In this document: piece by piece, positions 1 through 64,000 of the stretch
Layout: each line of letters starts with the position of its first letter
Numbering within the stretch: the stretch's first letter is position 1
Assembly (NCBI GenBank): GCA_015178975.1
Contig: WHVD01000007.1
Location: 682,001 to 746,000 of the forward strand
Direction: 5' to 3'
DNA: 64,000 bases
Origin: Hysterangium stoloniferum
Lineage: Eukaryota; Basidiomycota; Agaricomycetes; Hysterangiales; Hysterangiaceae
Made by a program: the position numbers and the translations under genes
Notes under the pieces: generated by a model
What the model was told of the DNA's origin: nothing
What the model saw: only the letters and a program-made list of their open reading frames with translations
Databases searched by the model: none

Positions 1-2
1 TT

Positions 3-472
3 TCAGATATCTTCCTTAGACATGAAATTGGGAGGTGGTGATAATTTCTCTAATTTTGGTAAAGGAACTGAGGGAGTAGAAATGGTAATGTTGGGCTTTG
101 GTGGCTTGGAAGCAATATCATCAGGAATAGTGTGAGGTGGGGCTTGGGAATTGAATATAGATGGATTGATCTGATTTGGATTTAAAAAATAACCAAAAGG
201 ATATCCTATCAATAATGAATTACTTATTCTGTATTAAATAATTGAATATAGCTCATACCTTCCAGGTCATAACCAGGTAACATCCTAGGTGGATAAGGCC
301 CATGATGATACAGTCCAGGAACTACTATATAATTTGGTAAAATAAAAATATTATTAAGGGAAACTGGCATGCCCTTTCCGGGAATAGATATTGTTGGTTT
401 ATAGTCTTTAGTATTGACAATATCAGGCCTGGAATGAAATCCAAATAATTTGTGAAAATGATGGAATGGAAA
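3..472 (-). CDS. hypothetical proline-rich protein, partial, one intron
   Basis: I do not recognise this gene. On the minus strand an open frame runs from about 472 to 259, is interrupted by a 53-nt intron (206-258, donor GTATGAG, acceptor TTGATAG) and continues in frame from 205 to 3, where the window ends. The join reads YDLE then GYPFGYFLNPN. The product is rich in Pro, Ile, Asn and Ser (for example PSVPLPKLEKLSPPP) and has no recognisable domain. No convincing start codon is visible, so an upstream exon may exist. The Helitron begins just upstream (about 490 on), so the gene may have been cut by it. The splice sites and open frame are seen; that it is a functional gene is inference. Confidence 0.4.
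206..258 (-). other. predicted 53-nt spliceosomal intron
   Basis: GTATGAG at the 5' end (252-258 read on the minus strand) and ATTGATAG at the 3' end (206-213). Removing it keeps the reading frame open on both sides. The size fits the other introns predicted in this window (47-64 nt). Confidence 0.5.
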
Positions 473-525
473 CTATATAAATAGTACATTAGAATCAGCT
501 CAAAAAGTATTCGTGCTTATGTCAT

Positions 526-741
526 GGTGCCTAGTGGCACCTTGAAAAGGCTTGGGCACCTGCTGGCACCCAAGCTGCTAAAAAAGGCAACATGGACCCA
601 CCACCCACCATACAACTTTACTTTATTTGACAAGCCTGGGAACCCTTGCTATGCTGCAGGGCTGGTCACTTCATGACCAACCCCACTACTCACTCCAAGC
701 TCCAGCGTGCTGGGGGGCAAAGCCCCCCAAAGCCCCCCACA
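526..741. repeat. cluster of short inverted repeats near the Helitron 3' end
   Basis: Seen directly: GGTGCC-TAGT-GGCACC (526-541), GCTTGGGCACC-TGCT-GGCACCCAAGC (550-575) and a G-run/C-run hairpin with AAAG loops (about 714-741). The stretch 480-1,000 has no credible coding sequence. Helitrons usually end in a hairpin shortly before CTRR, so these are candidates for the terminal or subterminal structure of the flanking Helitron. This assignment is inference. Confidence 0.35.
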
Positions 742-1000
742 TCCATGACTCTTAAGTATTTATCAGTGCTTCAAAGTATTTACAAGCACTTCTAAGTATT
801 TACATATCACAATCACTGTTAGAAGTTAGAAAAGTTAGAAACAATCAATCAAAATACATTAAAACTTCAATCTAATAATACATCTTTGTACACTATATTT
901 GCTGTTCTCTTTGTCTCCTTTAATAATCTTTTAATCCTATTCCAACTTCTTCCCCTTGAAAGTCCCACAAACAATTGCCCATGTCCAAACACTGCCATTC

Positions 1001-2619
1001 TCAAATATATTCCCATACTTTCAAAGACTGTCCCTGTGACTTGTTAATTATCATTGCAAATGCTAACGACATTGGAACCTGAATACAATGCAGTTTAAAT
1101 GGCAGTTGATCATCATTTGTAATTATTTTGATCTGTGAAAGAAATGCCAGTTTTCCCATACATGGTCCAGTCAGGATCTGCACTTGAAGCAAATGATTTT
1201 CCATTTTTAGCAGTTGCAACTGTGTCCCATTGAAAAGCTCCCTCTGTGGATCTATGTTTCATAACAGTATCAAAGGTACTCCTGGCTTCACCTCAAGTTG
1301 ACTTGGGGGAGATTCCACCAAAATTCAAGCTGTTCAAATACTCTACAGGATACATCTATATCTCACTGTCACCCACTGCATTATCAGCACTATGGTACAC
1401 ATGACTCTCCCCAGGGAATTTATTAGAAGTTCTGAATTAATCTCATCTACCTCTGAATTCCTTAGACACAGAATTGCCCAGTCTAAAAAGTCTTCATCTT
1501 GCCAATCTCTTTGGTCTCTATCCACATGGATGTTGGGATATATCTCACCAATTAGATCTGAAATTTCTGGACCACAGATAATATGAGGAGGGATATCCAT
1601 TGTATGATCCAAAGGCAAATCTTTTCCATGGCCTAATCCAAGAGCCACTGAGCACACTGTTGACTGTGTGGATCATACTGGTCCACCCGCATATTCTTTT
1701 TCAAGAACAGTACCTTGATATACTTCCACAATTCTGATTTCTGGATACATTGTCCAATGATCTGTTCTTTTGAACCCTTTGGTATAATAGGCAAAGTCTG
1801 CTGGAAGTCACCTCCCCAGGCAACAGGAATCCCTCCAAAGGGAAGATCCTCGTCTAATAAATCCTTCAGGGTTTTGTCAACTGCCTCAAATGTGAAATGT
1901 GACTGCATTGGAACTTTATACCAGATAATCAGTTGGACTTTCTTCATGAGCTCTGCTTTTTCTGAACCCTTTTTGATATGTCATAGAGCATCCTTCTCAC
2001 AGGGAACAGGGATTGAAAATGTGCTGTGAGAAGTCTGACCACCCTTGAGAATCATTGATGCAATTCCAGAAGATGCCACACAAAGCACAATGTAGCCCTT
2101 GGCACAACATGCATGTACCAGAGTATTCCATACAAAGGACTTGCCAGTCTCACCTGGACCATTCACAAAAAACAATTTGCTCTGCTGCTCCTCATCCACT
2201 GCCTTCATGATAGTCTCAAAGCCAGCTCATTTTTCAGGATTGCACTTTTCAAGATTAGCTTGGGCACTGGCATGCTCAATATCAACATCATAATATGACT
2301 GCTCCTTAATGAGATGGTTGCCAAGAATCCTATCCCAAATATCAGTGCAGTTTGGCATGGTTGGATAGTATGAGAGGGACTTTCCAGAATAGCAGAGGAT
2401 CTTATCAATCTCATAGAGACCAAAGTCATAAATGCTGTTTGGTGATGGATTGAGAATGCCATGTTTTTTCTGAAGTATGAACTTCAAGTCATGATAAAGA
2501 AGTACTTTGAAGTTATTCCAGAGTTCATGGAGTTGTGCAGGGGAGGACATGGTCAAAATGATAGCAAACACCCTGTGAAGTTGAAACCCAGAGTCTATAT
2601 GACTGGCTTCTGTGAGGCA
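1001..2619 (-). pseudogene. Helitron PIF1-like helicase domain, frameshifted
   Basis: In the intact family this is the superfamily 1B helicase that unwinds DNA during rolling-circle transposition. Minus-strand pieces in order: linker with FGLYEIDKILCYSGKSL (about 2,622-2,227), Walker A as NGPGETGKSFVWNTL (about 2,160), GDFQQTLPIIPKGSKE (about 1,800) and the C-terminal signature AFAMIINKSQGQSLKV (about 1,040), ending at a stop at 1,001. The pieces lie in several frames (2,622-2,227; 2,208-1,981; 1,947-1,633; 1,657-1,343; 1,219-1,001), so at least four frameshifts or stops have accumulated. Walker A carries GET where GGT is usual. Upstream it is cut by the 511-bp insertion. It cannot make a working protein. 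Confidence 0.85.
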
Positions 2620-3130
2620 CATATGCCACTGCTTTTGACTCTTTTATTTATTACGTACATTAGTAATATTCATGTAATTATATTACGGTTATCTCCTGCT
2701 TCTCGTGACTCGAACCCAGACATTCCTTGAAGAGATGTCAGAATGTCTGGTTTTCCACCAAGACGTCCGGGTCAGAAACGGATAATCATGTTGAAAGCGG
2801 AAAGAAATTCAGACCAGCGGCCGGCGGGGAGTAACTACGGAAAGAATTAAAGTCATAGTTAGCATAGGAATTCATAGGCAAAAAGGACAAAATGGGACTC
2901 ACGTTCCAGAATGAAGAGGAAGAAGGACCCAGTGACATGGGGTATCCTGAAGAAGACAAAGCATCAGTCAATTGGCATTTGATCCGGGCGGGCATGCATG
3001 GATATTGAAGAGTATAACTCAAGAGGAGGTACGGCTGCTAGTGGCCATAGAGTTTTGTGGTTGAAAAGTAAACTAAATTTTTGTGGCCGGGTTTATTTGG
3101 ATAAGCTTGGTGAAACCCTAAAATGATTTC
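2620..3130 (-). mobile_element. 511-bp chimeric insertion inside the Helitron
   Basis: It is flanked by the 7-bp direct repeat TGAGGCA (2,613-2,619 and 3,131-3,137), and the Helitron reading frame resumes on both sides. Inside: a stretch with a tRNA B-box-like GGGTTCGAGTC on the minus strand (about 2,706-2,718); about 75 bp of gypsy pol (2,743-2,815) closely matching 17,909-17,983; a foreign block (2,816-3,048) matching the flank module X of the gene array (compare 48,776-48,860, inverted); and more gypsy sequence (3,049-3,085). The mosaic with a target duplication suggests a chimeric retroposed or recombined molecule. The mechanism is inference. Confidence 0.55.
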
Positions 3131-3137
3131 TGAGGCA

Positions 3138-3299
3138 TGAGCCACTTTAAAAGGCTATCTAAATCGTCTGAAGGTGGGCACAGTGGTCATCTTCAAGTAA
3201 ACCATGCACAGGTTTGCTGAAATGTGGGATAAGTCTCACCCTGAAAGGTCCTGAGCTGTTCAAAATGAGGTGGCACCTATGACAACAGTGAGCAATGTG
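3138..3299 (-). pseudogene. Helitron Rep-helicase linker fragment
   Basis: Minus-strand translation contains the family pattern around GLLEDD and the preceding PHFSKPVHG stretch, which in intact Helitrons lies between the Rep and helicase parts. It continues the frame content of 4,727-4,829 once the Tc1 element at 3,300-4,726 is removed, and is followed by the 511-bp insertion. It has frameshifts and stops. Confidence 0.6.
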
Positions 3300-4726
3300 C
3301 AGTGAGGGACAAAACCCTTCTAATGATTTTTAGTTGTGCAAAAATTCTTGAATAACTCAAGAACCACTTTAGATACAGACCTGAAATTTGGTGGTTGGTT
3401 AGGTCTATATGTTATCTATATGCCATTAAAATATTATGACATAAGCACTGGTATTTTCCATGCTATAAATAAAATAATAATAAAATCACATTGGAAGGGT
3501 TTGTCCCTGGTATAAAAAGAACACAAATCAAACAATCTAGTGCTTGGTATAGCCTCCCTTTGCCTTCAAAACAGCCTCAACTCTTTTAGTCATACTCTCT
3601 ATCAAATTATGAAAAGTAGAGGAAGGGATCTTCTCCCACTCTGTCTAAACCTCTCCCACAACTCATGAATACTCTTGGGTGCCACTTCATACTCTCCCAG
3701 CCTCTTCTTGAGGTAATACCAGAGGTGTTCAATTGGATAAGGTCAGCATCCATCCTTCCATCAATTTTGGTGGAATATTCTGGTCCTTCCCACAACATAC
3801 AGCTTCACAACATCAGATTTCCTCCTCCAAACCTGACTGTACCCTCAACCACCCTATCATTGAGTCCCTCTCCTGCCCTTTTCCATACCTACTTCCTCCC
3901 ATCTGACCCCAAACAATTGATTTTTGTCTCATCTAACCAAACAAACCTCTTCCAATTGTCCACAGTCCAGTCCTTGTGTCCCAGAGCAAAGCCCATCCTT
4001 GCCTTCCTATGCCTCTTAGTGAGTACACGCCCTTTTCTCTTCACCACAGCTCTCATTCCAGCTTTCTTGAGTGCTCTATGAAAAGTCTTCACTGAAATAG
4101 ACTCTCCAGTCATATTTTGAAAAGTTTTGGTGACCTCAGTGGCATGTCCTGCCTTCTGAGAAGTGATTTGTTAGAGGGAATAATGAATATCTGAGGGAGA
4201 AAGCTTGCATGGATGGCCACCAGGTGCTTTGGCAAGTGGTGGGCAATGGGTAAAGTGAATTCTGGATATAGTAAATTGACCTCTGCCAGTGATTGCAGAG
4301 ATCTGAGAAGCAGACTTGCCCTTATTGAGGAAAATGAAAATGTGGCTAACCTGAGGAGGGGTAAGAGCTTTCATGGTGTAGAATGTTGAGTTGTGAGGAT
4401 GTTGTTGAACTAGAAAGTGAACAGTATATACATATATATCTAATTTTGACAGGTCACATGATTTTAATTTGCACTTCTTTGCATATAATAAATAATGTTT
4501 TGTGCTGATCATGTGACTGGGACAAAACCCTTCCAATGTGATTTTATTATTATTTTATTTATAGCATGGGAAATACTAATACTTATGTCATAATATTTTA
4601 AGGGCATATAGATAACATGTAGACCTAACTAACCACTAAATTTCAGGTCTGTATCTATAGTGGTTCTTGAGTTATTCAAGAATCTTGCACAACTAAAAAT
4701 CATTGGAAGGGTTTTGTCCCTCACTG
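3300..4726 (-). mobile_element. Tc1/mariner element A (1,427 bp) with ~211-bp TIRs
   Basis: Terminal inverted repeats start CAGTGAGGGACAAAACCC at 3,300 and end with the reverse complement at 4,726. They run about 211 bp inward (3,300-3,510 and 4,516-4,726) with few differences. The right flank is TA (4,727-4,728), as expected for Tc1/mariner; the left flank is TG, so one copy of the target duplication has mutated. The element interrupts the Helitron linker. It encodes one broken transposase on the minus strand. Confidence 0.9.
3537..4374 (-). pseudogene. Tc1/mariner transposase, internally deleted
   Basis: In the family this is a DDE transposase that cuts at TA sites. The N-terminus from ATG at 4,374 (MKALTPPQVSHIFIFLNKG) looks like the helix-turn-helix region. 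From 4,113 it reads KKAGMRAVVKRKGRVLTKRH and VWLDETKINCLGSDGRK, which holds the first catalytic Asp. The segment with the second Asp (QQDNDPKH in element B) is absent, and after 3,798 only the C-terminus remains, ending VLKAKGGYTKH at 3,537. Loss of a catalytic residue plus frameshifts makes it inactive. It is a relative of element B's transposase, not a recent copy. Confidence 0.85.
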
Positions 4727-4829
4727 TATGGAGGTGGAATCTTTCCCCACTGGCAATATTGACAAAATGAATATGCTGTATGGAAACACCACTTTTACAT
4801 GGCTTCCATGATTTCCTCTTGGGTACATA
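4727..4829 (-). pseudogene. Helitron Rep-helicase linker fragment between two Tc1 elements
   Basis: The 103 bp between elements A and B encode, on the minus strand, a stretch with GVSIQHIHFVNIASGERFHL, matching the Helitron linker pattern that contains GERF-L. The frame is continuous with 6,458-6,696 once element B is removed. This shows that both Tc1 elements inserted into one Helitron gene. Confidence 0.7.
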
Positions 4830-6457
4830 CAGTGACCTCAAAAACCCTTTCCATGTTGACCCCAAATGCAGTGTTTGAAGAACACCACCTTACAGTGTGG
4901 GGATTACACTTAGCTTTGGCGGAGTCATACATAGTACATCCCCTTGGCTACAATATTGCTCCCTGGGTCATGTGATTCTGATCACAGGGTATAGAGATAT
5001 AATTAATTTAAAACAGCAATACCATGGAAAGGGTTTTTGCACTTTTGAACGGAACAGGGTATTTACATATTATCAGTACTTGTTATAACCACCTTTTGCT
5101 TTAAGCACTGCTTGAACCCTTCTAGGCATGCTTTCAATCAATTTCTGACACTCCTCAACTGGTATTCTATCCCACTCCACTTGAATCCTTTCCCACAACT
5201 CATGAATTCCATTGGGGGGGTTTTCATGCTCTGCAAGCCTTCTCTTGAGACAACCCTAGAGATGTTCAATAGGATTCAGGTCTGGGGACTGTGCAGGCCA
5301 AACCATAGTCCTGAATTCTTGCTCTTCTAGCCAGTTCTTGACCAGCCTGCAGGTATGCTTAGGGTCATTATCCTGCTGAAAGATGATGTCAGAAGGATTG
5401 AGACCATAATACTCCAGGGTTTGCTGGAGCTCATCCTTCAAAATTTGAAGATAGAGGTCTCCATCCATCCTACCATCAATCTTGCTAACAAAGCCAACTC
5501 CCTCCCAAGTTATACAACCCCACATCATAAGAGAACCTCCTCCAAACTTCAGAGTTCCCTCTACCAGCTTATCATTAAGGCCTTCACCTGCCCTTTTCCA
5601 TGCCAATTTACGTCTATCTGATCCTAGGCGATTGATTTTGGTTTCATCAGACCATATAACCTTCTTCCAATCCTCCATTGTCCAATCCTGGTGAGCATAG
5701 GCAAAGTCCAAGTGAGCTTTGTGATGTCTAGTGGAAAGAAGGGAGCATTTTGACTTGACCACAGCCTTCATACCAGCTTTCTTCAAGTGGAGGTGAACTG
5801 ACTGGCAGAGAGAGGCTGGTTGATAATGTTGGTAAGGGCTTTGGTCACTTGGACAGCATTTTCAGCTTTGCCAGGAGATGCTGAGCATGTCAAATATTTG
5901 TAGGAGAAAGCTTTGAGGAACAACCCCCAACAGCTTTGGAAAGGAGAGAACAATGTTTGGAGGGAAGTTTGGAGGGAAGTTTGGATATGGCAGATAGGCT
6001 AACTAACACCAATTCTCTTGGCAATAGCTTCACCAGAGTGGCCAGAATCAAGCAAGGAGAGGAAGGTATTTTGTTGAGTAAGGGAGAGGGATCTGACCAT
6101 GATGGTGGTTAGGAATCAAGAAGTGTGGAAGTGTGAGAACTTTTTTAAACTCAGACATACTATTTACATGTATATATCTATTTGTACCAACAAATAATAG
6201 ACATTATTCTATGATTTGACTGAGATCCTAGTCATCAGTTCAAAAGTGCAAAAACCCTTTCCATGGTATTGCTGTTTTAAATTAATCATATCTCTACACC
6301 CTGTGATCAGAATCACATGACCTAGGGTGCAATATTGTAGCCAAGAGGATATACTAGTATGACTCCACCAAAGCTAAGTGTAATTCCCATGCTATAAGGT
6401 GGTGTTCTTCAAACACTGCATTTGGGGTCAACATGGAAAGGGTTTTTGAGGTCACTG
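4830..6457 (-). mobile_element. Tc1/mariner element B (1,628 bp) with ~220-bp TIRs and TA duplication
   Basis: It starts CAGTGACCTCAAAAACCC at 4,830 and ends with the reverse complement at 6,457. The TIRs extend about 220 bp on each side (4,830-5,050; 6,238-6,457). TA flanks both ends (4,828-4,829; 6,458-6,459). It carries a transposase gene on the minus strand (6,100-5,073). Confidence 0.93.
5073..6100 (-). pseudogene. Tc1/mariner DD34E transposase, near-complete with stops
   Basis: DDE transposase that in the family binds the TIRs and moves the element by cut-and-paste. ATG at 6,100 (MVRSLSLTQQ, helix-turn-helix start) is followed by a TAG after IAKRIGVS and a small tandem duplication (about 5,955-5,995) that disrupts the frame. 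From 5,786 to 5,256 a 176-residue frame is open: first Asp in VIWSDETKINRLGSD, second in FQQDNDPKHTCRL, then 34 residues to the Glu of SPDLNPIEHL. The next codon is TAG (5,255-5,253) where the family has Trp (TGG). Beyond it the frame is open to a normal end, AVLKAKGGYNKY then TGA at 5,073. The catalytic triad is intact; two nonsense codons plus the duplication silence it. Confidence 0.9.
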
Positions 6458-8805
6458 TATGTGAAATACTCAGGAAAGTCCATAGAAAATGTGTCCTGGG
6501 CACACTGTCCATTATACCCAATGAGATCCTTGGAATTAGCTTCAAAATAAGCCATGAGAGTTGTCCCTGAATGCTCTGCCCTTTGTAAAGTCTCATGAGG
6601 ACCTTGATCACCATCAAAAAGTACAGTGTTTTCTCCAGGAAGAGGGACCCCAAGTGTGATTACTGCAGGAACCTGGGTATGGAGTTTATTACACATTAAT
6701 CACCAGACAGACTCATGTGTACTGACATAATGTGCATCTACTATTGAATCTCATCTGGTGTTGTTCCAAATTCCATAGTTGTATGATCATGGCCCTTGTA
6801 ACAGTATTTATGGATGTATTTCATTGACCTATTGGTAAAGGTCAACTCTACATTGATGTGGCATTCAAAGGTGAGAATCAAATAGGGGAGTAAGTGACAA
6901 CATGTCTGTTGTCATATGTAAACTTGGAAGTTTCATAAACCCTTCCATTGTTAGGGTGAAGGTATGTTGGATAGCCTTCCTGATTTACAATAGTGGCTTC
7001 ACACCAATCCTTGGGATAGTGTTTACTGCATTTCTTATTTACCATACAAGCAGCATTTGGATTATCAATTCCACAGGGACCATAGGTCATGAGCTGTCCT
7101 GCTAAATTAAATAGTCTGGGATGTGTTTCAGGATCTGGAAAACAGGCAGAAACAAATGAGTTGACATCTTCTGGTTTCTTTGGTTTATCCTGGTCATCAA
7201 ACCATATGAGGCAGTGCATGTGTGGAAGACCACAATTTTGGAATTCAATGACATGGATATGAGCTACTGTTCTACCAAAGATGTGATCTTCTGTGATCAT
7301 CTTGAGCAACTTAGCCTTCTTGGCAGCAATGATACAGGAGACCAAATCAGGCTGATCAGCAGCAGTCTGTCCAGGAAGCCATTCATCAGTCACCTCCTTC
7401 CACTTGGACTTGGCAGTCATGGTGATGAAGCAACTGGCATTGCCATACTTTTGTGCAATTGAAAATGAATGTTGTAGACTTTGTCTCATATCCCTTGAAC
7501 TGCTAGTAAATGTAGAAGGGAGTATCACCCTCTGGCCAATGCTATTGGCATCTGTGTTGACATCCTGATTAGTAAATGCATCAACTACCTGGTTGTAGAG
7601 TTCTGCACATACTGTAACCTTGGTTGATTATCCCTGAGAAATCTCAATCTGCACTGCTCTGTTACTGCCCAGGCATTGACAATATACTGCTGGAATAGCT
7701 TTTGTGCATAAAAAAGGGTCATGGCTTCATGTGCTCTGGGAAATAGGCAATAGGCATAATATTTACATTGGGTCACTTTATGACTTTTATCTTCATCTTC
7801 ACCTTCTTCATCCTGCGGTCCAGGCTGGGGCTGCCAATTTTGATTTACATAGGGAATGTCCCATGACCAACCACACTCACCTCTGGGGAAGAGCATGCCA
7901 TAATGAAGGGGTGTATAAATGGCTTGTGCTTCATGCACATGAACTGCTCCCCTTCTATGAACAATAATATCCCTTGGGTCACCATGACCTGCATCACCAT
8001 TTCCAGGGAGAATGACTGCAAGTTCATCACCAGTTGGAAGGTTGTACCATCTGGGATTATTAAAAGCCTTGTAGCTCAACCTGACATGCAATCTTGGAGC
8101 CTCTGCCTGTGTCCTCAATCATTCATGTGCCTGGCAATAGAGTCCTATGAAGGGGTTATATCGTTCCATCATATCTTGGAGATCACAAAAGGTTTGGTTG
8201 TTTAGGTTTTGATTGGCCCTGTGATTCTGCCTCTGCTGGAATCCCTGCCTCAGTCCATCCTCCTGTGCCAATGCAGGATCATGGATGTAAAGCTGAGCAT
8301 AACTACATGATACACCTTATGTGTAAGGAATCAAGGCACCATGCTGGTGATACAATTCACCATGGATTTTGAAGACATATGGGCCACCACCACCTTGTAA
8401 GACAGATTTATCCAAATTGACACCCAGTGATGTAAATTCATATGCATTATTATAGGCATGAATATTCTTGAGAAATTCTCTGCTATTGTCTGTATTATCC
8501 TCCAGGAGAGACCTTAAAGTGTGAGGGACTGGCTCAAGTATTAGAAGGGCCACCTTTCCTTGCTTGCAACACTTGCCAAATTTTGGATGTGTCTTAGAGC
8601 TATTTGAGATACGCTCATCCATCCAGTGCAAAGATCCACAGTCTGAACACTGTATGTCCATACCTCCCAAGTCATGTCTTTGAAACCTGTCCTCCACACC
8701 TGGTTGCCATCCAATGGGTAATTGTGGAATGGGAGGTGGAGGCATAGCTGCAGGGTGTAAAATGCTTGGAGGTGGGGAGCCATGGGAAGAGAGTGGGAAA
8801 TCCAT
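6458..8805 (-). pseudogene. Helitron Rep domain (Zn finger, HUH, Y2), broken
   Basis: Rolling-circle replication initiator part of a Helitron transposase. Order on the minus strand: proline-rich start (8,805), Zn-finger region CSDCGSLHW and FGKCCKQGK (about 8,650-8,550), GGGGPYVFKIHGELYHQHG, then WYNLPTGDELAVILPGNGD (8,118-7,585), Helitron-like N domain with FITMTAKSKW, and the HUH motif GLPHMHCLIW (about 7,230-7,200). The paired tyrosines are in KYIHKYCYKGHD (about 6,800). An in-frame TGA after QAHE (about 8,118) and frameshifts near 7,540 and 6,880 break it. Downstream it runs into Tc1 element B. Family membership is clear; activity is excluded. Confidence 0.88.
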
Positions 8806-9545
8806 TCATCAATGAACAGAGAGCTTATGACCAGGCAACTGAGCAAATTAAAGCAGATTGAAAACTCGAATGAGTACCAGAGGGTTGCATACAATAAAAT
8901 TATGGATGCTGTCATTGCAAGGCATGAAACTGGAAAGCCTTTCTTTTTGAATGGACCTGGGGGTACCTGAAAATCATTTGTTTGGAATACTTTGGCACAT
9001 GCCTTCTAAGGCAAAGGACTCATTGTACTTTGTGTTGCCTCCTCTTGCTTCACTTATTATGAGTGGTGGGCAGACATTTCATAGCATGTTTCAAGTTCCC
9101 CTTGAGGTTGATGAGAAATCCATCTGTAAAATGAAGAAATGCTCAGATAAGGCCAATCTAATGAAAGTTCCAATGCAGAATTACTTTGCCTGTGAGGCAG
9201 TAGATTGGAGCCTTAGAGATATTCTTAACAAGGATATTTCTTTGGAAGCATTACAGTAGCATGGGATGGTGACTTTCAACAGACATTGCCTATCATTCCT
9301 AAAGGTTCAAAAGAAGATATTATTGGTGCATGTCTCATGGTCTCACCTTTGGAACAATGTCAAGATTCTGTTTCCGACTGGAATATGCATGTAGATCCTA
9401 CTGACTCTGTCCTTGAGATTCAGATGTAGATCAAATCAATGACATACTCTTTGAAAAATTTCCAGACATTGGGAAAACCTCCTACAGTGCAGATAGTGTG
9501 AAAGATAGAGGCAATGAGACATTACTGTATATCAAGCTTATATGC
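8790..9545 (+). pseudogene. second Helitron helicase fragment, plus strand
   Basis: Plus-strand remnants of a PIF1-like Helitron helicase: NEQRAYDQATEQIKAD (about 8,810), SNEYQRVAYNKIMDAV, Walker A as NGPGGT followed by TGA then KSFVWNTL (about 8,950-8,990), GDFQQTLPIIPKGSKE (about 9,270-9,320) and VDQINDILFEKFPDIGKTS (about 9,425). At least six stops or shifts are present. It lies head-to-head with the minus-strand Helitron and is truncated on the right by an LTR fragment. The GGA-to-TGA change removes a P-loop Gly. Confidence 0.8.
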
Positions 9546-10209
9546 TGTGCCCCCACAAATATCCATTAAGTGTCCTTAAATTTTGGATGGGCGAAGACTA
9601 ATCCTAATGAGTTCCTTTCAGCGTAATACTGATTGGGACCAAAGGTTAAGTTAAGTGTCAGGCCAAGGGGTCAGGGACTGAGAGTGAGCGAGTGCACGCG
9701 AAGGCAGAAGATGGAATTCTTAGTATGAGACTTCTGGAGGTGTAAGAGGGTATTCTGAGTCGATATTCTGATTGCCTAGTAACTACAACTACAGTGGATT
9801 TATAAGTTATTGGCATCTCGAAAATACTAACTAAGGGAGAAGTGGAACAATACTATTATTGACAAATAAGCTTGACTAGGAACCAGAAGGTTACAATAAG
9901 TTTGGAGGCTGTGATTAACTGAGAGTGGAATTTACGAGAAAGGAAATAGTTCAAGGGTTGCAAGTATATACGGGCATATGTGAAACATAGAGTCAGACAG
10001 ATCAACATAATAAAAAGGGATGTATCAAAGCATAACCAGATAGTACCAGTATAACCTGACAGGAATGTAAATGGGGTTTGATTGCCATGAAGGCATATGT
10101 CAGTGTTGGGTGACTGACAGTTTCCGATATGATGACTTGATCAATGACTTGAAACATCAATAGGTGGTAATATCCTCGGGGACCGTCAGGTTGTGACACA
10201 GTCATAACA
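9536..10209 (-). repeat. truncated gypsy-type LTR, minus orientation
   Basis: Reads TGTTATGACTGTG from 10,209 on the minus strand and matches, inverted, the solo LTR at 11,113-11,773. Identity is moderate near the start and high in the second half. It lacks the last ~70 bp of the LTR. Together with 11,113-11,844 it forms a long inverted repeat with about 0.9 kb between the arms. No coding sequence. Confidence 0.75.
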
Positions 10210-10390
10210 CCCTCCTAAGCATATTTTCAATAAAATCCTGACACACATTTACATCAATCTTGTACCATTTCTCCACCACCCTCTCTCAAAACTCTTCCAT
10301 CCCCTGGGTTCTCATACCCCCCTGTCAACCTCCTCTTCAGGTTATTCCATAAGTGTTCAATAGGATTCAAGTCAGGAGACTGTGAGAGAA
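10210..10390 (-). pseudogene. Tc1/mariner transposase C-terminal fragment
   Basis: The minus strand reads QSPDLNPIEHLWNNLKRRL (about 10,390-10,330), the third catalytic region of Tc1-type transposases, and in another frame IDVNVCQDFIENMLRRV, matching the C-terminus of element B. Here the Trp after EHL is kept, unlike in element B. Both ends are truncated and there are frameshifts. Confidence 0.75.
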
Positions 10391-10484
10391 CCCACAGCTT
10401 CACCATCCACCTGGAAATCCAGTTCCACAGCAGCAACAGCAACAGCAACTACAGTTCACCCCACCTCCAAATTATCAACACAGA

Positions 10485-10640
10485 CAGTTGTAAACTGCTT
10501 TACTTGGTCAAGTGGGTGGGTTCCGAGGGCACAGATGAAGACATCTTGAATATTGGCCATGGAACTCAGGAATGCCACAGAGATTGTCACTGACTTTCAT
10601 ACAGCATACCCACTCAAACCTGGCCCATTATCCTCTCTCT
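10485..10640 (+). pseudogene. gypsy pol C-terminal chromodomain remnant
   Basis: Translation CKLLYLVKWVGSEGTDED matches the chromodomain at the end of pol in elements #1 and #2 (KLLYLVKWVGYEGTDEE), where it is thought to guide integration to chromatin marks. After this point the frame is lost, although DNA similarity to 31,220-31,376 continues. Fragment only. Confidence 0.7.
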
Positions 10641-11112
10641 AACTGCATCACATGTGGACTCCATATACATTTTGGATTCATATCACTATCCATTTTTCAC
10701 CCTATGTCTCTCTTGCTTTTACAGGTTTTAACTTATTTCATTTCTGTCTCAAGCAGATATTCCACAGGTTTTCTCATTTTTCACTTTACTAAGGATATAA
10801 AAACAAAAATAGAGAGAAAAGGAGAATTTCTTTATTAATTAGTCATCTATGACTATTACTGGTCCTCCTTTCCCCACCTTTACAAACCCTTATGCAACTC
10901 TTTTAAGTCTTCTTCCCCCATGGACCTGTCCACCCCTTCAGAATGCCCAGAGCTCCTGGCCTCAGAGTCCTCATAGTCCTTGTAGTCCTTCAGGAACTCA
11001 CCAAATAACCCATGGAAGAAGACCTGGAAACTACCTATGAAGGTCTTCCTCACACTGTTGCCCTCTTCCAACAAAAGGTTTTGGGCCCAATGCCTGCTAC
11101 AATCTGCCCCAG

Positions 11113-11844
11113 TGTTATGACTGTGTTGCAGCCCTATTGGTCCCCGAGGTTATCACCACCTACTGTATTGACGATTCAAGTTACCGTTCAAGTCATCACA
11201 TCGGAAACCATCAGCGTATGCTTTCATGGTGATCAAACTCCATTTACACCCACATCAAAATATACTCAAACTATCTGGTTAAACTCTGATACATCCCTTT
11301 TATTATGATGATCCACTCTATCCTATGTTTCACATATGTCTATATATATTTGTAACCCTCGAACTATTTCCTTTCTTCATAATTCCACTCTCAGTTATTT
11401 CACAGCCTCTGAACTAATAGTAACCTCCTGTTCCTAGTCAAGTTTATTTGTCAATACCATGTTCCACTCTTCTCCCAGTTAGTATTTTCTAGATGCCTGT
11501 TACCTGTATATGAACCCGCTGTAGTTGTAGTTACTAGGCAATCAGAATATCGACTCAGAATACCCTCTTACACCTCCAGAAGTCTCATACTAAGAATTCC
11601 ATCTTCTGCCTTCGCGTGCACTCGCTCACTCTAAGTCCCTGACCCCTTGGCCTGACACTTAACTTAACCTTTGGTCCCAATCAGTATTACGCTGAAAGGA
11701 ACTCATTAGGATTAGTCTTCGCCCATCCAAAATTTAAGGACACTTAATGGATATTTGTGGGGGCACAGCATATAAGCTGAAGCCAAGTCCTTCCGATTGG
11801 TCCCTGTCAGCCAACCGACTTTAGTGAGTTTTCAGTTCTTAACA
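11113..11844 (+). repeat. solo LTR (732 bp), target duplication CCCAG
   Basis: TGTTATGACTG...TTCTTAACA with the perfect 5-bp direct repeat CCCAG at 11,108-11,112 and 11,845-11,849. It interrupts the antisense gene of gypsy #3; the LEEVLG|QIVAGI reading joins across it once LTR and duplication are removed. This is the result of LTR-LTR recombination of a complete element. No coding content. Confidence 0.9.
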
Positions 11845-12374
11845 CCCAGCACCTCCTCCAAGGCCCCCACCCTTTCTGGATGACCACCAGTTTCCTGTGA
11901 ACCAGACCCTGAGGCATCCTGCACCAATGAGCACTTGGCTTTCAAATGCACACATGACCAACAGCCTGGGCCCCAACCAGCTTTCCAAAAACAATTCATA
12001 TTCTGGTGGTGACAACCAGAACACTGTGGGTCATTTTTGATCTGCACCTGGGCTGGAGCATTTTTCTGGGCCTTCTGTCAATCATAAGTCAGTTATGCAT
12101 TACTGTGGACTGCCTACTTACCCTTTGAAGGCTCCCCTACTCTCCTTCAGAATTTATTTTGATGTCCACTGCTTTGTGCTATCAGGACTGTTAGTGAGGA
12201 CTTAAGAAATATATGTTTTGGCTTACCTTCCCATGGCTATTGTGGATACTTTGGTGTGTTCCACAGTGACCTAGGCTGCCTCCTTCTCTGCCTCTGCCTT
12301 CTTGGCAGCTGCCTCTTCCTCTTCCCTTTCCTTCTGCTCCTCCACCTCTTCCTCCATAACCAATGCCACCTGGT

Positions 12375-12625
12375 GTTAAAACTGCCTCCACTGTCTCCAA
12401 GACCTTCTGGAACCTTCCAGCATGTTCCAGAGTATTCTTAGATTCATTTCCCATGACAGCTGTCAATCAGCTATCAGTTTCTATTCCAGGTGTCAATCAG
12501 TTGTCAGTTTCCATTCAAGCTGTCAATTAGCCGTCACATATGGCAGCTAACAAGTTTACTGATGTATAACATATATAAGACTTCAGTGTGCCAGTGTGTC
12601 ACAGTAAGTCACAGGTCACATTTAA
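12375..12625. mobile_element. 251-bp MITE-like insertion with 8-bp target duplication
   Basis: Flanked by CACCTGGT at 12,367-12,374 and 12,626-12,633. Removal restores the QV-ALVMEEE coiled-coil reading of the antisense gene. Ends are GTTAAA... and ...TTTAA, so terminal repeats are very short. It holds about three degenerate tandem repeats around GCTGTCAATCAG (12,455-12,545). An 8-bp duplication is typical of hAT elements; the family call is inference. Confidence 0.65.
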
Positions 12626-12934
12626 CACCTGGTACTCCCTCTCCAGTGCTGCTTCCTCCTCCCTGGCCTCCCTATCCTCCTCTTCCCATCATCACTGTTG
12701 AGCATTTGGGCAGCTGAGAATGGACCCTGGTATGTGGCCCCCATGGGTTTTGGTCCTGGACATTGATGGGGATATGAAAGAAGAAGAAATTTGATTATTT
12801 TCAATGTTTATATAGGCTCCTCACATTTGAACCTTACCTTCCAGATCACCTGACATCTTGACACATATGTGTAACTGGAAAACCTCAACAAATTCTGGGA
12901 CCTCTTTGGGACTTCAGCCTTCAAGGGAGGGTAC

Positions 12935-13080
12935 TGTTAAGACTGGAAAACCTGCTGGGACCTAAAATTCATCCTATAAGTTTTTGACTCTCTATATTGT
13001 ATAAACCAGCCACCAGCCTCTTCCTGGACATCCCAGACGCCTTGTTTCCAATCCATCTTTGCCCATTTGACATCTGGTTC
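12935..13080 (+). repeat. start of the 3' LTR of gypsy #3, right end not found
   Basis: TGTTAAGACTGG directly follows a purine tract (AAGGGAGGGTAC), the normal PPT-LTR junction. A TAACA end could not be placed before the next coding-like sequence, so the LTR is probably truncated. Confidence 0.4.
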
Positions 13081-13083
13081 AGT

Positions 13084-13203
13084 CTACCCCCCGTACTTTC
13101 AAAAATCTCACCAAACAACTAGAACAAATTGCTAATGCTACAACTGTTACTCAGCATGACGATCTCCGCATGCTCTCAGCATTAATGGCCATTCAACAGT
13201 TCT
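13084..13203 (+). pseudogene. coding-like fragment of unknown origin
   Basis: A 38-codon open stretch (FKNLTKQLEQIANATTVTQH, then DDLRMLSALMAIQQF, then TAG) has an amphipathic, protein-like composition. It may be part of the Tnp2-like gene that follows or of a gag. I do not recognise it. 13,204-13,304 shows nothing further. Confidence 0.3.
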
Positions 13204-13304
13204 AGATATACCACCCCTCCACTTCCCACAATCATTTCCCCATGATATCATGTATTTATTATTTGAGAATATACTTCCCATGATGAGAAAACACTGGACT
13301 GGAA

Positions 13305-14241
13305 TTGGAATCTTCCAAGAACCCAGTGATCTTGGATACTGAATTGCCCCCCCATATTTGGACCCAGATTGAGGTTGAAACGGCCGCTGCTTACCACACC
13401 ATTCCCTCACAATTTGTTGGAGCAATGCCCAACATCACCCAGTCAAGCTATAAAGCTGAATTTTGGTCTTTTTGGGCAATTGATCTTCCCCCCCACTCCT
13501 CCAGTATCACTTCCCGAAACCAAAGTACTATACACCTTTTCTCCTCCTGGTGGACATCATCAAACAGACAATCCAATTGTCAATCACTACTGAAGAGCTG
13601 GATAGTCTTGAAGAAAATATTATTAAGTGGGTTGAGCAGTATGAATGGTAGTCCCGTATTTAATTTTTCCCTGAGTGTAACTAATGTCTTTTTCGGCTGG
13701 TATTACAAATACGAGGAAGATCATCTACCTGCTTGCATGTTCAACTTGCATGCATTGCTGCACATTGTTGCATATATCCGACTTGCTGGACCTGCATGGA
13801 CTGCATGGGCCTTCCCTATGTAGCATTTTTGCGTGATGCTTGGTGCACGAATCACTTCATGCCTCCATCCTTATGCTACACTATCACAATATATCAAGAG
13901 AACAGCTCAGTTATCTCAGATTAAAGCTTGATATTCAGTTGTATGGAATCATCTGTCAACAGATGCAGTGGATGGTGCCCAAATGTGGTTTGGAAAAATG
14001 TACAAAGGATGTGAGTGTTATGTTGCAGTCTTTCTCAAGTTAGTTCACCCTGAATATCCAACATTTATTCAGATGAAGAATACATTCTGAAACCCCCTCG
14101 AAACCTGCAATATAAGCCTTACACAACTGAGCGGAGAGATATATCAGAATACTTTGCAGCTGTCTACAGATGCCAATGGAAGGATATATTTGAAATTCTC
14201 CCTGCCTGCATGAATCGGTGGGGCAAAGTTCATCTGGGAAG
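13305..14241 (+). pseudogene. Tnp2/CACTA-like transposase C-terminal region, part 1
   Basis: Resembles the C-terminal region that accompanies Tnp2-type (CACTA) transposases in basidiomycetes. Seen: LPPHIWTQIEVETAAAYHTI, FVGAMPNI-QSSYKAEFWSFW, a shifted segment ITTEELDSLEENIIKWVEQY, then YYKYEEDHLPACMFNLHALL, LAGPAWTAWAFPM and RITSCLHPYATLSQYI. It ends LKFSLPACMNRWGKVHLGS at the gypsy insertion site (14,241). Several frameshifts break the frame. Removing gypsy #1 and one GGAAG joins the reading HLGS to NNDCIQSSS at 23,707. The family call rests on remembered patterns and should be checked. Confidence 0.6.
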
Positions 14242-14757
14242 TGTTAAGTTCCATGTCGGGGACTATTGGATAGGGTCAGGACATTGGCTTCAGCTTATGT
14301 GCTGCGCCTCTATGCAAATGCTCAAAGTCCTTAATTTCAGAAGTGAGACTTATGATGGAAGATGTGGATATTCAGAGTTCCGAAGAGTTCTGAATATCGA
14401 GCATACAGAAAGATGGAAGAAGGAATAAGAAACTAAGTCGATATCAGATCTGAGGTAAAGTACAAATTCGCGGAACTAATATAAGTCTTCTCGTTATTGT
14501 ACTACAAACTAAGACCATAATAAGATGGAAACGGAAGTATTCTTAAAACGGAAATACAATAAGACATATCAGGGAGACAATATTCTGAAATGGGAATATA
14601 ATAAACAAATGAGTGAATACCTGTCAATGGACAAATTACCAAATGCGGAACAAGGGAAAAATGCGGAAGATACGGTAACTATGATGTTCCGTAGTCAGAG
14701 ATCGGAAGTCGGAAGTCGGAAGTCAGATATTGAAACATCCAGGAATGGGTCGTAACA
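14242..14757 (-). repeat. 3' LTR of gypsy #1 (516 bp)
   Basis: TGTTAAGTTCC at 14,242 and CGTAACA ending at 14,757 on the plus strand; near-identical over most of its length to 23,160-23,706. It lacks about 30 bp present in the other copy. Confidence 0.92.
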
Positions 14758-14886
14758 GTACCCCCCCTGTTATGCCGAAATCCCATAGAGGCGATTAGGT
14801 ACTGAGTGATTGAAGCGACGGCTGATTATTATGTGCCATGAAATTTACACAATTCTGGAGGTGAGAGTTTCGGCTGTTGTTCTGAG

Positions 14887-14893
14887 TATAAAA
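14887..14893 (+). promoter_or_regulatory. TATA box for the antisense gene of gypsy #1
   Basis: GAGTATAAAAACC lies 50 bp upstream of the ATG at 14,943, between the 3' LTR and the antisense gene, followed by a pyrimidine-rich stretch (TTTGTTTCTTTATCC) that could be the start region. It suggests that the gene has its own promoter inside the element. Confidence 0.5.
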
Positions 14894-14942
14894 ACCTCCA
14901 AATATTCGAATTAACATTTTTGTTTCTTTATCCACAACTTGC

Positions 14943-16083
14943 ATGTTGATTCATCAGCCACTATTCATCACTATCCCAGAAGATTCAGATACCAAAATTG
15001 CCGTGCTTCAAAAAATGTCGAAGGTCGCAGAACTTCAACAAAAAAGACAAAGGATGGAAGAGTTGAAGTGACGTCAGGAGGAGGATGAAAAGGCCTTGAT
15101 GCAGGAGTTGAAAGAAGCAGAAGAGGTGGAAAAACAGGAGTTGGAGCGGGCAAAGGCAGAAAAAGAAGCGTGGATACGGAAAACGGTGGAGGCTCAGAAG
15201 AAGAAGGAAGAGGCGGAAAAATTACAGTGGGAATCGGAGGTGGTGGAAAGACTTAAGGAGATAAGAGAAGGGATGGTAAGTGCAATCCGTAATTTTCTGT
15301 GGTTCCAACTGATAACTATTGGGTACAGCGAAAAGCCATAGGGGTGGAAGTAGAGGGAGAGGCTGGACCTTCGAGTCCTAAAGTAAGTGCATCTACAAAA
15401 GGTCGGTATTTGATTAACTTCCGAAACAGAAGCCAAAGGTCAAGGCTTGGGAATGGATGAAAATCATCCATGACAATCTGTGTTATCGATGTTCCATATG
15501 GAATATGATGTGTTGGAAACAGAAGGTAAAATGGGGTGGAACTTGCTATCCCTGCACAGTTCTCAAACTTCCATGCACTCTCGCCTCGAAAAGGGTTCCA
15601 AAAGGTGAGAAGGCCCAGAAAGCTAATGACATGGAAAGTTTGGGAGCGGCCAAAGCTGCAGAAACTGAGGTGCCGAAAATGGATAGTACAGGCATGGAGC
15701 TCCTCAAGGACACCGTTGCGTTAGTCTTTATCAGGATGGACGTCATGAAAATGCGGGATACGCTAGATCGCCATAATGAAATACAGGAAAAAGGTTTCCA
15801 TTCGTTGATCTGGAACTTCCAGAGGCAAAACAAATTCCTGGAGAAGGTAATGGTTAGCATCGGTGTTATCGCAGTATCCAAGAGATTTTCTGATAAGGCA
15901 CAGGAACAGCCTAATGATCCATTGGCGGAATGTGTCGAAAAAAGGTGGGAGTCAGGAAATGGGCCGGAAGTATCAGAGAGTGAAGATGAAGAGGTGCAGG
16001 ATATGGTGGAAAGTGTGGAGGTTGCTGATGAGATGGAAGTCAGGATGGAAAGTGGATTTGGGATATCAGAGACTTTAAAATAG
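14943..16083 (+). CDS. antisense Zn2-Cys6 protein gene of gypsy #1 (3 exons, one stop)
   Basis: Extra gene carried by the retrotransposon on the strand opposite gag-pol. Exon 1 14,943-15,275 (MLIHQPLFIT start, then a long Lys/Glu coiled-coil with KEAEEVEKQELERAKAEKEA); intron 1 15,276-15,328 (53 nt); exon 2 15,329-15,382; intron 2 15,383-15,429 (47 nt); exon 3 15,430-16,083. Exon 3 opens KPKVKAWEWMKIIHDN and then a Gal4-type cluster C-x2-C-x6-C-x10-C-x2-C-x6-C (CYRC...CWKQKVKWGGTC...CTVLKLPC), followed by a helical middle (DVMKMRDTLDRHNEIQEKG) and an acidic tail (ESEDEEVQDMVESVE). About 346 residues. One TGA at 15,069 probably replaces CGA, so this copy is nearly intact. It ends about 100 bp from the pol stop, convergently. 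A nuclear DNA-binding role is inferred from the cluster only. Confidence 0.7.
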
Positions 16084-19000
16084 TCCTAATAATATATTTT
16101 TTGACTTGCAAAACCTAAAATGAGTGTGATAATGGAAGTGTCAGAAGTGTCGGAGACTGAACAGAAAGAAAACAGGAAAGGGTTAGAGTGATGATAAAGG
16201 TCTGGGTTTACTCGGATAAGCTGTGTGGAAGTCAGTGACAATTTCCATAGTGTGACCAAGTGCCGTGGCCAATATCCATGAAGTTTCCTCATCGGTACCT
16301 TCATAACCTGCCCATTTAACTGAATAGAGCAATTTACAAGTATGTCGGTGATTGTTGATTTTAGAATCCAAAATTTTGGAAACTTGAAATTTGGGTTCTC
16401 CATCAATGATCCATCAATGATGACTGGAGGGGGCAGAGGTTGAATATGTTCTAGGATTTTGTTAGGAACACAGGGTTCTAACATGGAAACATGGAAAACG
16501 GGGTGAACTGCTCACATACTATCGGGAAGTCGGAGAGTCCATGAGAGTAAACCGGCTTGTGCTATAATTTCAAAAGGGCCTAAGAATTTCTCAGTGAGTT
16601 TTTTAGAAGGTCGGGTAGTATGGAAGAATTGAGCTTTTACAAAAACCTGATCACCGATTTTAAAATTAGGAGGTGGGATCCTGTTTTTGTCTGTGGAACA
16701 TTGATAATATTTCTGTGTGAAGAAATAGCTTTCCGAAGTTCTTGATGTAATTCGTCGAGGTCAGTAATAAATTCTTGAGCATGGACGGAAGCCAAATCTC
16801 ATTTGGAATGTACAGTGAGATTTGGATGATAGCCTTTGTTGGCGAAAAAAGGAGATATGCCGGTAGTTGTGTTCAGAGAGTTATTGTAGGTGAATTCCAT
16901 GATCGGAAGAAGGGATTTCCAGTTGTCCTGTTGATAATTGCAATAGATGTGGAGATCTTGTTCCAATGTTTGATTTATGTGTTCTGTTTGTCCATCACCT
17001 TCCAGGTGATATCCCGAGGTGAAGTGTAGTTTCATGTCGAGGGCTTTTCTGAGGGCCTGGAAGAAATGGGAGACGAACTTGGAGCCTCGATCAGAAGTTA
17101 CGTGAGATGGAACACCATGTTTGGAAAATACATAAATAATGAAAAGTTCCGCTAATTGTAAGGATGTGATTGTATCATGAGTGGGTATGAAAATGCCTTG
17201 TTTCGAGAATCGATCCACAACAACTATGCACCTACTGCATTTCTCAAATGTACTTTCTGCTCCATGACCAACCATACTATGGACAAGTGTCATCGCTAGA
17301 ATAGATGTAAAGCCTTCGGAAGTTGGGAGTTGTTCGATAAAATCCATGGAAATTGAGTTCCAGGGTTTTTCCAGTATCGGGAGTTGCTTGAGAAGGCCAT
17401 ATGGCTTATGCCTCTGGGTCTTAGAGTGTAAGAAAGTGGTGCATGACTTACAGAACTGGGTTACGAAATCTCGGAGGTTGGGCCAAGTGTATTCTCTACG
17501 GATTAAACCAAGAGTATTGTTAATGCCGTAATGTCCAGAGATTGGATGATCGTGTTTATAATGAAGTACACGGAGTCAGAGATTGTTGGAATCTGGAACG
17601 TAGATACATCCATCGAGACGGATAAAACCTTGAGAGTCTTGTGACCATCAGGGTTGGTTGGGATTGTCAGGAACTTCTAGGTGTGGCTTGAGAGCCAGAT
17701 TGGAAGTGAGTGTGGAAAGGATATCTTGATGTAATTGCTCAATGTCCATAATCATGACACTACACATAATTGGATAGTAGAGGGAAGTTGCTCAAATAGA
17801 TGTGGAAAGTTGTTGAATTGTAAAAACCAGTTTCAAGTTATGTAAATTGACAATGGCATAGTTACTTTCCCCCTCTTTAGGATAGACATCCCATCGTCAA
17901 GTCATGGCATCTGGTTTTCCACCAAGATGTCCGGGTCAGAAATGGATAATCATGTTGAAAGTGGAAAGGAATTTGGACCAGTGGGCTTGCCACCGGGTCA
18001 AAGGTTTAGTGGTAGAAAAATATTCAAGATTTTTGTGATCGCTAACAACGTCAACAGGAGTTGCAGAACCTTCGAGCGAGATAATGGTGCCAATGTTTGA
18101 AAGCTTCAAAAATTGCCAAAATTTCCTTATCATGAACAATGTAGTTGAGTTCAGACACTTTCAGTGTCCGAGAAAGGAATGCAACCAGATGAATTTCACT
18201 GTCGGAATCTTGAATGGAAAGAATCGCAGCAATTGCATAATCGGAAGCATCAGTTTCCACAATAATCGGAACATCAGGTTTCCAATGGGAAAGAATCGGG
18301 GCAGAAGTGAAAGCATTTTTTAAAGCCTGAAAAGCGGAACAGCATTTATTGTCAAAGACCCAAGATTGAGTTTTACGGGTAAGACGAGTGAGTGTAATGT
18401 ATTAGCCTTATTTTAATACTATTTTCCGAAAAAGGAGTCCAATGCTCTATCAAAATGTGCAAATACTCAATTCACTGCAAGGTAAAATAATTTAAGTATT
18501 TGATATTAATCAGTGGCAGCCTAAATAGACTTAGAACCCCTGAAGTCAAGAGTTTACTTGAATATATGCACCCTACTTCGCAAAGAAGGTTTTGAGAGCT
18601 GCTTGTGCAAGCTTGTTCTTTTTCTGTGATAACAACTACTAAAATAAGAATAACAATTTACTGATTCCGAAGCTAGATTTAACTTCAATGCTAGCTAGTT
18701 TATATATATTTTATACTATTTGTCAAACAGTAAAAATATTTATAAACGGGTCAAAAGATTAGATATAGAATAAAACACTATTTGGCTAATATATGCTTTA
18801 TTTACACTAACCTACAAGGTCTACTGTGATATTAACTTATCAGGATCTTAATGTAGTCTTAAGGATTCTGCAAGGATATTCTCAGTATTTGTTTATGTGA
18901 ATATGCTTTACTGATTCACAATAAATGAACAAAGGAACGGGATTATTTGCAATGTAATAAACAGTCAAATTACTCAACTAGAGGTGACTGAAGTCTTAAA

Positions 19001-19426
19001 CTACAAATAACAATGTAGAGAAAACTAATAATCAAATACTCAATTAAGAGATGACTATAGTATAAGATTATTTATATATTATTAGTTAATAACCAACAAC
19101 TCTAACTGAGGTGGAAATAATATATAAAAGATAGCCAACTATTCAGTTAAGAAGTGGCAAGGGGGAACAAAAGTCAACAACTCAGATTGAGGTGACAGGG
19201 GAACAGCAGATCAGTCAACAGCTCAGATTGAGGTGACAAGGGATCTGATTGGGCCAACAACTCTGATAGAGGTGGCAAGGGTTTCCAACAGCTCTGATAG
19301 AGGTGGAATTAGATGTCCAACTGCCCAGATAGGGGTGGAGTAGCCTGCTTGCTGCAGTGACACACACAGATGTGGTGGGTTGATGTGATGATATGATTTA
19401 TTTATTCAAGGCTGGAGCTGAGCTCC

Positions 19427-19528
19427 TTATATACATTTTAGTCTGAGACATTTAGAAGATTCTAGAAGATTTAATGATGTCATTCTGGGAGGAGTGATGT
19501 CATTTAGAATTTTCTAGAATTTTCTAGA
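19427..19528 (-). promoter_or_regulatory. TATA box with tandem heat-shock elements in the solo LTR
   Basis: Minus-strand TATATAA (19,433-19,427). About 20 bp upstream lies GAAnnTTCnnGAA (19,455-19,467), and further upstream GAAnnTTCnnGAAnnTTCnnGA (19,507-19,528), both matching the HSF consensus of alternating nGAAn units. Two TGACATCA motifs (CRE/ATF-like) lie between them. Directly downstream of the TATA box is the palindrome GGAGCTGAGCTCC (19,414-19,426). Further GAA/TTC units occur at 19,565-19,625. HSF control is inference from the consensus. Confidence 0.6.
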
Positions 19529-19734
19529 GCATTGTGGAAGGTTCTAACTACTTCTAAGACACTATAGAATATTCTTGGCATAATGGAACATTGTAGAATT
19601 TTATAGAATATTCTACAATATTCTATCTAATATTAGTACCTATTAACTAATGTTCCATTGGAAGCCACTGGAATGTTCCAGAGAGTTTCCTGTTTTTGTT
19701 GCAGTAGCATATATGATGACATAATGCTCTCGCG

Positions 19735-19890
19735 CCTGTGCGCGCGCGCATGACACCCTTCGCGTCTTGTGACTGTCACGTGTTGTGACCGTCGCGCGCC
19801 TTTGTGACCGTCACGCGCCTCTGTGACCGTCGCGCGCCCTTGTGACAACTGTCACCTGTTATGACGGTTGTCACTCGTTGTGACGATTTT
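19735..19890. repeat. CpG-rich tandem repeats
   Basis: Repeats of the type TGTGACCGTCGCGCGCC, about 18-24 bp each and degenerate, five to seven copies, starting after a run of GCGCGCGC. Base composition contrasts strongly with the AT-rich surroundings. Such blocks in an LTR could be methylation targets or protein-binding arrays; no function can be read from the sequence. Confidence 0.7.
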
Positions 19891-21904
19891 CCCGCGCGCC
19901 GTGTAATAAACGCCAGGCCGGTTTTATATTATTATATAATTATTATATTTACTTTTAGTTAGTTATAAATATAATATTTTATTATAATAATATAAAAATA
20001 TATATATATTTCGCCTTGATAATGCGCGAGTATTTCAAATCGCGTTTTGTCGGCGTCGGAGTTTGAAATATCATGTGAATGTCACATGATTACTCGCGCG
20101 TTGTGAATAAGCGCTGAGTCGCCGACATATTAATCAAAAAAGAATAAAAAGTAGAAATTCAATAATTTGCTCAATTTATTAGATAAAAATACATAATAAA
20201 TTGTATAAATTCAAGATAAATCAAACAAATATTGTACAATTTAATCGTCGCAATATAATTACATTTGAATATTTGTTTTCGCAATTTGTTAGGGGAAATT
20301 GTTTAAAAATTGGATAAAACTTAGAAATACATAACAGTGAGCGGTACTGTAATATCCGAGTAGTTCCAAATAAAATGACGGTAAAAGTTGGTGAAACCTA
20401 AAAATGACTGAATGTCCTTGACTTTCTGTGGTTTGGACCAATCACAGACAACTTGAACCTTGGTTTCATCCATATGGAGACCCTCAGGTCCGATAATGAA
20501 ACCTAAGTATTCAATAGAATCCATGTCAAAGTAACATTTTTACCATTGGTGAAAAGACCATTTTTATGGAGTCTTCGGAAGATTTCATGGACCTGTTCAT
20601 CGTGAAGAGTGGGATCCTCGGAAAATACCAAAATGTCGTCCAAATAGACTATAACACATACGTCAAGCATGTTGGAAAATATATCATTAACAAAACGTTG
20701 AAAAGCGGAAGGGGCGTTGATAAGGCCAAACAGCATAACCAACCATTCAAAGGATCCATAGCGAGTCCGAAAAGCAGTTTTCCATGCATCGCCCTTGGCA
20801 ATTTGGACCAAATGATAGGCGTGTTTGAGGTCTATTTTGGTGTAGATCTGAGATTTCCGTGGGGCGTCGAGTAAATCGGTAACGAGTGGAAGTGGATACT
20901 TATCTTTCCATGTGATGGAATTTAACCCTCTGAAGTCGACACAGAGTCGAAGGGAGCCATCCTTTGTTCTAATGAAAAGGACGGATGCTCCATATGGAGA
21001 CTTTGAGGGACGGATAAAACCTATTGACAGATATTCATCCAGGAACTCCCAAATAGACGAAAGTTCTGATTGGGATAATGGGTAAATAGGTCCTAACAGA
21101 GGGTTTGAACCAGGCTCAATATCGATTTTTAAGTCGTAGGGCCAATGTGGTGCAAGCCTGTCAGCTTTTTGCTTACTGAAAATGTCCGTGAAATCATGGT
21201 ATTTTTCGGGAACTCCTTCCAGGTCGGCTTTTAGCTCAGATAATTCTGGAGTCACAAAATGTCCAGATGCTTCATCAACTTTTAAGCTGATCGAAAAACA
21301 CTGCGAACCATCCAGTTTACTCGCCCTAACAAATGCCGAAGCATTGATTAGAGAGATTTTTGGAGGCACAGAGGTTTCGGTAGAAGCCGTTGATGCCGTT
21401 GATGCCGAAAAGGTGTTGGCCGGAAGAGACACTGCAGAAGGAACCGAAGTGTCAGGAACTCAGAAATTAATACTGCCTAATACCCAGTCAATCAATGGAT
21501 TATATCGGGTGAGCCAGTTGTATCCAAGAACTACTAAACAGTTAGAGTCCAACTGTGTTATGAAAAAAAAGTAACCATCTGGGATGTTCCACAAGGAAAC
21601 CAGATAGAGATGTCGCAGGCTTGGGTAATTGCCATATTGCTAGTGCCGTCGAACAAATGCAAGGAAATTGTGGGAACAGAATGGAGTTTCAGATTATGTT
21701 TCATGGCAAAGGTGGTATCTACAAAACAGTGTGTGGAGCCGGAATCTATTAGAGCTCAGAACACTAAATTTCCAAGAAAGTCAGAGATGAGTTTTACAAA
21801 TAATGAATCCGGATTGGAGAGAGCAGACACATTGAGACGGATAACCTCAGAAACACGGAGAGAGTCAACGCAACTCTCTGTCCATGCAGATTCTGGAGGG
21901 TTGC

Positions 21905-23125
21905 TTACTCTTTTTTCGACTCCGTGGTGGGTTTTTCCTTAGACGTTGTAGTCATAGTGGAAGTTGCCATGTGGGCCTTGGAAGAGTTAGATTTAACGGT
22001 ACAGTCAGAAACCTTGTGTCTGCCTTTCCAGGCAGAGGTCATTGTCCATACGTCGTTGTTTCTCCTTTGGAGTGAGTTTACCGTCGGTGCCCAACAAATG
22101 GGAAATGTCGGGCTTGTCAGAAGTTGACTGTTTTTCCTTGTTGGATTTCTTGTCTTTCTTCCAGTTGGAGTTTGATTTGCCAGTATTAGTGCCAGAGTTG
22201 CCGGTGTTATTGCCTGAGTTGTTGCCAGAAGACTTGCTAGTTGATGCCTTGTTATTCTGAGAATGTTCCATCGGGTTCTCTCGAGAGACCTCAGCTTTTC
22301 ATTCCCAATAACAGGCATTGGATGTTTGAGCTTTAATCTGCATGAGTCAGAGAGTTTTCGGCTTCCCATCTTTGCAGATCTCGTCTTTAAGGCGTGATAG
22401 AAGTCCCATATAGAAATAGTGCCTGAGGGCGGGATTGTCCCAACCACATCGTGCAGTGAGGGTATTGAACTTGGCGAGATAATCGGAAACTCATTGATTG
22501 TCCTTCATCTTAAGTGTCATTAATTCATTTTCCGCTTTGCCGGATTGATCATAAGGTCCGAAATTAGTTTCCAGTTCTTCCACAAAAGCATCCCAGTCAT
22601 TGAGCCATACGGGTGTCTCGTCGGATATTCCAGATAGTCCGGGTTCGAACCAATCTTGAGTGGTATCCTTGAGATAAGAGAGCATGAAATTGACTTTTTG
22701 ACCGTCGGATTTAAATGCAGCAGGTTGATCACAGAAACTGAAATGGCATTGGAGAAGGAAATTCTTCAATTTTTTTGGATCCTTGCCCGTAAATGGTTCG
22801 GGTTCTTTGACTCTGGTGCGGGATGATTCTTTACTATCCTCAGCAGATTTCAAATAGTCAGCGAATTTCACAATGGAGTTGATAAACAACATTTCAGTCG
22901 GTTCATCGGAAGATTTCTTTTTCGATGATTCCAGCTGATCTTCTGCTTCATTGTCAGAAGTGTGGGGAATATTGGGGTCCTTCATTACCTCGGTAACCTC
23001 CTTGGTAACTTCTTCAACTGAAGCTGATGTTGTCGGCTGAATTGGGGTTTCAGGTTGAGTGGTGTAAAATTGCAACAGGATTGAAGTTGGGATGGTCCTT
23101 CAGCAGCTTTGCGTTTGGGACCCAT
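21905..23125 (-). pseudogene. gypsy #1 gag, frameshifted
   Basis: Structural polyprotein that packages the RNA. ATG at 23,125 (MGPKRKAAEGPSQLQ) lies 35 nt from the 5' LTR. A 1-nt shift leads into the frame 23,075-22,491, which contains PEPFTGKDPKKLKNFLLQCH and DWDAFVEELETNFGPYD, the gag capsid signature. A further shift near 22,490 leads to an Asn/Ser-rich linker (GNNSGNNTGNSGTNTGKSNS) and MDNDLC, where the CCHC zinc knuckle has lost a few bases. It ends SKKE-stop at 21,905, overlapping pol as in gypsy #2. Confidence 0.85.
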
Positions 23126-23159
23126 GATGAGTGAGTCGCAGAGTTCAGATCTGATATAC

Positions 23160-23706
23160 TGTTAAGTGCCGTGTTGGGAACTTATTCCAGAACTATTGGA
23201 AAGTCGGGAACTATCGGATAGGGTCAGGACATCAGCTTCAGCTTATGTGCTGTGCCTCTACGCAAATGCTCAAAGTCCTTAATTTCAGAAGTGAGATTTA
23301 CAATGGAAGATGTGGATATTCAGAGTTCCGAATAGTTCCGAATATTGAGCATACAGAAAGATGGAAGAAGGAATAAGAAACTAAGTCAATATCAGATCTG
23401 AGGTAAAGTACAAATTCGCGGAAACTAATATAAGTCTTCTCATTATTGTACTACAAAATAAGACCATAATAAGACGGAAACAGAAGTATTCTTAAAACGG
23501 AAATACAATAAGACATATCAGGGAGACAATATTCCAAAACAGGAATATAATAAACAAATGAGTGAATACCTGTCAACAGACAAATTACCAAATGCGGAAC
23601 AAGGGAAGAATGTGGAAGATATGGTAATTATGATGTTCTGTAGTCGGAGATCGGAAGTCGGAAGTCAGAAGTCGGATATTGAAACATCCGGGAATGGGTT
23701 GTAACA
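23160..23706 (-). repeat. 5' LTR of gypsy #1 (547 bp)
   Basis: Plus-strand ends TGTTAAGTGCC (23,160) and TTGTAACA (23,706). It shares nearly all positions with 14,242-14,757, with about 30 extra bp near 23,180. No typical TGG-type tRNA primer site abuts its end (the next bases on the minus strand are GTATATCAGATCTG), so the priming mode is open. Confidence 0.92.
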
Positions 23707-24857
23707 GGAAGCAATAATGACTGTATCCAATCTAGCAGTGCTGTGACATTATGTGAAGAGTCGATAGATTCTGATCGCTCAATATATGAAGAATAGTGTT
23801 TATTCAACTACTATTAGAAAGTATTGACCGCTCAGTACAATACTATAGATTACTAGACTGATAGTACAAGTATAGGGATGCACTACACATCACAAGAGTG
23901 ACTGTACAGTTGCTCATGATGACTAGAACAAGAGAATAGAAGAGTTGACCCTTACGGTACAACTTGTAATTAGAAGTAAGAAAGATAATCAGCGAAAGAC
24001 TGAATATCTAGGGTAGAGAGATAGCAGCGTGAGTCGACTACAGTGTCAATGAGTGCAGAGTCTTGAGAGTGGAACTCGACCTTCACGGTTCAAGTCCAAA
24101 TACTATTAGTATGCAAGAAGACACTACCTTTATGGGTAGCTGAGATATTACCCTTGACACCTCTTGCTATTTGACATCTGAGTTGTTACGAGGTGGTGTC
24201 TGCTGGGTAAAAAAGTATCTGTTGTTTGATACCGAGAGTGCCCATAGATATACACAAGACTTCGAACTAAGAAATAAGAAATAAGGGTATGCTCGAAAGA
24301 TATAGAGAATTAAAGAAAAGAAATAAAACTAGATAATAAAGTACTATAATACATATATTATTCCACAGTCCAATTATGATATATGCATACCCTTCACACG
24401 TTGGCCCAATCCTCGAAGATTCATGATTCATCTTTTGTACAAGTCAGTCATCATTTACACTCTTATATTTTTAATATTTACTGACACAAAAGCACAGTAT
24501 GAACTCTTAGTAAAAAATCGATGCCATGGTGCCCATGAACCAGCAGAGATCTGTCAAGTGTTCTATGGCCAGCTACAGTATATCCTGGATTTCAAGCTCC
24601 CTTGATTGCAAGAACTCAATGTCCAGCATGCCCATCAAACCGTTCTAGCATGCATGAAACCCTGCATCACCAATGGCAAAGATGCCACCATTGAAGTGAC
24701 ATCATACAAAGGGATGTCCACAGTTATTTACATTGATCTTCAGACAATTCAATGTGTTGTGGGTCGAGTTGAGTGCGCCCAGGATTGGTTCATTATTGAC
24801 TGCAGTGGTGGTACAGCACGCACAGTATTTGTTGATCCCGAAGACAATGACGAATAG
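23707..24857 (+). pseudogene. Tnp2/CACTA-like gene, part 2 (after the gypsy insertion)
   Basis: 23,707-23,806 continues the reading NNDCIQSSSAVTLCEESIDS from part 1. About 680 bp without recognisable coding follow. Coding resumes after a probable intron end (TTTACTGACACAAAAG, about 24,497) with QYELLVKNRCHGAHEPAEIC, VFYGQLQYILDFKLP, a TGA at 24,603, then TNGKDATIEVTSYKG, IQCVVGRVECAQDWFIIDC and a stop at 24,855-24,857. This resembles the tail of basidiomycete proteins linked to Tnp2 transposases, where a similar VVGRV---WGIID motif is common. The product cannot be intact. Confidence 0.5.
23807..24420. other. non-coding stretch inside the Tnp2-like gene
   Basis: AT-rich, no open frame above noise, no clear terminal repeats or target duplication found by eye. 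Probably an inserted fragment, since the gene reads on both sides. Nothing else supported. Confidence 0.4.
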
Positions 24858-24885
24858 CTGATACCCCTCTGCTACATTCACCCGT

Positions 24886-25176
24886 TTACATTGTGATACA
24901 GAGGCAGACAGTCAAGTTTGCAAGCATTTCAGGAACTTCATATAAGTGCCTCATGTACCTTTCTACAAGCTCCTTCAGAAGGGATTTTATCTCAGTGTAT
25001 TCATGCTCTTCAAAAAAGTGCCTTTTTTTTTTACAAAATAAAAATACTGTGCTCTTAGATGTAGCTCCAGTTTGCACTATGTCCCAGTGAAAGCTCCTTA
25101 TGGGCTTAAATGAAGTGCAATCTCTTCCTACAGTGTCATGATGTAAAAGGTATATGTAATATCCTGCCCACATCAC
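24886..25176 (-). other. unidentified minus-strand open frame at the edge of module X
   Basis: 96 codons open, the most protein-like part being KRHFFEEHEYTEIKSLLKEL and VERYMRHLYEVPEMLANLTV. It overlaps the start of the duplicated module X (24,979 on), so only its first part recurs at 32,470-32,657. I do not recognise it; it may be chance or the tail of a convergent gene. Confidence 0.2.
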
Positions 25177-25535
25177 TTATCGTTGTATTTTCATTTTCAT
25201 ATCACCTTAGTTTTGTTAATATATTGTGTACAGTGGATATATTTTAATGTTTTGAAGCATGCTGGTGTGTGTGTATTAGTACATAATTACATAGATTAAT
25301 ATATGCAAGTTCATAAGTTGATAGCTGGGTATCTCATTGGACGTGCCAGACCCAGATTTTTATCAATATCATTGCCATTTAAAGAGGGGCTGGTGGTCTA
25401 AATTGGATTATAGTCGCTTGTAACTGACCTGATGAGACCTACAATGCTTAGATACATAATGACGAGAACTCAGAATCCCAAGAAATCGTGCAATGGTCGG
25501 TGAAAGATGGCAAAAGGTGCTCGGAAACCAAGAAA
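24979..25535 (+). repeat. module X, copy left of gypsy #2 (557 bp)
   Basis: Nearly identical to 32,461-33,016, including the junction with the LTR. Related sequence occurs at 34,855-35,280 (inverted), 41,090-41,320, 48,060-48,500 and 53,050-53,150, all next to gene-array units. It is therefore a flank module of the array and the target into which gypsy #2 inserted. Confidence 0.85.
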
Positions 25536-26352
25536 TGTTATGACCGGACAATCCCGCCAGACTCCGGGCACTAACCCATATGCCCCATGCCCCACATGCA
25601 CCAAATGTCTGTTTATAGGATTTCCCGCCCGGACTCCATATGTCAAGACTTGGTACATTCGACCTCATTACAACATATATCAGTTACCAGATTTCCCCCA
25701 GACTCCATCTCTGTCTATGTCCATCATTGTCCCATGCATCAGTCACCGGACCCCACTCAGAATCCCATCACCACTCTAATCAAGCCCCATTCCCATTTTA
25801 GTCAAATGACCTGTCACGATTTAGGACTCCACTCCCACTCTGTTTCCCGTTATGGGTTATGCTTTGTCATGTTTTGGACTTTGCTCCATTCCATCCTGTT
25901 CCTAACACCAAACTTGGTGTTTATTATTCCCGTTTTATGTTCTGCTCATTTCGTCTCATTATTACTGGATTCGGTATGACATTTACTCCATGGTCTATTT
26001 AAACTGGCAGATGTTATACATACAATCCAGTCAGAAAATTAGCTTAGATTCCCCCCAGTAATCTAATCCATTTTCCGCTCTAAACCCTTGCTTGATTCAC
26101 ACCGCTCGCACTAGTCGGAGCCCACAGGCTCTGGCACATCTATCTCTCTCAACTATCTCAACTCACAACCCACGACCTCTGACCTACAACCTATGACCCA
26201 CAAACCCCACCTGGACTCCCTGGCATTCCCGTCCGCCTGTTCAAAATTGGACAACATGATCTAGCGAGGGCGCAGCCTATGAGTTGAAGCCAAGTCCTAC
26301 CGGATATCCCACAGGTTTCTCCAGAGACCTGCCCTGTGTGTGTATCCTAACA
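25536..26352 (+). repeat. 5' LTR of gypsy #2 (817 bp)
   Basis: TGTTATGACCGG...TATCCTAACA. Preceded by AGAAA (25,531-25,535), one change from the AGGAA duplication flanking the LTR at 33,017-33,732. Gag starts 37 bp downstream (26,389). Confidence 0.9.
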
Positions 26353-26388
26353 GTATTTTCTGACTAACACTCACAGATTGTTTTCATT

Positions 26389-27662
26389 ATGCCACCAAGA
26401 AGAAATACATGCACACAGGCATCATTCCCTGGACCGTCGACTCTTCATTGCCCATTAACTCTATATACCAGTCAGATGCTTGCGAACCAGTTGGAATCCA
26501 TGGAAGAAGCCCGCATGGAAGAAGTCCCGGAAAACCAGGACAAATCCGAGCAAGAGGACAAATCCGTGGGCCCTGACAAGGGCAAAGGTGTCGAAAATCC
26601 TCCACCTAGTCAACAACTGCACTTGGGGGATCCTACTTCTGAGTTTTTAGCAGGCACTATAGATAAATTTATGACACACATGCTTGAAGAACGAAAGAAA
26701 AAGAAACAAGAACCTCCACAGTCAAAAGTCAATGCTCCAGAACCTTTCACGGGTTCCAACCCAAACAAGCTCTCTACTTTCCTCATGCAATGTCACTTCA
26801 ATTTCCGCGATCAATCCGCTGCATTCTCCACAGACTCCTGAAAAGTCAACTACGCACTTTCATATTTGTTGGGATCCGTGTTGAAATGGTTCGAACCGGC
26901 TTTTAGCGGGATTTCCAAGGAAGAGCCGCTTTGGCTCGAAGATTGGGATGCTTTTGTTGAGGAGCTTGAAACCAACTTTGGCCCATATGATCCAACTGGA
27001 GACGCCGAGAATAGCCTCACAAATCTTTGTATGAAGGACACACAGCGCATCACAGACTACATCGTCCAATTCAACAACCTTGCAGCTCGTTGTCAGTGGG
27101 GCAATCCCACTCTCTGCCACCAATTCTACGCCGGTCTGCCATCCCGCCTTAAAGATGAAGTCTCGAAAGGAGAACATGGCAAGCCAAAAACCCTGTCCTG
27201 TATGCACCTCAAGGCTCAAAACACGGATGCACATTATTGGGAACATCACACGGAAGTTGCCCACAAGACCTCTGTGGACAAAGGAAACAAGTCCACGGCC
27301 AATAAAATAACAACAACTCGTCAACCAGCAACCAGAACTCCACGCAATCTGACAAGAAGAACGATAAAAAGTCTTCAAACAACAACAACAATAAGGACAA
27401 GGACAATAACAAGGGTCAACAGTCCGGCAAGCAAGCCAGAAAACCCAACCTCTCAGGCAAACTTGGACCCGATGGCAAATTGACCCCACAGGAAAGACAA
27501 CATCGTATGGACAACAACCTCTGTCTATTGTGCGGGAAACCTGGTCATCGAGTCCCGGAATGTCCACTGGCAAAAGTAAACTCTTCAAAGGGTCGAACAG
27601 CCAAGGCCTCCATGGAAACCCAGTTGAAGGACAAACCAGCTTCCTACTCGAAAAAAGAGTAA
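26389..27662 (+). pseudogene. gypsy #2 gag, nearly intact
   Basis: ATG at 26,389 (MPPRRNTCTQ). Charged N-terminus, then capsid-type motifs NAPEPFTGSNPNKLSTFLMQ and DWDAFVEELETNFGPYDPTG. One in-frame TGA at 26,839 where gypsy #1 has Gln, and a 1-nt shift near 27,300 before an Asn-rich linker. The zinc knuckle is complete: CLLCGKPGHRVPEC (C-x2-C-x4-H-x4-C, about 27,525). It ends YSKKE-stop at 27,662 and overlaps pol by about 130 nt in the -1 frame. Two lesions keep it from being functional. Confidence 0.85.
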
Positions 27663-30600
27663 GCAATCCCGCGGACTCCGCACAGGTTGGGGGTTGTATT
27701 GCCTCTCCACACATTCAAGAGTTTACCCATCTCAACACATCTGCTCTTTCACATTCTGATTCATTTTTCGTTAAACTTATGTCTAATATGATCCCGAAAT
27801 TCATTTTTTCAGCTCTTATAGATTCAGGCTCAACTCATTGTTTTTTAGATACAAACTTTACGCAAAAAAATTCTTTGTCAACTTACTCAATAAATCCCAT
27901 CGGCCTCCACCTCTTCGATGGCACAAGTAATTCGGTTGTTACCCAAGCTTGTGATTTACCCATCAGTTTCCCATGTGGAACATCTCAATTGGTCACTTTC
28001 TATGTGACCCAGTTAGACTCAAGTTGCTCGGTGGTCCTAGAACATAACTGGCTTACCCACTACAATCCGTTGATTGACTGGATAGCTAACAGTATAACAT
28101 TCTGGACTCCCGCAGCAGCCAAGGAAACTGTGCCTGTCTTGGCCTCCACAGCACCCATGGCCTTCCCAGCACCTACAGTCTCAAGGACTCCTGTGATCCC
28201 TACGGCATCCATAGCTTCCCCGGAACCCACGGCACCTCCGTCCATTTCTCTGATTAATGCTGCAGCTTTTATTAGGGCTTCAAAAATGGATGGGTCCCAA
28301 GCGTTCACTATCAACTTAAAAATTGATGAAGCAACTGGACGTTTTTCAACCTCAGTATCTGAATCTGAGCAAGCCGCTGACCTAGAAGGCATCCCAGAGA
28401 AATATCATGACTTTGCGGATGTTTTTAGCGAGCGAAAAGGTGACCGGCTTCCGCCTCACAGAGAATATGACTTAAAAATCAATCTTGAAGATGGCGCCCA
28501 GCCACCCCTAGGACATATTTACCCGCTCTCGTCCACAGAACCTTCCACAATCCGCGATTTCCTGGATGAACATTTGTCCATAGGTTTTATCCGACCCTCA
28601 AAGTCTCCTTTGGATCACCTGTTCTGTTTGTCAGAAAAAAGGATGGATCCCTTAGACTATGCATTGATTTCAGAGGCCTCAATACTGTCACCAAAAAAGA
28701 TAAATATCCACTCCCACTTATATCTGATCTGCTTGATGCTCCGCAGAATGCCCAGATTTACAACAAAATTGATCTCAAACATGCCTATCATTTGGTCCAG
28801 ATTGCCACAGGCAACGAATGGAAAACTACTTTTAGAACCCACTATGGGGCCTTTGAGTGGTTGGTGATGCCCTTTGGACTCACCAATGCTCCATCTGTTT
28901 TTCAGCATTTTATCAACGACATTTTCTCTGACATGCTCGATGTATGCATCATTGTTTACTTGGATGACATTCTTATCTACTCCGAGAATCCTGCAGAACA
29001 TGACAAACAAGGCTGTGAGGTTCTCCAGAGACTCAGACAACGTGGTTTATTCGCAAATGGTAAAAGATGTACTTTTGACACGGACTCCGTGGAATACCTA
29101 GGTTTCATGATGGGACCCGATGGACTCCGCATGGATGAAACTAAAGTGCAAGTCATCAAAGATTGGCCCAAACCCCGAAAAGTCAAAGATATACAATCCT
29201 TCCTCGGCTTTGCCAATTTTTACAGACGGTTTATCTGTGGATATTCCGACCTCATGGTACCCCTTACCCATCTTACACATAAGGATACTCCGTGGAATTT
29301 TAACAATAAGTGTCAAAAAGCTTTCAATCTTTTAAAAAATTCTTTTTCTACAGCTCCTATTCTGTCGCATTGGAAACTGGACTTCCTGCTCATTGTTGAA
29401 ATGGATGCCTTGGATTATGCGCATGGAGCCATTCTGTCTATCCAGGACTCCAACGGAGAAGTCCACCCGGTGGCTTTTCTGTCCCGAACTTTTACCAGAG
29501 CAGAGCTCAACTATGACTTCATGATGAAGAACTTTTGGCAATCTTTTCAGCTTTCAAAGCGTGGTGACACTATTTGGAAGGCTCAGGAGCTCCTATTGAT
29601 GTTGTAACAGATCACAAAAACCTGGAATACTTTTCTACCACAAAACCTTTGACCCACCGGCAGGCCTGCTGGTCTGAATATCTATCTGCTTTTAATATGA
29701 TTATCTGTTTTCGACCTTGGCAGCAAACCCAACACTTTAACTAGACGATGGGATGTCTATCCTAAAGAGGGGAGCAATGACTATGCAATGGGAAATCCAC
29801 ACAACCTGAAACCTATTTTCACGAATCAACAACTTACCGCATCAGTCCGTACAACTTTCCTCATCAATCCCATTGTCCGTGGAATTATCATTATGGATAT
29901 TGAGAAATTACATCAAGATATTCTATCGGCAATTCCACTAGACCCGATCACTAAAGCTCACCTTGACAATCCCGTGGACCCCGATCAACCTCAGTGGTCT
30001 CTTGATCAGCACGGTTTCATTAGACTTGACGATAGGATCTATATACCGGACTCTGACAGCCTCCACCTCAGGATCCTTCAATACAAACATGATCATCCAC
30101 TCTCAGGACATTTTGGGTACAACAAAACTTTATAATTAATAAGAAGAGAATATACTTGGCCCGGACTCTGTGGATTCGTTAAACACTATTGTAAATCTTG
30201 CACTACTTGTCCCCGCTCGAAATCTCAGCGACACAAGCCATATGGCCTTTTGAAACAACTCCCAGTACCGGAACACCCGTGGAATTCTATCTGTATGGAT
30301 TTCATTGAACACCTACCGGATTCCGAAGGCTTTTCCACCATTCTAGTCGTTGTTGACAGATTCTCAAAACAAGGTATATTTATCCCTACATATGATACAA
30401 TTACATCTGTGCAGTTAGCAGAACTTTTCATTATCCACGTATTTTCCAAGCATGGAGTTCCATCCCACATGACTTCCGATCAAGGATCAGAGTTCGTGTC
30501 TCACTTCTTTAGATCCCTCGGAAAATCCTTGGACATGACATTACATTTCACGTCTGGACATCACCCAGAAGGTGATGGACAAACTGAATGTGTCAACCAG

Positions 30601-31376
30601 ACATTGGAACAATATCTCCACGTATATTGCAACTACCAACAGGACAATTGGAAATCCTTGTTACCACTTGCAGAGTTTGCTTACAACAATGCACCCTCAG
30701 CCACTACTGGTGTTTCCCTGTTCTTTGCAAATAAAGGATATAATCCAAATATTACATTACATATAGAACGAAATCTCACCTCTGCTCACGCTCAAGAGTT
30801 CACCGCAGACCTCCACGAGCTCCACGAGGAACTCCGGACTGCAATAAAGTCTGCCCAAGAGCAATACCAATTTTCAGTGGACAGACACTGGATTCTGCCA
30901 CCCAACTTCAAGATTGGCGACCATGTTTATGTCAAAGCTCAATTCTTCTGGACTACCCGTCCATCAAAAAAGCTTGCTGAAAAATACTTAGGTCTGTTTG
31001 AAATTATCACACAAGTAGGTTCAGTTTCTTGGACTCTACATCTTCCGGATAGCATGCACGCAGTACACCTGGTATTTCATGTTTCTATGTTAGAACCTTG
31101 TACTGCTAACACTATCCCGGATTGCATGCAATCTCTGCCTCCTCTGGTCATCATTGATGGAGAACCCGAGTTTGAAATCTCACAGATTTTACATTCAAAA
31201 ATTGATAAGCATTGACACACTTGTAAACTGCTTTACTTGGTCAAGTGGGTGGGTTACGAGGGCACCGATGAAGAAACTTCATGGATTTTGGCCACGGAAC
31301 TCAGTAATGCCACGGAAATCGTTACTGACTTTCATACAGCTTACCCACTCAAACCTGGACCATTATCATCTCTCTG
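27530..31376 (+). pseudogene. gypsy #2 pol (PR-RT-RH-IN-chromodomain), broken
   Basis: Protease ALIDSGSTHCFLD (about 27,820). RT begins DLEGIPEKYHDFADVFSERK; a 1-nt deletion near 28,612 (after SKSP) shifts the frame, which resumes with LVQIATGNEWKTTF (28,792), WLVMPFGLTNAPSVF and the YLDDILIYSE catalytic box. RNase H has WKLDFLLIVEMDALDYA and another 1-nt shift near 29,530. Integrase: Zn motif HDHPLSGHFG and CKSCTTC, first Asp in MDFIEHLPDS (about 30,300), second in TSDQGSEFVSHFF, Glu in NQTLEQYL; the frame is open for 321 codons (30,250-31,215). TGA at 31,213 replaces the CGA seen in gypsy #1 (KH-stop-H versus NHRH); the chromodomain KLLYLVKWVGYEGTDEE then runs to 31,376. Confidence 0.9.
27648..27662 (+). 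other. conserved gag-pol overlap, possible -1 frameshift site
   Basis: Gag reads TCG AAA AAA GAG TAA; pol is in the -1 frame (CTC GAA AAA AGA GTA). The 19-mer TCGAAAAAAGAGTAAGCAA is identical in gypsy #1 (minus strand, 21,919-21,901), although the flanks have diverged. A six-A run just before the gag stop is compatible with programmed slippage, but it is not a perfect X-XXY-YYZ heptamer in the gag frame. Confidence 0.4.
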
Positions 31377-31567
31377 ACTGCATTCCATGGACCCCATGTT
31401 ACGTTTGGACTCATTTTCATTATTCCCTGTCGCCCTATGTCTCTCTTTGCTTTACAGATTCTGACATGTCCCTCAAGTCCTGGAGTGGTTTTTCCGCAGA
31501 CTTTGACTTTTATGTTTTTCACACTTTACTTTTATATTCAAAAAAAAATTATTAAACTCTTATTATT

Positions 31568-32460
31568 CTATTCATCTACATTTATGGGACTGTGTTTTTT
31601 CCCCGCCTCCTCTGCGACCTCCACGGCAACCCCATCCTCATCTGACCTGGCATCCTCGGAACTCCCAATTTGCGGCTCTTCATACACATAGCCACCATAC
31701 TCTGCCAGGAACTTCCAAAACTCCTCATTGAGTCCGGACAGCTCCTTCGCCACCACTATGTGGACCTTGTTGCTCTTCTGGAGCAACTCATTTTTGGCCT
31801 CTATGCCCTTGGCAATCCATCCCAGGACCTCATCCAACCTGGAAAACCCATCCAACCCGCTAATGTCTCACACCCTGGACCCCATGGCCTGCTCGTGAAC
31901 GAGCAAGCACCTTGCCTTGAGGTGCGTGCATTGGTAGCAGCCTGGACCCTGGCCAGACTTTCGGTTGCATTCAGTGTTCCGGTCATTAAAACTGGAACAC
32001 CACGGGTCATTCCATGGCAGACTGGCACCACCTTCCTTGCTTTCTGTTGATACGGCCAAGTTTCACAGTTATCCCACGGACCTGAGGCTTACCTTTTGGG
32101 GGCCCTTTGGCTCCCCCTCAGACTCGGACTCCACCTCTGTCACCTTGCACTGAAAATGCCAAGTCAAAAAAAAAAATGACAAGTTGGAATATTGGGACTT
32201 ACCTTTCCCGTGGCAATTGTGGCTCTGTCACCTGCACTTTCTCCACGGCCACCCGTGCAGCCTCCTCCTGATCCTTCTTCCTCTGCCTCTCAGCCTCCTC
32301 TGTGGCCAATGCCACCTGGTACTCCCTGTCCAACTCCTCCTCAGCCTCTCTGGCCTCCCTCTCTACTTCTTCGCATAGTTGGCATTGCTCTTCTCACCGT
32401 GCCAACAGTTGGGCCACGCTCCAAGATGCCCGATATGGTGTGCCTGTGGAGGGCCCAGCC
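31568..32460 (-). pseudogene. antisense Zn2-Cys6 gene of gypsy #2, 5'-truncated
   Basis: Second copy of the antisense gene. Exon 1 (32,460-32,203) has EEVEREAREAEEELDREYQV and TEEAERQRKKDQEEAARVAV and is cut by the module X junction. Intron 1 32,150-32,202 (53 nt, GTAAGT...TTTTCAG); exon 2 32,149-32,093 (KVTEVESESEGEPKGPQK); intron 2 32,044-32,092 (49 nt). Exon 3 has the cluster with the second Cys changed to Phe (C-x2-F-x6-C-x9-C-x2-C-x6-C; CYQCTHLKARC intact), a helical part LDEVLGWIAKGIEAKNELL and an acidic C-terminus ending at 31,568. A 1-nt shift precedes the cluster. It is convergent with pol, about 190 bp apart. Intron positions match the other two copies. Confidence 0.72.
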
Positions 32461-33016
32461 AAGGGATTTTATCTCAGTGTATTCATGCTCTTCGAAAAAG
32501 TGCCTTGTTTTTTACAAAATAAAAATACTATGCTCTTAGATGTAGCTCCAGTTTGCACTACGTCCCAGTGAAAGCTCCTTATGGGCTTAAATGAAGTGCA
32601 ATCTCTTCCTACAGTGTCATGATGTAAAAGGTATATGTAATATCCTGCCCACATCACTTATCGTTGTATTTTCATTTTCTTATCACCTTAGTTTTGTTAA
32701 TATATTGTGTACAGTGGATATATTTTAATGTTTTGAAGCATGCTGGTGTGTGTGTATTAGTACATAATTACATAGATTAATATATGCAAGTTCATAAGTT
32801 GATAGCTGGGTATCTCATTGGACGTGCCAGACCCGGATTTTTATCCATATCATTGCCATTTAAAGAGGGGTTGGTGGTCTAAATTGGATTATAGTCACTT
32901 GTAACTGACCTGATGAGACCTACAATGCTTAGATACATAATGACGAGAACTCAGAATCCCAAGAAATCGTGCAATGGTCGGTGAAAGATGGCAAAAGGTG
33001 CTCGGAAGCCAAGGAA
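32461..33016 (+). repeat. module X, duplicated copy before the second LTR
   Basis: Duplicate of 24,979-25,535 differing by scattered substitutions. Its right end (AGGAA, 33,012-33,016) is the target duplication of the following LTR. Since the X-LTR junction is identical in both copies, the two descend from one insertion. Confidence 0.88.
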
Positions 33017-33224
33017 TGTTATGACCGGACTCCAGGCACTAACCCATATGCCCCCATGCCCCACATGCTGTTAGATTTGGAAATACAATATCTATTAGAA
33101 TGTCCAAGCTGTTATGTCCCTAGTTGGCATCAGTCCAGATGTGGCTGTATAAGTCCCAAGGTAGCATCAGAAGGACTTATATAGAATATGTATATATAAT
33201 CCATTATATCTCACTAGACCAATA

Positions 33225-33298
33225 GGTCCAGTAGCTCAGTGGTTAAGAGCACTGCTTATATAATGCTAGAGGTCCTTGGTTCAATCCCAGGCTGGGTC
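33225..33298 (+). tRNA. tRNA-like sequence, isotype uncertain
   Basis: Acceptor GGTCCAG/CTGGGTC pairs with two G-U wobbles. The D stem GCTC/GAGC is perfect. The T arm is CTTGG-TTCAATC-CCAGG with one wobble. A box TAGCTCAGTGG and B box GGTTCAATCCC fit the Pol III consensus. The anticodon arm (CTGCT...GCTAG) has a C-C mismatch and an 8-nt loop TATATAAT, so no anticodon can be assigned with confidence; TAT (Ile) is possible. A TTTT run lies at 33,304. More likely a tRNA-derived promoter within a mobile element than a working tRNA. Confidence 0.55.
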
Positions 33299-33303
33299 AA
33301 TTC

Positions 33304-33307
33304 TTTT
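33304..33307 (+). terminator. possible Pol III terminator
   Basis: TTTT 5 bases after the tRNA-like acceptor end, the usual position for Pol III termination. Confidence 0.35.
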
Positions 33308-33737
33308 CTATACCTTTAACACATGCACCAAATGTCTGTTTATAGGATTTCCCACCCAGACTCCATACATCAAGACTCGTTACGTTCAACCTCATTATGA
33401 CACATATAAGTTACCAGATTTCCCCCAGACTCCGTCTCTGTCTATGTCCATCTTTGTCCCATGCATCAGTCACTGGACCCCGCTCAGAATCCCGTCACCA
33501 CTCTAATTGAGCCCCATTCCTGTTTTAGTCAAATGACCTGTCATGATTTAGGACTCCACTCCCGCTCCATTTCCCGTTATGGGTTATGCTTTATCATGTT
33601 TTGGACTCCACTCCACCTGTTTGAAATTGGACAACACAATCTAGTAAGGGCACAGCCTATAAGCTGAAGCCAAGTCCTACCAGATATCACACCGGTTTCT
33701 CCAGAGACCTGCCCTGTGTGTGTATCCTAACAAGGAA

Positions 33738-35360
33738 CATGTTCACCCAGACAAGATGTCTCCTCCTGCTGATTGTTTGTGGTAATAGGAGTCCAAAGGC
33801 AGCCAGGTGCTCAAAGAGGTTCCGTTGAAATATAAGAAAAGACTTGATCCAATTGAAGACTCATCACTCCAATGGTTTGAAGCACTGGGAGGAAGAAAGG
33901 CTATCTTGTGCCAGGCTGTTCCACACGCTGGACCATGTCCAGGCGTGCATTCTAGATTAAGGGGACTTCTCTCCATGAGCCACCTGGATCAAATACTGAT
34001 TGACTGATGCTTTGTCTTCTCCAAGATATCTCGTGTCCTTTGTGCTTCTTCCTCCTCATTTTTCTCCCTGAAGAATTGTCCAGCAAAAAATCAACTACAC
34101 TTGTGATCAAAGATATTCAATTCGCTGTCACATAATATCAGTCATAACCAGGTGTATCACCCCGAAAGCTTTGTTATTGCTAATTTAGACCGGTTGCCAT
34201 CAAGTGGTCATGGAATCTGGCTTCCTCGAACTTCTCCTGTATCGCTAAGTATCAGTTATACACTATATGGGTCTCAAACGTGCTTTGTGGTTCTCGTTTT
34301 CCCTTCCTTGCAATATTCGTGATGGTCATTTTTCTCAAGTCGGATCCCATGGGAGCGAGGCGCTCCATCATCAGGTCAAGGTTTCTAATGGAGAGAAATA
34401 CTTGATTGAATCGGCCCAACACCCTTTCAAAGGCCCTTCCTTTTATTCCAGATTTTGTGCCTCATGGTAGCCAATCAGGAGATTAAACCTAGGTTTTAAA
34501 TATTAAGTGAATCGGACTGAGAGAACTGTCGGCATGGATTAGTGAGTTACGGGTGGTGGTTACTGCTCTTCAATGAGTTGCTTCTTGCTATCTCAACTAA
34601 CTGATACGCTGCATTCTTTGAAAGCTCCGAGTCGTATTCTATTTGAAGTGATTCTCGTTGATAAATTGGATGTGATTCTGGCCACCACTAATGGCCACCA
34701 ATATGTGCAACGTATGTATAGAATCAACGAGAAACTGCGAAGCACACAAAGTAAAAGTGACAACATGCGCTCTTAAATGCCCTCAAACTATGTAGCTTTA
34801 CATAAGTTAGAAATATTGCCAAAGGGGAGTTAACTGAAGACGAAAAGTAGTATCTTGCACGATTTCTTGGGATTCTGAGTCCTCGTCATTATGTATCTAA
34901 GTATTTGGTCTCATCAGGTCATTTACAAGCGACTATAATCCAATTTAGACCACCAGCCGCTCTTTAAATGGCAATGATATAGACAAAAATCCGGGTCTGG
35001 CACGTCTAATGAGATACCCAGCTTTCAACTTATGAACTTGCAGATAATAATCTTTGTAATTATGTCCCAATACACACACACCAGCATGCTTCAAAACATT
35101 AAAATATATCCACTGTACACAATATATTAAAAAAACTAAGGCGATAAGAACATGAAAATACAACGATAAGTGACGCGGGCAGGATATTACATATCCCTTT
35201 TGCATCATGAACCTTGAAGGTCCAGGAAGGGAAACGAGGAGCATAACCATGACAACATTCAACCATATCGGGGTTTCCGTCACGATCCAGGTTGCTGGGA
35301 AAAGACAAAGGACTCCAACTCAAGCTGGGGGATAAAAGTACTGTACAGTGCAAAGAAATA
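33738..35360. repeat. gene-array flank: module X right half, module Y, inverted X
   Basis: 33,738-34,100 matches 48,520-48,880 (continuation of module X beyond the LTR insertion). 34,130-34,850 matches 44,660-45,350 and 62,520-63,180 (module Y, found 3' of the array genes). 34,855-35,280 is module X inverted, with the abrupt junction GTAGTATCTTGCAC. Open frames here are not conserved between copies; no gene is supported. Confidence 0.6.
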
Positions 35361-35364
35361 TTCG

Positions 35365-36290
35365 CTGATGACAAAGCTCATAATATACAACCGAATGGGA
35401 CGATGGGAAGACCAGAATCTCGTTGATGGGTTTTGGCTCAGCTACCTCACTCGGCTCAGGCTGGGAATAGCAATTCAAGGGAGCATTGATTTATTGAGGT
35501 AGGGATACAACAACGTCAATCAGTGAATACATTCAAAATGCTCACGTCCTTTTAGACCCACCTATCCCCGTCGAATTCGAAAACAGGCGGGGATGGTCTT
35601 AGAAGGGTTCTGGGTTTCAAATGGTGGAGGGCAGAGGAACTAACGAAACACTGCCAAGCTTCTGGCATATTTTGGTTCGGCCTTCTCCTCGTCTCCCGGC
35701 GCGCGATGGGACTATAGATATCGGCCATCAACTGCAATTACGTCTTCGCTGTACAATGCTGTAATCAAATCAGCGCTACCAACGTGGATGAGATTGCGTC
35801 GACATTTATGCTTCAAATCCCCGGATATTTCTCATCACCATGCATTGCGGTTATCGTGCATCAGGACAGTGGGAAGATCAGTAAGTATGCCGTATATATT
35901 GGCTAGAGCCATCTAGGAGAGCTAGGTAGACTCGGCTAGACACACTACCTTCGCGAGATCCCTATCTCCTAGTCGGTATAAAAGCTTCCTATAGATATAG
36001 GGAGTCTAGGGAGGTTAGAGAGTCCACATAATGGGTGTAGACATTCCCAAATCCCTTATGTGGACATACCAGGTCCCGTGCGTCAACTGCCTGTAGTGGA
36101 GCTCACTGCGATCAGAGGTTACATTGAATTATAGGTACAACCGTACGTCGCGATATCACATCATTTCATCCTGCCCACCAAGCCCACAACAGACAAAAAC
36201 TACCCACACCGACGTTCCTTGTATGTGTCTCCTGTACGGCGTTTCATATGTTGGCCGCATCAAGATGCCTTGTTTCGATATTTTATTCCG
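35365..36290 (+). pseudogene. array gene, inverted fragment (U0)
   Basis: The only array piece mainly on the plus strand. It reads the end of exon 2 (RLGIAIQGSIDLLR, about 35,458-35,500), the 55-nt class intron (GTAGGGATAC...TTTTAG), then exon 3 (PSTAITSSLYNAVIKSA, about 35,715) and, after an insertion of about 190 bp (35,875-36,068), VELTAIRGYIEL-like and exon 4 starts to 36,290. Frameshifts throughout. The insertion carries a strong hairpin (36,022-36,065). Confidence 0.65.
36022..36065. repeat. perfect 10-bp stem-loop in U0 insertion
   Basis: GTCCACATAA ... TTATGTGGAC with a 24-nt loop that itself starts TGGG and ends near CCCA. It is at the end of a ~190-bp insertion absent from sister copies, with a TATAAAA at about 35,977. 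Confidence 0.6.
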
Positions 36291-36309
36291 GAAGTGAATG
36301 CTGCGCTTT

Positions 36310-36680
36310 TTAGGTGCAGTTAGCCCGAGAGTCGACTTCCAGGCTTAGTATTGTGGCCGTGCTCCTACAGGATACACACTGTTCCATCCTTTCCTTTTAA
36401 CCAACTTGAGGGCCCACTAATCCTTCTTGTATAATACAGGCAGGATATTCTCACGTCACTTTACCATTTTGACACTTATTCCTTGGAATTCATCAGATCA
36501 TTTTAAAAGCCTCTAATTCTTTTCCAAGTTCTGTGCCTCATGATAACCAATCCGGGAATTGAACACAGAATTTGAAGATTAGATGAATCTGACCGATTGA
36601 TGTCAGCATGCATTAGTGAATGTTTGTTACGGGTGTGTTTTGCTACTCTTCAATCACTTGCCTCATCTATCCTAGCTACC
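36310..36680. repeat. array flank modules Z and Y joined directly
   Basis: 36,310-36,440 matches the 5' flank of array genes (for example 38,875-38,960; 51,545-51,640), and 36,530-36,680 matches module Y. In full units a gene lies between them, so a gene has been deleted here or the blocks were rearranged. No coding sequence. Confidence 0.55.
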
Positions 36681-36681
36681 T

Positions 36682-36933
36682 GCAATGCGTGGCTCAATCA
36701 ACGATCAATACCTCGGTTACTGCCTTGAACGGGCAACTGTCGCGACCCATTCCTTCCTTTGTGTCATCGCCACACCTTTCACTGGTGTGTGCGTAACATT
36801 TAATTCAAACTGCAGATCAGTGTTGGAGGACCATTATTGGCATACCGATGCTCTTGTTTCATCCATTGCGCCAGCCCAATTTCTCTATAACACCAATACA
36901 CAATCCGAATCAGGAGGAGGGATAGTACTATGA
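36682..36933 (+). pseudogene. inverted last exon of array gene U1
   Basis: Plus-strand AMRGSINDQYLGYCLERATV, AHSFLCVIATPFTGVCV and LEDHYWHTDAL: the last-exon content of the array gene, here on the opposite strand. U1 on the minus strand stops matching at RLLPHC (about 37,131), exactly where this text begins. The 3' flank to about 37,130 is also inverted, so about 450 bp flipped. Confidence 0.75.
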
Positions 36934-37130
36934 CGCTTTCCTTAACTCGCCACTCGCCTTTTGGCAATATATCTAATTTATGTAATGTTACATAGTTTGA
37001 GCCCATTCAATACCGCATATGGTGACTTTGTACCGCCTGTGTGTGCTTGGCAGCATCTCGTTGATGCTAGACAACATTTTGCATACTGGTGGGCGCTAGT
37101 ATTGGTTAGAATCACGGCCTATTTTCACAA

Positions 37131-38832
37131 TGTGGAAGGAGACGAGAGAGGATGGGAATGATATTGAGGCTGCGCATTGTGGTACACGCGGATTCGATGT
37201 CGGAAGATCCAGCTATCAGCTTCAGAGTCACATCAATCAGGTCTTCGCCTGAAAACAGGAGCAATAAATTTGGACGGTTGTGTGTCAGAATCATACTGGT
37301 AGGATATTTTCATGGGAAGATATGAGATGATGTTGGAAGGTAAAGCATTGTCAACACACTTTAGGAGGGGTTCAATGAGCGAGGAAACCACATTCAGCTG
37401 ATGGATATGATCCATGCGAAGCGTGCTGTCGTGGAAGAAGGTTTCTAGGGCCTAGGTATTACGCGACAGTGAATTTAACGTGCTGCCATCGATATAAAGT
37501 GTCAAGGACGCTATAAAGAGGTTTGTGTCGTCCACTATAATCTTCAATACATCTCCAGCAATATCTCGAAACCAGGCATCTTGGTGCATGCAACACACCA
37601 GAAGGTGTACAGGAGATCCAAACAAGGAACGTCGATGTGACTGATTTTGTCTATTGTGGGTTTGGTGGGCCAGATGAAATGATGTGATGTCGCGACGCAC
37701 GGTTGTAACCAGAATTCAATGCAACCTCTAATTGCAGTGATATCCCCTACAGACAGCTGACGCACGTGGCAAGTTTGTTCCACGATATACCCAAGCCCGG
37801 CGAGGAGGGAGGTAGGTTTACAAAAGGATGATAAATATCCGGCGATCTGTAGAATGAATGCCGACGCAAGCTCATTCAGGTTGGTGTGTAGCGGTGATTT
37901 AATGACAGCATTGTAAAGCGAAGGCGTAATTGCAGTTGATGGGCGATCTCTATCGTCCCATCGAGCGCCGGGAGACGAGGAGAAGGCCAGAGCCAATTCT
38001 GTCCGTCCTTCGTTCCTCCGCTGTAAAGCATTTAAATTGAACATCTCTAAGACAACTGACGCCTGTTGTCGAATTCGATGCGGGTAAGTGGGTCTAGAAT
38101 GGTGAGTATTTTGAGTGTACTCAATGATTGGCGCTGAAGTATCCCCACCTCATTAAGTCAATGGTCTCTTGAATTAATATCCCGATTCTTCGCAGAGTGA
38201 GATGATTTATTATTAACTTCTTAAAGGCCCTACCGTCTCCATACGCCATTCGCTTGTATATCATCAATTTTGCCATCAGTGCAGCTGTCTTTGCGTTATA
38301 AAGAACATTCCTCCCAACCCTTTCCAAACCGGCTCCACAGTAATACCCGGGGCTAATTTCAACACTTGAAGATGAACTCTCCGGAGATGAGCCGAGTCAA
38401 TGTCATGCCTACGATATGGGCTGAGTTTGGATGTGGCGTTGGTGGATCTCCCTTGTGTCTTAATATTATTCGGTGGGTCATGGCAACTTATCTTTCCTTG
38501 GCACTGAAAACATCCGCTCTGTGAACAGTCTCCACCAAAAGGATGTTTCGTTTGCGCACCCATTCCTCCACACCACCTTCCACGTCTTCTTCCGACAGTG
38601 CTATGTGCTGGTCGTCGTCATATGCTCGGCAACATAAACAGGACCCATGTTCGAGACAGCTACATTACCCTCGAAGCTTCATCAGAGGTCTTTCCCTCAT
38701 TCCAGTTTCATCGATCCCCTGTCGTTCCATCCTCAATACAGCCGGGGAAACCAAGGGTTTTAGCCAGTCAACCTCTTGGAGGAGGGAGAGGGCATCCTGC
38801 TCACTCGGAGCTATCTCGTCGGACGATGACAT
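37131..38832 (-). pseudogene. array gene copy U1, nonsense and 3' inversion
   Basis: Member of the unknown five-exon family (see 45,408-47,375). ATG 38,832 (MSSSDEIAPSEQDALSLLQE). In exon 1, CAA has become TAA after KLRG (about 38,667). Exon 2 has CHDPPNNIKTQGRS and GITVEPVWKGLGG. Intron 2 is 38,094-38,148 (55 nt). Exon 3 (LYNAVIKSPLHTNLNELASA) and exon 4 (SLFGSPVHLLVCCMHQDAWF) remain readable, then DLIDVTLKLIAGSSDIESAC to 37,131, where the sequence inverts. Not functional. Confidence 0.75.
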
Positions 38833-38949
38833 TGGTGGGTAGCAGTAGTACTCGGAAGGGATGGAATGCTGCGCCTTTAAGCGGAAGGTAGCCCGAGAGT
38901 CGGTTTCCAAGCATAGCATTGTGGCCGTGCTCCTCAGGATACACACCGT

Positions 38950-41320
38950 TCAATCCTTTCCTTGAAAACAACTTGAAGTCCCACTTATCTTTCTTGAATA
39001 ATAAAGCCAGGATATTTTCAAGTTACCTTACCCTCTTTACACATATTCCTTCCATTTCACCAGATGATCTCCCGCAGACAACACACATGGCAGCTAAGAA
39101 TAAATTGACAGGCCGTCACCGCGCAATATGCTACCTTCCGAGTTCTTCAGTGCTAGCTTTCAGGGAAATCCAGATCTCCCGTCAGAAGTGACATCTCCAC
39201 GGATAGAATATGTCAGTGCAGTGGAAGCTATCCATGGCAGTGCTTATTAGGTACAGCCCCAGGCACTTTCGACTCCGGCTAGCGTTTCGTGTTCAATTCT
39301 TTCATACTTGCAAGTAATCCATTCCAACAATTCATTACTGATGCTAATGGGCGTCAACCCTCTTTGTGCCGACTCCGTCCGGCTCTTATCAACAAATTGT
39401 GCGTGAAATCATTATTCAATGACTATTAATTACACGCTAGTCTTATTATTACCCTGACCTTCTCAGTAACCTAATTCGCCCCAGGCTCACCTTATTTATT
39501 AAACACTTGTCAATCCGACTCGACAATGTCAAGGTAGATGAAACATTGTGAGCCACCATAGCTTGACCTCTTGGAGAGCTGTTCGGGTGTGTAAAGATTC
39601 ACCATACTCTATATGCCTTCACGTACCTCACGTACCTTTTTCCTGCCAACTTGTCCGCCCCCTTCGAAGCCGATCGCTCCATTGTCCCTGGTGACTTCAC
39701 AAAAGCTGTTGTAGCAATCTTCATTCCCTCCCACTGTAGTGATTTCCTATCGTATCCGGGGGTATTATGCCAGTTGACCCATTCACGTTCACTTGTTTTC
39801 ATGATTCTTGTGTTTGGACCGAATTAGTGGTTTGAGTCTATATCAAGCTCTAAGCTCACATCCGTTGGTCCACCGTTGCTAGAACCATATTTGGCCCGCC
39901 TTGAAAACATTATACTTGATGGAGGGCCTGAAGCATAATCGATATTTTTCTCAGAATTTCCATCTCAAAGCTATGTCATGCTCTCCGCAGCAGCATTTCG
40001 ATTTCACTATCCCTACACGTTCTACACACGCAATGATTAAGGCTTGATCTGTGCGTTCGTTTCGGCCATCATCTCTTCTCCTCACTATTCACTTTATTTA
40101 TCCAAAGGCTAGTGTTGTTCCAGGAGGCTAAACCCCCTTCGAACGTTCTTATGGCTCACATCAGGATTGAACCACCTTGAATTGCACTCCTGCTGCAGTA
40201 TACTTTCTTGTCTCATTTTAACATTCAGGACCGCTCACCTTTTTTAGAAAAGGTGGCAATTGTACTTCATGCAACATACTCCAACTGAGATGAAAGGAGA
40301 TATCCACTCGGTTTGCACTGAGCGCCATTCTTGTTTACCATCACGTTTGTGCCATGCATAGTCCAGGTATTGGCAAGAACTCTTGAATATTGTCAGACTC
40401 ACAAATATCAACAACGTGTGTATAGCATCAACAAGAAGCTGCCAACCACACACGTGCGGTAAAAAGTGACTATATGCGCTCTTTAATTCGCTCAAACTAT
40501 GTAGCTTTACACAAATTAGAAATATTTCCAAAAGGGGAGCTAAGTAAAGAGTAATAGTATTATTCTCCCTCCTGATGCGCAGATCGTCGACGGCAGTGGG
40601 CATATGGCAGCTACAAATAGTTTGATGAGCCTTCGCCACATAATGTGGCAACTTCCGACTTCTTGAGCGCTAGATTTTTGGGAAATTCAGCTTTTACATG
40701 AGTTGAGAGGTGACATCTCGATTGATAGAATATTTCAACGCAGTGGATGCTATCCATGACAGTGCTTCTTAGGTACAGCCTCGGGCGCTGTCCACTACGG
40801 CTATATCTAACGGGAACATCCGCTTCGTATTCAATTCTGTCGGAATTCCAATGTCGATAATTCTTTGCTGAGGCTAAATTGGCGTAAATAGTGAATATGC
40901 CTAATTACACGGTCCATCTGAGTGAAGTCAGCTAACAAGAGTAAACCCCGTAGGGAAAGCATCAGGCGCCGAGCGGCGAAGTTTGGAAATAGAAGTCTAC
41001 GGCACGAGATATGATTCCACAAGCCAGCACCTAGAGCGACCGTGGTAGAAAAACTTCATGCTATGAACCGTACACCCCCTGTAATGATAACTTGGATAAT
41101 AATCACTTGACACCGACCTGATTAGGCCTGAGACCTTTAGAGAGATAATGACGATATCTTTGAATCGCGAGGAATCATGAAATGGTCGGTGAGAGATGCC
41201 AAAAGGTACTCGGACGCCAGGGAACGTATTCTCCAGTATAATGGTGACAACATGTCTACTCTGATCCTTGTTTGCGGTACTCGGAACACGAATCCCGGCA
41301 GGTGCTCATCCCTACCTCAT
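38950..41320. repeat. array flank between U1 and U2 (modules Z, Z2, W, X remnant)
   Basis: 38,950-39,240: 5' flank repeats found upstream of each array gene. 39,250-39,520 matches 47,820-48,040 and 62,000-62,210. 39,600-40,400 matches 53,880-54,750 (module W). 40,620-40,800 is a second copy of the ATAATGTGGCAACTTCCGAC block (also 47,665; 59,325; 61,815). 41,090-41,320 is a module X remnant joined to U2. Open frames such as 40,244-40,651 are not shared between copies. Confidence 0.5.
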
Positions 41321-41324
41321 CAAA

Positions 41325-42014
41325 TCAATGATCTCTTGAATTACTATTCACAGTATTGGCACCATGAGATAGTTGAGTAGAAACCTGTCAATGACGTTCT
41401 GGCCTTCCCATGGTCCACGCGTCATTCGCTCGTATATGATCAACTTGGTCATCAGGGAAACTTTATTTGCGCTGTAAAGCACTTTATTCCAACCATATCC
41501 AAACCGACTCCACAGTAATACCCGGGGCAAATTTCCACACTTGGCGACGAGCTATACGGCGGTGAGACAACCCCCCAGTCTTTGTCATACTGATGACATG
41601 GACTGACTTTGGATGTGGCGTTGGTGGATCTCCCTCGTATCTTAATATTATTAGGTGGGTCATCGCCAGTTCTTTCCTTGAGTCTGACAAAATCCGGTCT
41701 GTACACAGGGTAAAGAAAACTATTTGCTCTTACGCACCCATTCCTCGACCCAACCTTCCACTCTTCTTCAGACGGTGGTATGTGCTAGTAGTCATCGGGT
41801 GGTAACATAAACGGTTCTCGCGATGGAGACAGCTACATCACTCTCGAATCTTCATCAGAAATATTTCCCTCATTTCGGTCTCATTTATCTCCTGGCGTTC
41901 CAAACTCAATATAGCCTGTGAAACCAAGGGTTGTAGCCACTCAACCTCTTGCAGGAGGCGTTCAGCCCGTCCGATATCGTGGCTGCTCAGAGTCGTCGCA
42001 TTTGAAGTTGACAT
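41325..42014 (-). pseudogene. array gene copy U2, exons 1-2 only
   Basis: ATG 42,014 (MSTSNATTLSSHDIGRAE). LLQEVEWLQPLVSQAILSLE is followed by stops; intron 1 acceptor is near 41,695. Exon 2 content (DPPNNIKIRGRSTNATSKVS, APGITVESVWIWLE) is in shifted frames. Truncated at about 41,325 by direct fusion to a module X remnant, so exons 3-5 are missing. Confidence 0.7.
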
Positions 42015-42029
42015 TGGTTGGTAACAGAT

Positions 42030-43090
42030 TGTTGTGAAACCGAAGAGGACGCTGCGATTTTAAGGTGCAGGCATGAGGGGATTTATTTTCCAGGTATAGC
42101 ATTGTGGCGGTGCTTTATACAGGATACCCAGCGTTTCGTCCCTTCCTTTGAAATCACTTGAGGGCCCGTTCTTCCTTTTCCAATAATAAATCCAGGACAC
42201 TCTCAAGTTACTTTGCCATTTTCGTTTGCCGCTATTCCTTAACTTCATCAGATCGCATACTGCAGACGCCACATGTGGCCGCTGGGAATATATTGACAAG
42301 CTCTCACCGCATAATGTGGTAACTTCTCAGTTCGTGAGAGCTATATTTCATATCAATCCAGCCTTTCTGTCAGTTAATAAGTGACATCTCAATGCCTGGA
42401 ATATGTAAATGCAGTAAATGCTATCCATGTACAGCCGTAGGCACTTCTGACTCCGGCCACATCCAACCGAAATATGCGCTCCGTGTTCAATCCTTTCAGA
42501 ATTCCAACGATCAATCCACTTGAATAATTCCTTAGTCACATGTTTATTGGGGTCAAACCTGAATATTCTAGGTTGCGGCCAGTCTATCAGTGTTTTCACC
42601 AATAAACTATGTAATCTATATTCAATCATTATTGCTTAGACTCTCCCGTGGAGTGACCTATTCTCCCCGGGCTCAAGTTATTTATCATGGACCTCCCTCG
42701 TCGACGCGAAAATGCCAAGGAAGATCAAGTATTTTGAGCCACTGTAGCTGGCCTCTTGCAGATGGAGCTCCTCGGGTTTGTAATCCGAACTAACCGACAC
42801 GCTGCTTGCCTTGAGACCTCCGAGTGGTATTCTATTTGAAGTGATTCTCATTGAAAAATCGGATCTCATTCTAATCACGACTAAGCCCCGCCCGTATATG
42901 CGACCTCTCTATACCATCAACAAGAAGCTGCCCAGAACACAAAGGTGGTAAAAAGTGACTATATGCGCTCTTGGATGCGCTCAAACTATATAGCTTTACA
43001 TAAAGTAGAAATATTCCCAAAGGAGATTTAAGTAAAGAGTAATGTCACCGTCCTTCCTCCTGGTTCGGATAATGGATCGGTGTTATCCAC
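42030..43090. repeat. array flank between U4 and U2 (modules Z, Z2, Y)
   Basis: 42,060-42,300 matches 47,410-47,620; 42,310-42,700 matches 51,800-52,010 and 62,000-62,220; 42,740-43,060 matches 45,110-45,400. No conserved open frame. Confidence 0.5.
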
Positions 43091-43096
43091 GAGAAA

Positions 43097-44660
43097 TTAG
43101 GATATATCGGGTGGGATGGGTAGAGCAAGCGCATCGGCAGGCCAACCATGATCCTTTAACACAGATGTACAGTTCGAATTAGAGGTTACCGACACGCCGG
43201 TAAAAGGTGTGGCGAGGACGGAAAGGAGGGAATGACCCATGAGGTGTAATCTTTCAAAGCGGATACGGGTGGATTGATCGTTGATGGAGCCACGCATTGT
43301 GTCACAATTTGGGAGAAGACGATCGAGAATCGCGATTATATCAAGGCTGCGCACTGTGGTACACGCGGATTCGATGTCAGAAGATCCAGCTAGCAGCTTC
43401 AGAGTAACGTCAATCAGGTCTTCGCCTGACCACAGGAGCCAGGAATTTGGACGCTTGTGTGTCAGAATCAGACTGGTAGGATATGTTCATGGGCAGATAT
43501 GTGGTGATGCTGGAAGGTAGAGCATCAGCAACATACTGTTGGAATTCCGAGTGTGACATAACCTCGTCTCTTTGTTTCATTGTTTCATTGTTTTTATTTT
43601 CTTTGTTCTATTCCTCTTTTGTTCTCTATTTTAGTATTCCTTTTGTTTAGCAGACATATAAGTAGCCTAGAATCCATGTATCTAGCTATTCGTTTGCCTT
43701 ACGGCCAAATAGACAAACGGAACCTTATTGCTCTCTGTTCTCGCGAGCTTAATTCTAACACATACCTTAGGAGGGGTTCAATGAGCGAATAAATCACATT
43801 AAACTGGTTGATATAATCCATGCGAAGGCTGCTGTCGTCGAAGAAGGTTTTCAGGGACCAGATATCATTCTGCAGTGACCACGATATCCCCTCATCCATA
43901 TGAAAAGTCAAAGACGCTATATGGCGGTTGGTGTCGTCCAATAGAACCTTCAATACATCTCCAGCGATATATCGAAACCAGCGATCTTGGCTCATACAAC
44001 ACGCGAGAAGTTGTATAGCAGATTCATGCAATAAATTTCGGCATTGGGAATTTTGTCTGTTATGGTTTTGGTGGGGGTAGGATAAAATGATGTGATGTCG
44101 GGACGCACGGTTGTACCCAGAATTCAATGCAACCTCTGATGGCTGTGAGCTCCTCTACAGACAGTTGACGCACGTGGGAGATCACTCGCACGATATACAC
44201 AAGTTCGTCAACGAGGAGGGGATATTGATGGCATGACAAATATCGTGCGATTTGTAGAATAAACGTCGACGCAACCTCATTCAGGTTGTTATGTAGCGGT
44301 TATTTGATTACAGTGTTATAAAGCAATGACGTAATTGCAGTCGATGACCGATCTGTATCTTCCCATCCAGCGCCGGGACACCAGTAGAAGGCCGAAGCCA
44401 AATATTTCATAAGCATGGCACTGTTACCGTGCCTCCGCCATATATCATCTGAAATCCTGACCGCCCCCCTAAGACCACTGACGCCTGTTGTCGAATTCGG
44501 TGTGGGTATATGGGTCTATACACATTGAGTAAGTTGGTCCTGTGTGTTTAATGATTGATGCCATTGTATCCCTACCTCAATAAATCAATGGTCTCCTGAA
44601 TTACTATTCCGAGTCTTGGCAGAGTGAGATGCTTGTGTAGGAACTTGTTAAAGGGCTACC
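43097..44660 (-). pseudogene. array gene copy U4, 5'-truncated, with a solo LTR in intron 4
   Basis: Starts in the last part of exon 2 (about 44,660), where module Y sequence is fused. Exon 3 has AAA TAA CCG where siblings read AAA TCA CCG (K-stop-P). Exon 4 reads SAIQLLACCMSQDRWFRYIA and FFDDSSLRMDYINQFNVIYS. Intron 4 contains the 224-bp LTR (43,537-43,760). Exon 5 reads MRSLDIIAILDRLLPNCDTM and HSLLSVLATPFTGVSV to the stop at 43,097. Non-functional. Confidence 0.75.
43537..43760. repeat. 224-bp solo LTR, duplication CATAC
   Basis: TGTTGGAATTCC...AATTCTAACA flanked by perfect CATAC (43,532-43,536; 43,761-43,765). TGTTGGA...TCTAACA ends resemble Ty1/copia LTRs; the class is inference. It sits at the donor of intron 4 of U4, and the duplicated CATAC is the donor GTATG read on the gene strand. 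Confidence 0.85.
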
Positions 44661-45400
44661 AGGTGTGCCACCCGGAACGCTTTGTTATACCTAATTTAGG
44701 CCGGTTTGCCATCAAGTGGTCATGAAATATGGCTTCCTCGAACTTCTCCTGTATCACTAAGTATCAGTTATACACTATATGGGTCTCAAACGTGCTTGGT
44801 GGTGCTCGTTTTACCTTCCTTGCAATATTCGCGATCGTCGTTGTTCTCAAGTCGGATCCCATGGGAGCGAGGCGCTCCATCATCGGGTCAAGGTTTCGAA
44901 TGGAGAGAAATACTTGATTGAATCCGCCCAACACCCTATCAAAGACCCTTCCTTTTATTTCAGATTATTTGTCTCATGGTAGCCAATCAGGAGATTAAAC
45001 ATAGATTTTAAAATTAGGTGAATCGGACCGAGATAACTGTCGGCATGGATTAGTGGGTTACGGGTGGTGGTTGCTGCTCTTCAATGAGTTGCTTCCTGCT
45101 ATCTCAACTAACTGATCCGCTGCATTCTTGAAAGCTCCGAGTCGTATTCTATTTGAAGTGATTCTCGTTGATAAATTGGATGTGATTCTAGCCACCACTA
45201 ACGCCCACCAATATATGCAACGTATGTATAGAATCAACGAGAAGCTGCGAAGCACACAAAGTAAAAGTGACTACATGCGCTCTTGACTGCCCACAAACTA
45301 TGTAGCTTTACATAAATTAGAAATATTGCCAAAGGGGAGTTAACTGAAGAGTAATAGCAGTATTCTTCCTCCTGGCTGGATAATGTGTCGGTGTTACCAA
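44661..45400. repeat. module Y between U3 and U4
   Basis: Matches 34,130-34,850 closely (for example CAAACGTGCTT at 44,787 and 34,275) and 62,520-63,180. Lies just 3' of U3 and cuts into U4. No gene supported. Confidence 0.6.
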
Positions 45401-45407
45401 GGAGAAA

Positions 45408-47375
45408 TTATGATATGTTGTGCGTATTGGATGGAACAAGAGCATCGGAAGACCAACCATGATTCTCCAACACGGATCGGGAGCTTGAATGAGACGCTAC
45501 GCACACACCGGTGAAAGGTGTGGCGATGACACAAAGGAAGGAATGCGACACGAGGTAAAATTGTTCAACGTCGGCAACGAAGTATCGACCGTTGATTGAG
45601 CCATGCATTGGGTCACAATGTGGAAGAAGACGAGCGAGAATGTCGATTATATTGAGGCTGCGCACTATGGTACACGCAGATTCGATGTCGGGAGACGCAG
45701 CTATCAGCTTCAGAGTAACCTCGATTATTTTCTTGCCTGAAAAGAGGAGAAGAAATGTTTCACTCGTGTGTGTCGTAATCAGACTGGTAGGATATTTGAA
45801 TGGGCGGATATGAGATTATGCTTGAAGGTCAAACATTGTCAACATACCTTAGGAGGGGTTCAATGAGCGAAGAAACCACATTCAGCTGGTTGATATGATC
45901 CGTGCGAAGCGTGCCATCGTCAAAGAAGGTTTCTAGGTCTCTGATACGTTTCGAAAGTGAACATGACGTTTCCCAATCGATATGAAGTGTCAATGTTGCT
46001 ATATGGAGGCTTGCGTCGTCTAAAATAACCTTCAATGCATCTCCAGCAATATTTCGAAACCAGGAATCTTGGTGGATGGAACACACGAGAATCCTTATAG
46101 GAGATTCAAACAAGGAAATTCGCGGTGAGTAATTTTGTCTGTTCTGGTTTTGGTGGGCAGGATGCAATGATGTGATATCGCGACGCACGGTTTTAACCAG
46201 AATTCAATGTAAACTCTGATCGCAGCGAGCTCCACTGCAGACAGTTGACGCACGTGGGAGATGTGTTCCACGATTCTCCAAAGGCCACTGGTGAGGAAAA
46301 TTGGGGAAGGAAAAGATGATGAAAGATATTTGGCGATTTGTACAATGAATGTGGACGCAGCCTCATCCACGTTGGTGTGTAGTGGTGATCTGATGACAGC
46401 CTTGTAAAGGGAAGACGTAATTGAAGTTGATCGCGGATCTACATCTGACCATCGAGCGCCGGGACACCAGAGGAAGGCCATAGCCAAATCTGTCATAAGC
46501 TTGGCAGTGTGAAATCCGTTTCTCCCACTTGAATACCATATCCGGTGTGAGAACGTCCAGTCATGTAAGACCACGCACGCCTGTTGTCTAATTAGAAGGG
46601 GATAGGTGGGTCTAGAAAGACGTGAGTATGTTGAGTAATCAATGGTTGACGCGGTTGTATCCCTACTTCATCAAATCGATGGTCTCTTGAATTACCATGC
46701 CCAGTCTTGGCAGAGTGAGATACTTCTGTAGACACTTGTTAAAGGCATTGTTGCTTCCATATCCACGGGCTATTCCCCCGTATATCATCAACTTTGCCAT
46801 CAGCGAAGCTCTCTGTGCCCTGTGAAGCACGCCCATCCCAATCCTGTCCATGCCAACACCTAGGTAATACCCGGGGCTAATATCAAGAATTGAAGACGAG
46901 CTATCAGCCCGTGAAACCACTCCCCAGTCGATCTCATGATGATTGCAATATGGGTTCATGTTCGATGTCGTGTTGGTGGATCTACTTCGCGTTTTAATAA
47001 TAGTCGGTGGGTCACGACAATGTGCTTCTCCTAGGCACTGAAAGCGTCCAGTTTCTCAACAGTGTACACGAAAGGCTATTGTATTTTGCGCACCCATTCC
47101 TCAACCCAAACTTCCACATCTTCTTCAGACAGTGGGATATGCTCGTCTTCGGGACCTCGATAACACACGCCATGCCCATCTTCGATACAGCTCCATCGGT
47201 CTCGAAGCTTAACCCGGAATCTTTCCCTTCTCACCGCGTCAAATCTCTCTTCCCGTTCTTCTGCGCTCAATGCAGCTGGGGACACCAAGGGTTGTAGCCA
47301 CTGAACTTCTTGTAGGAGGCTTTCAGCCCGTACGACATCGTTGCTGCTCAGAGTCCTCTCGTTTGAACTCGACAT
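45408..47375 (-). CDS. array gene U3: intact 5-exon gene of unknown function, 580 residues
   Basis: Exons 47,375-47,094, 47,037-46,667, 46,611-46,189, 46,138-45,848, 45,783-45,408. Introns are 56 (donor GTGCGC), 55 (GTAGGG), 50 (GTGCGT) and 64 nt (GTATGT), all ending AG. Spliced length 1,743 nt, no internal stop. ATG chosen because MSTSN/MSSSN is shared by most copies. Exon 1: SLLQEVQWLQPLVSPAALS, WSCIEDGHGVCYRGPEDEHI, VEVWVEEW; exon 2 opens CLGEAHCRDPPTIIK and has DISPGYYLGVGMDRIGMGVL and KYLTLPRLGMVIQETIDLMK. Exons 3-5 are mainly hydrophobic helices (ESPIRILVCSIHQDSWFRNI, IIEVTLKLIAASPDIESACT, HSFLCVIATPFTGVCV). A helical-repeat (ARM/HEAT-like) fold is a guess. Cys/His spacing across exons 1-2 could bind metal. 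No signal peptide or clear membrane segment. I do not recognise the family. Confidence 0.7.
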
Positions 47376-47399
47376 TGGTGGGTAGCAGGTGGTTGTGAT

Positions 47400-49500
47400 A
47401 CCGGAAGGGGATGCTGCGCTTTTAAGTTACAGTTATTAAGGGAATAAATTTCAAGGTATCGCATTGTGGCGGTGCTTTATACAGGATACCCAGCTATTCA
47501 TCCCTTCCTTTTACACAACCTCAAGCCTCAACCGCCTTCATTCATACATGCTCCAGGATTGTCTCAAGTTCTCTCACTATGATATACACCAATTCCTTGG
47601 TCTTCAACAGATTGTCTATGGCAGAGAGCAGTTATCCCAGTCATGAATAGTTCGATGAACCTTCACCGCATAATGTGGCAACTTCCGACTTCTCGAGCGC
47701 TAGAGTTTTGGGCATTAATCTCTTACGTTAGTTGAGAAGTGAAATGTCAATTGATAGAATATTTAAATGCAGTGGATGCTATCCATGACAGCGCTTCTCA
47801 GGTGCAGCCCCGCCACTCCGGCTATATTTAGCGGAAGATCCGCTTCGTGTTCAATTCTTTCAGAATTCCAACGAGCATCCCATTTTAATAATTCTTTACT
47901 TTGGCTAATTGGCGTAGAAAGTAAATATGCCTGTTTGTGGCGAGTCCGTCAGATTTTCATTAACAAATTGTGCATGTAATCTATATTTAGTCATAATTAA
48001 GTACACGCCAGAATTAGTATTACCCGGTCCTTGTGAGCGGAGTAATGGGGAACCCCTCATGATTGAATGGTATCATGGTTTTGCTCCTCATTTCCCGTCC
48101 TGGACCTGCAAGGGGCATGATGAAAACATCATATGTAATATCCTGCCCGTCTGACTTATCGGGGCATTTTCATGTTTCTACCTATTTTTGTTAATATATT
48201 TTGTAAAGAGGACATATTTTTGACTGCTTTAAAACTTGCTGATGTATGTGTATTAGTACATAATTCACTTGATTATTATATGCAAATTCAGAAGCTGACA
48301 GCTGGGTATCTCACTTGACGTGCCTGACCGGCATTTTGTACATATATCTTTGTCAATTCAGAAGTGGCTGGGAATATAACCTGGAGTATAGTCATTTTAA
48401 ACCCACGTTATGAGGCCAATGAACCTTAGATACATACTAACGAGAACTCTGAATCGTTAGGAATCGTACAAAGGTGGGTGAGAGATGGCAAAACGTGCTC
48501 GAACGCTGAAAACCGTATTCACCTCGATAATGGCGACATCATATTTAATTCAGTTGCCTGTTTGTGTTAATAGCAGCACCAATCCAGCCAGGTGCTCAAA
48601 AATGTTCCCTTTAAATGAAATAAAAGACTTGTTGGAATGGAAGACTCATCACTACAATGGTTTCAGGCGCTCGAAGGAAGAACGGCTATCTGGGATGCTC
48701 CAGACTGTTCCAGACGCTACACCATGTGCAGGCGCGCATTCTAAATTACGGGGGCCTTCCTTCTGTGAGCGGCCCGAATCAAATACCAATTTACTGATCC
48801 TTCGTCTTCTTCAAGACATCCTGTGTCCTTGGGGCTCCTTCCTCTTCATTTTCCTCCTTCAAGCAGCGGTCACAGAATATCGGGGATATACAGGTGCGTC
48901 ACCCGGTAGGCTTCCTATACCTAACTTAGACCCGTTTGCTATCAAGTGGTCATCGCCTCTGGCTTCCTCGCACGTCTCCCGTATCGCTACGCATCAGTTA
49001 TACATTATAGCGTTCTCACAAGTGCCTTTGGATGCTGGTTGACCTTTTTTGCAATATTCGCCTTGTCCTTGTCCTCAAATCTGATCCCATGGGAGCGAGG
49101 CGGTCCAGCATCGAGGGGAGGTTTGAATGGAGGGAAATACTTAATAGAATGCGCCCAACGCAGTCGTTGTACGTTTTAAAGGCTCCTCCTTGCATTCCAG
49201 AGGTTGTGCCCCACGATAGCCAATCAGGAGATTGAACATAGATTTTGAAGATTAGGTGAATCTGACCGAGAAAACCGTCGGCATGGATTAGTGAGTTGCG
49301 GTGTTGTTTGCTGCTATTCAGTGACTGGCTTCATGCTATCCCAACTAACTGATACGCTGCTATCTGTGAAACCTCTGAGGGTGATATCAATGTGCGTATA
49401 GCATCATCGAGAAGCTTCCAGGCACACAAAGGCGGTCAAAAGTGACCATATGCACTGTATGTAGCTTTACATAAATGAGAAATATCGCCACAAGGCGAGT
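47400..49500. repeat. array flank upstream of U3: modules Z, Z2, X, Y
   Basis: 47,410-47,620 Z; 47,660-47,830 Z2; 47,830-48,050 shared with 39,250 and 62,000; 48,060-48,880 the least interrupted copy of module X (the insertion site of gypsy #2 corresponds to about 48,510); 48,890-49,500 module Y. A 185-codon frame at 48,485-49,042 is not maintained in the copies at 33,740-34,060 or 62,400, so I do not call it. Confidence 0.55.
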
Positions 49501-49610
49501 GAAGGAAAGAGTAATAGTACTATCCTTCCTCCTCGTTCGGATAGTGTATCAGTGCTATCCAAGAGACATAATGCGTGCGGAATGGATGGAACAAGAGCAT
49601 TAGCACACTA

Positions 49611-51503
49611 TTAATGGTCCTCCAACACTAATCTGGATGTTGAATTAGATGGTACGCACAGACCGGCGAAAGGTGTGGCGATGACACAAAGAAAGGAATG
49701 AGCCACGACAGTTACTCGTTCAAGGGAAGGACCGAGGTTTTGATCGGTGATTGAGCCGCGCATTGCGTCACAAAGTGGAAGAAGACGGGCGAGAATGGGG
49801 ATGATATTGAGGTTGCACACTGTAGTACACGCGGAATTGATGTCGTAAGATGCAGCTATCAGCTTCAGAGTGACATCGATTAGTCGTTTTCCTAACCACA
49901 GGAACCACGAATTTGGACACATGTGTGTCAGAATCAGATTGGTAGGATATTGTGATGGGGAGGATATGAGACGATGCTGGAAGGTAAAACAATATCAACA
50001 CACCTTAGGAGGGGCTCATTGAGCGAGGAAACTACATTCAGCTGGTTCATATGATCCATGAGGAGTGTCTTGTCCTAGAAAAAGGTTTCTAGGGAAAATA
50101 TATCGCGCCACAGTGAATGTGACGTGTTCTCATCGATGTGAAATGTCAAGGACGCTATATCTAGATTTATGTCGTCCACTACAACTTTCAATACATCACC
50201 AGCAATATTTTGAAACCAGGTATCTTGGTGGATGCAACACACGAGAAGCTGTATAGGAGATTCATGGAAGGAAAGTCGGTGTGAGTAATTTTGTCTGTTG
50301 TGGTTTTGGTGAGCAGGACAAAAGGATGTGATGTTGGGACGGTTGTACCCAGAATTCAATGAAGCCTCTGATCGCAGTGAGCTCCACTACAGACAGTTGA
50401 CGCACGTGAGACAAGTCATATCCACGATAACCGCAAGGTGCTTAAGGGGAGGTGGATTGCATGGGGATGATAAATATCCGGCGATTTGAAGAATAAATGT
50501 CGATGCAACCTCACTCACGTTCGTGTGTAGCGGTGATTTGATCACAGCATTGTAAAGTGAAGACGTAATTGCAGCTGATCGCCGATCTACATCCGACGAT
50601 CGAGCGCCGGGACGCCAGAGGAAAGCCGAACCCAAAGATGCTATAAGTTTGTCAGTGTGTCCTCCCTTCCTCCGCTGTATAACACTTGAACTATAGAACC
50701 CCCCTAATCCACTGATGCCTGTTCTCGAATTCGGAGCGGGTATATGGGTTTACAAACATTGAGTAAGTATGTCCGGTATTTAATGATTGCCATGTTGTGG
50801 CCTACCTCATCAAATCAATGCTCTCTTGAATGACTATTACCTGTCTTTGCAGCGTAATATACCATTGTATAGGCTTGTTAAAGGCCTTGTCGTCTCCGTA
50901 TCCACGCGCCATTCGCTTGTATAGCGTCAACTTTGCCATCAGCGAAACCTTCTTTGCGTTGAACAGCACTTTCATTCCAATCCTTTCCAAACCGACTCCT
51001 AATAAATATCCTGGGGCAATTTTAATACTTGAAGATGAGCTATCAGGAAGTGAGCCCCCCCCCCAGTCGATATTACGGCTCTGATATGCACCGAGATATG
51101 ATGCCGTGTTGGTGGACCCCCCTCGCATCTTAATAATTGTCGGGGGCTCATGACAATTTCTCTCTCCTTGGCACTGAAAGCATGACGTTTGTCAAGTGTG
51201 TATGTGAGAAGCATATTTCATTTTGCACACCCATTCTTCCACCAAAACTTCCACGTCTTCTTTAGACAATAGTATGTGCTCGTCGTCTTCAGGTGCTCGA
51301 TAACATAAACCATGCCCATGTTCCAGACAGCTCCATCGTTCTCGAAGATTCATCTGGAATCGTTCCCTCATTCTCGTCTCATTGATATCCTGTCGTTCTA
51401 ACCTCAATACAGCCGGTGAAACCAAGGGTTGTAGCCACTCAACCCCTCGTAGGAGGGGTATGATATTTTGCCTGTTCAGAGTTATATCCTTGGAAGTTGA
51501 CAT
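49611..51503 (-). pseudogene. array gene copy U5, splice site lost
   Basis: ATG 51,503 (MSTSKDITLNRQNIIPLL). Exons 1 and 2 are open (ERWSCLEHGHGLCYRAPEDD; APGYLLGVGLERIGMKVLFN; KLTLYKRMARGYGDDKAFNK). At the end of intron 2 the acceptor AG found in siblings is AA (about 50,747). Exon 3 has TAG stops and a shift (LGSAFLWRPGARSSDVDRRS readable from 50,635). Exon 4 SFHESPIQLLVCCIHQDTWF; exon 5 KRLIDVTLKLIAASYDINSA and HSFLCVIATPFAGLCV, ending early with two stops at 49,611. Confidence 0.75.
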
Positions 51504-51529
51504 TGGTGATAGGAGTCATCCTCATGTCG

Positions 51530-54500
51530 GAATGGAATGCTGCCCTTTTAAGGGGCAGTTAGCCGGAGAGTCAATGTTCAGCCATAGCTTTGAGGCTGTG
51601 CTCCTACAGGATACCCACTGTTCCTTCGTTTCCTATTAAATGACTTACAGGTCCACTCGTCCTTTTCCAATATTACAGCCAGGGGATACTCTCAAGTTAC
51701 TTTAATAATTGCTTCCCGGTATTCCTTAACTTCATTAGATCGCATACTGCAGACAACACAGGTGGCAGCTGGGAATGCATTGACAAGCTTTCACCGCATA
51801 ATGTGGAAACCTCTCAGTTCTTGATTACTTTATTGTAGGCCAATCCAGCTTTCCCGTCAGTTCAGACGTGAGATATCCATGGATAAATATGTAAATGCAG
51901 TGATGCTATCCATGGGCAGTGTTTATCAGGTACAGCCTCAGGTGCCTCGTTTCAGCATTCCAACGAGGAACCCATTTTAATGATTCCTTAATTATGCTAA
52001 TTGGGGTCAAACCTGAATATCACGTTCTGTTTTTCTTTTCAGATTCTTGGGTTCGGACTCAATGGGTACTCTCAGTCGGACTGAACTTCTAAGGGAACAT
52101 CTGGCGGTGTCTCCTGGGTTATAACCACCATTTGGGCTCACTTTCCAACAGCATACTTGATGGGAGTGTTTGAAACCTTATTCCCAGAGTTTTCTTCTCA
52201 AAGTTATATTATGCTTCTTGCTGCAGTATTGTCATCCCCACTATCCTTTCCCGGTCCGTCCATACAATAATCTTCGTTTTAGCTACTTTATAGAAATACA
52301 AGGCACCCATGCTGGCTTGCCCGTATTCTCTCGACTGGCATTGAGCGCCACCCCCGTGCGTGCAAATGTTTGTGCCATCGATGATCCACCTAATAGTGGA
52401 GGCTTGTATGCTTTGAGCCAGGGTTTGACGATGCAGAAGAGTTTCTTTGGTAAGTGGAAGTCGTAAGTCTCGCAGCTCAAAATTTCTAATTTGCTTAAAT
52501 CTAGTCCAATGTCACAAGGTGATATTGTTTATCCAGAAGATGTTCCAGCCTATCTACACACGCCATGAATGCCATTCGAATGCTTTTGCGTTGTTCTCGC
52601 CCGTATTTCTCTTTGTCGAGGAGCAGACAATCGCTGGACTCACCTGTGCACTCTGTTGTGGTTTAAAATGGTAAATTCTCGTCAAATAAAAGCATATGAG
52701 GTCGACCTGGGAACAGATTACCCGAGGCACGCTGAACATGGGGGTTTATTGAGAACATATAAAGCTGGCTAATAGCTTTAGGGCAATAGAGTCGTATTTT
52801 TAACTTGAGAACTCGGTATGTGACTTGATGTGCGTGACTCGGATTTTTTATGTACTTCGTTGACAATTAATGAGTGGCTGGTAGTCTTTCAGCAGAGGGA
52901 GTTGACCTCGGGTGCCTTTGCACCCGATGCAATTATATCTGGAAGGATATCCGATAGGGGTAAATCAACCCAAAACACCACGCAATAGAGGAGGAAAGCC
53001 TTCCTACGTTTGCTCGCCGGCGTGTGACTGTTTTCTATCACCAAGGCGGATATGAGTGAGTGTCAACCTGAATATTGTGTAATGGTTGGTAAGAGATGTC
53101 GAACGAGGCACGGATGCCGAGGACCTTATTTATTAGGATAATGGAAGAGCTTCTTCCACTTTTATGCTAGCCACGTGGGAAATGTATATTTGGATCAAAA
53201 GAGAGACTTTGTGAAAGGAACAACTTTGCTTCGTTTAATGTATTCGATATTTTGTATATTTGGAGTCGTGCTTCGTATTCCTCGCTTGAGAACTATTAGC
53301 ATTGTCAGGGTCGTCATCCGACAAAAATCGCCTACATTTATGATCAAGGACATTCAACCCGCTCTCTCACACACAATTAATATGCGTGATATATATCCTA
53401 TGCATCCTATTCGACTCTAAATCCTCAGTTTATCAATATTTGCAGTTGTAGAACGGAAGCCATTTTTGATCCACTCAGGGTGATGCCACAGCATCGGCGA
53501 TAGAAAACTGTGTCGTCGCGCTCCTACCGATAAGCTTTGACAGATATACCATTTAGGACCGCTTGCGATCAAGTGATCATGACATCGGTATTCGAAGTAC
53601 CTTGGGGCAACATCCTTGTGGGGAATTTTTCGGAATTGTCATATTTTCTAGTCGGAACCCATAATAATGGGAATGAGTTGCTTCATATTCGTGTCAACGG
53701 TTCGAATAGAGAGAAATACTTGATGGAATACGCCCAAGCCATCCCTGTACATTCTACCAGCACTTCATTTTATTCCAGAGTTTTTTTCTCATGATAGCCT
53801 ATCCGGAGATTGAGGATAGAGTTTTAATATTACTCGCTATGCTTTTCAAGACCTTTCCCTGCCATCCATGCCAATCCCTACGACGCTGCCCACTCCATTT
53901 TCCCCTGTAACTTCACACAGGGTGTTGCAGTAATCTTTATTCCTTACCACTATAGTGATTCGGTATCGTATCCGGGTTCGTTATGTCTGTTGAACCTTGC
54001 ACTTTCATTTTTTTCAATAATATTGCGTTCGGAATTAATGAGTAGCGTTCGTCTGTGTGAACTTCTAAGGTCACATCCACGGTGCCACCTTGCCTAGAAC
54101 CACTATGTGGGCTAACTTTCGAACAGCACACTTGATGGGAGGGGAGGATCTGAAGCCCTCATGGGTATATTTCCAGAGGTTTTTACTCTAAGTTATATCA
54201 TGCTTCTCGCTGCATCATTTTCATCCCCACTATCCCTACCCGATCCATCCATGCAATAATTAGAGCTCCATCTGTAAATTTATTTTGGCCATCGTCCCTT
54301 CTCCTCAGTAACTGCTTGATTTCCCCAAAGGAGTATTTCTTGCCAAGGTTCTAAACCCCTGGTCCACGGTCTTAGGGCGGACAACGGGGTTAAACCGACT
54401 GGAATTGAATATTGCTCCAGGATACTTTCTGTTCCTATTTCCAAATTCAGGACCAACAATTGCTACCCAGAACACATTTCCACTCATATTCGGAACATAC

Positions 54501-54890
54501 GACGTCTCACAGTAGAAGGGCAGAAACGGTGGGTATAGTAGATTATTCAACATGGCTCCAACCGATATAAAAACAGATACAGTGCTGACTTCTTCCCGTC
54601 TCATCCGGCACCTGTGCACATTTTCCGTGGGTTCAACTGTCATTAATTAAGTCATAGTGACTTAATATAAAGACACTCCTGTGTGTTTACACATTCATGC
54701 CATGTATGGTCTGGATATCAGGGAGAACTTTTGAATATTGTATGCTTCCATCGAGAGTTTGACAATGCACAAGATTTATTTGAGTGAGTATTAGTCTCAA
54801 GTCTCGCAACTCACAATTTTTACCTTGGTTAAATATAGCCCAATGTCACAAGGGCAATATATTTGTGCAGACAGTATTCGGGCCTATCTT
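51530..54890. repeat. array flank upstream of U5: modules Z, Z2, W, X/Y remnants
   Basis: 51,540-51,730 Z; 51,780-52,010 Z2; 52,020-52,470 and 53,900-54,760 are two copies of module W (also 39,600-40,400); 52,540-53,160 and 53,200-53,850 hold degenerate X/Y-like text. Frames such as 52,170-52,466 and 54,305-54,643 are not shared between the W copies. No gene supported. Confidence 0.45.
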
Positions 54891-54892
54891 CA

Positions 54893-55440
54893 CACATCAG
54901 GAGTTACAACATTTAAGGCAGCACTAAAATATTATCTAGACCTGTTTACAAAACTTTAAGTCCTAAAATGGATATGAACTCAGTTATTACTTCAATTTTA
55001 GACATGATCTGAGCTTGTTGTTTAGGACACACTTTTACCAGAGTTTTTATTCTAAGTCCAGACAAATGTTTATCCCTTATAGAAACCTCAAGTTTGAACA
55101 TGGGTTTAAAAATAAAATAAAACCCTAAGTTTTGTAATGACCTTAAACTAATTACCCACTTATCACCCACCCATGCAGGCAATTAGTTTAAGGTCATTAC
55201 AAAACTTAGGGTTTTATTGTATTTTTAAACCTATGTTCAAACTTGAGGTTTCTGAAGGGGTAAACATTTGTCTGGACTTAGAATAAAAACTCTGGTAAAA
55301 GTGTGTCCTAAACAACAAGTTCAGATCACATCTAAAATTGAAGTAATAACTGAGTTCAAATCCATTTTAGGACTTAAAGTTTTGTAAACAGGTTTAGATA
55401 ATATTTTAGTGCCACCTTAAATGTTGTAACTCCTGATGTG
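54893..55440. mobile_element. 548-bp foldback element, ~265-bp arms, duplication TCA
   Basis: Begins CACATCAGGAGTTACAAC and ends with its reverse complement. The arms are nearly perfect inverted repeats meeting at about 55,150-55,185 (TATCACCCACCCATGCAG loop). Flanked by TCA (54,890-54,892; 55,441-55,443). The empty site is recognisable at about 52,553. No coding. The 3-bp T-A type duplication fits PIF/Harbinger or CACTA MITEs; class uncertain. Confidence 0.85.
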
Positions 55441-55444
55441 TCAC

Positions 55445-57010
55445 ATGAAATGTATGAAATTTGATTGCTTTGGCGTGTTATTCTCTGGCTTATAGTCATT
55501 TATGGAGGTGAAGACCATCATCGGACTCACTTGTTCACTCGGTCCTGATTGTGGTTTAATGGGAAGCTTTCGCTAAAGAAATGTATGTATGTGAGGCTGA
55601 ACCCTGCAACTTATTCCTACCCCAAGCAGGATAAAAATGGAGATTTGGTGAGAACATATGAGTAACAACCAAGGTGGCTAAGATCTTTACAGCCTCTCGC
55701 CAGTGTCTTACACTCCTTCCTGACCACCCATTCCACCTCTCTATGAGGATATTAATCACCAGTGGCAATTCCTCGCCTCTTGCTCCCAATAATCATCCTA
55801 GGTTAAAGATCCAAAAGGTAGGTGGAGGGTGATCAGGTCTACATAGGATTATTTAAGCATCAACCATATCATTAAATATAAACTCCTTCAATTTTGTATA
55901 GTCTAGTGGGATTCTGTATCCCTTTATCCTTCCGATGACTTGTCAGAGGATGATCCAATAAAAATCCACAAAACTCCCAGATATGGTTACAGGATTTAAT
56001 GTGGAAAGGTAATCTTAGAGTTGACTTTCATTTCATCTCTCAGTGTTCTCCGTGTTCTTCAGCTCTCTTTTCACCTGTTGTAATATATCAGTCATATATA
56101 GGTGTATCATCCGGCAGGCTTTGTAATATCTCATGTACAACCATTTGCTATCAAGTGGTCATGCCATCCAGATTCCTCACACTTTTCCTGTATTCCTGAG
56201 CATCACTTATACATTTTGCCAGTCTCAACCATACTTTGGGGTGCTCATCTTGTAATGAATAGGTTACAATACATTAAGCAAATGAATATAGGTGGAAATA
56301 TGGTAGTGGTAACATACCTCAGTCGACACAAGTAGGTGATTTGACTGAGGTATGGGCTGCGAGTATCAAAGACTAAATTGGCAAGATCGATATGAGAGTG
56401 AAAAAATAGTTGTAATAGATGATATATGAAAGGAAAGGTATGATACAGTGTGATGTTGCCGTTGAGGCTTGGAGAAAGGTATGATATGGTGTGATGTCGC
56501 CGTTTAGGATTGGCGGAGGGCTAGAGTGTGAGAGCCTAATTCAACACATTTAACCTTCAATGCAATATCGATTGTAGTTTTTTAAAGTCAGATCCCATGA
56601 GAGCGAGGCGCTGCATCATCGGGTCAAGGATGCGAATGGAGATAAATATTTTATGGAATCCGACCAACGCCGTCTCTGTACGCTTTAAAGACCCCTCCTT
56701 TTATTGCAGAGTTTTGTGCCTCATGATGGCCAATCCGGAGAGTGAACATAGATTTTGAAGATTAGATAAATCTGACTGAGATAATCCTCGTCATAGCTTA
56801 GTGAGTGATTGTTAGGGTATCCTTTTTCTGTTCTTCTATGACTTCCTTCATGCTATCTCAACTAACTAACACATTGCTTTTTTGAGCCCTCCGAGTGGCG
56901 TTCTATTTGAAGTGATGCTCGTTGATAAATCAGATGCGATTATAGCCACTCCCAGGGCCCATGAATGTATACAATGTGTGTATAGCATCAACGAGAAACT
57001 GGACAGAAAT
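55445..57010. repeat. array flank downstream of U6, with a 296-bp solo LTR
   Basis: 55,445-56,240 carries W/X-like text; 56,100-56,250 matches module Y start (ATCAAGTGGTCATG, also 34,200 and 62,570); after the LTR (56,251-56,546) module Y continues (56,560-57,000). The coding frames seen are short and unconserved. Confidence 0.5.
56251..56546. repeat. 296-bp solo LTR, duplication CATCT/CATTT
   Basis: TGTAATGAATAGG...CCTAATTCAACA flanked by CATCT (56,246-56,250) and CATTT (56,547-56,551), one mismatch. Contains a perfect 12-bp stem (CATACCTCAGTC/GACTGAGGTATG, 56,313-56,354) and two tandem ~50-bp units with GGTATGATA and GTGTGATGT (about 56,430-56,520). Host module Y reads through when it is removed. 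Confidence 0.65.
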
Positions 57011-57013
57011 TGG

Positions 57014-59030
57014 TCATCGCCACAAGGCCAGGTCAGTCAAGAGTAATATTACTATCCTTCCTCCTGGATAGGATAATGTATCGGTGATATTCAAGAGAAG
57101 TTCTGATATATCATGTGGAATGGGTAAAAAAAGAGAATCGGAAGGCCAGTCATGGCCCTCCAACACTGTTCTGCAGTTCAAATTAGATGCTACGGACATA
57201 CCAGTGAAAGGTGTGGCGATGACACAAAGGAAGGAATGAGCCACGGCGGTTCCGAAGTATTGATCGTCAATTGAGCCCCACATTGCGTCACAATGTGAAA
57301 GAAGACGAACGAGAATGGCGATAATATCGGGGTGGCGCACTGTGGGACACGCCGATTCGATGTCGGAAGATCCAGCTATCAGGTTCAGGGTGATCTCAAT
57401 TAGTTTCTCGCATGCCAAGAGGAACCAGAAATTTGGACTCGTGTGTGTCAGAATCAGACTGGTAGGATATGTGCATGGGCGGATATGAGATGATGCTGGA
57501 AGGGACAACATTGTCAACATACCTTAGGAGGGGCTCAATGAGCGAAGAAACAACATTCAGCTGGTTCATGTGATCCGCGCGAAGAGTGCTGTCCTCTAAG
57601 AAGTTGTGCAGGACCCGGATACCATGCCACAGTGAATACGATGTGTTGTTATCGATATGAAGAGTCAATGAGGCTATAAGGAGGTTTGTGTCGTCCACTA
57701 TAACCTTCCATACATCTCCAGCCACATCTCTAAACCAGGCGTCTTGGTGCATGCAACACACGAGAAGCTGTATAGGGGATTCATACAAGGAACGTCGGTG
57801 TGGGTAATTTTGTCTGTTGCGGTTTTGGTGGGCAAGGTGAAATGATGTGATAGCGCGACGCACGGTTGTAACCAGAATTCAATGTAACCCCTTATCGCAT
57901 TGAGCTCCTCTACAGACAGTTGACGCCGGTGGCAGATGTTTTGCACAATATCCCTAAGGTCGCCGAGGAGGCTGATACCTTGACAAGAGGAAGATAAATA
58001 TCTGGGGATTTGTAGAATAAATGTCGACGCAACCTCATCCAGGTCGATGTGTAGCGGTGATTTGATTACAGCATTGTAAAGCGATGATGTAATTGCAGTT
58101 GATGGCCGATCTACATCTGACCATCGAGCGCCAGGACACCAAAGGAAGGCCGAACCCAAAGACGCCATAAGCTTAGCAGTGTCTCCTCCGTTCCTCCGCG
58201 ATAAATGAGTTGAATTCCAGACCCGCCCTAAGACCGCCCACGCCTGTTGTCGAATCCGACGCGGGTAACCTGGGCTAGACAGACGTCAATTCTTTGAATG
58301 TGTTCAACGATTGATACTGTTGTATCCCTACTTCAATAAATCAATGCTCTCTTGAATTATTATTCCCAGTCTTGGCAGAGTGAGATGCTTGCGTAGGAAC
58401 CTGTTACGACCCTTGTCGTCTCCATATCCACGCGCCATTCCACCGTATAGCGTCAATTTTTCCTATCAGCAAAGCTTTCTGTGCGTTGGAAAGCATTTTC
58501 ATCCCAACCTTTTCTATCCCGACTCCTAAATAATATCCTGGACCAATTTCATTACTTGAAGATGAGCTAGCAGGACGTGAGCCTCTTCTCCAGTCGATGT
58601 TGTGTAAACTGAGGTTAGGTGTCGTGTTGGCGGATCTTCTTCGGGTTTTAATAATAATCGGTGGGTCATGATAATTTCTCTCTCCTTGGGACTGGAAAAA
58701 TTGGATGTGTGAAAAGTGTACATGAAAAGGAGATTTCATGGTGCGCACCCATTCTTCCACCCAAACCTCCACGTCTTCGGCAGACAGTGGTATGTGCTGG
58801 TCGTCGTCCGGCGCTCGGTAACATAAACTGTGCCCGTTTTCAAGACAGCTCCATTGCCCTCGAAGCTTCACCCGGAATCTTTCCCTCAGTCCCGTGTCAT
58901 TTATCTCCTGTATTTCCAAACTCAATACAGCCGAGGAAATCAAGGGTTGTAGAGACTCAATGCCTTGTAACAGGGTTTCAGCAGGCATGATATCGGGCCT
59001 GTTTTGAGTCCTCTCGTTTGAAGTTGACAT
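57014..59030 (-). pseudogene. array gene copy U6, one frameshift
   Basis: ATG 59,030 (MSTSNERTQNRPDIMPAE). Exon 1 open (QWSCLENGHSLCYRAPDDDQ). Exon 2 EIGPGYYLGVGIEKVGMKML, then one extra base near 58,455 shifts the frame; KLTLYGGMARGYGDDKGRNR resumes. Exon 3 SAFLWCPGARWSDVDRPSTA and IRGYIEFW; exon 4 SLYESPIQLLVCCMHQDAWF; exon 5 IEITLNLIAGSSDIESACPT, HSFLCVIATPFTGMSV. The stop used by siblings after PHDIS is GAA here, so the frame runs about 25 codons longer to 57,014. Otherwise the best-preserved copy after U3. Confidence 0.8.
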
Positions 59031-59039
59031 TGGTGGGTA

Positions 59040-59498
59040 GCAATTTTTACTGATATGGGAAATGAATGGTGTGCTTTCAAGGCGCAGTTATCAGGGGTGT
59101 GAATTTCCAGCTATAGCATTGTCGCGGTCCTTCATACAGGATACCCAGCGTTTCATTCCTTCCTTTTGAATGACTTGGAAGCCGACTCGCCCTCCTTCAA
59201 TATTGAAGAATCCAGGATAGTCTCCAGGGCCTTGCTATTTTCTACACTAATTCCTTCCCCCTCATGAGATCGTCTACCCCAGGAACACAAATGGCAGCTA
59301 GGAATAGTTTGACAACCTGTCACCGCATAATGTGGGAATTTCAGTGTTTTGAGTCGTCTCTTTTGAAGTCTATATCGGTGGGTAGCAATTTTTACTCATA
59401 TGGGAAATAAAGGGTGTGCTTTTAAGGCGCAGTTATCGACGACAATTCAAAAGCCCATAAGCTGTCATAAGCTTGGCAGTGTGTCCCTCGTTCTTCCC
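59040..59498. repeat. array flank between U6 and U7 (module Z twice)
   Basis: 59,070-59,330 module Z and Z2; at about 59,350-59,440 the start-codon-proximal sequence of the gene (TTTTGAAGTCTATATCGGTGGGTAGC) and Z recur in short form, a local duplication. No coding. Confidence 0.5.
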
Positions 59499-61360
59499 CT
59501 ATATACCATGTGAAATGGAGACCCCCCCTGAGTTTAAATTAGATGTTAGGAACACACACGTGAAAGGGGTGGCAATGACGCAAAGGAAGGAATGAGCCAT
59601 GAGGTTTGATTGCTCACAGCAGTAACCGAGGACATGATCGTTGATTAAGCGGAAAATTGGATCACAATGTGGAAGAATGGGAGGGAGAATGGGGATTACA
59701 TTCTGCCGACTGTGATACACGCATGTTCGATGTCGAAAGATCCAGCTATCAGGTTCAGAGTGACCTCGATTAGTCGCTCGCCTGCCCAGAGGATCCTCCA
59801 TTTTGATCTCGTGCGTCTTAGAGTCAGACTGGTAAGATGTTTCACGGGCGGATATGAGATAATGCTGAAAGGTAAAGCATTCTAACATACCATAGGAGCG
59901 GCTCCATGAGCGAAAAAACCACATTCAGCTGGTTGATATGATCGTTGCGAAGCGCGCTGTCGTCTAAGAAGGTTTTCAAGCCGCATATGTTCTGCCACAA
60001 TGAGTACAATGTGTCGTCATCGATATGAACTCAAGGACGCTATATTGAAGTTTGTTTCTTCCACTATAACCTTTAATACATCTCCAGCAATATCCCGAAA
60101 CCGGGCGTCTTGGTGGATGAAACATATGAGAAGCTGTATAGGAGAAGTATACAAGGAAAGTCGGCAATTTTGTCTATTGTGGGTTTAGTGGACAGGACGA
60201 AATGATGTTATGTCGCAACACACGGGTTGTACTCAGAATTCAACGCAATCTCCGATCGCAGTGAACTCCTCCACAGATAGTTGACGCACATGGCAGGTAT
60301 TTCCACGGTATATTCAAGGTTGAAGAGGAGGGATCTAGGTGGATTGCACGGAGATGATAAATATCGTGCGATTTGTAGAATAAATGTCGACGCAACCTCA
60401 TCCAGGTTGGTGTGTAGTGGTTATTTAATTACAGCATTGTAAAGAGATGACGTAATTGCAGCTGATCGCCGATCTTCATCCAACTCGAGAGCCGGGACAC
60501 CAGAGGAAGGTCCAAGCCAAATGTGCCATAAGCTTGGCAGTTGCTCCTTCTTTCCTCTGCTGTATAACACTTGAATCTCCCAACCCTTCTAAGACTACCG
60601 ACGCCTATTCTCGAATTCGAGGAGGATATGTGGGTCTAGAAAGACGTGAGTATTTTGAGTGTATTCAATGCCTGACGTTATGTATCCGCACCTCATTAAG
60701 TTAATGGTCTCTTGAATTACTATTCCAAGTCTTGGCAGAGTGATATGCTAGCGTAGGAACTTGTTAAAGGCATTGTCGTCTCCGTTTACAATTCGCTTGT
60801 ATATCATCAACTTTGCCATGAGTGCAGCCATCTTTGCCTTTTACAGCACTTTCCTCCCAACCCTTTCCAAACCGACTCTACAGTAATACCCCGGCTCGAT
60901 TGTAATACTTGAAGATGTCGATGAGCTCTCAGACAGTGACTGTAATCTGGACTGATGTTGTATCTACCTCGCATTTTAACAAAAGTCGGTGGATGATGAC
61001 AACTTGTCTCTCCTCGGCACTGAAAGCGTCCAGTCCCTGAACAATGTACATGAAAGGATATTTCATTTTGCGCACCAACTCCTCCACCCATATATCCACG
61101 TCCTCGTCAGGTAGTGCCATGTGCTGGTCGTCTTCAGGTACTCGATAGCATAAACCGTTTCTGTGTTCAATACACTTTCATCGTTCTGGAAGCTTCACCC
61201 GGAATCGTTCCCTTATCCCTGTGTCGATCCCCTCTTCCCGTTCTTCTGCCCTCAATGGAGCTGGGGAAACCAAGGATTGCAGCCACCCAACCTCTTGTAG
61301 GAGGGTTCCAGCCGGTACGATATCGTACCTGCTCGGAGTCTTCTCGTTAGAAGTTGGCAT
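59499..61360 (-). pseudogene. array gene copy U7, truncated 3' end
   Basis: ATG 61,360 (MPTSNEKTPSRYDIVPAG). Exon 1 SLVSPAPLRAEEREEGIDTG then a stop after KLPER where siblings have Trp-Ser-Cys; exon 2 CRGETSCHHPPTFVK and GITVESVWKGLGGKCC with shifts. Exons 3-4 in pieces (60,480-59,940), exon 5 LMAHSFLCVIATPFTCVFLT (about 59,600-59,540), then truncated at about 59,500. Non-functional. Confidence 0.7.
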
Positions 61361-61389
61361 TGTTGGGCAGCAAATCGTAGTCATTTCGG

Positions 61390-63190
61390 AAGGAAATACT
61401 ATTCTTTTGAGATCCAGTGATTAGTGGAATGAATTTCCAATGTATAGCATTGTAGCGGTGCTTTATATCGTATGCCCAGCGTGTCATCCTGCCTTTTATC
61501 GAGCTTGAATATCCTCACCCCCTCATTCAAACCAGCACGAGGATACTCTCAAGTTCCCTCAGTATGCCATACTACACTAATTCCTTGCTCTTCAACAGAT
61601 CTACGAAACAGATTGTTACATATTTTGGAGTCTCAATGTATAAGGGCAAACCACACTATTGTATACTGCTAGCTACATGACCTTTATATACCCAAATTTG
61701 CTTAATTCGATCTAAGAAACAATCATCTGAGACAACACGGAAGTCTCGCAGCTTCTATGGACTCCAACTGGGAGCACATATTGTCAGCTTCGAATAATGT
61801 GATGGGCTACCGCATAATGTGGTAACTTCCGACTTCTTGAGCGCTAGTGTTTGCGGATTTCAGCTTTTACGTTAGTTGATAAGTGACATCTTCATTGATA
61901 GAATGTGGGAATGCAGTGGATGCTATCCATGACAGTACTTCTCAGGCACAGCCTCGGGCGCTTTCGACTCGGTATTCTAACAGAAACATGTACTTCATAG
62001 TCAATACTTTCGCAATTCCAATTTCGATAATTCTTGGTGTAAGCCAATTGGCGCCGAACGTGAATATGCTAGTTTGTGGGGAGCTGAGATCGTCAGGTTT
62101 TCATCCACATATTGTGTCATGTATATTCAGTCATAATTGATTACACCCTAGGATTATTATTACACAGTCCTTCTGAATGAAATAATTTTCCCCAGGCTCA
62201 CGTTAATTATGAGGGACTTGTTGTGAGACGCGACAATGTAACAGTCGATCATGGATTGTGAGGCAGCTCTTGCAGATGGAGCTCTTCGGGTTTGTACAGG
62301 TTCAGCATGGTCACTAGGTTCTTGCGTGGGTTTTCCTGTCACCTTGTCGACCCCTAGTATGCTTCCCACTCCATCTTCCTCTGTAACCTCACAAAGGTGT
62401 TGTCCTTCCGTCATCAAACACCAATTTACTGATGCTTCATCTTCAAGACATCCCGTGTCCATGGGGATTCTTCCTCTTCATTTTCCTCCTTCAAGCCGCG
62501 GTCACAGAATATCGGTGATATACAGGTGTGTCACCTGGTCAGGTTTTCTATACCTAATTTAGACCAGTTGCTATCAAGTGGCCATAGCTTCTAGCTTCCT
62601 CACACGTCTCCTGTATCGCTAAGCATCAGTTATACCGTATAGCGGTCTCAAAAGTGCTTTGGGATGCTCTTTTGACCTTATTTGCAACATACGCAATTTT
62701 CTTTGTCCTCACATCTGATCTCATGGGAGAGAGGCGCTCTAGCCTCGGGTCGAGGTTTTGAATGGAGGGAAATACTTAATTGAATGCGCCCACCGCCGTT
62801 GCCGTACGTTTTAAAGGCCCTTCCTTTAATTCCAGAGTTTATGCCTCATGATAGCCAATCCGGAGATTGAACATAGATTTTGAAGATTAGGTGAATCTGA
62901 CCGAGATACCTGTCGGCATGGATTAGTGAGTTGGGGGTGTTTTTTGGTGCTCTTCAATGACTTGTGTCATGCCATCCAAACTAACTGACACCCTTCTTTC
63001 TTTGAGACCTCCTAGTGGTATTATATTCAGGTGATTCTCGTTGATAAATGGATGTGATTCTAGCCAGGACTAGGGTCCACCCAATATACGCAACATGTGT
63101 ATAGCATCAACGAGAAGAGAGCACACCAAGGTGGTAAGAAGTGACTATATGCGCTCCTGAATTCTCTCAAACTATGTAGCAATGTGTTTG
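61390..63190. repeat. array flank between U7 and U8 (modules Z, Z2, X end, Y)
   Basis: 61,410-61,620 Z; 61,810-61,950 Z2; 61,960-62,230 shared with 39,250 and 47,830; 62,370-62,500 end of module X (CTTCATCTTCAAGACATCC); 62,510-63,190 module Y. No conserved frame. Confidence 0.55.
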
Positions 63191-63206
63191 TGCCGCCCAA
63201 GAGAAA

Positions 63207-64000
63207 CTATGATATATGGTGCGGAATGGATGGCACAAGAGCATCAGCAGGCCAACAATGATCCTCTAATGCTAATGTAAAGTCCGAACTAGAGGTCACC
63301 GACACACAGGTAAAAGGTGTGGCGATGACGCAAAGGAGAGAACGAGCCATGAGGTTTAATTTCTCAAAGCGGGAACCGGGGGCTTGGTCGTTGGTTGAGC
63401 CACGCATTGCCTCACAATGTGGAAGAGCAGGAGCGAGAATGGGGATTATATTGAGGCTGCGCACTATGGTACACGCGGATTCCATGTCGGAAGATGTAGC
63501 TACCAGCTTCCGAGTAACCTCGACTAGTCCCGAGCCTGACCAGAGGTGCCATAAATTTTGAGTCATATGTGTCTGAATCAGACTGGTAGGATATTTGAAT
63601 GGGAGGATATGAGATCATGCTGGAAGGGAAAACATTGTCAACATACCTTAGGATGGGCACAATGAGCGAAGAAACCACATTAAACTGGTTGATATGATCC
63701 GTGCCAAGCGCTCCGTCGTCGAAGAAATATTCTAGGGCCCGGATACGGTTCAAAGTGAATATGACATGTACTCATCCATATCAAGTGTCAATGACGCCAT
63801 ATGGAGTTTTATGTCGTCCATTATAATCTGCAAAGCATCTCCAGAAATATCTCGAAACGAGGCATCTTCGTGCATGCAATACACGAAAAGCCGTATAGGA
63901 TGTTTAACCAAAGGAGCTTGATGGGGGGCATTTTGTCTGTTGTGGTTTCGGTGGGCAGGATGAAATTATGTGATGACTTGACGCACAGTTGTACCCACAA
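63207..64000 (-). pseudogene. array gene copy U8, partial at the window edge
   Basis: Exons 4-5 only; the rest lies beyond the window. Exon 4: HEDASFRDISGDALQIIMDD, a 1-nt shift at about 63,750, then FFDDGALGTDHINQFNVVSS. Intron 4 has GTATGTTGAC at about 63,643. Exon 5: LVEVTRKLVATSSDMESACT, LLCVIATPFTCVSVTSSSDF, ending PHHIS then TAG at 63,207, the same end as U3. Confidence 0.7.

Follow-up and report, generated by a model that had tools for sequence, protein, structure and literature searches.

An antisense, intron-bearing gene with a six-cysteine cluster in chromodomain Ty3/gypsy elements of the fungus Hysterangium stoloniferum

Genes that lie antisense to the main genes of a retroelement have been described in fungi, plants and retroviruses. 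In Botrytis cinerea, Boty-like gypsy elements carry brtn, an antisense additional gene between pol and the 3' LTR, which was originally reported by Zhao et al. (2011, Virology 417:248) and is taken here from papers that cite that work (PMC7264820, PMC8365987, PMC4227169). The plant elements Retand, Grande and RIRE2 carry antisense ORFs as well (PMC11963269, PMC7264820), and gene23 of Grande is nuclear and has its own promoter, as cited in PMC7264820. In its passages on these genes, the same review gives the function of both the plant and the Boty antisense genes as unknown (PMC7264820). In HTLV, HBZ and APH-2/3/4 are spliced antisense products, several of which are described as acting on their own LTR (PMC10186651). 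Here, we analyzed a stretch of 64,000 nucleotides from the fungus Hysterangium stoloniferum, referred to as the window, together with the rest of the genome, and compared the antisense gene found in this stretch with those systems.

The window contains three Ty3/gypsy elements or fragments, denoted as elements #1, #2 and #3 and representing families 1, 2 and 3, and the copy of the antisense gene is damaged in all three. Gene models and domain matches confirmed a first-pass annotation of the window in placing the gene antisense to gag-pol and between pol and the 3' LTR in each of them (Table 1). The three copies share a plan of three exons and two short phase-0 introns, in which exon 1 is charged, exon 2 is an acidic stretch of 18-19 aa with RK...SPxK, and exon 3 contains C-x2-C-x6-C-x9/10-C-x2-C-x6-C. 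The same exon plan and phases are found in diverged families, and the earlier statement that the cysteines, the architecture and the two intron positions are kept holds. The two LTRs of element #1 are 93.3% identical, its 3' LTR contains the tandem array (TCGGAAG)3.3 at 14702-14724, and its pol is interrupted by an insertion of approximately 1.9 kb at 18405-20335, as judged by comparison with the related locus L069. The Cys6 cluster of element #1 reads CYRCSIWNMMCWKQKVKWGGTCYPCTVLKLPC with the spacing x2, x6, x10, x2, x6, and exon 1 contains an in-frame TGA at 15069-15071 that the first-pass annotation did not mention. The TATA box at 14887 lies outside the LTR, 129 nt inward from the LTR boundary at position 14758.

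Damage is heavier in elements #2 and #3 than in element #1. In element #2, gag-pol is on the plus strand and the antisense gene is on the minus strand. In exon 3 of this copy the reading frame is disrupted 5' of the cysteines, and the translation bears out the earlier observation that the second cysteine is replaced with Phe. The repeat pair at 25024-25323 and 32505-32804 is a separate flanking repeat and does not represent the LTRs of element #2. The undisturbed order is presented by a relative of element #2, L070, in which an LTR, gag, pol with a chromodomain, the antisense gene and a second LTR follow each other, with the two LTRs being 97.9% identical. Element #3 is a 3' fragment that consists of chromodomain remnants followed by the antisense gene on the minus strand. 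A 0.67-kb repeat (11112-11778) interrupts the gene, and exon 1, by reading of the sequence, apparently holds a second insertion; the Cys6 cluster of this copy reads CSGCHHQNMNCFWKAGWGPGCWSCVHLKAKC. The 0.67-kb repeat forms an inverted pair (84.6% identity) at 9535-10210 and 11112-11778, the latter inside the element #3 gene, and also flanks the L070 element on both sides. Elsewhere in the window, a DDE_3/Tc-type transposase remnant and a Helitron-like N-terminal domain are located at 5256-5858 and 6878-7624, respectively. The region 34000-64000 is a long array of diverged repeat units (approximately 64-93% identical) in which 18 of 20 ORFs of at least 120 aa are on the minus strand, as counted by eye, and six ORFs of this array gave no Pfam match at E≤0.01.

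Table 1. Coordinates of the features of elements #1, #2 and #3 in the window.
Element	Feature	Position	Strand	Basis or remark
#1	3' LTR	14255-14758	- (element sense = -)	LTR pair comparison
#1	TATAAAA box of antisense gene	14887-14893	+	56 nt 5' of ATG
#1	Exon 1 of antisense gene	14943-15275	+	Lys/Glu/Arg-rich, heptad-like
#1	Intron 1	15276-15328	+	53 nt, GTAAGT...CAG, phase 0
#1	Exon 2	15329-15382	+	18 aa, acidic, RK...SPK
#1	Intron 2	15383-15429	+	47 nt, GTAAGT...CAG, phase 0
#1	Exon 3	15430-16083	+	Cys6 cluster followed by a probable helical region and the acidic tail; stop codon TAG
#1	Cys6 cluster	15481-15576	+	C-x2-C-x6-C-x10-C-x2-C-x6-C
#1	Integrase region of pol	16799-17575	-	H2C2, rve
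#1	Reverse transcriptase region	20503-21459	-	RVT_1, 1.4e-27
#1	gag region	22491-23099	-	DUF4939, 1.8e-8; Retrotrans_gag, 0.0017, under its cut-off
#1	5' LTR	23203-23707	-	LTR pair comparison
#2	5' LTR	25536-26353	+	Comparison with the 97.9% identical LTR pair of L070
#2	Integrase and Tf2-type SH3 region of pol	30136-31212	+	Domain search
#2	Exon 3 of antisense gene	31568-32043	-	In-frame TGA at 31868-31870
#2	Cys cluster	31907-31999	-	C-x2-F-x6-C-x9-C-x2-C-x6-C; second Cys is Phe
#2	Exon 2	32093-32149	-	19 aa; read by eye; same exon in other family-2 copies
#2	Exon 1	32203-32459	-	5' end lost at ~32459 to flanking repeat
#3	Chromodomain C-terminal remnant of pol	10486-10639	+	E 1e-18; convergent with antisense gene
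#3	Antisense gene remnant	10839-12763	-	Ends approximate
#3	Cys6 cluster	11931-12023	-	Six of six cysteines

To survey the genome (111 Mb in 554 contigs), we used exon 3 of families 1, 2 and 3 as queries, and each gave at least 150 listed genomic places, among 673, 1,022 and 1,062 candidates, respectively; the places listed for family 3 run into family 2. Among the matches listed, the matched stretch was devoid of in-frame stops in 105/150, 106/150 and 122/150 cases for families 1, 2 and 3, and the in-frame stops among the listed family-1 and family-2 matches are mostly TGA. We fetched the loci of the best 30 matches each for families 1 and 2, with the window's own two included, and integrase was found downstream on the opposite strand in 30/30 family-1 and 29/30 family-2 loci (59 of the 60 fetched). 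Many more gypsy copies than those of the window thus carry the gene, and the absence of other copies, which the first-pass annotation had named as a refutation, does not apply. In the converse search from integrase, 75 of the 150 matches listed (2,691 candidates) have a match to the gene within 2.5 kb, and all 75 of these gene matches lie downstream on the opposite strand; the other 75 integrase matches are uninformative because the comparison covered 282 listed gene places out of a larger set of candidates. A near full-length LTR lies beyond the gene start in 26/30 family-1 loci (>480 nt) and in 21/30 family-2 loci (>780 nt), the latter often ending within the LTR.

The chromodomain (PF00385) was detected in both of the two long stretches read, with E-values of 2.6e-7 in L070 and 7.3e-7 in L069, and it stands at the C-terminal end of pol, which places the host elements among the chromoviruses. 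As an antisense additional ORF between pol and the 3' LTR that is present in many copies under a constraint like that on other element genes, the gene belongs to the loose aORF-3R class, which is described in plants and in one fungal element, Boty (PMC7264820). For family 3, pol remnants were found only at the window copy among the three loci read, and the flanks of L072 and L073 gave no pol match. L079, a longer stretch around the L073 copy, contains other element sequence after the gene. Downstream of that family-3 gene copy, L079:2311-7417 is bounded by a 272-nt direct repeat and contains Copia-like ORFs by reading of the translation. Counting left contig ends only, 32 of the 150 listed family-2 matches are within 6 kb of one. 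We considered subtelomeric targeting and rejected it, as five such contigs contain neither TTAGGG nor CCCTAA in their initial 400 bases, which were read by eye as element sequence; the position of these matches is therefore likelier to reflect assembly breaks in young copies.

The splice sites, the start, the TATA box and the frame of the gene are mostly kept among the fetched loci. Of the 30 loci of family 1, 27 have GTAAGT as donor 1 and 27 an acceptor 1 ending in AG, 29 have GTAAGT as donor 2, all 30 have an acceptor 2 ending in AG, and 26 retain the ATG context. A strict pattern comprising exon 2 and both of its boundaries was found in 22/30 family-1 and 20/30 family-2 loci, and the start MGPKP shares its frame with the first donor in 22/30 family-2 loci. 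By raw pattern count, TATA[AT]A[AT] occurs in the scanned upstream stretch of 24/30 family-1 and 25/29 family-2 loci, with L043 left out of the latter because this locus is cut by a contig end. Introns of an antisense gene can survive retrotransposition, since it is the opposite strand that is reverse transcribed, and there these sequences do not act as introns.

With moderate confidence in the explanation as a whole, we propose that the gene is an accessory gene of a fungal chromodomain Ty3/gypsy group and encodes a regulator of its own element. The gene would be transcribed convergently to gag-pol, probably from a TATA promoter of its own that lies immediately inward of the 3' LTR, and its transcript would be spliced. 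The predicted protein has a charged, probably coiled-coil N-terminus and a six-cysteine, probably zinc-binding module, followed by a region that is probably helical and by an acidic tail. It may enter the nucleus, dimerise via the coil and bind nucleic acid with the cysteine module, and may thereby regulate the transcription, the silencing or the genomic RNA handling of its own element. By analogy with the antisense proteins of HTLV and with the role proposed for the plant antisense ORFs, the protein is most likely a nuclear nucleic-acid-binding regulator of the element that encodes it.

Gal4-type Zn2Cys6 clusters have the spacing C-x2-C-x6-C-x5-12-C-x2-C-x6-8-C. The spacing in families 1-3 (x2, x6, x9 or x10, x2, x6) falls within this pattern. 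In the family-1 alignment (21/30 loci, leaving out rows with stops and L021), four cysteines are invariant and two nearly so, and in the family-2 alignment of the 14/30 loci without stops all six are invariant. In a PF00172 profile search, the check that had been suggested for a Gal4-type assignment, the gathering cut-off of 21 bits was reached by none of the products of families 1 and 2. Thirteen of the 14 family-2 members matched at E≤10, with a best E of 0.35 and with member 1 at 10 bits, whereas 3 of the 21 family-1 members did so with a best E of 2.6, and exon 3 of the window had no match at E≤10. Furthermore, the basic signature CRxxKxKC of the host's own PF00172 proteins is missing from both half-clusters. 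Scored by BLOSUM against classical first halves, the N-terminal half (4 examples) reached -2.5 to 0.75 and the C-terminal half -2.5 to -0.25, whereas the four classical first halves used as controls reached 9.0 to 15.3. We also considered a half-swapped Gal4 cluster with the basic half in second place. Three of the four examples scored better when swapped and one the reverse, none of them near the controls, and the half-swapped cluster was not upheld. As such, the Gal4-type label of the first-pass annotation stands for the number and spacing of the cysteines but does not extend to membership, which we reject because two of three testable features, the Pfam cut-off and the basic signature, fail.

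Searches of Pfam and PDB gave no match over threshold for the antisense protein, and a search of IMG/VR with family-1 exon 3 gave three pattern matches, none of which is a relative. Structure prediction from three window sequences reached a mean pLDDT of 46, too poor for use; in that model, the region of exon 3 after the cluster is helical.

Comparing families 1 and 2, the cysteine regions were aligned by hhalign over 44 columns at 30% identity (E 4.4e-7, probability 92.6), using profiles with little diversity within each family. The exon-2 peptides of the two families, RKAVEVEVEGEAGPSSPK and RKATEVELESEGEPESPQK, are alike as well, and the intron phases are identical. The two families are 75.9% identical over an RT stretch of 224 aa, and the sole common match between their LTRs is 31 bases long. 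The antisense protein and the LTR thus diverge much faster than pol between the two families. As for short motifs in the LTRs, the family-2 LTR of L070 contains the tandem arrays (GGGTCGT)5.9 and (GGAAC)4.6, and such tandem motifs are candidate targets of the antisense protein.

A family-specific DNA-binding factor that reads the tandem motifs of its own LTR and counters silencing or times expression is a narrower form of our proposal, which we regard as possible but doubtful. If it is true, the protein and the LTR co-diverge while pol is conserved, so that each family would be a separately regulated unit, and HBZ or VANC would have a fungal equivalent that relies on a non-Gal4 cysteine cluster.

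The same tandem motifs bear on a VANC-like anti-silencing role, in which the protein would bind motifs in the non-coding DNA of its own element and remove or block DNA methylation; we consider it unlikely. In exon 3 of the fetched loci, the C of CpG reads T in 286/1169 cells (24.5%) in family 1 and in 282/1523 cells (18.5%) in family 2, compared with 2-4% for C to T outside CpG, and from this CpG decay the host appears to methylate the cytosines of these elements. Such a role would fit this apparent methylation, the short tandem arrays in the LTRs of element #1 and L070, and the divergence of cluster and LTR beside a more similar RT, which looks as if protein and LTR co-diverge. It would also recall VANC, whose targets are described as frequently taking the form of tandem repeats, with differences from one related element to another (PMC5735166). 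However, the CpG decay also suggests that the copies were methylated in the end, and the CGG counts did not single out the LTR. The mean z of CGG counts was 2.3 in the LTRs of 26 family-1 copies and 2.5 in those of 21 family-2 copies, and 2.2 (n=9) and 2.4 (n=5) in the respective gag-pol segments. CGG pairs 5-12 bases apart exceeded z of 2 in 14/26 and 21/21 LTRs, with mean z of 2.1 and 5.0 in the LTRs against 1.4 and 3.3 in gag-pol. Considering that the gag-pol controls are equally enriched, we rejected CGG as an LTR-specific target; the only exception is that CGG clustering in family-2 LTRs exceeds that in gag-pol, which shows some too. That the protein may control its own LTR, as the first-pass annotation put forward, gains no support from the CGG test.

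The cysteine module and the coil would suit RNA as well as DNA, and the basic residues in the loop between the half-clusters of family 1 are in line with RNA binding. A Rev-/Rex-like or gag-partner factor, whose coil and module bind the genomic RNA for export or packaging, is nevertheless quite unlikely in our estimate, as the sequence gives no preference for RNA and a nuclear regulator has the better precedent among the antisense retroelement genes described (PMC10186651, PMC7264820).

To estimate selection on the gene, we compared codon positions and substitution rates among the fetched loci, all of which are the best matches to exon 3. In exon 3, diversity at codon positions 1, 2 and 3 was 0.075/0.075/0.167 in family 1 (30 copies) and 0.079/0.058/0.177 in family 2 (29 of 30 copies, with L043 dropped because it is cut by a contig end). 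The dN/dS in the coding frame was 0.248 and 0.227, respectively, and this frame is free of stops in 22/30 and 13/29 rows. In the other frames dN/dS ranged from 0.9 to 1.8, except for the minus-strand frame that shares the wobble base (0.316 in family 1 and 0.293 in family 2), and each non-coding frame has stops in 30/30 family-1 and at least 28/29 family-2 rows. Exon 1 gave a dN/dS of 0.326 in family 1 (27/30 rows, a stop being present in 24 of 27) and 0.367 in family 2 (28/30 rows, a stop being present in 10). In the copies read, the dN/dS of both exons is far from 1, a value that the first-pass annotation had named as counting against its interpretation.

A comparison of the same loci with integrase suggested that the gene is the more constrained of the two (0.248 vs 0.515 in family 1; 0.227 vs 0.468 in family 2), and we withdrew this claim. 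As the loci were picked by their similarity in exon 3, raw dN is biased low, and the apparent excess constraint over integrase results at least partly from this choice. In the 17 of 26 usable family-2 rows with a stop-free integrase, a check made inside the same set, dN/dS was 0.221 for the gene and 0.232 for integrase; the antisense gene itself is stop-free in 7 of these 17 rows. In family 1, two usable rows only had a stop-free integrase, with values of 0.093 for the gene and 0.322 for integrase. The constraint on the antisense gene is therefore like that on integrase and not greater. In the same 17 family-2 rows, synonymous divergence was 0.25 in the antisense gene compared with 0.11 in integrase, which could result from inter-element recombination or from faster mutation of the antisense gene, which is rich in CpG. 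At the level of sequence, the analysis demonstrates the gene model, its constant position and strand relative to pol, the retention of splice sites and reading frame, and purifying selection. Considering its position, the kept splice sites and frame and the dN/dS together, the gene is therefore a retrotransposon gene under purifying selection.

Codon-level constraint also bears on the idea that the antisense transcript, rather than a protein, acts by pairing with the genomic RNA and feeding small-RNA silencing or copy-number control. Any antisense transcript would be complementary to the 3' part of the genomic RNA, and such a role has been proposed in print for plant antisense ORFs (PMC7264820). 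However, diversity at position 3 is more than twice that at positions 1 and 2, dN/dS is approximately 0.23-0.25, and the other frames are without such constraint beyond the shared wobble base; the transcript as the sole function is therefore largely refuted, and we consider it very unlikely. That the gene was captured from the host and is carried along without serving the element is hardly credible, since its place, strand, exon plan and cluster are the same in diverged families and under constraint, and, although the host genome has many genuine Zn-cluster exons (42 PF00172 matches), none of these coincides by eye with a listed gene place of families 1-3. Among the 42 matches, those at C115:74483-75050 and C56:27459-45410 of the genome occur in series, a pattern suggestive of single proteins with several Zn clusters each.

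We favour, then, an antisense accessory regulator encoded by the element itself, which would be similar in function to HBZ, Grande gene23, Retand TRP28 and Botrytis brtn, and this reading can be set beside the described systems. The likeness to brtn lies in the host, a fungal chromodomain gypsy element, and in the antisense position between pol and the 3' LTR; brtn was compared by description alone, and the descriptions in the citing papers mention neither introns nor a cysteine cluster. The plant Retand and Grande ORFs resemble the gene in position and strand, in being kept in most copies and in being suspected nuclear regulators, as far as the cited accounts describe them. The word intron is absent from the text on plant antisense ORFs in PMC11963269 and PMC7264820. 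Unlike the chromodomain elements here, Retand is of a non-chromovirus lineage, and its protein has a TRP28 domain (PF04195) instead of a Cys6 cluster according to the passages on it. Pfam scans gave no TRP28 match at E≤10 for 35 exon-3 proteins, at E≤1 for two pieces of exon 1 from element #1, or at E≤0.01 for one L070 exon-1 ORF. HBZ and the APH products share with our gene the layout of a retroelement whose 3' end carries a spliced antisense gene for a regulator, the regulatory role here being ascribed by analogy. While HBZ is described as a bZIP protein whose expression is driven by the 3' LTR, the TATA box here is outside the LTR, and the exon-1 pieces scanned (element #1 and L070) gave no match to a bZIP domain. 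VANDALs are not retrotransposons. VANC of the Arabidopsis VANDALs is nevertheless a possible parallel, since its protein and non-coding targets are described as co-varying between families (PMC5735166).

Among the matches listed, the open-access titles and abstract openings reported neither a Zn-cluster gene nor a spliced antisense gene for any fungal gypsy element. The fungal case offers hundreds of candidate copies in one genome, an intron-bearing gene model and measurable selection, and with it the role of antisense retroelement genes becomes testable in a microbe. It also carries a warning for annotation, as intron-bearing, Zn-cluster-like antisense genes could easily be miscalled as host transcription factors. 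Compared with the known systems, an antisense gene in a retroelement is already familiar, and what looks new here is the cysteine-rich protein that it encodes.
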